A stretch of DNA of 64,000 bases, from positions 12,914,528 through 12,978,527 of the forward strand of contig JASSKH010000005.1 in assembly GCA_031763025.1 (NCBI GenBank). Direction: 5' to 3'. This document shows, piece by piece, positions 1 to 64,000 of this stretch. Position numbers and translations under genes: made by a program. This DNA is from Macrocystis pyrifera. Taxonomy: Eukaryota; Sar; Phaeophyceae; Laminariales; Laminariaceae. Numbering within the stretch: the first letter of the stretch is position 1; every line of letters starts with the position of its first letter. The notes under the pieces are model-generated. The model was not told the origin of the DNA. It worked only from the letters and a program-made list of their open reading frames with translations, and did no database searches.

Positions 1-152
1 CCCTCACCAGGTTTGACTCGTTGGTACTCACTTGTGTCGATTGGTTCGAGATAAAAGAAGAGCATTTTTCTTCCAGATATTTCCATAGACGCATCGCTCG
101 GCGGCGTCTGCAGTTTGCACTCTTCTTCTTCCCGTTGTCGAGAGAACTGCAG

Positions 153-200
153 CCCTCGAAAAGTCGTCCGAGGAGGAGGAGGAGGCGTGTTTGTCTTCTG
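153..200 (+). CDS. possible acidic upstream exon
   Basis: Between an acceptor (CTGCAG) and a good donor (CTG|GTGAGT) lies an open stretch reading LEKSSEEEEEACLSS. It could be a 5' exon of the LRR gene that follows on the same strand. The stretch is short and low in complexity, so this is weak. Confidence 0.3.
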
Positions 201-1334
201 GTGAGTTATTTATGCGGCAGTTTTCAACAGGAAGGGTAATGCTGTCATCTCATCGAGAGAGCATGCTACGGCAGAGGTGCTCCTATTTTAGCCTTCTGAG
301 GCTCCTCACTTAAGGGGCTACAGCACCCAAACACTGACTTTTTAAAAAAACGCCTGCAGTAGGCTTAACCCGACGAGCGAACCCATGATCTATTTATCAG
401 GTTTGCACCCAAAAGATAGCGAGTAGGGTACACTGTTCCTCCGTGCCCTTAAGGAGTCCGTCAGTCGTAATTGTTTCGACCCAAAAGTGCTACCTCTATC
501 TGCAGGGCGGCGGCATACCCCAGAGGGTAGGGCCGTGGATAAGGCGCATGCCTTGGCTGGACTGGACTTCACGCCTACACAGTTGTTTGTTGGATGCGTC
601 GAAGCATAAACCAACTAAACCGACTTCACACCTCACGGACACGCACATAGGCCGAGCCGATGTAAGCGCCGGCCAGATACAAAGGCGCATCAGAAAGCTA
701 TTGGCAAAAAAGTTTTACCACACGCGGCTAACTTTTTATGCCTACAGTGCGTAAATACAATAGCCAAGATCAACGTTGAAGAAGCCCATTCATGCTGCAC
801 GTTGCCGAACGCAATACCAGTAACAATTATAACCACAACAATAGCCAACTAAAAATGAATATCACTCTGGGTGGACGGAAATATAAGGATCGTTTAGACA
901 ATAATATGAACACTATGCAGTGTCTTATATTCACGCCCAGAGCGGTAGTCGGCATTTCAAAGTCAACCAACTCACCGCCCAGCCCTACCAGAAAGGTCAT
1001 CTGGTACGTACGTACGCGAATGCTGGCGGGAACAGACCCTCCGCGAACATTATCACCTGACAGTCGCCCCCCCCCCCCCCCCCCGCCCCCCCCTGAAAAC
1101 CCGACGTGCTCCGTCCCGGCATTGTTGGGAAGCGAGAGTCTATGGTCATACGACTACGGCAATGCATGACATGAGTACCCCCCCCCCCCCCCTCCCTCCC
1201 TCTGCCCCTGCCGCCTCTGCCACCCCAACCCCGCTCCTTCCTCATGCCCCATTTATCCGGTTCCTCCCACCGTTTCCTTGGATTTTTGTTTTCTTACTCC
1301 TTGGAAAAAGCTCCGAGTTCGTTCATGTCCCTAG
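201..1334. other. no gene recognised; probable intron or upstream DNA
   Basis: Only short reading frames without recognisable protein pattern occur here. Long C runs lie at about 1069-1093 and 1179-1192. The end of this stretch holds one truncated copy of the C-tailed dispersed element. Confidence 0.5.
1095..1192 (+). mobile_element. C-tailed dispersed element, truncated copy
   Basis: Carries only the last 80 or so bases of the family (CCCGACGTGCTCCGTCCC onward, then GCATGACATGAGTA) followed by a C run. Confidence 0.75.
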
Positions 1335-4300
1335 CGCTGGCCCCGTCCTGGGCGATGCCCTTCGCAGCAACAGAACCCTCGCCGTACTGAAGGTCAAGGG
1401 GAACGTCTTTGGCGCCGATACCGGGCACGCATTCGCTAACGGGGTGAGCGCAGTTTTCTTTCCCCCCCCGTCCCCTCTTGTTGTGCTTTGGCTGCCGGGT
1501 GTGATTACGAGAATCGCATCGTCATTTTGTTTTTTTGTCGGGGTGCGAGCTACCGCCACCCCTGGCGCCTATGCATGCTCCCTCTGCGATCGGGAGGAGG
1601 CTTACATAGTCAAAAATCATAAGCGCCTCAATATCATACGAAGAAAAACTCAAGAACAGGTATTCGACGATGCCCGGGGGCGATATAAACTATGATGCCG
1701 GGCAAGGTTACACTGCCGTGCGTGCATTCCAACGGAAGACTACTTTCCCTTCTGGACGAAGGATCACATTTTCGTATTTGTTTCCTTGTTTGCCCCTCCC
1801 CGACCCCCAGTTCACCCTTGGCATCCGGCCTTATTTCTGCCCCCCTCTCATCAATCACGCCGCGTCTGTATCTAAAAACACAACACGGATCGATGCAGGT
1901 GGGGCGGCATCGCTCTCTGACTTCGCTTGACCTCTCAGGCAATCTCCTCCTGCCAGAGGGGGGCAAGGCGCTAGCGCTGCATCTTAACTTCCCCGCGCGG
2001 AGTTCTCTCACCTGGCTCGACGTTTCAGACAACCATCTTGGCAAGAAGGCAAGTCACTGCACCTTGAGGGTTTACATATGCTTGGGGTTTGATTTTTTTT
2101 GGGGGGTAGGGGGGGAAGGTGCGCAGCCCTTGTGGGTCGGCATCTTTACACAACAGGAGTTCGTTGCGATGGGCAGGCGGACGTTTAGGGGGTCGAAAAT
2201 TGGTCACGACAACCAGTACAATGGCACACGAGGTAGTGATAGCTTCAAGACTTGTTTTGGTGGCGCACGCTGTTGAGTCGAAGTAAGCCTTACACACGCC
2301 AAAGGGAAAAACTGCTGCGTATGTACGTATCCCCTTCATTTGTTGCTACTGTTAGCTTATCAAGATTAGGCGAGATAGCTGCGGATGAGGGATGATCATC
2401 CCCATCAAAGCTCACCTCTACCCCTCCCTGCCATATCGACCCCTTCTTCCTTCCCCCTGCGCTTGATGCAAGCAATGTCTGCCTGGTCGGTTAAAACCCG
2501 ATGTGTTCCGTCCCGGCATTGTAGGGATGCGAGGGTCTATGGTCGTACGACTACGGCCATGCATGATATGGAGTACCCCCCCCTCCCCCCCCCCCCCGGC
2601 GAGCTTCTCTCCCCTCTTCGATAGCGCCACCGTTTTGACCCACACACACACCCTGCCGTCCCTTCGTTCCTACCTCCACAACGTTTCCTGCTTGACCCGG
2701 GAAAAAAAAAAACGGTAAAAAAAAAAACGTACCGATACAAAACGAAACGACACGGATAATATGCGGACCAAAAAAACAAAAAAGGCGGCGAAACTATTTT
2801 CGGCAACTCTGAAGAGGAATAGAAACCTCCGACACCTCGACCTCTCCCGCAACGAACTCGGAACGAACGCGGGGATCGCCCTAGTGGCGTCTCTCCAAAT
2901 TAACCGGACCCTAGAGTCCTTGGCGCTGTCCGGCAACGGCATGGGGGCCAACGTCGGCAAGAACCTCGCCGAATCCCTGGCCAAAAACGCTTTCCTGAGA
3001 GAGGTGGATCTTTCCGGGAATAATCTCGGGATCGCCACCGCGGAAGGCGGGGATCCGAGCAACTTGGGGCTCGCGCTGGGGCACGGCCTTCGCAGGTAGG
3101 AGGTTACGTTTATGCCGCGCAAGTTGAAGTTGAAGTTGAAGTTGAAGTTGGTACGGTGGTGGTAATGGTTGCATATTTTGAGCCGAAACATTTTTACACT
3201 GACGGACCTCCTGATTTGCAGAGTTACTACTGGGACCCAATGTCGTTGTATCAGATGTATCCCACTCGTACCGTATTTGTTCTTGTTCGTAAAAAAAAAA
3301 AAAAGCATGGAATTTGCGAGCCCCCCGAGATGGTGTATCGCTCTAAAACAGTGCGCATTTTCTTTGTCAGCGTCAGTCGTTGGGGTGGGTAACAACCTGG
3401 TACATACAGCAGAGCCGCCTGAAGCGAGCAAGGCCCCAGACAATTTAGGTGCTTCGTAGTTCCTACCTGTGTATGGCACGCATCACGAGGTGCAAAACAA
3501 GGGGGAACTAACTGCAAGGTGAAACACAGTTCACTGGAGGCGCGCGCACACAGCAGGTGGCCGACCGCGGTGGACTGAAACGTCGTGCCGCCGATCGTAG
3601 TAGATCATCTGCGTTCACGTTCTTCTGCCGCTTTTTGAGGTGCACCCCCCGCGGTGGCAAACGTCGCGCGAACAAAATCAGCTCCAACCACGCTTCTTCG
3701 ACGATGTTTCCAGCCTCAGGACCGTAGTCTTTCTCCGCGAACAGCCGACGTCTGGGATCATCCGGGGGTATCCTACGGTGTACTACTGACGTGTAGGCAT
3801 GCGCATTGTTACTCGAACCGTAATATGTAACCGACGTAGAGACCTGGGAACGTCACCGACTCTTGGCGCGAATAATACCACTCTCTTTCCCCCTCTTTGT
3901 TGATGATCTGGGTCCATCCACCAAAACCGAGTGTGTATCGATGCTGTACCGAGTCTCCTTCTGAGTTTAGGAGTGTACGTGTGCGTATTTCTCTTGTTCG
4001 CAAAGACATCACATGGAGCCACCGACGAATGAAGGAGGGAAGTTTCGCACCCATTAAAAAAAAAATTCGTGTCCTTCACCAAAACAACTTGCACCAAGTG
4101 GCCCTTTGCTGTTGCTAACGTTGCTGCACGAAAGGACCGACACCGAGCAGGACATAGCAGCATCCCAACTTTTACAGCTGCCACCCAGCAGGCGTCCTGC
4201 GGAGGAAGTGCCACAAGTGCACACCGCCGCCGCGGTACCCAATCGATCGTACGAAATATTTTCACAAAAAAACTGACCGCATCCGTTCAATCCCGTCTAT

Positions 4301-7300
4301 CTCCGTCGCTTCCCCTGGCCCTTTTTTTTATCCCAAACAACCATCCCGCCCCCCCCCCCCCCTCTCAGCAACAAGACGCTGACCTCGCTGGACTTGTCGG
4401 GCAACCGCATCCCGACTTTCGAGATGCAGCGTATCTCCGACGGAGTCGGAGAACACCCCTCCCTCTCCCGCCTCACTCTTGCGGGAGAAGCCGTGAGCGA
4501 CACGACCGCGCTCAACGTCGCCCGGCTCGCGGGCACGGGGCGCCTGATGTCCCTCGACCTCGCCCGCTCCGCGCTCGCGGGAGAGGGGGCGGTCACCGTC
4601 GCCCGGTCCCTCTCCTCCGCCGTCGGGCTGACCCGCCTCGATATCTCCGACAATTCCCTGAGCGTGGCGGCCGCGAGGGAGCTGGCGAACGCGCTGCAGC
4701 ATAGCGGTGACAGCAACAGCGGAGGAGGGGCGTTTGCTGTGCGGTTCTTGAGCCTGGCGCGATGCGGTCTGGGGCCCATTGGTGGAGCGTTGGTGGCGCG
4801 GGCACTGGGCGGCAACGGCTCGGTGGAGGAGCTGGACTTGTCTGATAACGGGCTGGGGTCGGTGGCCGGGGTTGCGCTGGCGAGGTCGCTTCGGGTGCTC
4901 TACCGCAACGGAAAAGAGGCGCGTTTTTGGCACCTTTTAGTAGCAGTGTTGCTTCTGTTTCTTCTGCTGTTCTGCTGCTGGTGCTGCCTCTTTTGTGGCT
5001 GCTGCTGCTGCTTCTGCTGCTGCTGCTTCTGATTCTGCTGCCCCTGATGCGTGCTTGGCCGCGGTCTTGGGATTTCATGAAATCAGTTCGGTGGGCGTTT
5101 AGCGTGAGGGGGGAGGGAAATGGACGCGGGAGAAGTACCCTCTAACGAGTCGAACATTTCTAAATAAAATATAGGGGCTATTCCTGTCACACCGTTTGAT
5201 CATCTGTGCTGTTCATACACCGCTTCGCGGCACCCCTGTGCATAGGAGTGTCGCGCAGTACGTAGGCGACCGTAGCAGATTGTTCCCTTAAGCGCTTCCC
5301 CCGTCCTCTCCGCATTCCCTTCCGGGTTCGTATCGCTTTTTGAAAACACAAACGGAGTGATGGACCCTCGAAATCAGCAGCAACAAGTGCGCGCAATGAT
5401 AATGTTACCCTTCGGGTGGCATTACACGCAGTCAAACCAAAAGTATCCCCACGGCCAAAGAAAGTAACATCTGCGCCCCCCCCCAGTTTTGTTTTTGTGT
5501 TGTGCCTGATTCCGCCGGCCTCCTCTCACACGGCCGTACCTGACATAAGTAAGTGAAAGTGGACACCTCCCGCCGTATCGTAGCTGGAACATCAGATTTT
5601 GACCTTTTTTGACCACTGCAACGAGCGATTCAACAGGGTGAAGTAACCCTTGTTCCTCCTCCTCCTCCCTCCCCCCCCCCCCGTGCCCCCGGTCAAACCT
5701 CTCGTTCGACTTCCCCGCAACCGACGAAAGGTACGGCCTTGCCGCATGCGGCGGCTAGACGTGTCCCGCAACCCCCTGGGAAACGAGGCCGGCGTGGCTA
5801 TTCTAGGCGTCCTCGTGAACGACTTCACGCAACACCTCGACATGTCACACACGGAGCTGCGGGGGGGAGCGGCGGGGCGTGCGATTGGGGGGGTTCTCCG
5901 CTACCACACGATCGCCTTGAAGCACCTGAACGTGGAGCACAACGCCCTCGGTCGCGACGGAGTCAACGAGGTGATTTTGTATTCATTGGGTAACTTGTTC
6001 TTGGATTTTTTCGTTAACTCGCTATTTCATTTTTTCGTTTTATCGCATCCCGAAAACACGCAATGCATACTTTATTGTTAACCTCTCCCATTCTCAAACG
6101 CCACGTATTGGTATTTTCGCTATTTTCTGTGTTTGGTGTATTGTAAATTATTCGTAATTTTCTTATTTCGGCATTGTGTTTATTACGGGGGTCCATAGTT
6201 AACGAGACCAAATTTTGTTAGTAAAAATAGGTAAATATATAGTTTTTTTGTATACCATAGGTCCTATTAACTATGTACCCCCGTAATAGTCCTTTGTGCA
6301 AGAGCGCTCACGTGCTGTGAACTAGCCGTATCGTCATCGCGGAGAATATTCTTGGGTTCGGGCGGGGGGGGGGGGGGGGGCAGGGAGGATGCTGACGAAC
6401 GTTTCGTGTAGCATATCTTGTGTGCGTGCGGCTTTTTAGGTCTGCAAGGGTAACACCATGATGCCTTTCAGCAGCTACGGCAAACTACGGCCAGACGTTG
6501 CGGGGGCAGGCTCGGTCTCGCTCAGCGTGGGTACCTCTCTTCTGGCCCAACCCTACGCCATCTACAATTGCCGACCAATCTTCATGAGTCGCGCATATAG
6601 GTGGTTAAAGTCGCAGACCCCTCACGGCATTCGGCGGCCGAACGTCTGTGACTGAAAACACGTTTAGAATCACCTTCGTTTCACGGAAACAGGCCAAAGC
6701 AATCCAAGGACAACCAGCAGCTTGCCACAACGATTCCAAGCAGGCTTGTGTTTGATGGATGCCAATTTTTCCGCCACCATCACCGCCACCACCGCAGGTA
6801 TCACCAATACCACCACCGCCGCCGCCACCGCTGCGCAGTTGCTAGTTGTGTAGTGTACCACCTTCATCGTTTTTGTACTGTATTCTACTCGTGCGCGTAT
6901 ATCCAGCTAATCTACCCACGTATCAACCCCCCCGCCACCACCGCCACCGCTGCCGCTGCTTGACCATTGCCACCACTACCACCACCCCCCCAACCGAGGT
7001 TTTCTGGGCCCTGCGTCGGAACGCCTCGCTGCTACATCTCGACCTGAGCGACAACGACGTTGGACCATTCTTCGGAACGGAGGCCGACAAACCGGAAGGA
7101 TACGTGACGACCTCCATCAACTCCGCGCTCTCCCTCAACCAGACCCTGCGCTTCCTCGACCTCGGCACGAATGGCCTGAGCGCTGAGTGCGGCACAACCC
7201 TAACAGCCTCGATCCGCAAGAACCGGGCGCTCGCCAGCCTCAGCGTCGAGAACAATCTCCTCGACGACGCCCGCAGCTTCGACCATCGCGCGCAAGCTCC

Positions 7301-10300
7301 GCCGGGACCGGCAGCTGGAGAGCCTGAACCTCAACAACAACCGGATAGGGTGGCGGGGCGGGCTGGAACTCGCCTCCGCGCTGGCGCAGAACTCCCACCT
7401 TTCCTTCTTCGATGCCGGGAACAACGCGCTCGGGGAAGGGGGTACGTTTGCCTCGGTGGGCGCCAGGTTCGGGGACGCCTTGGTGCGGAACAAGACCTTG
7501 ACGCTGCTGAACCTGGAGGGGAACAGGCTGGGTCCGGCGGGGGGCGTTGCTATCGCGGAGGCTTTGTATCGGAATAACAGCCTGGTGGACCTTAACCTGG
7601 AGAACAACAGGTAGAGTGGTGTGCGTGGGTGTGTTCTTCACACTAAACCGTTTTCTCTACCCGTGGACATCCAGCACAACCAACCATTATCCGTGCCGAT
7701 TCTACATCCTAGCTAGATAGATAACTGGCATAAGTTCTGTGCGTAGTCACAAGCTACGATACAGAGATAAGTATATGTACAAGTCCAGCGCTGAGCGAAC
7801 AAAAGAGGTAGATCGGGACATTTTTCGGCATGTCCAAAAGTAACTTACAGTTATTGTACTATCAACTAGGCTGTGCGCGCGTGCGCAAAGAAAATAGTGC
7901 TTGGTGTCGCATCGAAGCGGAGGAGGGGGATGGGAGGGGGTGAACTCGTGTCATGCGTGGCCGTAGTCGTATGACAATAGACCTTCGTATCCCTACATGT
8001 CGGGACGGAGCACGTCGGATTTTCATCGACCAGGCAGACATTGCTTGAATCAAGCGCGAAGCGCCATGAGATGTTGAGCGAGTCGCATGAAGGGTGAGCT
8101 GCATCGTACCAAGAGCCGCTTGTGAGGTGGGCTTTCTTGCTTATGGATGACTTCGTCGAATTTCATTGTCTTTTTTCTGGTGAGGCCACTTCCAGAGACA
8201 GCAACGAATGGATATACTATGCAACTGCCTCGTGTCTGCCTTACTATATACACACTACGTGATAGGATCATTCCCCTTGGGCGATGTTAGGGTTCTCCAC
8301 CCTGCCCAAATGGTCTAACTCGACCGCCAGCCGTGGTGATGCGTGGGGGGGGGGGGGGGTGTACTCATTATCATGCATGGCCGTAGTCGTATGACCATAG
8401 ACACTCGCATCCCTACAATGCCGGGACGGAGCGCGTCGGGTTTTCACCGACCAGGTAGACATTGCTTGCACCAAGCGCGAAGCGCCGTGAGGTGTTGGGC
8501 GAGTCGCATGAAGGGTGAGCTGCATCCTGAAAAGAACTGCTTTAGAGGCGGATTTTCTTGCATATGGATGACAGCATCAATGAATTGATTTAATTTCTGG
8601 TGTGGCCACTTCCAGAGACAGCAATGGGTTCACTATGTATCTGCCTCGTGGGTGCCTTACCATATACACACTACGTGATATGATCATCCCCCTTGTGCGG
8701 AGTGAAGGTTCTCCCCGCATAAAAATAATCTAACTCGACCGCCAGCCGTGGTAATCGCCAAAAAACAAAAACGAAAAAAAACGGTATCCTGGCTGTCTAG
8801 CTTACGCAGTGAGAGGCGTGTTTTACAGCGTCGTCGCCAACCGACGCCAACCCAACCTATATATACCAGGTATATAATATAGGGGGGTGTACTCATTATC
8901 GTGCATCGCCTTAGTCATATGACCATAGACCCTCGCATCCCTACAATGCCGGGACGGAGCACGATACTCATTATCGTGCATGGCCGTAGTCATATGACCA
9001 TAGACCCTCGCATCCCCTACAATGCCGGGACGGAGCACGTCGGGTTTTCACCAACCAGGCAGACATTGTTAATATTGGTGGGGGGGGGGGGGGGGGGGGT
9101 GTCTTACTGGTGTACACACACGTACACACGTCAAAGGCACGTACTATACGCGCGGGAGAGGGGGGGTGCAGGTGGACATACTCTCTGCCCCTTCCCCCCC
9201 CCCTCCTAGTCCATAACGCAAAGGCGCACAGCATCCCGAGCGTCGGCAGCGTCGGCTGTCTGACAGGCCCAACGAATCGACGCCTCGGTGGTGGCGATGA
9301 CTTTGTTCCGGACTTGGGGTTTGAGCTCGGGCCATCCCTCCGGAGACATGGAGGACTGGTAAATAGAGGGCATGGGAGGTAGACCGGGGTTATCTCCCCC
9401 TGTTGTCCGAGACGTGTCACCTCCCAACGTTGTCCTAGGAGAACTGTGGTTCCCCACTGCTGTCAGAGAAGAACTGGGAAGGTCGCCGCCGGTTGGGGTC
9501 GAGCCCGAAGGGATGTCCATGGGGACGAGCGAAATGGAAGGGCTGCCCGTGCCGACCAGTGGTGACTCGTCGTCGTCGAGGGGCTCGGAGTCCGGCTCTT
9601 GACTCGGCTCCGCAGTGGAACTTCGTTTCCCGCTCATGGCAGACGAGGTGACGTCCTGAGAGGCAGCGACTAGAGGAGGGGAGGGCCGAGGTCGTCGTTA
9701 CTGCAAGTGCATCACGTTGAAACTCGATCGGAAGTACGACAATAAAACGTCAGCACCGGCAACGACGTGGTCCATATTATAAGGAAGTGCAGTGGCCGCG
9801 ACATCATACAATAATGCACGAGTGGACGTCGTAGGAGAGCGATAAACTGGAGACAAGTGAAAGTGCGGTTCCGTGTAAAATAAAAGAATCATCGCGCGAA
9901 AAAAATCGGCGCGCGAAGAGAGTGACCCATCACCCACAGAAAAAATCGGGATGCGTAATTGATGACCCATAGAACGCGGGGGAGGTCCGAAATGTGTAGC
10001 AGAAAATTATACTTCGTCCGGAAAGTATTCGGGACGCGCAAAAGATAGATCTGTGGCACGCAAGAAATATGTCGGGTGCAGTAGATAATTGTGTTGTGCC
10101 CGAAAAATATACGGGATACTCCACGAATCAGTCTGAATCACGCAAATAATATTCAGTGTGCAGGACAGATGACCCGAATGGCCGCAGAAAATAATCATCG
10201 CGCCCAGCGAGAGGACGCGATGCCAGCTCGCAAGCAGTGGGCGGTGAATCGAAGACTCTCTCTAGAAAAATACAAGAAGTGGCGGGTTCCGCCGCAGAAA

Positions 10301-13300
10301 GGAGTCACCAAGTCCGGCCGGGGGAGGGAAATTCGAAGCGTAAGCAACGGGTGGCCGCATGAAGGAGATACCATGCCCTACTAGATAGGGTATATTCAAA
10401 ACGCCAGCAGTGGTTGGCCGCAGAGAAGATATAACCACCGAGCCCTTTTGAGCGAGGTAGCTTTACGTCGCAAACAGTGGTTGACGGGTCAAAAGTGGAT
10501 ATGCCACTATCGGTGAATTCACACGCAATTATACAGTTAGTTGTACTGGGGTCGTCAACGCTCGGTGGACAGAGGATGTTCGAACGACAACCCAAGGGAC
10601 CGGCCCCGCGGCTTGAATACGGGAAATACGTGCCAACGAGGCAACCCGTAACTAGTCACCAAGTGTCGAATTGGAACCAACGTAGTTTATAAAATCCGTC
10701 GTCCTAATGGATGCCGAGGGCAGTACCGGTGGAGATAAAATGGTCGGCACACTGGAATTCCCGAAATTGTTGTGCTTCCGGTTGTGCAGGGATGCGCATA
10801 CAAGACCCCCAAAACACGTCACGGGTATCTAGGCGTACGAGCAGGGGGAGTGGAATGCGCACGTACGTCAACGAGAGGCCGTGCTCGCTGGGCGCTGGCA
10901 AAAAATCAAAACGCGAAAACCGATCGTCCTCAAAATCGTAGGTAGTGCCTACATCGACTCGAACATTCTCGCTGTCCTCAGCTATCGGCACGTGGTGCCC
11001 TCGCCAGGCGCCAGACACGAACGAAGAACCAGACAGGATTATACGCTCACTTCGACCGCCGGTCGCGACAAAAAAATCGATGCTCAGTGCAACATTAAAA
11101 TCACTGCACGGTGGTACAATGGTAAGCTGATGACTCTCCTGCTGTACCAAAATTTTCGCTGTCGGCTGTGGCATGAACACAATCACTGCTATTACGGGGG
11201 GTCATAGTAAATTGGGACCAAATCTTGTTAGTAAAAACAGGTACACATATGTTTTTTTTGTGCACCGTAGGTCCTATCTACTATGGTCCTCCGTAATACT
11301 CCTCTTCGACGGCACATCGGTGGCTTGCTGAACTGCATTGCTGGGCTCAACCGGCGTATCATCGTATGAAGGCATAATAGCTATCTCACGTTGCTCCTTG
11401 GGCGCAACAAAAATCTCTCTGCTAGAATTTCGCTGTCGGCTGTGGCATGAAAATAACCACTGCTTGCTGTATGGCGGCACGTCGGTCTCTTGCTGGACCT
11501 TTATTACGGGAGAACATAGTAAATGGGACCAATTATTGTTAGTATTGTTAGGGAAATATACAGGTTTTTGTGTATACCGTAGATGCTATTTACTATGCCC
11601 CTCCGTAATGTAGAGCTGTAGAAAAAACTGCACTGCTGGGCTCAACCGAAATATCATCGTACGAGAGCATGGTGAAGTCACGTTGCTCCTCAGGCACAAC
11701 AGAAATCTCTCAGCACGGGGGACCATAATACTAGGACCTACGGTGTAGACAAAAGCCTACATATTTCCCTGGTTTTACTAACAATGTTTTGTCCTATTTA
11801 CTATGGTCCCCCGTAATAGTGGGCGCAGTTTGTGCCGAAACAGGAGCTGCGAGTCGGGCACGTCCGGGGCGTCGTTTTGTACTTGCAAAAAATCGTAGCG
11901 CCCCTGGGGACGTTTTACTCTCATTGTTATGGTGTGGAGAACCCCCTCCACTAAACTGATTGATACGTAGAAGGGAGAGGCCGAAAAATAGAGCTCCCCC
12001 CCCAGTCCCCCTGCCTCGTTGTTAGAACCCGTGTCTCATGAGTGAGAGCCATATCAGGTTGTCAGGCACTGGTGGTATATCCTTACCACTGGATATGGGG
12101 GACTGGGATATAATACGTGTATTCACGCCAAACAACCGATTACAGTAAAGGTCATCGGCTTCATCGCATTTGTAAATACGTTCCTGTATGATATAATACA
12201 TGTTCGGTTGTGGACATCAAATTAAACTTACATGTAAGACAGTCAAGCTCTTTAGACTTCAGACAGCAAAGCGATTCTTCTCGACTCTATAATTTTTATT
12301 TTTTTTTTTTTATCTTGTAAAAATTGAGAAAATGGGGAATAAAAATGGGTTTGAAAAAAAAGCAACTTCTCCCTCGCCGGGAATTGAACCCGGGTCTCAT
12401 GAGTGAGAGTCATATATCCTAACCATTGGACTACGAGGGAAGCTTGGTGTCATCGCCAATTTATCTAATATATATCGTAGAGTTGAGAATAATACGTGCG
12501 TGCTACAGCAGCAGTGGTGCCTCTAAAATACGATACCCGCAAGTATAGCGGCAACCAGCACTACTCCGCACTCCGCGCAGCAGTGTACCAAGCGATTTCA
12601 CAGGGACTATAACTCGTAGTGGGCAGCCGGCTTTACTCAGCCGGCACTATAGAGGGACGACTACGACTACGAGCTGCATTGGGAATATTAATCGGAGGTA
12701 ATCGTTTCACACATCGCACAGATACAACCGATCCGCGCTTATATACAAGTAGCACCTGATGGGTGTATGGCGGGTGAGTGATGACCTGCATAGATACGGC
12801 CAGTAGTATTTATAGTGTATCTTTCAGCGCAGATAGATCCTTGGTCTCTGCGATCTACCAGGTACAGTAGTAGCTCATCATCATGTTGCAGAGTGGGAGC
12901 CGTATAGCCCGCACATTGCATCAACTAGCATGCATGCGTTTCCCGAGTTACATCTATCTGTACTACAGCAGTACAATAGTACGACGTACTATGATCCAGG
13001 TGATGATCTATACCGGTAATCGTATGATACAGTATTAATAGTATTACGGCGGTCCATAGTTAACAGGATCTATGGTATAGACAAAAACCTATATATTACC
13101 CTATTTTTACTAACAAAATTTGGTCCCGTTAACTATGGACCCCCGTAATAGCAGTTACGCAGACACTATCGGTCAAGCTGTCGGATTTTGTTGTTATTGC
13201 TGTGGATCGTTCCCACGCGAAGCAATCAATTACCAATTAAAACCGCCTGGAGGAGTCGTTCTTGTTTGTTCGCGCTGATATAGTTATACGGCGGAAATCA

Positions 13301-13752
13301 CAATCAACAGGGTACGAATGCTCCCACCTCTCCGACCCCCACACCCCTCGCGCCCACAATCTCGATTTCCGATCGCTCGATCATGATGATTCAGGTTCGA
13401 CCAAGACGTGGGCTTCGCGCTGGAAGATCTCCTGAACGTCAACTTCACCTTGCAACGGGTGGGAGCGTCGGTGGGAGAGATCGGGATCGACAGCCGCGCC
13501 ACCCTCGACGACATGCTCACCGCCAGGGAGAAGCTCATCGAGACTCAAGGGTCTACCTCCGTCAGCAACCCCCTCGCCAAGACGTTGCTGCTTGCTACCG
13601 GGGGTGGGCCTCGTGAAGGCAGCGGTGGTGGTGGCGGCGGCGTTGGCCGTCGCGGAGGTGGCAGCGAAAACGGGGGCGGGTCTGATTCGGATCCGAATCT
13701 GACTGCTGCAGGATTTGGGGGTTCTGGGGCCACGCTTCGAAGGACCAGATAG
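1335..13752 (+). CDS. LRR protein, ribonuclease-inhibitor type (5' end not found)
   Basis: Seven exons join in phase: 1335-1443, 1899-2048, 2785-3095, 4369-4894, 5731-5970, 6999-7610 and 13395-13752 (stop TAG). Translation gives about 20 leucine-rich repeats of roughly 28 residues with the core LxxLDLSxNxLG and an alanine-rich helix, as in ribonuclease-inhibitor/NLR-type LRRs. About 768 codons are visible. The tail after the last LRR is Gly-rich. Several introns cut inside a repeat and the repeat reads through the junction exactly, for example HGLR|SNKTLTSLDL, GRDGVNE|VFWALRRN and LENN|RFDQDVG, which supports the model. Exon 2 ends in a GC donor (AAG|GCAAGT). The junction 4894/5731 is the weakest, because the repeat comes out one residue too long. 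No N-terminal domain was seen, so the class (free LRR, ROCO or NLR) is open. LRR-RI domains bind proteins; a role in recognition is inference. Confidence 0.8.
2463..2602 (+). mobile_element. C-tailed dispersed element, truncated copy
   Basis: Begins at the GATGCAAGCAATGTCTGCCT point of the family and runs to GCATGATATGGAGTA plus a C-rich tail. Confidence 0.8.
3121..3150 (+). repeat. TTGAAG hexamer tandem repeat
   Basis: About five perfect copies of a six-base unit in the intron directly after LRR exon 3. Confidence 0.8.
4950..5042 (+). repeat. CTG/TTC-rich trinucleotide tract
   Basis: Repeated CTGCTG, CTTCTG and TTGCTG triplets just downstream of LRR exon 4. All three frames give homopolymer-like Leu, Cys or Ala runs. 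Intronic. Confidence 0.8.
6181..6288 (+). mobile_element. MITE copy 1 (TATTACGGGGG family)
   Basis: A 108-base element with inverted ends TATTACGGGGGTCCATAGTT and its complement, and a TTGTTAGTAAAAATAGG core. The terminal TA is probably the duplicated target. No reading frame. It lies in an LRR-gene intron. Confidence 0.85.
6440..6526 (+). CDS. possible optional (cassette) exon of the LRR gene
   Basis: An acceptor (TTTTTAG) and a donor (AGC|GTGGGT) bound 29 codons open in phase 0-0, starting VCKGNTMMPF and ending GSVSLS. It lies in the intron between exons 5 and 6. Including it would keep the frame but would break an LRR that is perfect when it is skipped, so it is either alternative or not an exon. 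Confidence 0.3.
6999..7610 (+). CDS. LRR gene exon 6, with a one-base frame break
   Basis: The exon opens right after CCGAG with VFWALRRNASLLHLDL and runs through about six LRRs. The frame is open from 6999 to about 7278; the LRR pattern then continues one base over (STIARKLRRDRQLESL) to the donor at 7611. With one extra base near 7275-7279 removed, the exon ends in phase 2, which is exactly what the next exon at 13395 needs. This is either a one-base insertion, real or from assembly, or an inactivated allele. Confidence 0.75.
7924..8340 (-). mobile_element. C-tailed dispersed element, near full length
   Basis: About 415 bases. The tail (G run on this strand) is at the left, and the far end CTCGACCGCCAGCCGTGG is at 8310-8335. 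It is abutted directly by the next copy in the same orientation. Confidence 0.85.
8344..8766 (-). mobile_element. C-tailed dispersed element, near full length
   Basis: Second of two head-to-tail copies. The G run at about 8345-8360 is followed by TGTACTCATTATCATGCATG and ends at GCCAGCCGTGGTAATCGCC, then an A-rich stretch. Confidence 0.85.
8881..9101 (-). mobile_element. C-tailed dispersed element, two partial copies in tandem
   Basis: The tail-proximal 80 bases are duplicated (8886-8962 and about 8965-9070). The second copy stops at CAGACATTGTTAATATTGG and meets a long G run. Confidence 0.75.
9206..9637 (-). CDS. 143-codon reading frame, possibly a cut-off mobile-element protein
   Basis: Begins MSGKRSSTAEPSQEPDSEP and is rich in Ser, Pro, Thr and Asp up to about residue 95. 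The end is a more ordinary stretch (PEGWPELKPQVRNKVIAT) before a stop next to a G run. It lies in the LRR-gene intron on the opposite strand. The layout recalls the disordered start of a gag-like protein, but no zinc knuckle or other signature is visible. Function not recognised. Confidence 0.3.
   Translation of the reverse strand: MSGKRSSTAEPSQEPDSEPLDDDESPLVGTGSPSISLVPMDIPSGSTPTGGDLPSSSLTAVGNHSSPRTTLGGDTSRTTGGDNPGLPPMPSIYQSSMSPEGWPELKPQVRNKVIATTEASIRWACQTADAADARDAVRLCVMD
9640..10703. other. unassigned 1-kb block between two antisense reading frames
   Basis: Only short frames are present. Loosely repeated words (CTGCGGCCA, CAAGCAGTGG and relatives) recur every 80-120 bases, which would fit the regulatory end of a mobile element. 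No LTR pair or target duplication was found. Confidence 0.25.
11190..11298 (+). mobile_element. MITE copy 2
   Basis: Same ends and core as copy 1, about 109 bases. It interrupts the antisense reading frame 10704-11924. Removing it does not restore the frame exactly; one base remains out. Confidence 0.85.
11502..11609 (+). mobile_element. MITE copy 3
   Basis: Ends TATTACGGGAG and CTCCGTAAT, same core. It is the second interruption of the nested antisense reading frame. Confidence 0.85.
11713..11818 (-). mobile_element. MITE copy 4, one end degenerate
   Basis: The left end reads GCACGGGGGACCATAATA instead of TATTACGGGGG; the right end CCCCCGTAATA is intact. Taking it out with one TA copy rejoins the flanking antisense frame exactly. 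Confidence 0.8.
12011..12104 (-). pseudogene. tRNA-Glu relic with a 21-base insertion
   Basis: Matches the neighbouring tRNA over TCTCATGAGTGAGAG (anticodon arm) and the D-arm side. About 21 extra bases (CAGGTTGTCAGGCACTGGTG and one more) lie between the D arm and the anticodon stem, and the T arm and acceptor are degraded. The insert is not at the 37/38 position of tRNA introns, so this is a dead copy. Confidence 0.65.
12370..12440 (-). tRNA. tRNA-Glu (CTC)
   Basis: The reverse strand folds as a 71-base cloverleaf. Acceptor TCCCTCG pairs with CGAGGGA; the D arm is GTCC-AATGGTTA-GGAT; the anticodon loop CTCTCAC has CTC at the centre; the T arm is CCGGG-TTCAATT-CCCGG. The internal promoter boxes (TGGTTAGGAT and GGTTCAATTCC) are intact. 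CCA is not encoded, as expected for a nuclear gene. It sits antisense inside the 5.8-kb LRR intron. Confidence 0.92.
13042..13150 (-). mobile_element. MITE copy 5
   Basis: Ends TATTACGGCGG and CCCCCGTAATA, about 109 bases, in the long last intron of the LRR gene. Confidence 0.85.
13395..13752 (+). CDS. LRR gene last exon with glycine-rich tail
   Basis: After the acceptor GATTCAG the reading FDQDVGFALEDLLNVNFTL completes the repeat begun at the end of exon 6. It continues for about 60 further residues and then becomes a Gly-rich tail (about residues 70-100 of the exon) before TAG. The exon lies 5.8 kb from the previous one. The continuity of the LRR across this gap is the main evidence that both belong to one gene. 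Confidence 0.7.
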
Positions 13753-13783
13753 ATGCACTACGACGAAGTAGAGCTACTGATAG

Positions 13784-13806
13784 ATAGGGCTAGGGCTAGG
13801 GCTAGA
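13784..13806 (+). repeat. three TAGGGC repeats
   Basis: ATAGGGCTAGGGCTAGGGC followed by TAG. Resembles a degenerate telomere-type repeat, but three copies are too few to claim one. Confidence 0.6.
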
Positions 13807-15843
13807 ATAATTGGAGCACGCGGGGATGTGCGTACTCGACAGGTTGCTGTTGCCGCGGATCCCAAAGCTATTCGTGAAGCTTCCTTCCACGAGTGAGAGT
13901 TCCTTGAGGTTTTTTCAACTGTTGTTTGTTGAAATCTTTTGACGGGTGAAACCTGGGTGAAATGTATTTTGTACTATTAATATACGTACACAGCAGAAAA
14001 AACAGCACCAGTACTTGTACGAGCACGCCAGTACACTACGTAGGTACCGGTTACGTAACGATGAATGAACGGTATATTTTTACTGCTGCTGTGTGGTACA
14101 GCAATGCCGCGACGTGCTCTCGTGCACCTACCTGGTTCACAGCATGATGAGCAGATAGTTACTACGTACTGTAGATGTATCGAACTGCAGCAGTATCCAC
14201 AACAGCGGCAGTAGCAGTAGTTATGCTACGTATTTGTATGTAAACGTAAGTCTACAGCAGTACAGCTGTATTCGTACAATAGCTAATAATAGCTGTGGTT
14301 GTTTTCCGGCACCAACGAGCAGGGAGAACCTTCGGGACTCTGGGGGGAAAAGGTGACGATTACAACGAACATCGGCCACGCCAAGCAGACCGGCCTGATG
14401 GGCCTGATGGAGATGTGTCCTAGAGTCCAAAATGCGACGTATGGGGGTGTCGGACACGCGCGAGCATGGATATGGTTGTCGTGTACTGCAGCACGCTCCT
14501 CTTTCTCCTACTACACTGCACTACTACTACTTACTGACGATTTAGTAGACTGCTGATATGACCGCATGTTTTTCTCCGATATACGAATAGGTCAGCATTT
14601 ACGCCAGTCAATCGTCGTTCACTCTCACCGTATAGACCATGCGAAGCGATTTGTCCTTGGTTATCTACGGCAGTACTCTGGTACGCAATCCTCTTCCTCT
14701 CGGAGACATTTTGTGACCCTCACCCTCTCCCGTTGTTTTTTTTCACTTCGAACTTGCTCACGATCATAATCATCTCATCATCATCATCATCTACATCAAT
14801 CCGCTGCTCGAGGCTGCTGCAAGTAAGTGTCAATGTCAATATTGCTGTGTACTTCCTCGCCGTGCTTTGTTCGCACAAAAAACAAACAAGCAAGTAAAAT
14901 CGTTTCGAACACATCTCAGCCGGACCCAAACGAACCACTTACTTGCCGAATAAATTGTGTTTATCCTTTACCGTGTGCGTGCCAGAGGCATGAGGTAAAC
15001 ACGCAAATACTACATGTACCGCATCTACACGGTAGTGCAACTCCCATTCGATACCAATTTTGGTCGGTTATTTTCCTTCGGTTGTGGGAAACAATACCCC
15101 CCCGCCCTTCAAACTTCAGTTAGCTGAATTTACGCCGTTGGTGGCTGATGTTCTAATTCAATAACTAAGCAAATCGTTTCAACCAAGCGCAATGCCAATA
15201 TTCATACAGAAGAAGCAGTCAATCAACGCATTTTTTTGTCTTGATAATATTTATTTATACTCGGATAAAAAAGCTTCGGTACGACGAACACCACTACGAA
15301 GCGGCGGCGGCCATCCCGTTCACCACAAAGAGGATTGCAAGGGAACACCATCAAAAAAGCATCGGTCGTGTACGTATCATACGACGCCCAACCAAGCAGC
15401 CGACGGATACAGCCGACGCAAAACAAAAAAAAAACACACACACACACATACCGCCGTCGAGGGAGGGGGGCAAAGGAATTTCTACTCTAAAACAAGCAGC
15501 AGTGAAGCAACGCCCTCCCCACGGAATGCTGTCATCCAGTACGTACCAGGTACGTACGGACAACCAAGTTGGTAGTTTTCTTCTGCGTTCTTGAAACAGA
15601 AAATAAGAGAAGAAGCCTCCGCGCCAACCTATGAAAACAGCGGGGTTATTTCTCCCCTGTAAAACAAAAAAGGCACTGCAGCTGCCGCCGCTTGCGATAG
15701 CCGCCGAAGGACCAGCGGAAGTGGGCTGAAGGGTAGGGGTGGGGGTGGGGTATCATAGCGCGGATCTCCTCGAACCGACACGAACCGCAGCCGATGTCAT
15801 CGTCCCTTTAGCTTGTCCCCCTTCCCCTGCTTTCCGGCAGACA

Positions 15844-15857
15844 GGTAAACAGGCAAG

Positions 15858-15889
<32 letters not shown>

Positions 15890-15893
15890 CAAG
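15844..15893 (+). repeat. GGCA tetranucleotide repeat
   Basis: About eleven copies of CAGG/GGCA in a row, with slightly varied flanks (CAGGTAAACAGGCAAG). Confidence 0.85.
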
Positions 15894-16141
15894 TGCGGAC
15901 CGTTCGATTTTCGAGAGGCGCGAGGGATAACACAACAAAACAAAACAAGGGAAGGCGGAGGTGTGGATGGGGCAAGGAGGGGCGGGAAGGGGGCGGGGAG
16001 TCAAGGCGACGACGTCTTCAGGGGGCGCAAACGACAGATATCCCGTATTAACAGCACCCACGATCGCAGTATCACACACAGCTTGCAAATACGGGTTTCG
16101 ACGAAACCTTCCATCTCATACATACATAGCTGATATTCTTT

Positions 16142-19100
16142 TCACGACGTTTGCCTCTGACCGACCTGGTCCCCCGCTTGATTGAGCGTCGCGATGAAAT
16201 TTCTGCGGAGGTTTTCGAGGATGTCGTCACCGCCCTCGTCGTTCTCGGTAGGTTCAGATTCCTCCCAGTCCACCTGCCAACCCCACCCGAGAGAAAAAGA
16301 CGGAGGGGGCCGGGGGGGGGGGGAGGGGGCGGGAGGGAGCGTACTCATTTGTTGCCGGCCTCAGTGATTTGACCATTGACCACGCCCCCCGTTCAAAACG
16401 GAGCACCGTTCCTACAGTAGCACCGTTCCCGCCTCTAGTAGAGACACCTCCGACAGTTGGGAGCGCTCATGTATCCTTTCGTCGTTTCCATATATTCCCT
16501 ATAATATTTCTGATTCATCTTTATCCCCTCCCTGTTTCGCCGCCTGTGGGGAGGGAAAAGGGGTGATGGGGCGGTTTGCACCAAGCAAGCATTGTGAACG
16601 ATAAGCACCACGAATCCCTTTGGAACCGTTTTGGCGACAAACTATCAATACTTGGGAGTGAGAGTTGGGGTGTTTTAGTAGTGGGAAAAAGGGCTCAAAA
16701 AGAATACTGGTACATACATTGGACCAAGGACAGAGGATTCCACATATGTTGAAGCTTTATATACATATAATTAGACGCGTGGAGGTTTGCCACACGCGTG
16801 GAAGGGGATGTGTCGGTCGGTCGGTCGGTCGACCGGTCCGTGGGCGATAGGGCAAGTGGCTGATGTGAAGTTCTTCGATAAGCCTTGTCGATTACAAGGC
16901 TTCGCTATGGCACATAGAATGTTGCAACATCGCAAGCCATCTGGGCTGTGAGTGGGCTCACTCTAATAAATCGCCGACTAGTTATTAATTGGTTATTCTA
17001 CCTATTGATAGGTTTGTGCGGTCATTTGCTGAGATCTGCTTTTTTGCATGCAAATGGTGCGTTTGTGGCTTGGACAATGTTTTTAGTAGTTAGGAAATAC
17101 GAAAAAAAAAAAAGTCACTTAGGGTCATTCCTATCGGAGAGCTTTTTTCTCCATAATTTCCTTATTTTTTTTTCGCGATTTTTCAGTCTTCCAGATTTTC
17201 CTGAATTGTTTTTCCAAATGCGAAATTTAACTTTCCTGATTTTTTTGCTTCTGGAGAATTTCACGAAGAGTGACAGAACGCCTCCGTATCTTGATACATA
17301 TCTCCAACTATTTCCAAACTTTCAAAATTCTGGAATAAAAAGCTCTCGGATAAGAGTGAGCCTCAGTTGGCTCAGTTCGCCATAGCCAACTATTCCAACT
17401 AATAACTATTACGGGGGTCCATAGTTAACAGGACCTATGGCATACATAAAAACCTATATATTTAGGTATTCTTACTATCACTATTTGGTCCTGTTTACTG
17501 TGGTCCCCCGTAATACTATAGCCGTGAAGTCCGGCCAACTCTTAGCCCTACAAGCCACTGTACTAATAAATCAATACCATCTATAATATTGGAACCACGT
17601 CGTCTACCTTGCCCTTGGTTAACGATTCGGCCAAAAGGATAGCCCGTTATCACCGTTGCTCCGAAGTTTCGTCAGCGATGCCCACGTTGTCCTTTTCAAG
17701 GAATCCCCCCCCCCCCCCCAGAAAAAACCCACCAAAAAAACAACAAAAAAAGCGCAAAAAAGCGCAAAACAACTATTAATATTAATAGCTGCTATTAATA
17801 TTAATAACATGGAACGAACGAAAGGCGTCGTCTGTGGCGGTCGCGTTCTCACCTTCTTCTCGACCTCGGTGTACATCTTGAGGAGGTTCTGCCGCCGGTC
17901 GGTGTAGGTGGACGGGAAAAAGTCCGGGAAAAACCTCTGGATGAAAGAAAACACCAGCACGTGTCCGACTGCCGGCATCGCACAAAAAGAAACAAAAAAA
18001 TATCGGTAGTCCCGAGGCGGGGGGGGGGGGGGGGGGGGAAAGGAGGGAGGGAGGGTCAAACACGCCGTCACGTCATAGAACGAGTGCACGGTGATAGATA
18101 ATGCGCTTGGCGTGCGCTTTTCGTGGTACAAACTGGCACAGTTCTACGTACTGAATCGCGACTCCCCCATCCGATGCGATATCCAACATTACCTTTAGTT
18201 CGATTCGATAAGTCGAAAGTTGATATTTTGATACAATATCCGACACGACATCCGGCACGATATTCAACACTGCCTTTTTCAGATCAATACGATATACCAG
18301 GTATAGAAAATTGATCTTCGATATACCGAAACTTCCGATGCGATATCCAACACTAATTTGTTTAGATCAACACGATATTCGATACATCAAAACTTCCGAT
18401 ACGATATCCAACACTACCTTTTTATATATCGACACGATACTTGAAAAATTTCGATATTTCGACTCGAATTTTTCGATACGATATCCAACATTACGCTAAT
18501 CCGATACCATATGTCAAAAGTCCGATATATCGAAACTGCCGATACGATATCCAACTTTACCGATACTATATATCAAAAGTCCGATATATCGAGAATTCGG
18601 TACGATATCCAACACATTCTTATGGAGAACGATACGAATACGATACAATGCATCGAAAAAAATAAACGATATTTTGATGCAACGACACATTCGATATCAC
18701 ACGATAACCGAAACCCTCTTACACCCCTGGTGCTGCCTCCTACACCCCTGGTGCTGCCCCTTGCTTCTCACCGGGTGAGAGGGGGATGATGAGGATGATC
18801 ATGAAGGGATGAACGTCACGCAGTCCTTTGCTGTTCGTCGCAACGTGCGAACCTCTCGCGGCTTCAGGATAGAACCCTGACCACAAAACAACGACAACGA
18901 CAGTATAGAAGAGGGTACACACGAGTACCATACAATAGAACGGCGAGGGCAGAATCAGCGAACGAGCCAACAAGCGAAGAAAAAAAATAGCGGCAGGTGG
19001 GGGGAGGACGAGACGGGGGGGGGGGGGGGAGGGGGGGGGGGGGGTACACGCCAACGAAAAACGCCAGCTGCCCCTTACAAAACCGTATATACGACATTGT

Positions 19101-22100
19101 TCTACGGTACGTACGTATATATGTCAAGTAAAAATAAAACATTGCAATGCTGCACTCTGGTACTGTAACGCTGCACGTAAGATCACAGCAGAAACAGATG
19201 CCACCTCTTTTCTTTTTCTCTTACTTTTTTCGTCCCGAAATATGCTGTAGGGCTGTGATTACTATCACGGGGTACTATTGTAAAACATACATGAAAGTAA
19301 TCAGAACCACGATGGACCCCAAAAACTATTTATTCCTCTATTGTTGAAGACACCAAATTTGGAAACGATAACTGTGTTCCCCCGAAAGAGTTTCTGGTTG
19401 GGTGGCGAAGAAAGCCAACTGCTGTCGATACTCACTGCTGTATGTATTAGTAGTACGTTACGCAGCAACACAGACGATTTCCTTATCGATCGAACGAAAA
19501 ACCACACCCGTCGGGCCACAAACGCCCCACTTCGCAGACGCAAACCATACACGCACAACTCCCCAAAATTACCGCGCGCAGCTGTTACGGGGGGTGGACA
19601 TAGTAATACATATCACGGCGGACCTTACAGTAAATAGGACCTACGGTACACACAAAAAAAACTATATATTTCCCTATTTTTACCAACAATATTTGGTCCT
19701 ATTTACTATGGCCCCCCGTAACAGTAATACATACCAGGTAGTAATCAGAACCAACGATGCACCCAAAAAAAACCACGCATCCCCGGATGTTTGCACACAT
19801 TATTCGGTTGTGATTACTATGCTCCGCCCTAAGTAATAGACACACCAAGTACCAATACAGCCAACAAATCACTATTAAGGGGGACCACAGCAAATAGGAC
19901 CTACGGTACACACAAAAACCCATATAGTAATCTATTTTTACTACTACTATTTGGTCCTATTTACTAGTATGGCCCCCCGTAAACAGTCGACTCGATTCAG
20001 AATCAGCCAGCTCACAGCCTCGATACTGTAATAGGGGACATGTGGCATATATCCCTGATACTGCTGTCATGGACATGCGGCCTATCATCGGCTTATCGCA
20101 CCTGCGCAGCCTTGACGACGAGGGTCAGGGCGTAACCGACGTCGCTTCCAAGAATCTTGGTGCCCGTCCAGTAGAAGTCGAGCCCGCTCTTGATCTTCTC
20201 GTACGTTTCCTTCACGTATCTGTACGTACACAGGGTTGGGGGGGGGGGATAGAGAAGGAGGAGGCAGAAGGGGAGGAGAAAGAGGAGGCCGTGGGGGAGG
20301 CGGGAGTGGCGCGGGGGGGGGGGGGGGGGATACTCATTGGTTACTTGCCTTAGTCATTTGACCATTGACCACGCATCCCTTTCGAGACGGAATGGAGGAG
20401 GAGGAAGAATGGAGGGGGGAAAAATATGAGGGGGGGGTGGGTGAACAGAGGAAGCTGGGATGGCGGCATACATAATACGTACGGACAGTTTCGAACCAAA
20501 ACGTTTTTGGCGACTTTCAAAAAAAAAAATAAAACCAACTACAGGAGTTCATCTTCCTCATCACACAGCAGCCCTGAAAGCTACAAAAATACTAGGTAGC
20601 GCTCAAAAAGGCTTAAAAACACGACGCGAAAACCCACCGACGAACAAACGAAACAACCATATTCGACAAGCTTACGAGTACGGTAGAAACAGTTCAAACA
20701 AAAAAAAAAAACACCTAAACACAAGAAAAAAAACTACAGCGGGGTGCGTACAGCAGGCTTCCATTACGCAAATAGCATGCATAACAAGGCTACTATCAAT
20801 GCTGTGTACTGTCTGTCGTATTTGTACGCCATCGGGAAGCGAGAGCTGCACGCGACATAATCTCCACAAACCCGGCCTCTACCGTACATAAATTCCACGA
20901 ACCCGGTCAACAAGGCGTGGAACCTGTTTCGTCGCAAGCAAGCCTGTCTCGAGGCGGCCGCGGTGGCAGTGTTGCCGTGCTTTTGGTGGCGTGTTTTAGA
21001 TGCGGCGGGATCTCGTTTCTCTTTTTTTTTTTTTGTTCCATGTCGTTTAGCTTCGAAATCACACGGCCTACTACATGTAGCAGGCAGGCAGCCTTGCCTC
21101 ATTTAATCTCTCTGCCTTTGCGGGTGGGCATATGTAGTAATCAGACCCCACGATACACACTAAGAAACAAGTACCCCCCCCCCCCCCGATGTTTACGCAC
21201 AGTAATAGGTCCTGCTTATTACTACGGGGGACCATAGTTAATATGACCCATGACACCGGCGTCCCCGGTGGCTTGGTAGGTGGTCCGCGTGCCTATCAAG
21301 ATCAATTTCGTGGGTTCAAGTCTCGGCGAGTGCATGCTCGTACGAACTTTTTCTTGCACAAAAAATTGATAAGCGGAAAAGCGCGAGAGCGTGAGTTGGC
21401 TACATTCGATGAAAATCGACGCGCAGTGGGAATGCTGAATGAACCCTATGCGCGACAAAAAATAAAGGCACGTACCGGGGGGGGGAGAAGGGACGACACC
21501 CGTGACCACGGCTTGTCCAGAAGAAGATCGCCGAGGGTAAAAACCTCCTACGAGTTGGGCTGGAAAGTAAAAGCGATGATGAAAAAATAAAAAAAATCGT
21601 ATACACAGAACTACCTACTTAGATCTCGCTCTCTGAGCGTGCTCCGTTGGTATAACCCCGGCCTCTCAGAGCTCCCACTTGGGAGTCGACCCCTTTTATT
21701 ACTCGCCGGACATTTCCAGCGGGTCTTTGTTTTCTCCATTTCTCTTCGTACTTTCAGTCCTTTTTTCCTTTTTTCTTCTTTCGGTTCGTGTGCGTGCGTG
21801 CGTGCGTGCGTGAAAAACCTACATATTTACGTATTTGATGAACAATATTTGGTCCTATTTACTACGGTACCCCGTAATATTGTTCCCCCATTTATGGAAT
21901 ACTCGAGTGTTTATACCTTGAGACCTTCTCCGGGTCAACAGAAAACGCCGGGTTTTCCAGGTCGAGCCCGAGGCGGTTCTTGAGATCCAGCACCTCGCGG
22001 CTCACAAGCTGCAAGCGACGGCGCGGCCACGGATGCATTAATTTTGGTTTTGCCCAGAGACAAGGCGTGTTTGGAACGGGAAATAAGGTATGTCAACCAG

Positions 22101-25100
22101 TTATTGTATACAGATGGGCAGGGGGAGGTACTCATGTCATGCATAGCCGTACTCGTACGATCAAACACCCTCGCATCCCTACAACGCCGGGACGGAGCAC
22201 ATCGGGTTTTCACCGATCACGCAGACATTGCTTGCACCAAGCGCGAAGCGCCGTGAGGTATTGGGCGAGTCGCATAAAGGGTGAGCTGCATCCTACTAAG
22301 AGCCGCTTGTGAGGGGGACTTGCATATGGATGACAACTTCGAAAGGGGGGGGGGGGGGGGGGGGGGGGGGGTTGTACTCGATATCATATAGATGAGAACC
22401 TGACAAACCTGGGAGAAGCTCGCCGGGCAACGGGGGTGGGGTATGTGGCATACACACAAAACAGACAACCATAACCAAACAGACAAACAAACACACCAAC
22501 CAGACGAACAGATAGATAAGACGAGACAAGACAAGACAAGACAAACACAAACAGTCACACAAACAGTCGCACAAGACACGAAAAAAACAAAAACAAGACA
22601 AGACACGAAAAGTACACCGCACCTCGAGCTCATCCTCGTCGATGACGAGACCGTCCACGCCGTCTTCCGCTTTCTCTCCAGTCAGCTCGGCCACGAGCTT
22701 GGTGAGGTTCGCGAGCTGTGCGTCCAGGAGGCCGAACTCGGCCACCAGCAGGCGGTACTCAGAGAGGGAGGTCGCCGTAGACTCACGGATTTCCTGTCGT
22801 AATCGTTTTTCGGTATTCCATACGAAAACGAACGGGTTCAGCATCAGGTATGAACAAATACGGGGATGCCAGGGGATGGAAAGGCAAAAACGCGCTCGAC
22901 ACGAAATATTTGAGAATACGATATACCGATTCGTCGAAACTTTTAATATTACGATAGCCCATCACTGCCTTCCTCCCCTCTTTCGTCCCTCTCGACCCCC
23001 GTCCTATGTACCTACCGCCTGTCCAACAGCAGTTCATCACCACTTCCTTGAGAGCACGTGTACGGCTGTTCGGGGATGGAGGGCAGAGCGCGTTCGACGA
23101 CCAACGTATACCGAAAAGAACGATAGCAGTGTCCAATGCTATGATACCTTCTCCCCTCTCTGTTGTCCCTCTCGTCGTCCCCCCCCCCCCGCCCGCTTGG
23201 TGCAAGCAATGTCTGCCTGGTCGGTGAAAACCCGACATGCTCCGTCCCGGCATCGTAGGGATGCGAGGGTCTATGGTCATAAGACTACGGCCATGCATGA
23301 GATCGAGTCCATCTCTCCTATCGAGTACAACCCCCCCCCCCCGCCCCCGCCTTACCTACCGCCTGTCCAACAGTCCAAACACCTCTCCCTACGCGAGAGG
23401 CACGCACGAATGCCGCGAAAGTCGCGCGCTCACCTGCTCTACGTAGTAACAGATGCGTTCCATGTCGACGTCGATGCGGTGCAGCTGCAGCTGCCTTCTG
23501 GCGTTGTTCAGCTGCGCTTCCTTGTCCCGCATGGCTCGCTGGGCCTACGGAGCAACGCCATGGCGGGCGGTGGGGGGGGGGGGGGGGTGCACTCATGTCA
23601 CGCATGGCCGCAGTCGTGTCACCGTAGACCCTCGCATCCCTACAGCGCTGGGACGGCGCACGTCGGGTTTTCACCGACCAGATAGTTCTTTTAGGGCTCA
23701 AAGCGGTCTAATTCAGGCAACCGACGCCCTACTGTACCCAGTACATTAGCATTTCGATTCGTGGTTCTACCGTGCCGTCATTCGTCGTGTGCCTACGAAA
23801 GAAATCTCAACTGAGAGCCTACGCACCCAAGACATACATCTGCATTCTCATCTGCTGTTCTACTCTGATCCAGAGCCGACGCAGACATGCCAAATTATCT
23901 CTCTACCACGAAACCACGTTTTGTCGGCTACCGATACGTTCGCGGGGAGGGGGGGGGGGGGGGGGGGGGGAAAAACGGCGTCTACTGTACTGACAAAACC
24001 ATCCACTGCGCACCCAGTATATTTGCATTCCCATGTGTGGTTCACCATTAATATTTGGTCATGGGCGATGATTCCCATGTGTGGTTCACCATTAATATAT
24101 GTGGCCAAAAGCGCCTGCGTAGCCCGCGGGCTTATAAATATCGTTTCACATCTCGGATACATATCTATGTACAAATAGATAATCTAGATCAGAACCTGCC
24201 GTCGTGAGACGCTGTGCAGGATCTATCTATCTGTACCTGTACAGATCCAACCCGGGAAACATGTCTTCTGCCATGCAGATTGTACCGCTCCCACCCGGCT
24301 ACATGAACTACGATGTATATCCTACAGAGCAGTAATCTGTATAACTGCCCTGAAATATCTACATCATCAAGTGGGAATGATCTGTACGTGATTTATAGAT
24401 GATCTGTGATCCCTGGATTCATAGCCCGTGGGATAGTTCATTGGGCTGCGCGTTCGAAGTACAGCACATGTTTTTCCACGGTTTCTCACGGGCTGGGTCA
24501 AGACTCGCGGGTCGGGTCGGGTCGGGTCGGGTCCACCCGACCCGTGAGATTCCGAAAATTACCTGACCCGACTACCCGTGAGGTTTCCAACACCTCCTGA
24601 CCCGACCCGACCGCGGCGCCTTTACCGGTCTTTAGCACACAAACGATACCACATATAGTACCAAACAAAGTATGTTTTTTTTGCTGGTTTGACGTGCTTT
24701 TTGGATGTTTTACTTTGCTAGCCACGAGAAGGCGTCGACCCGACTAAACCCCCGGCGCTAAGCCTAAACCCTAACCCGAGTCCAGGCTAAGACTAAGCCC
24801 AAAGCTCGACCCGAGCGCCGCTTCACCGCTCGTTTTGGACCAATATGAAAAAAGATGTGCCGGACCACCACAAAAAATCGGAAACATTTTTGGCACTTCA
24901 TCTGGTGATTTTTGCGGGTCGAGGACACGGTAAAGGCTATTGACGCCGACCCGACCCGACCCGACCCGTGACATTTTGAAGATATCCCGACCCGTCCGTT
25001 AACAAGCCTCCATTTTTTTTTTCTCTCAAGAGTCGATTTGTACAGAGTTCCTCTCCAGGTTTGGGATCTGAGAAAAACTCTGAATCGATATCCGGTCACA

Positions 25101-28100
25101 GCGATGCGATGGGATGCGGTGCAATAGTGCGACCAACCAAGGTCAAGCTGTTTGCAGGACGACTCGTGTCCCAAAAAAAATGTGCGCACTTACGCTCGAC
25201 ACAAAGGATGATGGCTGAGGTGCTTCACCCATGCCTAGCGGACACAAAGGCTGCTTCCGACGGGCCAAACAAAGGGCAACGTAAGACCGCAAGTGTTCAG
25301 AGCATGGGGAAACGTCTACCCTGGTGTAAAAGGTATAAATTACTGAAATTAGGGGGGGAGGGCGGGGGGAAACTTGATTGATTGTCTGGACAAATAGCCT
25401 TTTTCGAGAATTTTCGACAACGTACCTTGCACTACAAAACAAGACCAGCATCGCTTGATTTTCACGTTTCGTGTCCTTGTTTAAGAAATCGCAGAGCGTC
25501 TTTTAACGTGGCAAGACTTGACATAAAAAAAAAGTGCACTCTGTGCATCCGCTTTATCACTGCTTCCTTATAACCCCTCATCGAGTAAACTGCATACACC
25601 CTCGCTTGGGGTACAAATTAAGCCGCAATTAGACCAGGCGCCTTTTTCGGCAGTGACACAAAACGTTAACATACGAGACGGATATCAAGTTAAAATCGAC
25701 AGATGTTGGTCGAAAAAAGGTTCGTACATCCCAGGCATTTTTTTTTTTTTTACATCGGAAGAAGTTGAAAAAAAAAAAAACACCAGCCCCCTTCTCGAAC
25801 ACGGAACGAAACGAGTCAAGTGACACCACACCCTCCGTCCCCGTTCCCCTCTCTCCGCAAAAAACGCTTCATTGTTTCTTGGGCACCCACATTTCTTCGG
25901 TCAAGACCCTGCCAGGTGGCCTCTTGCGCACGCGCGTCCGCCTTAAGAGCGTCCAACTCCTTCTGAAGCTGCTCCTGCCGGCTCTCCAGCTCCGCCCCGA
26001 TGGCGCTCAGGGCCACCATCTGTGCAAGCGGCGATGTTGCTATCATCACTTCACTTTTTTTGCACGTATCACATATGAATGGCTCAAAAAAAAGGCGTAG
26101 GTATGCCTATTTTTGGCTTTAGCCCTTTTGTTTGCTTCCGGCGGGATGGACAAAAAAAAAAAGAAGCTCAAGCTCCCCACGCTTCCACACACAGTGAGTG
26201 GGCGCGGTGCGGCACGGTGTGGCACCGCCCGGAAACACTTATCTTTACTACAGTAGACCAGCCCCCTGTCTTTTCCACAGCGGGAATTCTATACCAGTAG
26301 TTTTTTTGTGTAGGTGCATCCTGCTGAATCGGCCTCCTTATGTTTGTGCTCCCCGTCTGATTCGAAATATTTGGTACTTCGAAATTATGGTGGTCATCGA
26401 AAAATGCCTTATACTTCGATTAGACTGGCATTATCTTCCACCTGGCATAGCGTGCCCTCTCTCAATTCGGGGCACCTACCGTACACAACACGCGTCGTGT
26501 GCCAACTTATCCTTGCCTTACTTATCTACTGATGTGCGGGTAAACTGCTGTGTCTTTCACATTAGACCGTTCGTTCGACCCAAAGATACACATCATCACC
26601 GAAAGCACACCCAGCAAGCCCGTCCTGATTCTTGGTCCCTGTCCGTGCGAACCTCGGGCGCTTTGCGCGAGCCCACACGCAAACCACGCGCTCGCATCAC
26701 CGCCGCACGCTCGAAGACAACCACTATTACGGGGGGGCCATAGTAAATATGACCAAAAATTGTTAGTAAAAATAGGGAAATATATAGTTTTTTGTGTGTA
26801 TCGTAGGTCCTATGTACTATGGTCCACCGTAATAAAAAAAAAACGCTTGACGCAATAATCAGTAAACCCTTTTACAACTCCATCCATGGTTTTAGGGTAC
26901 AAAACGTTGCTTGCAGTAGGTACACACAAGGAATATGGAGCAGCTACCGGTGTAGACTGCAGGTAATATACACCGACCGCACCGCACCGCATGATGAAAA
27001 AAAAAAAAAAACGAGAAAAAAAAAAAAAACAAGAAAAAGAATGCGAGATGACACACAAAAAAAACTCTCACCACCGAAGAATCCTCAGGGAGTTCCTTCG
27101 CAGGCTTTTCGCCCCCCCCGTGAGATCCCCCCGCAGCGAGGGCCCCCTCTTCGTGCGGATTCTGACCGTTGATTCGGTCCCACAGCTCCTGTTGTTTGCC
27201 GACACACCGGCACACCGAGATTCGACACGTAAAATATTACGCCAACAGCGGACAGGTGATTGATTTGGAAGAACAAAAAAAAAACTCTGTAGGTACGTAT
27301 ATAGCACACGTACTGCTTTTTTAAAACACCTGGAAACAACACGTCCGTTCTGTGAGAGCGAACAATTCGATGAAAACTCCTCAAAGCAAGCTGCGTGCAA
27401 TAAATCGATCGCGCCTACCACTGCTGGGGGCGCTACAACCGCTGCTGGGGGCGCTACACATACAACATGTCACACAAGCAGGAAACAACAAAAAAAAAAC
27501 AGAAAAAAAAATGACGTTGATGGACAACGCTCCAAAAGCAGAAAAAACAAAAGAAAGAAGCCCCCAAAAACAAAAGAGAACAGAGGCAAAAAGAGGACAA
27601 AGGACATGTATATATACGCGTTGAGATACAAAAGGTGACACGTCAGCGACAGAGAAATCGCACGATCGTGCACCGCGCCTCGGGAGCGCCTGGCGATTCA
27701 CCTCATCAGCCTCTAAGGTGACTTATTCCTTGGGTCTTGCGCGCGTATGTAGCGTAACACAGTGCGGCGGTTTGATATTAGGTGTTTGGCTTTCCTTCGA
27801 CGCGCCTGGGGTTTGGCCTGGGTGCGCGAGACGAGGGCGGCGGTTACAAAAAAAACCCCGGCCGGGTCGAACTGATATCGACCACCGCGCCGCTTTGCCA
27901 ACTTTCCTGAGTCCGCATATACGTACAAGCAACACGGCATCTCCAAGGCGACGGTCGGCGGCACGCTAAAAAAAATAGCCCTCGAAATCAAGAGCGGAGA
28001 GCCGAAATCCATGACGGCGCTCGATTCTCCCCGCACCTCCCTTCCTCCCTTCCTCCCTCTCTCCCTCCCATCACCCACTCGGAAAACCCGTTCAACACGC

Positions 28101-29058
28101 TACGACAATCCGGTCCGACCTGTCACCATCACACCACCACTCTTCCTTAAATCCAGCACTATCAGCTGGACCGGCCAGGTACCCTCTCCCCCCTCCCCCC
28201 TCCTCCCTCTCCGAGCGACCCCTACTACCACCACCGCCACCACTCCCCACCCGTGTTGCACTCCCCACAAAAAAAAGATGATATTGCCAAAAGTCCCGAC
28301 AACATAGACAATGGAAGCACGTCTGCCGCCGTTTCATCTACGACGACTTTTCGTTTTTCCGCTCCAGCTCCGAGCGCTTCAATCGAGCCAAAAAAATAGC
28401 AGAGGGTAGATATGAGCTCCTTGCCTTGGTGCACTCCCGTGAGTGTGCCAAAGCGACAGCACTTTCCGTGTCCTCCTTCGGGGCGGACCTCGTCGCTGAA
28501 GTTTGAAAATGTGGTTCCAGGCGCTTGAATTTTCGGTTTCTTGTAGTGTAGCCAAGTAGTTTTTTTCTGGTGCAGAACGACCAGAAGGAGAAACGTACTG
28601 AAACGTACTCGTAACTGTACGGTTCTCCTCCTGGTCGTTCTCCACCAGAAAAAAAATACTTGGCTACAGTACAAGAAACTGGAAATTCAAGCGCCTGGAA
28701 CTGCAGTTTCAAACTTCAGCGACGAGGTCCACCCCGAAGGAGGACACTAAAAGTACAGTCGCTTTGGCACCCTCACGGGAGTGCACCAAGGAGCTCATAT
28801 CTACCCTGCCAGATTTGGGCTCGATGGAAACGTTCGGAGCTAGAGCAGAAAAACGAAACGTCCTCGTAAAAAAATCGGCGGTAGATGTGCTTCCATTGTC
28901 TTTGTTGTCGGGCCTTTTTTCGTGTTTTGTGGGCAGTGCAACACAGGTGTCTCTTCCGAGTCTAGTACCATCGATCGGGTAGGCCAGCTCCCCCCCCCCG
29001 CCCCCCCCCCCGCCCCTCCCCCCTCAACCCCACCCTTCGTCCCGCCCAACGCCCCCGC

Positions 29059-29089
<31 letters not shown>

Positions 29090-31227
29090 CTCAACCCATT
29101 CCCCTCCCCAACCCTGCCCAACTCCTCCACCCCTACGAGGAAAGACGAGGCCGCACCTGTCCAAAGCGGGCCACCTCCCTGCCGGACTGGATGGCCCCGT
29201 CCCAATCCACAGTCCCATCATCGCGCACGAACAGCTGCGAGGCGCGAAATCAATACGACAACACGCACGTCGGAAGAGCGACAGGTAAACGGAATCGACG
29301 GCAAAGGATAAAATAAATAAACGAGCGATTTGTTTTGGTGGAAGAAATACAGAGATTTCATAAATCGGGCAGACTCCGATCTGTATAATGTAGATCACCT
29401 AGATCATCTATTAATAGATCATCTAGATCATCCACAAACCACAACAGTACACCCAGTCTAGGCCCATCAATCGGCAGCGGGCAGTGTCGTGCCATGTGCT
29501 CGTGTGCCTCTGCTCTGTACGCGCAGCTATGCACATCAAGCACGAGGCACTCCAGCGTGGCCCCCTTATTTCCGTCCTCCTTGCCTTCTGCCAGAACAAA
29601 AGCCTTCCGTCGGTAGAGCCCATATGTCGGTAGAGTCCATGAATATGATACCAAAACAGCAGTGAATTCGAACGGTTGTGCGCAAAACTCACATTTCTTC
29701 ATGTACGGTTTGACGTCAGAAATGTTGTGCATCATCGACATCGCGATCAAGGTACCATACGTCGGACTACATATGATTTGATACATAATATACGTATTTT
29801 ACATACACCTGGTACATAACGAAGTGTTCATCACACGTATGTACCATCCGACGACTTTCCTTGTCTAGCTGCTCGAAGGACACTCGGTGCACGGGGAGAC
29901 CGGGATGCTGGGACACTCTCTTATCTCTTCATCTATAACCAGAGGAGGGCTCTCTCCTTGCCTATTGGCACATTACACGGGAAGACAAACTGCAGCCCCG
30001 ATACACAGCGGCTACGAGGAGGAAAAAGGGGGAAAAACAGAAAATGTTTCAATCATCAGGAAACTAAACAGGGGGGGGGGGGGAAATCAGGAACGCTTAC
30101 TACCCTCGTTCTAAAAAACACTAAAATAAGGAAAAAAAACAGGAATTTAAGGACAATAACACAATCCATAACACGAGTAATTGTTAAAAAAAAAAAATTG
30201 TGGCAAGCAATATGAGGAAGCGAGAGAGACAAGAGAGAAAGCAAAGGGGGAGATACCATGGAGAGCTATATAGGAGTCCAACACGACTGCGCTGACTTTT
30301 CTCTGTTAAAGTCAGCACCGTCTTGGTAGAGTCCTCGTCCACTATGGCATATCTCCCTTTTCGATCTCTCTTGTCTCCGCCGTTCTCACTGCCCGTAAAA
30401 AAAGCATCACCCATTGGTGGGTTGCTTCTGGCGTGAGGTCGAGGTTTTAACGATTCAGTCAAAACACGCTTCCATATACTTTCCACCAATCATATACAGG
30501 AAGAAGGTATTTTTAAAGGTGAGAAGGACACCCCAGCCGTGAGACTCTCAATTTTTCTTCGAAATGCATATACCACAGGTACGTATCTGCAAGCCGAGTG
30601 TGATGCTTCGACCAAAAGCGAGTCCCATGGGACGTGCACAGCAGTTGTCTACTACATGCCAAGAGTATAATTCCCTGCCTGGAACAATCGCCACAACTCA
30701 TCCTCGGCAGAGATGGGCTTGAGGCGCACGAAGAGGGGTGCACTGCTGTGCGAGGAGGGCAAGACTCGGGGAGAACTTCGTGCAATGGTCGGTCGCACAT
30801 GCGCTAACACGGAAGATGCACCGGACTGTACACACCATCGTAGGACCTTCCTATGGGAGTGACGGCAACAATCGATACCTCTAAGGGAACCGGCATGCCG
30901 GCACCCGGGACCGAGTAGAGAATGCACGACCGACGTACCGAGACACTATCCACGTCTCCACCTAGTCAGAAGAGGAGGCCAGCAGCAGCCCCGGTGCGCC
31001 TTGACGCCTTAACCCTACTCCTCCACCTGGAACCTCAACAGGAGTAGGGGCTGAAACACAACGTATATATACCGATATAAACCTATAAAACTACCTGGTG
31101 CACTGGTACACTGTAGGAGCTTTTTCTGTAGCTCTCGATGGCTCAGGCGCGCAGGCGGGAGGAGGGAGGGTTGGGCGGAAGGGGTGCGTCGAGCATGAAC
31201 GATGCCGACAGGCAATACGTTCGCTGG

Positions 31228-31261
<34 letters not shown>

Positions 31262-33025
31262 GCAGCAGCGGTGAAGCAGCGCCCTCAACGAAGCCTCTGC
31301 CACCGCCACCACCAAACAACCAAACCAGCCCCCCAAACAAAACCCCCACCAAACAAGAAAAGCAGATACTGATACAACATCAACACCAACAAACACGACC
31401 AACAGAAACAACAACATCAACATCATAAAAAGCCACACGACCAACAGAAACAACAACAAGAACTCAGGTGTGCGCTCGGCAGAGGTGCATACACAGACGC
31501 CTGCATCGCTAGTCCGCGGCACCACAACTACACCGTAGCTCAGGGTCAAGGGACGAGGCAAGAGAAAACTTCACCTTCGCCCCCCCCCCCCCCCCTCCAC
31601 CCGCCCAGGCGCAAGACGTCGTTCGCCAAGACGCCTTGTCAACCAACCGAGCCAAAAAACTTCAGCAGCGACTCAACGAAACACGTCACGCTGCCTGGCA
31701 CTAAAAACGAATACGAGAAAAAAAAAAAAAGAAAGAGTTCGCCTGGTTTATGGAAGGGAGCAGGACACAGAACACAATCCAAGGAACCAACTTTAGCGAA
31801 AAGCACGTGAAAACATGAGACGATGCATGTACCACACGAACATCTTAAGAGACACCTAACCCCCCCTCCCTCTACGTCTGTCTCTCATCCCCCCATTGCC
31901 TCCCCCCCTACGTCTCTCTTTACATCTCGCATCGAACTTATGCATTGACCCCCCCCCACATGATATATAATATATACTCGTATATCTCTCTTTATAATTT
32001 TTTTTTGGCGGTCACCACGGCTGGCGGTCGAGTTAGATATTTTCGTGTCGGGAGAACCTTAACTCCGCACAAGGGGGATGTTCGTATCACGTAGTGTGTA
32101 CATGATGAGGCACCCACAAGGCATATTAAACCCATTTGCTGTCTCTGGGAGTGGTCACACCAAAAATAAGTCAATTCATTGACGCGGTCATCCATACCAG
32201 GTATGCAAGAAAATCCGCCTCAAAAGCGGTTCTTAGTAGGATGCAGCTCACCCTTCATGCGCCTCGCTCAACACCCCACGGCGCTTCGCGCTTGGTGCAA
32301 GCAATGTGTGCCTGGTCGGTAAAAACCCGACGTGCTGCTCAGTCCCGGCATTGCAGGGATGCGAGGGTATATGGCCATACGACTACGGCCATGCATGATA
32401 TCGAGCACACCCGCCCGCTCCACATAACATGAGACCCTCCTCCCTTTCTCGATACCTCACACACAAATCCCAGGTCTAAAACACCCCCCCCCCATCCTTA
32501 AATTTCCCATACCTCCCTCCCCCCATCCCCCCCTATATACCCCGTCGCCCCGACCCCCAACCCATAAAAATCTCACATCAAACTCCGGCACTTTGACGTC
32601 TTTGAGGTCGTTGATGCCCCCCTTCACGTCGTCAAGGATCCCTCCCGCGTCTCTCCAGGTGCTCCCTTCCTCCCCGCCCCCCTCTCTCCCCCCCCCCCTT
32701 CCATCCTTCGCGGCGCCTTTCGCCGCGCCCCATTCTCTCTTCACCCTCCCTTCTTCCTGGGTAATCCTCTTGATCTTGGCCAAGTTGACCTTCAATCGTC
32801 CTTTGATTTCTTGCAGCTGCGGCCGATTCGGGGTGTGGGGGGAGGCGGCGAGGAGCGGGAGGGAGCGTGCGATGTCGAGAGGGGTGGGGGCGTCGCGGGG
32901 GGAGGAAAAAAGCAGAGGAAGGCGGAAGGGGAGGGGGGTAGATCGCGATTTTTCTCTTCTCGTTCTCGCTCTCTCTCTTCGTATTTATTTCAATTGCTCT
33001 TCTTCATCCTATTTTTTTTTGCTCC

Positions 33026-33069
<44 letters not shown>

Positions 33070-36000
33070 CTCCGATCACTCTCGGTAGACATTTCTCCAT
33101 CCATGCAGAGCGCGTCCAAGTGAGTCGTGTGTGGTATAAACACGAACACGATATACAACAAACAACGATACCCTTCCTACCACAGTAGTTCCTCCCGCCC
33201 ATACCCCCCCCCCCCTTCTCCAGCCCCCCGCCCCCACAATCCCTACCCCCCTACGAATATGCCGCGCCAACCCCATCCCCAATCGCAGGTATCCCCTCGC
33301 ACAGCAGCCCTCGCTCATTTTTCCGGAACGCGCGTCCTCACCAAATGTGTGAATCTATCAACAGGTGGCCGCGGTTTGACCCTCTCCACTGACCGCCCCC
33401 AACATTCTCCCAACATTACAAGCAGCACAACGAGGCCAAATTAGCAGGGCTTGTGGGCCGGGTCAGGAAGTTTTCGAAATCTCACGGGTCGCGTCGGGTC
33501 GGGTTGGGTCAGGTGGCCTTCAAATTTTTACGTGTCGGGTCGGGTCACCTTTACCGACCCGACCCGAACTGACCCGCGAGGTTTGACTCGATCCGTGAAC
33601 AGCCTGGGCGAAGAGGCCTTGAGGCTCCCAGAATAACCTGGTCTCCTATCAATAGCATATTTGGTACGCAGCCTTGAAAAAATTGACCGAACAACCAAGC
33701 TGGTCGTGTGGAACGGTCAGTGTTTTCTTGCACAGCCTCTATTCTCTCGCTTTGGCTCTGGGTACGTTGAAAACGCAATCCTTCACTCAGCTCAGGGGGG
33801 CGGGTTTTTCCACGATTTAATAATCACTTCGAACCCCTCAAAAAATGGAACCACCTCTGCACTATACATACCCTCACTGGCCCCATTTGATTCGTTATTC
33901 TTTGTGACGGTAGAGATGTCTTCTGCGCCTTTCGCTGCTCATTTAAAGAGACTATTGGATTGGATGAGACGCACAACTCACCCCCCCGTCCTCCCCCTTC
34001 ATGAGTACGCCCTCCCGCCCCCCCCCATATATTATCTAAAGGTTGAGTTGGTGTCGCTTGACAATAACACCGTAAAACATGCCGCTCACTGCGTGAGCTA
34101 GACAACCAGGGTACCGTTTTTTTGTTCTATTTTTTGGCGGTTGATCACAGCTGGCGATCGAGCCATACATCATTTGTGCCGGGTGGAGAACCTTTACTCC
34201 GCACAAGGGGAATGGTCGCATCGCGTAGTGTTTAACGGAAAAGGCACCCACGAGGCAGTGACATAGTAACCTCACTGCTGTCTCTAGAAGCGACCACACC
34301 GGAAAATAAAGCAACTCATTGAAGCTGTCATCCATGTGCAAGTCCGCTTCACAAGCGGTTCTTTAGTAGGATGCAGCTCACCCTTCATGCGACTCGCCGA
34401 ACACCTCACGGTGCTTCGCGATTCGTGCAAGCAATGTCGGTGAAAACCCGACGTGTTCCGTCCCGGCAATGTAGGGATGCGAGGGTCCATGGTCATAAGA
34501 CTACGGCCATGCATGATATCGAGCATCGAGCACCCCCCCCCCCCCCCCCCCCCCCCCCCTGTCCGCCAGGGCGTTCCCACCCCGCCTGACACCACACTCA
34601 CCTCATCCTGTGAAATTGCTTCCAGTAACGACAGCGGTCTTCCGGCCTGCAGCGCTCTTAAGCTAGCCTCCAGCCTCTCGGCGATGCTGTCGTAATCGAT
34701 CTCGCTCTTCCCCGACCCCGACCCCACCCCGCCACCACCACCACCACCAACGCTGCTGCCGGTGCTGCCAGCGCTAGCAACGGCGGCGGCACCCCCCGGC
34801 GGCATCTCGACGCTCTTTCCGTTGAGGTTAAGAGCGAACTCCGCCGACGTAAGCTCGTTTCGTACCTGATAGCAGTAGGACAGGACAAAAGACAAAGGCA
34901 GGACAGGACAGGACAGGACAGGATAGGACATACCGGAACAGACCATAACACAACCATACGTCGATATGGGGGGGAGGAGCGAAGGATGGAGATATGGATG
35001 GATGGATAGATGGGTGGAAGGACGGATGGATGGATGGATGGATGGAGAGAGGAAGGGTGGGAGGGCGAGAGGAGCGAAGGAAGGGGAGGGAAAGGAAGGA
35101 GGGGACCATGGTGCTTATTGCCGTTGACAAAGGCACAAAGGGATTGGTTCGCTCATGGGCGCAAGTCTGAGCGGCCGACGCTCGACGGTGCCTCTCTCTA
35201 TGAGACGGCGGACAATACCGCTCGACGGCGCCCCTCTCTATGAGGTGGAGGACAAGACCCCGGCAGGTACACGGAAGCCACCGCCGTGACAACCCTTCTA
35301 CTACCGCAACAACAACCCCACGCTAACTACAACTAGTTTGTCGTCCCCAAAAGCATTGGTACAGTTCTGAAAACAGTTATTACGGGGGACCATAGTAAAT
35401 AGGACCAAATTTTGTTAGTAAAAATATGGAAATATACAGGTTTTTGTGTGTACGGTAGGTCCTTTGTACTATGGCCCCCCGCAATAGCAACGTCACCAGT
35501 ACCAGGTACGAAACCGGGTGATCGTGATTCTACAAAAACGTGTGCGCAGATTTCCTGTGGCGCGCGTAGGGTGCCGCGAAATCCACGTCAACCCTGGCCC
35601 GAGCATTAACCCATACACCGGAGCCTGGACGGCTTTACAATGCCCCCGAACAACGATGACCACCCCCAAGTTGCGGGCGTTCATCCTGGCCACCCGGAGG
35701 CCACGACCCAGGAATCAGTAGCCAATGATCAAACCACGCTCTGTGTTTACTTCTTCCTCAGACTGAATGGGCGGGTGGGCGGGTGGGTAGGGGGGGTTTG
35801 CGAACTTCCCTCGCAGCAGAGCAACACGGGATACCTCCACCAATACCAACACCAACAAAAACAACCAACGTTACCACCACCACCACTACCAAGGCCACCA
35901 CCAATGCTACCACGGCTATCACCACCACCCTCACCGTCACCATCGCCACCACACGACCAACCACATCACCACAGTCATCACCATCGCCACCATCGCCACC

Positions 36001-36214
36001 TGGTCGCGGTTGTTACCGCCAACATCTCGTGCGGTAAAACACGCTCGCTTTGCTTCAAACGCGCGCCACAAACCTGCTTGACCCAGTTCAGCGCACGCAG
36101 TCGCTGCCCCCTCTCGGTCCTGTTCGCGGTCGCCAGGACTGCGTTCGTCGCCGTCACCGCCACCCCAACTGCCCCACCCTCCTGCTGCTCCCGCGCCGCC
36201 TGCCCTAGTGCCAT
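16142..36214 (-). CDS. LETM1-like mitochondrial inner-membrane protein
   Basis: Thirteen exons in transcription order: 36214-36074, 34865-34602, 32816-32577, 29234-29157, 27188-27072, 26019-25891, 23544-23434, 22793-22623, 22008-21917, 20219-20102, 18876-18772, 17968-17853 and 16273-16142 (TGA). Every junction agrees in phase. About 604 residues. The N-terminal third has Gly/Ser linkers. The middle (about 280-415) is coiled-coil-like ([28 protein letters not shown]). The LETM1 core follows, with [33 protein letters not shown], the hydrophobic [15 protein letters not shown] and the signature [16 protein letters not shown]1 proteins act in mitochondrial cation/proton exchange and ribosome anchoring. 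This one stops about 60 residues after the signature, as I recall for plant LETM1-like relatives. The start is uncertain, since an upstream Ser/Gly-rich frame to about 36627 may belong. One exon has a frame break. The donor at 25890 (AAT|GTGGGT) is weak. Confidence 0.85.
16311..16400 (-). mobile_element. divergent subfamily of the C-tailed element
   Basis: A G run, then TACTCATTTGTTG and GATTTGACCATTGACCACGC. Clearly related to the copy at 20316 and more distantly to the main family. It lies about 40 bases upstream of the last LETM1-like acceptor. Confidence 0.6.
17407..17515 (-). mobile_element. MITE copy 6
   Basis: Intact ends TATTACGGGGG and CCCCCGTAATA, 109 bases, in the last intron of the LETM1-like gene. 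Confidence 0.85.
18165..18615 (+). repeat. diverged tandem repeat, about 60-base unit
   Basis: The word CGATACGATATCCAAC recurs near 18172, 18340, 18400, 18476, 18543 and 18600. The sequence between is rich in CGATAT and ATCGAAA. It lies in a LETM1-like gene intron. Confidence 0.7.
18772..18876 (-). CDS. LETM1-like gene exon 11, with a one-base deletion
   Basis: From the acceptor GTGGTCAG it reads [18 protein letters not shown] and then CVTFIP in one frame. The hydrophobic stretch [10 protein letters not shown] follows in another. The break is at CATCCCTTCATG (about 18807-18815 on the plus strand), where four C instead of three would restore the LETM1 pattern. With that base the exon is 106 long and both splice phases fit. 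It is either a C-run miscall or a true inactivating deletion. Confidence 0.8.
19584..19723 (-). mobile_element. MITE copy 7, with a duplicated or nested left end
   Basis: There are two successive left-end-like sequences (about 19584 and 19608) and one right end. This suggests a second copy inserted near the end of the first, or a partial duplication. Confidence 0.75.
19873..19985 (-). mobile_element. MITE copy 8
   Basis: Divergent copy, ends TATTAAGGGGG and CCCCCCGTAAACA, same core. Confidence 0.8.
20310..20392 (-). mobile_element. divergent subfamily of the C-tailed element
   Basis: A G run, then ATACTCATTGGTTACTTGCC and CATTTGACCATTGACCACGC. Same subfamily as the copy at 16311. Confidence 0.6.
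21219..21880 (-). mobile_element. MITE copy 9, split by a 560-base insertion
   Basis: The left end (ACTACGGGGGACCATAG, near 21221) and right end (about 21812-21880) of one MITE are separated by about 560 bases of unrelated DNA that begins with a tRNA-like stretch. Confidence 0.7.
21251..21811 (+). mobile_element. insert in MITE copy 9, beginning tRNA-like (SINE candidate)
   Basis: The insert begins with an A-box-like TGGCTTGGTAGGTGG and, 42 bases on, a B-box-like GGGTTCAAGTC. It ends in GTGCGTGCGTGCGTG. A second tRNA-like stretch (TCCGTTGGTATAACCCC and GGGAGTCGACCCC) lies at about 21643-21700. It has no convincing coding frame. A tRNA-derived SINE, or two, is the simplest reading. Confidence 0.4.
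22113..22400 (-). mobile_element. C-tailed dispersed element, truncated copy plus a second tail
   Basis: A roughly 230-base copy runs from GGTACTCATGTCATGCATAG to CTTGCATATGGATGACAAC. It meets a G run of about 27 (22346-22372) that carries a very short second copy (TTGTACTCGATATCATATAG). Confidence 0.8.
23192..23350 (+). mobile_element. C-tailed dispersed element, truncated copy
   Basis: Starts at CTTGGTGCAAGCAATGTCTG and runs to GCATGAGATCGAGTCC, with C runs at both edges. Confidence 0.75.
23565..23690 (-). mobile_element. C-tailed dispersed element, truncated copy
   Basis: The G run 23571-23587 is followed by TGCACTCATGTCACGCATGG and stops at ACCGACCAGATAG. Its tail lies 27 bases upstream of the acceptor of the LETM1-like exon ending at 23544, in the same orientation as that gene. 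Confidence 0.8.
24498..24990. repeat. GGGTC/GACCC-rich repeat block
   Basis: Runs of CGGGTCGGGTCGGGTC and the opposite CCCGACCCGACCCG, with a shared GTGAGATTTCC-like phrase. The same family recurs at 33455-33580. Both lie in LETM1-like gene introns. Confidence 0.65.
26725..26834 (+). mobile_element. MITE copy 10
   Basis: Ends TATTACGGGGGGG and CCACCGTAATA with the typical core, in a LETM1-like gene intron. Confidence 0.85.
27876..28307 (+). CDS. open stretch with a helix-turn-helix-like segment; possible transposase remnant
   Basis: After a stop the frame runs [18 protein letters not shown] and then [19 protein letters not shown], which resembles a DNA-binding helix-turn-helix (the phrase 'GISKATV'). 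From about residue 55 on it is Pro/Thr-rich and may be non-coding. It is antisense within a LETM1-like gene intron and sits next to a fold-back repeat. Function not established. Confidence 0.3.
   Translation, partial: YRPPRRFANFPESAYTYKQHGISKATVGGTLKKIALEIKSGEPKSMTALDSPRTSLPPFLPLSLPSPTRKTRSTRYDNPVRPVTITPPLFLKSSTISWTGQVPSPPSPLLPLRATPTTTTATTPHPCCTPHKKKMILPKVPTT
28285..28957. mobile_element. fold-back element with about 320-base inverted arms
   Basis: The left arm (about 28285-28600) and right arm (about 28625-28957) are inverted copies at roughly 85-90% identity by eye. Shared phrases include GATATGAGCTCCTTG, GACCTCGTCGCTGAAGTTTG and GGCGCTTGAATTT. The short centre carries ACGTACTCGTAACTGTACG. 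Each arm holds a short frame ending [12 protein letters not shown] or [12 protein letters not shown], so the arms came from one coding or element end. Confidence 0.75.
28988..29087 (+). repeat. long C-rich tract
   Basis: Two C blocks, the longer about 29058-29087, lie close to the donor side of the LETM1-like exon at 29157. Confidence 0.85.
29358..29786 (-). pseudogene. 142-codon unknown reading frame, possible mobile-element fragment
   Basis: The frame is continuous and has ordinary protein composition: [50 protein letters not shown] and [15 protein letters not shown] CxxC pair and later Cys/His residues could bind metal. There is no start context or splice partner. It lies in a LETM1-like gene intron just downstream of another decayed frame on the same strand. 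Confidence 0.3.
30184..30927 (-). pseudogene. decayed unknown coding region with in-frame stops
   Basis: One frame carries protein-like sequence across 740 bases with three stops: [19 protein letters not shown], two stops, [15 protein letters not shown], one stop, then [15 protein letters not shown] and [15 protein letters not shown]. Keeping one frame across stops is typical of an old pseudogene or dead transposon. I do not recognise the family. Confidence 0.4.
31227..31274 (+). repeat. CAG trinucleotide repeat
   Basis: AGCAGC repeated about twelve times. Reads as poly-Ser or poly-Gln on the plus strand. Intron of the LETM1-like gene. Confidence 0.85.
32002..32420 (+). mobile_element. C-tailed dispersed element, near full length
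   Basis: A good reference copy. It starts GGCGGTCACCACGGCTGGCG, passes GTGTGCCTGGTCGGTAAAAA and ends GCATGATATCGAGCACACCC in a C-rich tail. Confidence 0.85.
33030..33069 (+). repeat. CT then TA dinucleotide repeats
   Basis: (CT)n followed directly by (TA)n. Confidence 0.85.
33455..33585. repeat. GGGTC/GACCC-rich repeat block, second location
   Basis: Shares GGGTCGGGTTGGGTC, TTTTCGAAATCTCACGGGTC and ACCCGACCCG with the block at 24498. Confidence 0.65.
34133..34562 (+). mobile_element. C-tailed dispersed element, near full length
   Basis: Starts TTGGCGGTTGATCACAGC and ends GATATCGAGCATCGAGCA followed by about 25 C (34534-34559). Confidence 0.85.
34894..35045 (+). repeat. GGACA and GGATGGAT-type simple repeats
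   Basis: GGACAGGACAGGACAGGAC, then a GATG/GGAT-rich stretch to about 35045, just upstream of a LETM1-like exon. Confidence 0.8.
35378..35486 (+). mobile_element. MITE copy 11
   Basis: Ends TATTACGGGGG and CCCCCCGCAATA with the typical core, in the first intron of the LETM1-like gene. Confidence 0.85.
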
Positions 36215-37914
36215 CGCGGGCCGGCTCCGCCCGAGAAGGAACGAGCGCGCGCCCCCCCCGCCCCGCCCCCCCCGACCTCCGTCCTTCTCGACCCGGCCAC
36301 CAATGGGTTGCCGCCGCCGGGGCCGACGGCGGATGCCGGCGAGGAAGGAGGCGTAGTTTCTCCGGGGCCGGGGGTGACGACACCACCGCTGCCGCCGAGC
36401 GTGGTGCCGTTATCGCTGCTGGAGCTGCTGCTGCTGCATCGAGCGGTGCGACTCGTGCGGCAGCGGGGGGGGGAGGATACGACGCTTCGACTGCCCGGGG
36501 CACCTCGGGCGGTACACGGAGGTGTGACCTGCGCGGGGGGAGTTCGACGAGGAATCGAAGGTGGGTCCACTCTCCTACTGATACGTATCCACTCTCCTAC
36601 TGGTATGTACATACGTACGATTCTCACTATAAATAATACGAGTACTTCTACGAGACCCCTTGAGAACTACGTCCTCATTTTCGAGGACAAACTTTTGGGA
36701 ATCAGAGTTGCAGAAAAAAGGTTAAGATAGAGTTACTATTTATTTTCCGAATTCGGGCAGACGAACAATTAGCCGAAAGGACGGGCATGGTCTGTGAGCA
36801 GTCGGAGATATGTACCAGGTGTATCACAGCAGTGCATCACAGCAGTATTAATAGTTGTTGTAAAGCAGTTCAAGGGTTTCAAGTGTTCCCTTCCACGTCT
36901 CTCCTCTCTGTCTCACGTCACAGACATGGTGGCTGGAAAGTTCAGAGATAAGAGTACGAGCAGCAACTTGCAGTACTGATGTTGCTGTATGTTGATGTTG
37001 AAGCGTGCAGGCAACGTGCACCTGGTGCATACCAGGTACGTATCAGGTACCAGGTATCTGGTACACGTAGAGCAGCACAGAGCAGGCGACATGATACCAG
37101 CAGCAAGGAAAACCGACGTCTCCTGAACAACGCAAGACATGCGAAATCGGCCGCAAAGATAGATCTACTGCTGTAGTGCGTAGCACATCAATATGCTTCA
37201 AGGAAGTAGGCTGCCTATGCTAATGTTTTGCTTCCTCTGCTCCTGCCACCGCAACCTCCACCCCTGCTTCTTGTACGCCGTCGCTAGCTTCTAAATTTGC
37301 TCTTGTTTGGACAGTTGGTTGAGTACGAGGCATCGATACGATTGTCGCGTGGGTGTCAGTTATCTGAGCTCTGACACGACGCAGATGTTCCTGCAGTCAA
37401 ACCCAGAGAATGCAGAGAGGACCAGGCCGACTCTTTCAATTTAACGGACACTGTGAGCGGAGTACCGACAGCGACCGTTTTCTCGTTGTCCAGCGATACG
37501 AGCGGGACGGATGACCTTGCAGGAGATCGTCGGCTCCCGACAACATGCTCGGCCAAGGCTTTCATGACGACCTTCTCGAGTGAGCAAGCAACGGCACACG
37601 CAAGGACTGCTCAAAGTTGGGTCGCTCACATGATGCACACCGGGCGCAAATGCGCACGCCCTTGATGTGCTGACGGCAAGCAAACAGGCGCACAATGCCG
37701 TCCTAACTCCCCGAGAGTCCATCCCAGTAGCTCTCGCCGTCCTTGGTATGTGCTGTAGCTCTGCTACGCTGCTGCCTGGCCCAGATTCCAGAGCACTTGA
37801 TGCTAGTATCATCCCACAACCCCGGTCTTGAATGCCTTCCATGACTTTACAGGCCCTCTTCAGGCCTGTACCGCATATCCTCCCTTACCCACTTCCCAAC
37901 CCGACTTGCCTACC
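36215..37914. promoter_or_regulatory. shared upstream region of two divergent genes
   Basis: Lies between the first recognised exon of the LETM1-like gene (minus) and the ATG of the Canopy-like gene (plus). Part of 36205-36640 may still be 5' coding sequence of the minus gene (a Ser/Gly/Pro-rich frame). At 37441-37640 both strands carry weakly protein-like frames of unknown meaning. No clear core promoter motif was identified. Confidence 0.4.
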
Positions 37915-40900
37915 ATGAGGGTGCTATCCCTGTTATCTCTCGCGATCGTGGCCATGCCGGTGGGAGCCCAGTTCGGCATGCCGCTCAAGCAACGGAGCGA
38001 GCCTTCCAGAGGTGACAGACGTCGGCTATTGCGGATCTACAAGCAGTGGAAGGGGCACTTTTTTTTCCCCATTTTGATCTCCCCGAATCCGGAAAATAAA
38101 TAATTATTTATTTACTATTAATATACCTTTTGTTTCGTTTTGGTGCTCTCGCTTTGTGTTCGTGTTGTGGCTCAAACGTTTTGTCCGGATATTGGAGTCC
38201 TTCCGAAAGCTTGCATCGTTATGCCTGGTCTCGTGTTGAGTGTGCCGCCCGCTCCAAACCAGGCAACTCTTGTGTTCTCGTGATAAAGCCGCCCCGCGGT
38301 CCGCTCGGTGTACCTCTGGCACCCTTCTTACGAGTATCTGTTTTGCGAGAGAGTGAGCCAGCCGTGATGACTGAAAATCTACGAAATCTTACGAGACTAC
38401 CGCAGCAGTCTTTCCACTACACTGTTATTAATACGATTACACGAGATCGTACCTGATGATGTTACTGGTCCACGTACATGACAGCTGAGCCCTTAGCCAA
38501 AATTCGTCTTTCGGACTGTGAGGTCTGAACATCTGAGCCCACCCTCGACCCTCGGCTTCTACTCGTATATACATCAAAATGGACGATTGTTCCGTCCAGG
38601 CTACATATTCGTAGTTCACCCCCGCCCTCCCCCCCCCCCCCCTACGTGGCAGGAGTCGCCGTGCCTACGCAGTAGTCCTTTCCTGTCCTGCTGTTGCTCC
38701 TGCATCTGCTGATGCCGCTCCCTGGCTCTCGCCCCTTTCCGTGCTCATGGCCACCCCAACCCCCACACCCCAATCCCGCCACCCTCCACCCACCACCCGC
38801 CCACCGAGCATAGGCGACCTTCCAGCGATCAAGTGCGGCGTCTGCGAAGGCCTCGTGGACCACTTGCACGGCAAGGTCTCGGAAATGCGAGAGACGGCGC
38901 CCTTCGGCAAGGTATGATGGACAGCAGCACCAATGATGAGACAGAAGATAAAAGATGACTCTGCAATACAAGAACGTATCGATAGTCACATGCATACATT
39001 CACGGTGCAGAGGTGGGTACGGCAGTAGCAATATGAAACAGGGTTGATGCCGCTGATGCCGCAATCGTCATTGGAGACAGTCGCTATATACAGTGGTAAT
39101 GCTGTGTACTGCTGCTGCTGTACGGGTACGTGTTGTGAGTATATACCGTGGCGGAACTGTGCCTGAACACGGGCGCTGCTCTCTCGCTTTCGAGCTCGCC
39201 TCGCCGTGGCGAAATCGCGGTATCTACCCGGTGCGAACTAACCCTAAACCCGTTGGTTGTGGTTGTCGCCTGTTGGTGGAGCTTTCCTCTTTTCAGTATG
39301 TACAGAGTGCAGAGTACCTCAGGAGGCGTTTTCATGTATTTGCAAGTGCCCCTGGTGTCACTTGCCACCCCCCGTCCATGCACTGATCGAAACACACACC
39401 ATCGAAATCCTTCCCCGAGACTTGTTGTGTTTAAGTTACTACTCGTAGTATAACTTACAGCTATGGGTGCGGCGACGTTCGAGAGGGTGCATTGGTCGGC
39501 GGTACCTGGTGTCTTGCAATGGAACACCCGACAACCAACAACTTCCCGGTATGCCCCAACAGGCCCCAGCCAGAGCTGTTTTGCGCGCCTGGAAGAGCAG
39601 TTCCCTCTCTCTGCCACTGCTGTTGTAGTTCCGCTGGGGTGCGCCACTCTCAATGCTTACGAGCATACCTGGTTCAACGTATCACTGTGTCCCTAAATAT
39701 AACGAACGTTTGTGTTGAACATTTAGTGTATACGTTGCCCCTATATTTCGGGACAGAGTAGTACCATATACGTATGTAGTATACTATAATACATGTATGT
39801 TGCAATACCCGAGGGTACAGTCCGGGGTTCTCGTTCTTCGTTAGAAACGCCCTGACAAGCTATGAATAGTGGACAACCCCTCCTCCCTTTGTACACAACG
39901 TGAAGCCCGCGCCCCCAAGATGATGGCACGTCGCGCGAAGCCCTTGACGTGCCTCTGCCTCAACGCGCACTCAGAAGAGAAGACACGTGGTCAACGTGAG
40001 AATGTCTGCATAAGAGTCTGCACAACGTGAAGCGCAACGGATGTTGGCGTCGTCCCGCTCCTTCGCACAATTAACAATTTTCTGTTTTATTTTCGATTTT
40101 TATTGACCGTTCGGAAAGTCGCTTGATATCGTTTGCCGCTGTTTGGGTTACCGAGTTGGGATGCCGTGTGTCCCATCCCTTGTCCATCCACAGTCCACTT
40201 GTCCAACTCAAATTATCGGCTATTTTTCAGCGACCAGTGTCTATCGAGGCCGATGAAGGACAAACAGCCGCCACTGCATACGGAAAATGCCCTTCTATAT
40301 ACATCAAAGCATCTCTCCGCTTTCGCGCTGTGCTCCGTGATTCAACACCCTTTATAAGTACCCTCTAAAAGTCGCCTTATATTATTGAGATACAGCAGGA
40401 TGATACTGTAGCTTGTGAAGTGGAGGCGTTCTCGTTCGTCTTGATGGATGAACTTCCCATATCTCCGGTAAAAAAACGCCTCATTACCTGTGTGGAAACC
40501 CCTTCTGTGTTTGTTGTCTTTACCGCGTCTGTGCCTGTGCCTGCGCTGGTGGTGCTGCGCAGGTTCACGAAGATGACATATCGGCGGTATTGGAGGAGGC
40601 GTGCGACCCGTCCAAGCTCTCCGGACGATGGATCACGCAATACGACATCGTAGAGGTGATATAGTAGTAGGTCAGGATGCACAAAAGCGTTTTTTCTACT
40701 GTCGGCGGGCTTTATCTTTTCGAAGCTATTCAGCTGTAGTACACCGTTCATGGTGAGGGTTTACGTCTACCTGTCATACTAGTCATATTTACTAGTATAA
40801 AGGCAGTATGGACCTGGGGACCAACTACTGCTAGCAGGTTGGTGCCTTTGGCTCTGCTCTGGTCACTCACACGAGGTGTTTGACGATGTTAGAAGGTGTA

Positions 40901-43900
40901 AGCTCTTGTATTAGTTGCTGTTTGCCTCGCCAGATGTCTTCTGAACGAACGGGCGAGGTGCTCATCAGAAAAGCAGGCGATAACGCCTGCCAGGTATGAT
41001 GAGGGCGCGATTGCGACAAACCATAGTGTCGTATCAGGGGAGAGAGGATACCATAACACTAGCCCACCCTGAAGGACCGTATATGCAGATTCGTAGACAA
41101 CTTAGGGTGAAACCAAATCAATCCGGAGATTTCGGAGAATAGATCGAAGATGTGGCACTTCACAACCCGCTCCCACACCTCTAACTTGCAAGGCTGTAGC
41201 CGATTACACGTGGACACTGCGAACATAAAAACCAGACCTCGAACAGGTGCCAAAAGCGTCCTGCCGACGACGCCAGTGTTAAGTGTAAGGCAGTATGAAC
41301 CTAGGGACCGGGTACTGCTAGCAGGTTGATGCCTTTGGCTCTGCTCTGGCCACCCACACGAGGTGCTTGACGATGTTAGAAGTTATAAGCTCTTTTATTA
41401 GTTGCTGTTTGCCTCGCCAGATGTCTTCTGAACGAAGGGGCGAGGTGTTCATCAGAAGAGCAGGCGATAACGCCTGCCAGGTATGGTGAGGAGATGATTG
41501 CTACAAACCATAATGCCGCAACAGGGGAGAGGGGATACCATAACATATTACTGGTAGTATGAGTCGCGACAAGAATGTGCGGGCTGGAAGGGTTCAGGTC
41601 GGCTCGCACCACCGACAGGAACATGGAACCCCCCCCCGATGTTCTCCTCACCCTGGCCATCATATATTTGGCGTGTGCTGCTTTTACGTTTCTTCTCTTG
41701 TGTCAGGAAAGTGGATTTCTGGAGTTGCGAAAGCCGGGAAGCATGTCTCACTGCAGGGAGGAGTGCGAGACCATCGCCAAGGTGCGTGGGGGGACTTTTT
41801 GGCATTTTTGAGGGCCCAAATAATCGAGTTTGCACGTGAACGTCGAGGATACAGTTATTGCATTGTTCGTGAACTTGTGATTCCAGCAGTATCACCAACA
41901 TACGTATCGGGGCAAAAGTTTGACACAAACCCATTTTTCTGCCGTACTACCAAAACTGTTCCACTCTACTGTAGTTCCAAGTAAGTTTGTCCCCAAAAAC
42001 GTGAGTCATATGAGACGTTAAGCGTTCACACCTCCTACAGATCATCGACCCTCCACTGGATGATTTAGATATTTCAGGGAGGCGTTCTACGACAGAGGTT
42101 CACCCCACATTTTCTGAGGCTCCGATGTCCCCCCGAGGTATAAGGCGGAGTTCAACGGGGACAAATATAGGATACGACTGATGCTACACGCATCACGTAC
42201 GTGTACGTACGCATCTTGCCCAACAATGAAGAGCACAAGTTACAAACTCGCATACGGCCAGGGTGTATCGGGGTCTGAAACATGAGGCGCCCGGCAAGCG
42301 ACGCCGTGGTGGCTCAGAAAGCTTTCCCCCCCCCAAATGCAACACCTCTATCGTATATAGAACGCCTCCAGGGCAGATAAATGTATAGATCCCTGATCTG
42401 TACAACCTACGTGGCTCACGTCGCCGGGTGGGACCTGTACAATCATCATGATCTAGCTAATGTTTCCTGGGTTGGATCTGTACCATGTATGTTTTTTTTT
42501 TTTTTGCTTTATCCTCCGGTGGATTGGTAAAAATAAAGCTTAAGCTCACAACACTACCACACTTCCATGTATGCAGATGCTGTTCAACCTTTCACCACGG
42601 CAGGTGAGGAATTGGTCGATCTGCAGTAGATAGGCAGATCATGATCTGTATGATCTGTATGATCTGTCCGAGGTGTGTGAGCTTTCAAATGAAAAAAGTG
42701 TTTTTACTTTCGCCCCCTACCCCTGGTCTAGTGCCAAGTAACGTGTCACCGCAATCTTTGTGGGCGAAAATCCAGGACCCGCACGCAGTAACAGCCCCCC
42801 CCCCCCCCCCCCCCTACGATTGCGGGAGCATTTTCATCGATGCCGCCACGCCCGAGCGCTCTGCAGCATATATAGCATATATATACCAGGTATACGTCTG
42901 TTGACGGCTCTCTTGCCCCGGCTGTCCCGACACTATCGCTGTTATGTTAAGTCGAAAGAGGTCTATGGGGGTCAAAACTATTACTGCAGACCGTCAATCG
43001 GCATGTTTTGCCAAGCAAGCGCGCGTTCGGTACGGCGGGGTCCGTCCACGTATAAAGTGTCCCCCTCGCGTGTGTCGTTGCCCTTGTGCCGTCAGAAGCA
43101 AACATGAACACCTCCTATTTACAGTTGCAAGCGGCCTGTTTGCGGTATGATCAAAGGGTGGGTGGGTGGGTGGGGGGCATGAAAGTTCGCTTGTTCCTGT
43201 TTGAGGTCCTGTACGCATGTCCCCACAAATACGCTTGCCTCTCGTTGGATGGATGCGGGGCCTGAATCCTCTCCCGCTTCCACTCCCGCTACCGTTGCTG
43301 CGTCGATTATTTTACGTGCACGCGGTGGCGCGCCTGCCTCTCCGTGCGGCGGAAGCAGAGCTGCTCGGCGCTTGTCGAAGATGAGTTGGACGTGGAGGAG
43401 CTGGTGGTAGCCCTGTGGAGAAACAAGCTAGGAGTGGAGGTGAGAGATAAATGAACGATTTCGTGACCACCGCATCCGCCACCGCTGCCTCCGCCTCCGC
43501 GACCGCTGTGAGGTTGCCGTTGTCGGGCATGGTGTTCCCGACATCGACCAGGAAATACTTATAGTAGGAGAGACTGCAGTAGACGAAGTTCTGTAGACGG
43601 TATTAGTAATAGTACGTGATACGAACAAGTGGTATTACGGGGGACCATAGTAAATGGGGCCTATGGTACACACAAATACCTATATATTTACCTATTTTTA
43701 CTCACAATATTTGGTCCTATTTACTATGGTCCCCCGTAATGGTCCTTTTTTCCCCGTTGTACCTGGTATATTTTTTGCTCACGTTTTCAAAAGCTACTAC
43801 TGTTGCGGGACGCCTGCGATGTTTTCAGTCACCAAGTAACACATCCGGTCTATGGTCATACGACAACGGCCATGCATGCCATAAGTACCCCCCCCCCCCC

Positions 43901-44005
43901 CCCCCACGGTGTGCCTCCTCGGTCGGGCGATCCCTTCTGATAGTGGCTGATCCAGGAAATAGTCCTCAACAACCTCCCCGCCCCCCTCCTCCTCCCCTCC
44001 GTCCC

Positions 44006-44045
<40 letters not shown>

Positions 44046-44922
44046 CCGCCCCCTTCCCGCCCCCTCAATGAATTCTCGCGAAACACTAGGAACTCCGGAA
44101 AGAGGCCTGTGAGGAGTGGAGCGGTCGCTGCGGCGGGAAGAGGGTAAAGGCCCCGAAGGACCGCGAAGACTTCACCTTCCAGGAGAAGAGCGAGAAGGAC
44201 TTTGAGATTGAAGACATGATGGAGACCCTTCAGGCCTCGGGAATGGGGGGGGGCATGGGTGCGTCAATACCTGTTTTCTCGGGAACCACCTTGTTTGTGT
44301 ATTCATTTTCTTTTTTGTTATTGTTTTGCCGTCTGATTTTTGGGATTAGTAGGCTTTCGTTTTGTAGTATTGTTTCGTTATTCGATGAGTTTTTTTTTCG
44401 TCTGGTGTTTTTTCGGTTCATGTTGGTGGTCGTTTGTTTAATGTTTTTGCCTTTCGTATTTTTTTTGTTGTAGCTGGCGTTTTTTTTTGTTTTGTTTCGT
44501 TTTTTTAGTGTTGATGAGCCACGCCATGGGTCGCGCGTCTGAGCCACTTCTTTTTGCGACGTTCTCCCGCCGTGGATGGCTTGCACGGAAGTCTCGATAT
44601 TCAACGTGATCGAGGTGAAAAACGGAAATAATATGAGCGGAACGGAACGAAACGAAACGGAACGAATTCAACCCGGCTCAAACCAAACCAAACCAAACCG
44701 AACACAACCGAACCGAACCGAACCGAACCGAACTGAACCAAAACCAAACCAACCTCCTCGAAACTCTAAATCGCAGGTGGTCCGGGTATGCAAGCGTACA
44801 CTCCGGACGATCTCGCCGCCATGGAGGAGATGATGGGGGGAATGGGAGGCATGGGAGGCATGGGAGGGGATCCGTACGGCGACTTCGACATGGGCGGGGA
44901 TGGTGGCTTCGGCGAGTTCTAA
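37915..44922 (+). CDS. Canopy/DUF3456-like secreted saposin-fold protein
   Basis: Seven exons, all phases consistent: 37915-38011, 38826-38911, 40563-40655, 41707-41781, 43359-43439, 44090-44258 and 44777-44922 (TAA). They give 248 residues. Residues 1-18 form a signal peptide (MRVLSLLSLAIVAMPVGA). The core carries the paired cysteines of Canopy/MSAP proteins: KCGVCEGLVDHLHGKV, LEEACDPS, SHCREECETIAKSCSALVEDEL and EACEEWSGRCGGKR. The last about 50 residues are Met/Gly-rich with acidic patches, ending FGEF. Canopy proteins are ER factors that help fold client receptors. Here no KDEL/HDEL signal ends the chain, so it may be secreted or held by a partner. Start: first ATG with an ideal signal peptide (ACCATGAGG). 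Confidence 0.85.
40797..41062 (+). repeat. direct repeat, left copy (about 262 bases)
   Basis: Runs from AAGGCAGTATGGACC to GGATACCATAACA. Matches 41287-41547 at roughly 88-90% by eye, in intron 3 of the Canopy-like gene. Confidence 0.8.
41287..41547 (+). repeat. direct repeat, right copy (about 262 bases)
   Basis: Second copy, 487 bases downstream of the first. The 225 bases between have no coding pattern. The pair could be the terminal repeats of a miniature retrotransposon or a plain duplication. Confidence 0.8.
43633..43740 (-). mobile_element. MITE copy 12
   Basis: Nearly consensus copy, 108 bases, in intron 5 of the Canopy-like gene. Confidence 0.85.
43848..43906 (+). mobile_element. 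C-tailed dispersed element, tail-end fragment
   Basis: Only GGTCTATGGTCATACGAC to GCATGCCATAAGTA and a C run remain. Confidence 0.75.
44005..44045 (+). repeat. long C tract before Canopy-like exon 6
   Basis: About 35 uninterrupted C, ending 45 bases before the acceptor at 44089. Confidence 0.9.
44640..44760 (+). repeat. AACCG/AACCA pentanucleotide-like repeat
   Basis: GAACGGAACGAAACG and CCGAACCGAACCGAACC type repeats directly upstream of the last Canopy-like exon. Confidence 0.85.
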
Positions 44923-46384
44923 CTCCCTTATCATTTTTAGTCAATGTCGATGGATGGGTAGGACGTTGATGGTGGTGTTGTGAGGTGGAATGATGCACGT
45001 GTGTTTATCATACGTACCGTACCGTCAATACACAAGCGTTGGGCTAACAATTAATGGTGTTGTGTCGGCACGAACGTGTTGCGCTATATAACTATTAATG
45101 GTGTTGTGTCTTGTGTCGGGAGTGGTGGTGGGTTTTGGAGGGGGCGTTTCACTGCTCTGGTGGCTTGTGGTGCGACGGTTACAGAAGAGTACAATCAGGA
45201 GCGTGTGCCAACATCGCATTATTATGACTGGGTGGGTGGGTTTGATTTTGAGAAGCACCTAGTGATGCAGTAGTGAAATGCAAATGTATTCTGGTACGTC
45301 AATTTTAGGTATTTTCAGTTTTCAGTGGTTCGGATAAGCCGCGATCTACGTGCGCTTCTTTTTTTCTGCTTCTTTTCGCGTGTCTTCTCCTGCCCTGATT
45401 CTCCTGCCCTGATATGGGGAAGATTGCGGGGGAACAGCAGTGCCGTGCGCAGACGGCAGCGTCAAGGCGTGCAGTGTATGTCATGTGTATTGTTTCCTAC
45501 TGTAGTCCAGAGTGGTGCAATTGTGTCGTGCAACAACGAATACCGTTCGCGTTTGTGCCCCCCCCCCGAGCAACGGAGTAGTGTAGTGTTCGCTGTGTGC
45601 GAGTCTGCGAGGCAAGGGTGTTTACACGCAATCAACAAGGGACGTAAAATATTTGAAACGCATCTGTCTGACGTTGCTCGCTAGGAAAGGACGACCGAGT
45701 GTTGATAGCGGCTACCAGAGGTACAGTTTAGCCCGGCGCGGGGATAATTGGCGGCGGAATCCGACCACGCAGTCCCTAGATTTCGCACGCACTACAACAG
45801 CACGTAGAACCGACCACAACAACAATGGCACGAGTAACACTGCTGCCATCTGTGCTATTTGTACAAGGTTGAGCGACGAAACGAGCTATGAAGCATATGT
45901 TGTGCCCGCCTCCGACCCCCTCCCCACCCCCCCCCCTCCCGCATTTGTCACGAGCTCGGCATGGGTAACAACTTCACGAAGTTGAGTTGATTGTAGCACT
46001 TGGCTCCAGTTGCCGTATGCACGAGTATGTTTTCGTCGCGAGGCCGTTGAACCATCACGCAACCAGGCAGGCAAACATCGTACGACAAGGCCGCACGGCG
46101 ATATGACAACTTCCGGATGGAGCCAAAAGGGGGGGGGGCATTTGAAGGCGAACGTATAATAGTGTATAGCGAAGCCATAGGCCTTGTCGTAGCTGCAATA
46201 TGTTTTTATCGAAATTAGGATGTGCCAGGTATGTGACAGTAGTACTATAAATACTCGTAGTTGTTGTAGTAGCCTCCGTCAACGCTGCTATACCCGTCCC
46301 GTCCCATTGGTCACGCTGTTGACTCCGTGTTGTTTTTGTTTAATCATCACTTTTACTTTCCAGCCTAACTCGTATTATTAATAG

Positions 46385-46450
46385 GAGGTTTTACCCTCAG
46401 CGATCTTCTGGACAAGCCGTGGCCACAGGTGTCGTCCCTTCTCCCCCCCG
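46385..46450 (+). CDS. possible small exon
   Basis: Between AATAG and CCG|GTACGT the frame reads GFTLSDLLDKPWPQVSSLLP. The donor and the following intron start resemble those at about 48651. No gene could be assembled around it. Confidence 0.25.
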
Positions 46451-46920
46451 GTACGTGCCTTTATTTTTTGTCGCGCATAGGGTCCAGCATTCCCACTGCT
46501 CGTCGATTTTCATCGAATGAACCTAACTCGCGCTTTCCGCATATATCTTTGTTTCGTCATAATTCCTGTTCAACCGTGCCATAAAGACAACAACCGAAAA
46601 ATACTGCTGCTGCAGGCTGCTGGTGGTAGTGATGGTGTGCGATATCCGCAACCCCTTCATTGCGAAACGCACATTGCACGCAGTGTGCAACACGAGAGGG
46701 AGCCTACATACACAACTACAGGATATACACATTTCGTGTGCCCGAAGACGGAAAATAAATAATTCTCTCTATTTCCAGTACGAAATAATTAAATTGAAAT
46801 TGGGGTCAATTTATTTAATTGTTTTGGTCAGATAGCATTTCCGAATCGAAAAATAAATAATTACCGAAAGGTTCCTCGAAGATTTTATATATATATATAT
46901 TTATAAGAAACTAAGAAAGC

Positions 46921-46989
46921 ACGTCAGCTGTGAGTTCAACCGATATATTTGAAACGCAGGGTCTCATCAGTCGAACTCACAGCTGACGT
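46921..46989. repeat. perfect 17-base inverted repeat
   Basis: ACGTCAGCTGTGAGTTC and its exact complement are separated by 35 bases and followed by A/T-rich DNA. It could be paired ends of a small element, or a transcript hairpin. Confidence 0.8.
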
Positions 46990-47483
46990 ATTTCAAAATT
47001 TGTAAAAAAAATAAAAATAGTAGGGGACCCATATCATCTCATCAAGATTATTACTGCTTGCTGTACTATATCGATAACAACAGCAGTCATGCACTTCTGC
47101 TGCGGTATCTCTTTTTTGCATCATACAATAGAGTGTGTGTTTAGTTTTCATAATCTAAAAAGGGAAAACAAGCACAGCAGCAGCAGTGGTATTAATAGTG
47201 GCGGGGGTTGACCACGAAACGCGACGGCAACGATGAAGAATGGCGGTGGGGGTGGTGGTGGTGGTGGGAAACCACGGCATCTATCTGCACCGCCATCGTT
47301 CGCCGGATTGAGCATCGCAAGCTTTCTTCCTTCGCCGTGATGGTGGGTACATACACGTGTCGTGCATCCTCGTGTGTCTACAGTACGACAATCGTATGGT
47401 GAGTTTCAGGAACGCAGCGCCATCATATATACATGCCGTCGGCGAAGGGCTGTCATGTCGTTACTACTGTTGTGCAGCATTAG

Positions 47484-47969
47484 TTGCAGCGTGGCATGGA
47501 CAAACATACATACATGCATTGTCATTCGAAGAAGAGGAATCCCTCCCGTCAAATACAAGTGTTGTCGTATCATAGATTATCCCGGGGAGCTGCTTGCCGT
47601 ATACATACCTGGTGCCGGTGTTCAATACGTAGCTACAGCAAGTGTGAACCGGGGTATCTACTGCCAGACGGACAAAAAGGACGTCCGTGCCTGTCTGGTC
47701 CGATCAAATTACTTCACCAAAGGCAAAAGCAGCGCAAGTCATCTTTTTTTTCTGAACGACACCAAGATTGCGGGGCCAAAAAAAAAACATCTCCCGCTAA
47801 AACCAATAGGAGGCGTTTTTGTCTGGAAGATCGCCTTTTCTGCGAGGGCTGTAGTAGTTATCCCTGCACCCTCGCATCGGACACGACAGCTACACGCCTT
47901 CCCCTCTGCGTTTCAGGTGAGCATGTAGAGCACGCTGTTTTGTCGTTGCATTGGCTTGCGCTGCTTTGA
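47484..47969 (+). CDS. 161-codon cysteine-containing reading frame, doubtful
   Basis: Carries SKCEPGYLLPDGQKGRPC and FCLEDRLFCEGCSSYPC, reminiscent of small extracellular Cys-rich modules. A second long frame overlaps it, and a donor (TCAG|GTGAGC) at about 47920 would suit either. No signal peptide. It could be an exon of an undetected gene or chance. Confidence 0.2.
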   Translation: MQRGMDKHTYMHCHSKKRNPSRQIQVLSYHRLSRGAACRIHTWCRCSIRSYSKCEPGYLLPDGQKGRPCLSGPIKLLHQRQKQRKSSFFSERHQDCGAKKKTSPAKTNRRRFCLEDRLFCEGCSSYPCTLASDTTATRLPLCVSGEHVEHAVLSLHWLALL

Positions 47970-48176
47970 TCGAAGGAAAATTAAACCCAACGGCCTGCCC
48001 GTGTGTGGGTAAGCTGGTCGCTCCGCGCTCCGCCCTTCCCCGGCGAACCAATTGGTCGGGGTAGGGGGACAATCTCGCTTGCGTGTTAAGCGACAAGGCG
48101 GTAAAAGTCAGGAAGCGTCGTAGCAGATAAGCTTGACGTAACCCGTTTTAAGTTTGTCGATCTCCGCTTCTTTTCG

Positions 48177-48374
48177 TTGGCTAACAAGCTACAACCTCGC
48201 GTACAACCGTGCAGGTTGATGGCAGAAAACACGCGTTGCGGATTGTTTTTTTGCAGTCTATTAATAGCTCTTCTTGCTATGATTGTGTGGTCTATAGCAT
48301 CAGCTACTGTCTGCAGTTCGGGTCTGGGTTGTTGTAGTGAACACGTGAACACGACGCGTGGAGTGCGGCGGTGA
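48177..48374 (+). CDS. 65-codon frame with one hydrophobic segment, doubtful
   Basis: The stretch CGLFFCSLLIALLAMIVW is a plausible membrane or signal segment, followed by a Cys-containing tail ending GVRR. Without homology or expression evidence this may be chance. Confidence 0.2.
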   Translation: MANKLQPRVQPCRLMAENTRCGLFFCSLLIALLAMIVWSIASATVCSSGLGCCSEHVNTTRGVRR

Positions 48375-49550
48375 GACATGTATAGTAGAACCCGAGTATC
48401 GTCGTCATATCACACATGCCAATTCAAGCTCCTGCTGTGTTCCAGATAAGCCCTAACCCCTCCTCCATCTTCGAGCTGCCTGCCTGAAGTCTTGCCATGA
48501 GTCGGAACCCATTTCTCCCACCCGGCCCCACAACTTTTTCTCCTTTTTTTTTTTCCCCATCCCACCTCTATTATTTTTGCCCTACTTCCCAAGTTCCCTC
48601 CGTTTCCGAAGTCACATAACGAGCACTCCTCCCGTCCCAGCGTCACGGTACGTGCTTTTGTTTCGTTCGTGGGAAGAGTTCAGCATTTTCTTCCCTTGTC
48701 GACTCGCGATCAATTGTGCGTACGCGCATACTGTACGCACGACGGTATTCATACGCGTCTTTTACCGCCTGTTGTCGATGACATCTCCCCCCCCCCCCCT
48801 ATTCAATACAGCATTTTTACAGTACTGCTGCTGTAGCTTCCAGAGCTTGCTTGCTCCGTGATGCATGCCTGGTAGATCTGCGAGCTTCGTACCCTCACCT
48901 GCGTGCGCGCATACATTGTACTGGTAGCTATGATGTCATACGCACAAATATGTTCATTCATGTGCATCATGGAAGGAACTGGGCCGTTGGTGGTGGTGCT
49001 GTCGTTTGCGTTGGAAGGAGAAGATATTTCCGATCAAAAACTGGCCACTCTGCACCACCCACCAGGTGCCACCGCCGTACATAACTTCTTTTTTTCAACC
49101 TTTTGAAAAATAAATGTTTTCCTCTCTTCCTGGTTCTTTTTTTTTTTTTCGAAATGAAGCCGCTTTCGTTGTTGAGTTGAACAAAAACGAATAAATCGAA
49201 CTTTATACCAGTGAGTTTGTACACGACTGGCCTTCTATGTAAAATATATTCCCACTTTCCACATCCCACCTTACCCACTTGGATGGGACTACGGCAGTAC
49301 ATGGGCGTCACAGTTCCATACAGCAGCAGCTTCCCACGATGTCCACGGCGATGCAATGGTCCAGCCTGGTATCAGCATGTCGATATGTGTTGATGCCAGC
49401 CGCCCGCTCCGTATTGGCGATGTGGAGTTTGCCGTGTACGCCTGTGGTGATGTGGCTATATAACCACCACGTTCCTTCAGTCGTGCCCACGTGCCCACGT
49501 CGGTGAACCATGAACTCTTCGTTTTTTTCGACCTTCTACCCTCTTCAGCC

Positions 49551-49661
49551 ATGAAGTTGTTTCGCATCCTGTTCCCCGGAGCGGCTGCACTGCTAGGAGT
49601 GAATGCTGCCAACGCCTGCCCTGCGGACCACCCCTGCAACGAGGCTATCAAGGATAGTCAG
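49551..49661 (+). CDS. signal-peptide exon
   Basis: ATG in the context CAGCCATGA opens MKLFRILFPGAAALLGVNA, a clear signal peptide with likely cleavage after NAANA or ANAC. CPADHPCNEAIKDSQ and a donor (CAG|GTGCGT) follow. 37 codons, phase 0. Confidence 0.65.
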
Positions 49662-52600
49662 GTGCGTGCCTTGTTCCTGGGCGGTGTGACGATGCAACCA
49701 ACAGCAGCAGTAATGTTCATAGTTTGTTGACGACTTCTGTTTCCTTTCGGCACGCTTCGGTTGCAGTGTTCAGTCTATCTAATTGCCATGCTGCATGCGT
49801 CCAATCTGATTGCTTCGTACAGCGAAAGCTGATTTTGGCTGTTTTTGTCGATCAGAATGAGCGCTACAGATATATAATATTGGCGACGATAGGCGACCGA
49901 CGCCTGCCCTGCACAGCGTCCCCGACCCGCACAAACAATATATCCGGTATTTACTACAGTAAATCAGCACCGGTACCTCGTATTCGGATAGAGTAAACGT
50001 CCTTCACGTGCGAGGTGCCGCTGAGTTTGTGGGTTGTTGCTATCTTGACCGCGAGCCAAGTGTGCCCTCTACAGCAGCAGTACCACTACGAATGAGATAA
50101 CCACCGCCGTTGTGAGCGATTGTGAAAATATTTACGAAACATGGGAAGGAATGAACTGCTGAGAAAGCGTGGGCGTGTAGGCGCAATTCGACGCGAGTCG
50201 ACGAGGGAAGAAAACGCTGAAGCCTTCTCGCGATCAAAATGCAAGGCACGTACTCGTACGAACCGTGGTGGGGAGGGGGGAGAAAGAGTCTACAGGAGTG
50301 GGCGCCCGGTGTTAAGAAACAGCAATTTGGTTTCCAGGCTCAATGCCGTCTTTTTGTCCAACCTTAACTCTTTTGTATATAAACCAGTAGGATTGGGAGT
50401 TGGTCCCACTGTTGAGCTGCGTTTGTTGACCCATTTTGCTTGTTCTTCGTGCCGATCTGAGCCTAAATTTTATTCTTCGTGGTATAATGCGGGCGCTCAC
50501 AGTAGTCAGTTAAGTGCCGGTGCTGCTTATGTCACCCCGGATCTGAGTTGCAACTATTGATATGAACCATGAACACCTTCGGCATCCCTTTGATAACAGC
50601 AGTAAATCGTAAACCAAAACAATTATTATTCTGTTTGGCATCCGACATTGTTGCAGCATGAACTTCAACGTTGATCGCTCAAAACATTCCTGAAAGTTGT
50701 CACCCGTCTATGACACGAGCTGGGCTGGTCAAGAGCAGCTTTTTAGTTGGTCACGCACATTCTCAGTCCGTTTTTTTCGAAATTTGATCTGAATTTTTGA
50801 CAGGTGCCTTATCGTAGGCTTCCCGAGGGACTGATTACTGCACCACTTTTTTTTTTTTTTTTTTTCGGGAGCTAAAGGCACATTATAAGAATCACCGAAA
50901 AACAAAATCGACCAAAACTGACGAAAAAATAAATAAATCACGTGGTGCAGAAAGTAATCCCTTTGTATTGCCAGTGCGAATGGGGCATTAAAATTTCAGG
51001 TAAAAAAAAATAAAAATTGGTGTGAGAATCCTACATTTTCGATTTCCCGCGAAACTGGGGGAAAGCCGCGACACGAGCAAACACGCTCCGGACTGGTTCG
51101 ACCTGTTTTTTTGGCTGGCGGTCAAGTACGAGCGCGAGTGATGCGTGCAACTAGTGGTACTAGTAACAGGCGACAGTCACGTGAGAACTCAGGTGAGACC
51201 GCAAAGAAGCGGTTACCCAAAACCTATACTCGTACGAGCACAGCGTGAAGGCTGGTGGGATCCTATGGCGCCCCGTGACGCACGACTGACTCCTTTCAAC
51301 CAATGTAACTCAAACACCAACCATTGTATCATGTTGCGTCCCGTGCCGAACCACTCCTTGCTATGTAACTCAAGCACCAAGTTATACCATCCCTCCATGA
51401 CGCAGCAGCAGTGACCATCGCTGTAGTCGTGACTTTTGATCGACAAGTTTTCCCATCTGAAGATCTGAAGATCTGAAGATCTGAAGATCTGAAGATGTGA
51501 AGATCTGAACATTTGCACATATGAAGCCCCAAGAGGGAGCAAAAAGGGCGGAGATAACAAACGGGATGGGAAAAGGGGCGGGGGGAGGAGACACATAACT
51601 TGTACCAGTATCAGTATCTCTGTTGGATGAAGGACCAGCACGGATACTGGGTGTGCTGGATGTCGACGGGTAGAAGGAACGGGCTTTTCGTGAAGGAGTC
51701 TGGGTTCTGGCCCTGCGTGCTCTATCGTGCTACTTTTCTTGTCGTGTTTACTCGTCAATCTCGTCAATGCTCCCGGTAACATGCATTTACTGCATGACAT
51801 TTGCTTCTTCGTTTATCGTGGCAGGCATCCCACGTTAAGGAGGCTGGCTTCTGCCCCTTTGTCTTCGCCCAACGTGGCTCGAACCCACTACAATGGCGAC
51901 TTGCGGTAAGTCTGACGAAACCCTCACGGCGGCGTGTTTTCTTTCGCTTTGCTCCTTCTGCGCCATAACAATAATATTCCTCGCCCATACTCGTAGATAC
52001 ATACACAACACCAGCTGTTGGCATACTTGATGAGATCTTGACTATGAAAAATCACAAACCTTGATCAGAAAGCGGAATGATGAGTGGTGTTGGTCGACGA
52101 AACGATCGATAACATTCGTCTTCGAGGGTTTCCTATCTGTATTTGTAGCATGAAACGTTACTGCTGTCGATGACCCAGGCGAGATAGCCCACACGTACAG
52201 TATCAGTATTCTAGACCTGGATGTAGAACTAACGTGTACTGCTGGTAGTCTCCCTCGGATGTGGAATTTTTTTCTTGATGTCCTTAATTAATACCAAGTA
52301 CATGGTACCGGTATGAATTAATTGAATTGAACATCGTCGAACGGCCATGGTCATAACAATAATATACAGAATTCTGCCTAAAAAGTTTCGCGTAGCAAGC
52401 GACACAAACTACTGTAGAATGGCAGCCAACGAGCAACACCCTCCTCTACGAAGACGTCTACCCTTTTACGCTCTCGCGGCCATGACGACAGCAATCTGGC
52501 TTGAAAACAACTAGATATTTAAAGCTTTATCACAGCTTGATTAGGTACGCATGGCAAAGGCTTGTACCATCGGTTGTGTAGAGGGCGGTACAGAACGGTG

Positions 52601-55600
52601 GTTTCTGTGTTTGCGATCTCGCCGGTATGCGCCAATGGTTGTTTCTCGATTATGCAAGGCGTCCGTTTGATATCATCGCTACGCCCCGTGTCTGCATAAG
52701 GTCGTACTGTACATTGATCGCCATAAAACGCCGCCTGCCCGCCTCAAAGAAACAACTCGACACGCACCCGCTACGATAGATATAAGAAGCCTGTACGCAC
52801 GTAGAGATAAAAGAGGCGGATACTCTGCACTATGCAACTGTTGAAAGTGCTTCGAAGCACGCCGAGATATCGTGCGTCGTGTTCCCGTCGCCCATCCATC
52901 CATGCTAAGATTAGACGCCCCAACTCCGCGCGTAAAAGCCGCACTGCCACGTCCCTTTCAGCCGTTTGGTGTCTTTTCTTTTTTGCTGCTGAAGTGTTGT
53001 GCTCTATCCGCTACTTTTGCTGTTGTGTTCAATCGTCAACCTGGTCAATGCTCCCGGCAACATTTACGTTACGCCATGTGTAATCATTTTTTGTCGTGGC
53101 AGCAACTGCAGGACGAGCAGTCTGGCTTGCGCCAGATGGGTGCGCCGCCCATGAACACAGCTGCCACCGTCACCGCCGCCGCCACCGCCACCGCCACCGC
53201 CACTATCGACGCCAATGAGCTTGACCTCGGCTCCCATGAAGCTCCGTTGCAGCCTGTCTGCCCCTATGCTTTCGTTCAGCTTGTGGCCAACCCCGCGCAG
53301 TGGGGAGTTGCGGTAAGTCTGACGAAACCCTCACGGCGATTTGTTTTCTTTCGCTCTCGCTTTGCTGCTTCTGCGCCGAATAATCTTCTTCCGCGTTGCG
53401 AACACACACCACCAGTTTTTGACACATTTCGTGAGATCTGCAGCAATGAAATACCACAATTGTTTCTTTGGAAGACGGAACGATGAGTGGTATTGGTCGA
53501 CGAAACGATTGGCAACATTTGTCTTAAGAGGGTTTCCTATCTGTACTCACGGCATGATTTGTATTATCCGCGGCTCAGGCGAGATAGCCTGTATGCACAG
53601 TAGTATATCATATGTATTCGTATCCTATCATGCGAAGAATTAACATGAACATACTGTAGTAGTATCCCTCGCGTGCGGAAATGTCTTAATAAAGTCCGAA
53701 TTGGTACCCGTAATAGTACCTGGTACAGGTATGAATGAGTTGAACATCGTCGAAAGGCAAAGACTAAATCAATACTAACGCAGGTACCAGGTAGAACACT
53801 ACATGAAGGGTTTCGCGTAGCAAGCGAGACAACCTACTGTAGTATGGTAGCCAATGGCTATCACCCTCTTCTACGAAGACGTCTATTCTTCAACGCTCTC
53901 GCGGCCGTGACGACAGCAATCTGGCTTGAAAACAGCTACCCTGGTACCTGGTACCTGATACCTGGTAGAGCATTACAGCATTATGAGCGACGGATGGCAA
54001 TAGCTTGTGCCGTCGGTTGTGTGTAGAGGGCGGTGCGGAAGGGTGGCTTCTGTTTTCGCGATCTCGCTAGTATGCGTCAATGGTTGTTTTCTCGACTACA
54101 CGAAGCGTCCGTTTGATATCACCGCTACGCCCGTGTCGGCAAAAGGTGGTGCATAGATCCCCATAAACTGCGCCCCCTACATCCCAGAGGCCTGTACGTT
54201 CGTACTTAGCCGTACAAAAGGCGCAGATAGTCTGTACAACAAAACTCCTGTGGTTAGTGCTTGATCACGCTGAGGATATATCCGTTGCCACCGAAGGTGT
54301 GCGACACAAACGAAGGCATGTGTCGTGCGGTGGGGAAGGAGGGGCGGCACCTGTGACAGCGGCTTTATTGTCTAGATTGCTGCTCCTCCTGCTACGTTGC
54401 GTGACGTATATCGTGACAGGACCTCCAAGACACACCTTGCGGCGGCACCCCCGACGAGTACCATGTGAGCACGGGCGCCTCACATGGTACTCTGCGATGG
54501 TGCCGCCATATGGTTTGTCTTGGAGTTCCTGTCACGATAACGTCAAGTAACGTAGCAGTAGGAGCAACAATCTGCACAACCACGAGGAATCTCCCGGGTA
54601 TCCTGCCCAGTGCGTCTCCAGCCACTACAACTGGAAGATCTTTGCAAGTTAGACCAAACCCTCACGTCGAATTATGTTTTATTTCACTCCGCCATGAAAG
54701 CTTACTTGAACGGCAACTCTTCTCGCGGTAGGAATTAGCTTAGGCGTGAGTGCGGCAGGCGCAACAACTAACCTGACACCATCCATACCTGGTATGTTGT
54801 TCACGATCTCACAAGACCTGATTTGTCTATTTTCACTTTTCTGAAAAAAAAACGTTGTTGTCGGTTGACTAATATGTGTCTCGTTGCCCTCGGTTTCGAC
54901 ATTGAACAGAACTTCGACAAATGCGGCGTCGATTACATCAAGGACGAGGACAGCGAGATGTTCGCGACATCAAGCCACATCCGTACGACCAACCAGGACA
55001 TGATTGGGCCTGATGACGATTCCACCGGCGGCGGCGAGAAGGCGAGAGAGAGCCTGTTTTTTTGTGAAAGAGGCTGAGTTCTGCCCCTTCGTGCTCGATC
55101 GCTACTTCTGTTGTTGTGTTCACTCGTCAACCTGGTCAATGCTCCGGGTAACCTGCATTTTTCTGTATGATATTTGCTTCTTCGTTTATCGTAGCAGGGA
55201 CACCACATCGAGCAGGCTGGCTTCTGCCCCTTTGTCTTTGTCCAACGTGGCTCGAACCCACTACAATGGCGACTTGCGGTAAGTGTGACGAAACCCTCAC
55301 GGCGGCGTGTTTTCTTTCCCTTTGCCACTTCTGCGCCAAATAGTAATCTTCCTCGCTTATAGATACGTACAGACAGCACAACTGTCAGCATATTTAGTGA
55401 GAACTGCGGCAACGTAAAATCCCAAACGTTGATCAGAAAGCGGAATGATGAGTGGTGTTAGTCGACGAAACGATTTCGTCTTCAAGGGGTGTCTATCTGT
55501 ATTCATAGCATGATTTGTTGTTGTCGGTGGCCCGGACGAGATAGCCCATTCGTACAGTTTTCTATATACTTGTACGCACGTAGAATTGACGTGTGCTGCT

Positions 55601-58600
55601 GGTAGTCTCCCTCGGATGTGGAAATATACTTTTAGTAATGTCCTGAATTGGTACCTATTAGTAGTACCTGGTACCGGTATGAATTAATTGAACGTCGTCG
55701 AACAGCAATGGCTGTAACAATACTATGTAGGAAACTCTGCATGGAGGGTTTCGCGTAGGCAGCGACACAAACTACTGTAGAATGCGACGTAAATGGCAGC
55801 CAATGGGTATCACCCTCCTCTACGAAGGCGTCTATCCTTTATCGCTCTCACGGCCATGACGATAGCAATCTGACTTGAAAACAACTAGAGCACTACAGCA
55901 TTATGAGCTACGGATGGCAATGGCTTGTGCCGTCGGTTGTGTAGAGGGCGGTGCAGAACAGTGGTTTCTGCTTTCGCGATCTCGCCGGTATGCGCCAATG
56001 GTTGTTTTCTCGACTAAGCAAAGTGTCCGTTTGGTATCAATCGTATCATCGCTACGCCCGTGTCGGCAAAAGGTGGTAGGTACATTGATCGCCATGAAAC
56101 GCCCCCTGCCCCGCCTCAAAGAAAGCGAATAACACGCCCCCCCCCTACGACATACGCAAGAAGCCTGTACGTACGTAGCGATAGAAAGAGGCAGACACTT
56201 TGCACCATAACAACTGTCAATGGTGCTCCGAAACGTGCCTAGGTATCGTGCATCGTGTTCCCGTCGCTCATCCATCCATGCTGAGGTTAGACGCCCCAAC
56301 TTCCGTGCGTAAACGTCGGACTGCCACGTCCCTTTCAGCCGTTTGGTGTCTTTTCTTTTTTGCTGCTGAAGTGTTGTGCTCTATCCGCTATTTTTGCTGT
56401 TGTGTTCAATCGTCAACCTGGTCAATGCTCCCGGCAACATTTACGTTATGCCATGTGTAATCATTTTTCTGTCGTGGCAGCAACTGCAGGACGAGCAGCC
56501 TGGCTTGCGCCAGATGGGTGCACCGCCCACAAACACAGCTGCCACCGTCACCGCCGCCGCCACCGCCACCGCCACCGCCACTATCGACGCCATTGACATC
56601 GACCTCGGCTCCGATGAAGCTCCGTTGCAGCCTGTCTGCCCCTATGCTTTCGTTCAGCTTGTGGCCAACCCCGCGCAGTGGGGAGTTGCGGTAAGTCTGA
56701 CGAATTCCTCACGGCGATTTGTTTTCTTTCGCTCTCGCTTTGCTGCTTCTGCGCCTAATAATTTTCTTCTGCGTTACGTACGCACACCACCAGTTTTTGA
56801 CATATTTCAAAAGATCTGCAGCAATGAAATACCACAGTTGTTTCTTTGGAAGACGGAACGATGAGTGGTATTGGTCGACGAAACAATTGCCTACTGTCGT
56901 TATCAAGGGTTTCCTATCTGTACTCACGGCATGATTTGTATTATCCGCGGCTCAGGCGTGATAGCCTGTATGCACAGTAGTAGTATATCATATGTATTCG
57001 TATCCTATCATGCGAAGACTTAACATTAACCTACTGTAGTAGTATCCCTCGGATGCGGAAATGTATTAATAAAGTCCTGAATTGGTACCCGTAGTAGTAC
57101 CTGGTACAGGTATGAATGAGTTGAACATCGTCGAAAGGCAAAGACTAAATCAATACTAACGCAGGTACCAGGTAGAACACTACATGAAGGGTTTCGCGTA
57201 GCAAGCGAGACAACCTACTGTAGTATGGTAGCCAATGGCTATCACCCTCTTCTACGAAGACGTCTATTCTTCAACGCTCTCGCGGCCGTGACGACAGCAA
57301 TCTGGCTTGAAAACAGCTACCCTGGTACCTGGTACCTGATACCTGGTAGAGCATTACAGCATTATGAGCGACGGATGGCAATAGCTTGTGCCGTCGGTTG
57401 TGTGTAGAGGGCGGTGCGGAAGGGTGGCTTCTGTTTTCGCGATCTCGCTAGTATGCGTCAATGGTTGTTTTCTCGACTACACGAAGCGTCCGTTTGATAT
57501 CACCGCTACGCCCGTGTCGGCAAAAGGTGGTGCATAGATCCCCATAAACTGCGCCCCCTACATCCCAGAGGCCTGTACGTTCGTACTTAGCCGTACAAAA
57601 GACGCAGATAGTCTGTACAACAAAACTCCTGTGGTTAGTGCTTTGAATCACGCTGAGGATATATCCGTTGCCACCGAAGGCGTGCGACACAAACGAAGGC
57701 ATGTATCGTGCGGTGGGGAAGGAGGGGCGGCATCTGTGACAGCGGCTTATTTTGTAGATTGCTGCTCCTACCGCTAAGTTGCTTGACGTATATCGAGACA
57801 GGAACTCCAAGACAAACCTTGCGGCGGCACCCCCGACGAGTACCATGTGAGCATGGGCGCCTCACATGGTACTCTGCGATGGTGCCGCCATATGGTTTGT
57901 CTTGGAGTTCCTGTCACGATAACGTCAAGTAACGTAGCAGTAGGAGCAACAATCTGGACAACCACGAGGAATCTCCCGGGTATCCTGCCCAGTGCGTCTC
58001 CAGCCACTACAACTGGAAGATCTTTGCAAGTTAGACCAAACCCTCACGTCGAATTATGTTTTATTTCACTCCGCCATGAAAGCTTACTTGAACGGCAACT
58101 CTTCTCGCGGTAGGAATTAGCTTAGGCGTGAGTGCGGCAGGCGCAACAACTAACCTGACACCATCCATACCTGGTATGTTGTTCACGATCTCACAAGACC
58201 TGATTTGTCTATTTTCACTTTTCTGAAAAAAAAAAAAAAACGTTGTTGTCGGTTGACTAATATGTGCCTCGTTGCCCTCGGTTTCGACACTGGACAGAAT
58301 TTCGACAAATGCGGCGTTGATTACATCAAGGAGAAGCACAGCGACATGTTCGCGACATCAAGCCACATCCGTACGACCAACCAGGACATGATCGGGCCTG
58401 ATGACGATTCCACCGGCGGCGGCGAGAAGGCGAGAGAGAGCCTGTTTTTTTGTGAAAGAGGCTGAGTTCTGCCCCTTCGTGCTCGATCGCTACTTCTGTT
58501 GTTGTGTTCACTCGTCAACCTGGTCAATGCTCCGGGTAACCTGCATTTTTCTGTATGATATTTGCTTCTTCGTTTATCGTAGCAGGGACACCACATCGAG

Positions 58601-61600
58601 GAGGCTGGCTTCTGCCCCCTTTGTCTTCGTCCAACGTGGCTCGAACCCACTACAATGGCGACTTGCGGTAAGTCTGACGAAACCCTCACGGCGGCGTGTT
58701 TTCTTTCTCTTTCCCACTTCTGCCCCAAATAGTAATCTTCCTCGCTTATAGATACATACACAGCACAACTGTTAGCATATTTAGTGAGAACTGCGGCAAT
58801 GCAAAATCCCAAACCTTGATCAGAAAGCGGAATGATGAGTGGTGTTAGTCGACGAAACGATTTCGTCTTCAAGGGGTGTCTATCTGTATTCATAGCATGA
58901 TTTGTTGTTGTCGGTGGCCCGGACGAGATAGCCCATACGTACAGTTTTCTATATACTTGTACGTACGTAGAATTGACGTGTGCTGCTGGTAGTCTCCCTC
59001 GGATGTGGAAATATACTTTTAGTAATGTCCTGAATTGGTACCTATTAGTAGTACCTGGTACCGGTATGAATTAATTGAACGTCGTCGAACAGCAATGGCT
59101 GTAACAATACTATGTAGGAAACTCTGCATGGAGGGTTTCGCGTAGGCAGCGACACAAACTACTGTAGAATGCGACGTAAATGGCAGCCAATGGGTATCAC
59201 CCTCCTCTACGAAGGCGTCTATCCTTTATCGCTCTCACGGCCATGACGATAGCAATCTGGCTTGAAAACAACTAGAGCACTACAGCATTATGAGCTACGG
59301 ATGGCAATGGCTTGTGCCGTCGGTTGTGTAGAGGGCGGTGCAGAACAGTGGTTTCTGCTTTCGCGATCTCGCCGGTATGCGCCAATGGTTGTTTTCTCGA
59401 CTAAGCAAAGTGTCCGTTTGGTATCAATCGTATCATCGCTACGCCCGTGTCGGCAAAAGGTGGTAGGTACATTGATCGCCATGAAACGCCCCCTGCCCCG
59501 CCTCAAAGAAAGCGAATAACACGCCCCCCCTACGACATACGCAAGAAGCCTGTACGTACGTAGCGATAGAAAGAGGCAGACACTTTGCACCATAACAACT
59601 GTCAATGGTGCTCCGAAACGTGCCTAGGTATTGTGCATCGTGTTCCCGTCGCTCATCCATCCATGCTGAGGTTAGACGCCCCAACTTCCGTGCGTAAACG
59701 TCGGACTGCCACGTCCCTTTCAGCCGTTTGGTGTCATTTCTTTTTTGCTGCTGAAGTGTTGTGCTCTATCCGCTACTTTTGCTGTTGTGTTCAATCGTCA
59801 ACCTGGTCAATGCTCCCGGCAACATTTACGTTATGCCATGTGTAATCATTTTTCTGTCGTGGCAGCAACTGCAGGACGAGCAGCCTGGCTTGCGCCAGAT
59901 GGGTTCACCGCCCACAAACACAGCTGCCACCGTCACCGCCGCCGCCACCGCCACCGCCACCGCCACCGCCACTATCGACGCCATTGACATCGACCTCGGC
60001 TCCGATGAAGCTCCGTCGCAGCCTGTCTGCCCCTATGCTTTCGTTCAGCTTGTGGCCAACCCCGCGCAGTGGGGAGTTGCGGTAAGTCTGACGAATTCCT
60101 CACGGCGATTTGTTTTCTCTCGCTCTCGTTTTGCTGCTTCTGCGCCTAATAATTTTCTTCTGCGTTACGTACGCACACCACCAGTTTTTGACATATTTCA
60201 AAAGATCTGCAGCAATGAAATATCACAGTTGTTTCTTTGGAAGACGGAACGATGAGTGGTATTGGTCGACGAAACGATTGGCAACATTTGTCTTAAGAGG
60301 GTTTCCTATCTGTACTCACGGCATGATTTGTATTATCGGCGGCTCAGGCGTGATAGCCTGTATGCACAGTAGTAGTATATCATATGTATTCGTATCCTAT
60401 CATGCGTAGACTTAACATTAACCTACTGTAGTAGCATCCCTCGGATGCGGAAATGTATTAATAAAGTCCGAATTGGTACCCGTAGTAGTACCTGGTACAG
60501 ATGTGAATGAGTTGGACATCGTCGAAAGGCAAAGCCTAAAACAATACTCAACACAGGTACCAGGTAGAACACTACATGAAGGGTTTCGCGTAGCAAGCGA
60601 GACAGCCTACTGTAGTATGGCAGCCAATGGCTATCACCCTCTTCTACGAAGACGTCTATTCTTCAACGCTCTCGCGGCCGTGACGACAGCAATCTGGCTT
60701 GAAAACAGCTACCCTGGTACCTGGTACCTGATACCTGGTAGAGCATTACAGCATTATGAGCGACGGATGGCAATAGCTTGTGCCGTCGGTTGTGTGTAGA
60801 GGGCGGTGCGGAAGGGTGGCTTCTGTTTTCGCGATCTCGCTAGTATGCGTCAATGGTTGTTTTCTCGACTACACGAAGCGTCCGTTTGATATCACCGCTA
60901 CGCCCCGTGTCGGCAAAAGGTTGTGCATAGATCCCCATAAAATGCGCCCCCTACATCCCAGAGGCCTGTACGTTCGTACTTAGCCGTACAAAAGACGCAG
61001 ATAGTCTGTACAACAAAACTCCTGTGGTTAGTGCTTGATCACGCTGAGGATATATCCGTTGCCACCGAAGGTGTGCGACACAAACGAAGGCATGTATCGT
61101 GCGGTGGGGAAGGAGGGGCGGCACCTGTGACAGCGGCTTTATTGTCTAGATTGCTGCTCCTACCGCTAAGTTGCTTGACGTATATCGAGACAGGAACTCC
61201 AAGACAAACCTTGCGGCGGCACCATCGACGAGTACCATGTGAGCACGGGCGCCTCACATGGTACTCTGCGTTGGTGCCGCCATATGGTTTGTCTTGGAGT
61301 TCCTGTCACGATAACGTCAAGTAACGTAGCAGTAGGAGCAACAATCTGGACAACCACGAGGAATCTCCCGGGTATCCTGCCCAGTGTGTCTCCAGCCACT
61401 ACATCTGGGGGATCTCTGTAAGCTAGTATTGCGGGGGTCCGTAGTTAATAGGACCTGTGGTGCACATAACTTATATATTTACCTTTGTTTATGAACAATA
61501 TTTGGTCCTACTTACTATGGTCCCTCGTAATAGACGAAACCCTCACGTCGAATTATGTTTCTTTTCACTCCGCCACGAACACTTACTTGAGCGGCAACTC

Positions 61601-63212
61601 TTCTCATGATAGTACGTAGCTAGTTTAGGCGTGAGTGCGGCAGGCGCAACAACTAACCTGACACCATCCATACCTGGTATGTTGTTCACGATCTCACAAG
61701 ACCTGACTTGTCTATTTTAACTTTTCTGAAAAAAAAACGTTGTTGTCGGTTGACTAATATGTGTCTTGTTGCCCTCGGTTTCGACGTTGAATATAATTTC
61801 GACAAATTCGGCGTCGATGACATCAAGGAGGAGGACAGCGAGATGCTCGCGACATCAAGCCACATCCGTACGACCAACCAGGACATGATCGGGCCTGATG
61901 ACGATTCCACCGGTGGCGACAAGAAGGTGAGAGAGACAGCCTGCGGGCAATAGCGCCGGCCCGACGCACACGACTGATAGCACCTGGGCCAACCGAACTT
62001 TCCACTTTCCCTTGACTAACTGGGCAGTGATATGATGGTATTATGATATTATACCAGCTGGTTGCGCCGGTGGTGTAGGCATTAGCCCTGACTTACACGG
62101 CAGTGGCTGGTGTTAGGTTTGGAATATCGCTACGAGCTGGTTCAAGTATACCGCCCCAAAATTCCGTACGCATCCAACGTCCACACCGTGTTTTGGGGAT
62201 AGGCCCTCTAATTTTGCTCACGTGTTCCATCGAGGGCGCTCAACAAAATAGAATCGCCTGCGGCTACGAATAACAAGCGCTGCGTGCATGCCATTGCATT
62301 ACGTACCTACTCTCCTTACAGCATTACACAGAAGTAGTATACAAACCAATACCTGCCATCTCTGACTGTATCGTGGTTTAGTGAGTACAGCCGACGCGAA
62401 GAAAATGCTGAAACCTTCTCGCTATCAAAATGTAGAAAGCACGTACGTAGGTACCATAGTAGTGGGGAGGGGGGGGAGAAGAGCCTACTACCGGTACTAC
62501 CTACAGTAGGTGTGACCCCGGATATGAGTTACGGCTATGAACTATGAACCATCTCTTTGTTACCCCGGTTGAGCCACCAAAAACACTGGTTGGTAACTTT
62601 AGTGAGATCAGCCATCTACGATGCGAGCACAGCGTGAAGGCGGGTAGGATCATGTTGCACCCCGTGCCGCACGACTGACTCCTTTCAACCATTGTAACTC
62701 AGACACCAACTATTGTATCATCCCCCCCATCACGCAGCAGCGACCGTCGCTGTAATCGTCACTATTCATATATATCTTCTTTTGAGCGGCAAGTTTGCCC
62801 ATCTTCACATGTGAAGGCTCGAGAGGATTCACTAGGAGGGAGCAGGAGCAAGGGCAGAAAGGCAGACATAGCAAACGGGATGGAAAAAAGGGACACAGAA
62901 GACCAAAACAGAACATGTATCTCTCTACTCTAGGATGAAGAATCAGCACGGACACTGGGTGTGCTGCATGTCGACGGGTAGAAGGAACGGGTTTTTCATG
63001 AAGGAGTCTGGGCTCTGCGCCTTCGTGCTCGATCGCTACTTCTGTTGTTGTGTTCACTCGTCAACCTGGTCAATGCTCCGGGTAACCTGCATTTTTCTGT
63101 ATGATATTTGCTTCTTCGTTTATCGTGGCAGGGACACCACATCGAGGAGGCTGGCTTCTGCCCCTTTGTCTTCGTCCAACGTGGCTCGAACCCACTACAA
63201 TGGCGACTTGCG
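49551..63212 (+). CDS. secreted protein with tandemly duplicated exons (3' end outside the window)
   Basis: A signal-peptide exon (49551-49661) is followed on the same strand by a repeating set of phase-0 exons: A (51825-51905), then B-C-A in unit 1 (53103-53312, 54910-55041, 55198-55278), unit 2 (56481-56690, 58298-58429, 58586-58667) and unit 3 (59866-60081, 61795-61926, and A at 63132-63212). Because all exons start and end in phase 0, any number of units stays in frame. A and B end alike (NPLQWRLA / NPAQWGVA) before near-identical introns. Both contain a CPFVF/CPYAF core. I do not recognise the family. That the signal exon belongs to the array is inference from strand, phase and order. 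Some exons are damaged (separate entries), so part of the array may be dead. Confidence 0.5.
50190..51600 (+). repeat. left flank of the array, related to 62385-62930
   Basis: GAAGAAAACGCTGAAGCC to GAGTTGCAACTATTG (50190-50565) and AGCACAGCGTGAAGGC onward match 62395-62935. Relative to the right copy this one contains about 220 additional bases at about 50310-50530 and a 10-base tandem repeat (GAAGATCT) at 51460-51512. Confidence 0.7.
51627..51728 (+). CDS. exon-like segment D, first copy
   Basis: Reads MKDQHGYWVCWMSTGRRNG and then LFVKESGFWPC. A second copy lies at 62935. The segment aligns with the end of C exons plus the read-through that follows them (KEAEFCPFVLDR). Splice sites here are unclear. 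Confidence 0.3.
51825..51905 (+). CDS. array exon A, copy 0
   Basis: 27 codons, acceptor GTGGCAG, donor GCG|GTAAGT. Reads ASHVKEAGFCPFVFAQRGS and then NPLQWRLA. Phase 0-0. Confidence 0.55.
53103..53312 (+). CDS. array exon B, unit 1
   Basis: 70 codons, acceptor GTGGCAG, donor GCG|GTAAGT. QLQDEQSGLRQMGAPP, a Thr/Ala tract coded by ACCGCC repeats, an acidic link (ANELDLGSHE), then PVCPYAFVQLVANPAQWGVA. Confidence 0.6.
54375..54572. repeat. 198-base hairpin (long inverted repeat), unit 1
   Basis: Arms of about 90 bases pair around GCACGGGCG. The inner part (GTACCATGTGAG / CTCACATGGTAC) is perfect and the outer part is imperfect. It ends directly at the E exon relic. Confidence 0.85.
54562..54646 (+). 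pseudogene. relic of a third related exon (E), unit 1
   Basis: The sequence after it (AGACCAAACCCTCACGTCGA) matches the intron start after A and B exons (TGACGAAACCCTCACGGCG). Before it, YPAQCVSSHYNWKIFA resembles their NPxQWxxA ending. The donor is degraded (GCAAGTTAG). Copies lie at about 57944-58028 and 61336-61417; the last keeps a GTAAGC donor. Confidence 0.4.
54910..55041 (+). CDS. array exon C, unit 1
   Basis: 44 codons after TTGAACAG: NFDKCGVDYIKDEDSEMFAT, then SSHIRTTNQDMIGPDDDSTG. The donor position reads AAG|GCGAGA, so a GC donor would be needed. A branch-like TGACTAAT lies about 35 bases upstream of the acceptor. Confidence 0.45.
55198..55278 (+). CDS. array exon A, unit 1
   Basis: 27 codons, GHHIEQAGFCPFVFVQRGS and NPLQWRLA, phase 0-0, donor GCG|GTAAGT. 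Confidence 0.55.
56481..56690 (+). CDS. array exon B, unit 2
   Basis: 70 codons, same as unit 1 with a few replacements (IDAIDIDLGSDEAP instead of IDANELDLGSHEAP). Confidence 0.6.
57757..57954. repeat. 198-base hairpin, unit 2
   Basis: Same structure and length as the unit 1 copy, with loop GCATGGGCG. Confidence 0.85.
58298..58429 (+). CDS. array exon C, unit 2
   Basis: 44 codons, acceptor TGGACAG. Reads NFDKCGVDYIKEKHSDMFAT and onward. Also ends at AAG|GCGAGA. Confidence 0.45.
58586..58667 (+). pseudogene. array exon A, unit 2, frame broken by one extra C
   Basis: Identical in layout to the other A exons, but 82 instead of 81 bases: TTCTGCCCCCTTTG has five C where the other copies have four. 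The frame is lost unless this is a sequence error. Confidence 0.65.
59866..60081 (+). CDS. array exon B, unit 3
   Basis: 72 codons: one extra ACCGCC hexamer adds a Thr-Ala pair compared with units 1 and 2. Otherwise nearly the same as unit 2. Confidence 0.6.
61149..61346. repeat. 198-base hairpin, unit 3
   Basis: Same structure. Here the arm base changes (CACCATCGACGAG / CTGCGTTGGTG) keep partial pairing. Confidence 0.85.
61427..61532 (-). mobile_element. MITE copy 13, present in one array unit only
   Basis: Ends TATTGCGGGGG and CCTCGTAATA. It sits about ten bases after a possible 5' splice site (GTAAGC) of the third array unit; units 1 and 2 lack it. The empty sites in the sister units show the insertion and its TA target directly. 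Confidence 0.85.
61795..61926 (+). CDS. array exon C, unit 3, acceptor altered
   Basis: 44 codons, NFDKFGVDDIKEEDSEMLAT and onward. The acceptor CAG of units 1-2 is TAT here, so normal use is doubtful. In contrast the 3' side has a proper donor (AAG|GTGAGA) instead of GC. Confidence 0.4.
62935..63036 (+). CDS. exon-like segment D, second copy
   Basis: MKNQHGHWVCCMSTGRRNG and FFMKESGLCAFVLDR, preceded by a fair acceptor (CTACTCTAG). Counterpart of 51627-51728. Confidence 0.3.
63132..63212 (+). CDS. array exon A, last copy in the window
   Basis: 27 codons, GHHIEEAGFCPFVFVQRGS and NPLQWRLA, intact frame and splice sites. Confidence 0.55.
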
Positions 63213-64000
63213 GTAAGTCTGACGAAACCCTCACGGCGGCGTGTTTTCTTTCTCTTTGCCACTTCTGCCCCAAATAGTAATCTTCCTCGCTTATAGATAC
63301 ATACACACAGCACAACTGTTAGCATATTTAGTCAGAACTGCGGCAATGTAAAATCCCAAACTTTGATCAGAAAGCGGAATGATGAGTGGTGTTAGTCGAC
63401 GAAACGATTTCGTCTTCAAGGGGTGCCTATCTGTACTTCATAGCATGATTTGTATTTATGTCATGACTAGTTATTGTCGGTGGCCCGGACGAGATAGCCC
63501 ATACGTACAGTATCATACGTATTCGTATCATATCACATGCAGAATTAACATGCACCTACTCTGGTAGTCTCCCTCGAATGTTGACATGCAATATTGTCCT
63601 GAATTGATACCTATTAATAAATAGTACCCGGTTCCGATACGAATGAATTGAACATCGTCGAACGGCAATGGCTGTAACAATACTATGTAAGAAACTCTGC
63701 ATGGAGGATTTCGCGTAGCAAGCGACACAAACTACTGCAGTATGGCAGCCAATGGGCATCACCTTCCTCTACGAATATGTCTATTCTTGTACGCTCTCGC
63801 GGCCGTGACGACAGCAATCTGGCTTGAAAACAACTACCCTGGTACCTGGTAGAGCATTACAACATAATGAGCGACGGATGGCAATGGCTTGTGCCGTCCG
63901 TCGGTTGTGTAGAGGGCGATGCAGAACGGTGGCTTATGTTTTTGCGATGTCGCTAGTATGCGCCAATGGTTGTTAGCTCGACTATGCAAAGCGTCCGTTT

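Follow-up and report, generated by a model that had tools for sequence, protein, structure and literature searches.

The window, a stretch of 64,000 nt on the plus strand of a Macrocystis pyrifera contig (G000:C219:12914528-12978527), contains a signal-peptide exon followed by a tandem array of phase-0 exon cassettes that continues beyond its edge. The array itself is real. Judging from sequence features, it probably belongs to a protein-coding gene, one of a family of two, whose predicted product is secreted, acidic and rich in Ala, Pro, Gln and Thr. A secreted-protein gene growing by duplication of such cassettes had been the original prediction, and with the corrections given below it is still the best reading. 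According to the assembly report, the genome comprises 537 Mb in 223 contigs with a GC content of 50.37%, and its DNA came from one haploid female gametophyte sequenced at ~100x with PacBio reads of 15.8 kb mean length (PMC10498591). Our searches covered all 537,376,219 bases of the 223 contigs. Below, the window locus is called right and its paralogue left (L, as in LA or LB1); positions preceded by C219 refer to the contig and all others to the window.

In phase terms, the chain of exons reads signal peptide, four times A-B-D-C, and then E, all on the plus strand. The signal-peptide exon lies where it had been predicted (49551-49661; 37 aa, MKLFRILFPGAAALLGVNAANACPADHPCNEAIKDSQ) and ends at a phase-0 donor, CAG|gtgcgt. 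In the first unit, exon A1 (51825-51905; 81 nt, 27 aa, ASHVKEAGFCPFVFAQRGSNPLQWRLA) and exon B1 (53103-53312; 210 nt, 70 aa, ending in CPYAFVQLVANPAQWGVA) are both bounded by a cag acceptor and a gtaagt donor; they are followed by a broken exon D1 (54420-54640), which tblastn recovers as two pieces, 54420-54491 and 54584-54640, with an inverted duplication between them, and by C1 (54910-55041; 44 aa), which has a cag acceptor and a GC donor (gcgaga). The second unit contains A2 (55198-55278; 27 aa) and B2 (56481-56690; 70 aa), both with recognisable ends and splice sites, a D2 broken in the same way as D1 (57802-58022), and C2 (58298-58429; 44 aa), again with a GC donor. In the third unit, A3 (58586-58667) carries one extra C that brings its length to 82 nt and shifts the frame, B3 (59866-60081; 72 aa) has its ends and splice sites, D3 (61194-61417) is broken like D1 and D2, and C3 (61795-61926), which has a GT donor, no longer has its Cys or, with tat in place of cag, an acceptor. 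The GC donors of C1 and C2 lie within 54910-55057 and 58298-58445; D1 and D2 end in GCAAGT, whereas D4 ends in GTAAGT. A4 (63132-63212; 27 aa), with its ends and splice sites, opens the fourth unit, which is completed past the window edge by B4 (C219:12978962-12979165), an intact D4 of 47 aa (EIQDKPCGDSTREFDVSTGASTTTAFPKESPGYPAQCVPSHYIWGIA; C219:12982242-12982382, flanked by cag and gtaagt) and C4 (C219:12982793-12982927). The terminal exon E (C219:12983554-12983700, equivalent to window positions 69027-69173), which reads GQDAFLHSDD...TGTIEVG followed by TAG, is located ~5.0 kb beyond the window. The array thus leaves the window, as had been supposed, but it stops 5.2 kb further on, after the fourth unit. 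The cassette had been described as A-B-C, a description that overlooked exon D as well as the terminal exon E.

Across both loci, exon A measures 81 nt in four of five copies, the exception being A3; the eleven collinear B exons range from 192 to 216 nt (64-72 aa), all divisible by three; those C exons that can be delimited measure 132-135 nt (44-45 aa); and exon D has 141 bp. Four of five A and all eleven collinear B copies hence combine a length divisible by three with canonical splice sites, the B acceptor being cag in every copy and the B donor gtaag in ten and gtacg in one. That A, B and C begin and end in phase 0, as first proposed, holds for most copies; A3 with its frameshift and C3 without its acceptor depart from it.

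The predicted units of 3.37-3.39 kb are present, with spacings of 3373 and 3388 bp between A exons and of 3378 and 3385 bp between B exons. U1 (A1-B1-D1-C1) extends over 51685-55057, U2 over 55058-58445 and U3 over 58446-61945; the beginning of unit 4 occupies 62624-64000, where the upstream part is similar to the intron that precedes A1 (51235-52668). Unit 4 is more diverged and longer than the others (5.3 kb from A to the end of C, against 3.2 kb in unit 1), and A3 and A4 are 4546 bp apart. With gaps left out, whole units are identical at 92.1% of sites for U1-U2, 97.2% for U2-U3 and 91.3% for U1-U3, though these averages hide a mosaic. U1 and U2 show 195 differences in 1,267 sites over 51684-52990 (84.6% identical) and none over 53730-54177, where the longest exact run reaches 509 bp; from 54576 onwards, they match exactly over another 379 bp. 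U2 and U3 differ at only 16 of 1,306 sites in the first stretch, whereas near the unit end the relation is reversed (41 differences in 432 sites for U2-U3 vs 10 in 432 for U1-U2). The units had been called almost identical, which is accurate for part of the array but not for the first 1.3 kb of U1-U2. Such alternation of exact and diverged tracts within units is the pattern expected from unequal exchange together with gene conversion, and the mosaics point to one or the other having acted between units. The repeat is moreover nested, since the A and B halves are themselves homologous (74-79% gap-free identity, introns included).

The same exon types recur on the opposite strand at a distance of ~270 kb (C219, minus strand, from the signal exon at 12695152 to E at 12666164), in a paralogue in which mainly exon B has been amplified. 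Here the signal peptide is followed by a hybrid of A and B, seven B exons and an additional B in inverted orientation, D and C in broken form, and then A, D, C and E. The expectation of a signal exon joined to a frame-compatible array of altered copy number is borne out here, because in the paralogue, too, the modules stand between a signal exon and E, but in a different number. Searched at the protein level, the entire genome gave 26 matches, 25 of which fall in the two clusters on C219 and one, marginal, elsewhere (E = 3.75). Both genome matches of exon E lie in the clusters, one per locus, as do ten of the eleven matches of exon D, the other having E = 2.09. Within this genome we found no clear relative outside the two loci, the only two outside matches both having E above 2. 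The fused C-A junction sequence is common to C1-A2 and C2-A3 of the window and to the paralogue, so that the tandem C-A arrangement would predate the separation of the loci or have been copied between them later. A tree of the exon ends with the 420 bp that follow them unites left B2-B8 and, separately, right B1-B3, each with UFBoot 100, and places right B4 outside the latter group. This locus-wise grouping suggests that each locus amplified or homogenised its own block. The region 3′ of E (C219:12984201-12988707) is 93-95% identical to copies lying ~7.3 kb apart beyond the paralogue (C219:12650001-12658367).

The two loci together contain 34 exons (2 signal peptide, 5 A, 1 hybrid, 11 B, 1 inverted B, 6 D, 6 C and 2 E). 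If C1 and C2 with their GC donors are treated as intact, eight of the 34 are broken, namely A3, D1-D3 and C3 in the window gene and one D, one C and the inverted B in the paralogue. D1-D3 are split by an inverted duplication of D's own beginning and its upstream intron, which forms palindromes spanning the D exon ends at 54368-54579, 57750-57961 and 61142-61353. An origin of the 212-bp palindrome at 54368-54579 from a MITE or other transposon was rejected: its eleven genome matches all lie within the two loci, and its arms consist of exon D and the upstream intron, which indicates a local inverted duplication. Paralogue palindromes are found at C219:12671141-12671478 (D), C219:12670350-12670657 (C) and C219:12682511-12683538 (B), and the inverted B copy at C219:12682494-12682697; at both loci, palindromic duplications either break cassette exons or leave behind a copy that is dead. 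The rest of the window is not free of inverted repeats: at least 16 lie in positions 1-49000, including a long one with more than 80% identity, so that the palindromes of the array need not reflect an enrichment there.

Other features of the window include a 700-bp near-palindrome (82.5%) at 28248-28949, a tRNA-Glu (CTC) gene on the minus strand at 12368-12441 and two LRR open frames, one at 4394-5032 (Pfam LRR_6, E = 4e-8) and one at 6846-7577 (Pfam 8e-5, just under the curated cut-off). A dispersed, partly self-complementary element of ~109 bp is found at 61427-61535, 35378-35486, 6178-6288 and 43633-43740; among the three in-window units, it lies directly downstream of D3 only. A stretch of ~90 bp before A1 (51592-51695) recurs on many other contigs.

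Does the array still encode a protein? A formerly coding modular gene in decay, its array now neutral and its repeats spread by recombination alone, seems to us an unlikely alternative, although several observations favour it. B exons diverge like introns (right-by-left identity 0.813 vs 0.815 and 0.803), and their dN/dS is near 1 (0.79 right, 0.85 left, 1.07 between loci; A3 is excluded from dN/dS). The likelihood test of omega = 1 in B gave no rejection (MG, -796.48 vs -796.67); of the iqtree codon models the MG pair alone was used, and the GY comparison of fixed and free is unclean because kappa is fixed as well. The broken A3, C3 and D1-D3 of the window gene likewise speak for decay. What counts against it is that the B reading frame is open in all eleven collinear copies (LB1, the A/B hybrid, and the inverted copy are excluded from these B statistics), whereas neutral simulation leaves on average 4.6 of 11 copies with a stop and none with one in 8.2% of runs. 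The other frames of the B segments are open in 4, 0, 9, 0 and 2 of 11 copies, and in six equally long, offset segments that are not exons no frame is open in more than 5 of 11; the best of the other frames (9/11) is antisense, so composition contributes to the openness. All five indel intervals in B are multiples of three, whereas 11 of 20 in the flanking introns are not; the in-frame indels sit within or next to a run of GCC/ACC triplets, which would slip by threes in any case. Also against decay are a signal exon that is 89.2% identical between loci, well above its 300-bp flanks (65.5% and 56.8%), and an exon E whose stop, acceptor and frame are kept at both loci.

Codon tests gave a mixed picture. 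Between A4 and LA, ~2.5 of 9 changes are nonsynonymous (p = 0.0035 with the count taken as 2 of 9), a comparison that shows apparent purifying selection on exon A between the loci; A1 against LA gave p = 0.067, and A1 against A4 no constraint (p = 0.91). The A1 core against four B copies taken singly gave p = 0.12, 0.024, 0.24 and 0.0087, and the A-by-B core has a dN/dS of 0.22 when pooled over 44 pairs that are not independent. Single-exon tests of C4 (pN/pS 1.14), E (0.83) and the signal exon (0.61) did not differ from neutral. The pooled exon set has a pN/pS of 0.58 (bootstrap 0.38-0.89; p = 0.018) with one B pair that we picked ourselves, and of 0.67 (0.41-1.15; p = 0.096) without that pair. 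Among the positions invariant in the eleven B copies are LQDEQ close to the start and, towards the end, C, P, F, Q, P, A, Q and W. In our reading, the frame would be kept while most residues change fast.

Returning to the protein-coding reading, a model made of intact exons alone (signal peptide, A1, B1, A2, B2, B3, A4, B4, D4, C4 and E, leaving out C1-C2, A3 and D1-D3) predicts 539 aa. Past the first 23 residues, it has 17% Ala, 8% Pro, 8% Gln and 7% Thr and contains 11 Cys; the net charge of this part is -43. By eye, the signal exon has a basic n-region, a hydrophobic core and an AxA-like site, all kept in the paralogue, and its maximal Kyte-Doolittle mean over 11 aa is 1.97. A and B end in a shared motif, Cys-Pro-aromatic ... 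Asn-Pro-x-Gln-Trp, whereas D ends in a looser Cys...Trp. The module had gone unrecognised in the original prediction, and Pfam likewise gave no known domain above curated cut-offs: the first spliced model had five matches, all below them (best DUF2880, E = 0.023), and single exons and the second model yielded only DUF6069 (E = 0.0035, 17.9 bits against a cut-off of 27.2). Neither the exon translations found so far nor the spliced models had LRR, TPR or NB-ARC among their Pfam matches, so that the parallel first drawn with LRR and TPR genes holds as an analogy only. Brown algae possess a cysteine-rich family, EsV-1-7, with the motif C-x4-C-x16-C-x2-H; the 539-aa spliced model has no match to it. 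Searches outside the genome used the B alignment. A PDB profile search with B returned three matches (best E = 0.57), and none of 43 matches of the B pattern in viral contigs was confirmed. In GTDB genomes, one of 46, 17 residues in Catenovulum, was set aside as chance, having been picked by the pattern and having stops nearby in frame. AlphaFold2 of B2 alone gave a pLDDT of 58, a low confidence that is uninformative. As to function, a tentative suggestion drawn from composition is that the product might be a multivalent protein of the extracellular matrix or the cell surface, its Cys/aromatic modules held on flexible Ala/Thr spacers; next to this guess, a part in defence or recognition would be rather unlikely.

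How would such a gene change? From exon order and phase we infer that the signal exon would be joined by splicing, in a single mRNA, to phase-0 exons A, B, D and C in varying number and then to E, giving a protein destined for secretion. Since every cassette exon is in phase 0 at both ends, the frame would survive the gain or loss of modules. The long homologous introns could misalign, and recombination between them would alter module number with the frame intact, while gene conversion would homogenise adjacent units. The window gene would thereby have multiplied the entire 3.4-kb A-B-D-C block and the paralogue B alone. Judging by the palindrome that the copies share, D was presumably already broken when the window block multiplied.

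It is improbable, in our opinion, that this is a diversity-generating secreted gene of recognition or defence, resembling LRR/TPR exon shuffling, whose modules and splicing vary among individuals. Phase-compatible exons, signs of exchange between units and two loci with different module sets would agree with it, as would a dN/dS in the N-terminal part of B of 1.54 within right and 1.21 between loci (but 0.85 within left). That fastest part, however, includes the low-complexity Ala/Thr linker, the Cys/Trp core of B is slower (dN/dS 0.26 within right, 0.85 otherwise), and no receptor or recognition domain is among the Pfam matches. A brown-alga-specific, secreted, non-receptor repertoire gene that resorts to the exon-array trick of the LRR/TPR genes, with modules varying between individuals or isoforms and a frame under selection while residues drift or diversify, is likewise doubtful. 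A non-coding satellite or an assembly artefact, named with the original prediction as what would refute it, is very improbable indeed. Long-read assembly of repeats can miscount units, and identity between units is high in part. Yet the units are diverged, with A-type halves differing by up to 17%, the source is haploid with ~100x long reads, splice sites are conserved and a second locus has the same exon order, all of which make an artefact unlikely. The exact copy number and the one-base insertion in A3 could nonetheless be assembly errors here.

If the protein-coding reading is true, exon-array evolution in brown algae is not confined to candidate immune-receptor genes but includes an apparently secreted orphan protein. 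The two paralogues, which share their exon types while one amplified a four-exon unit and the other a single exon, constitute a natural experiment, and module counts across kelp strains would measure directly the rate at which such arrays turn over. Among the matches listed from the openly licensed PMC literature, the titles and abstract beginnings contained no description of the kelp gene, and the same literature returned no match for brown-algal tandem exon duplication, with or without a secreted product, nor for symmetrical exons; among 29 matches of a broader query, the ten listed did not contain the name Macrocystis.

Tandemly duplicated, phase-symmetric exons form a wider class in which recombination in introns adds or removes exons without disturbing the frame. 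From this general class, the kelp gene differs in its four-exon cassette, in paralogues that amplify different sub-blocks and in an orphan, apparently secreted product. The Ig exon arrays of Dscam are mentioned in a study on brown-algal genes (PMC11378527). As reported in the same study, ROCO genes of brown algae carry LRR exons of 72 bp in phase 2 within a ROC-COR GTPase (PMC11378527). With these ROCO/LRR genes the kelp gene shares one module per exon, a uniform phase, tandem duplication within the gene and a proposed role of such duplication as a source of diversity, whereas its exons measure 81, 192-216, 141 and 132-135 bp, are in phase 0, have no known domain in their translations and come after a putative signal peptide. 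It also resembles the brown-algal NB-ARC-TPR genes, which two studies name (PMC11378527, PMC12879055), in having an array of exchangeable exons in one gene, but neither NB-ARC nor TPR is among the Pfam matches of its exons. The exon-array trick is already established in brown algae by the LRR exons of ROCO genes; here the module, its phase and the apparent cell location are different.
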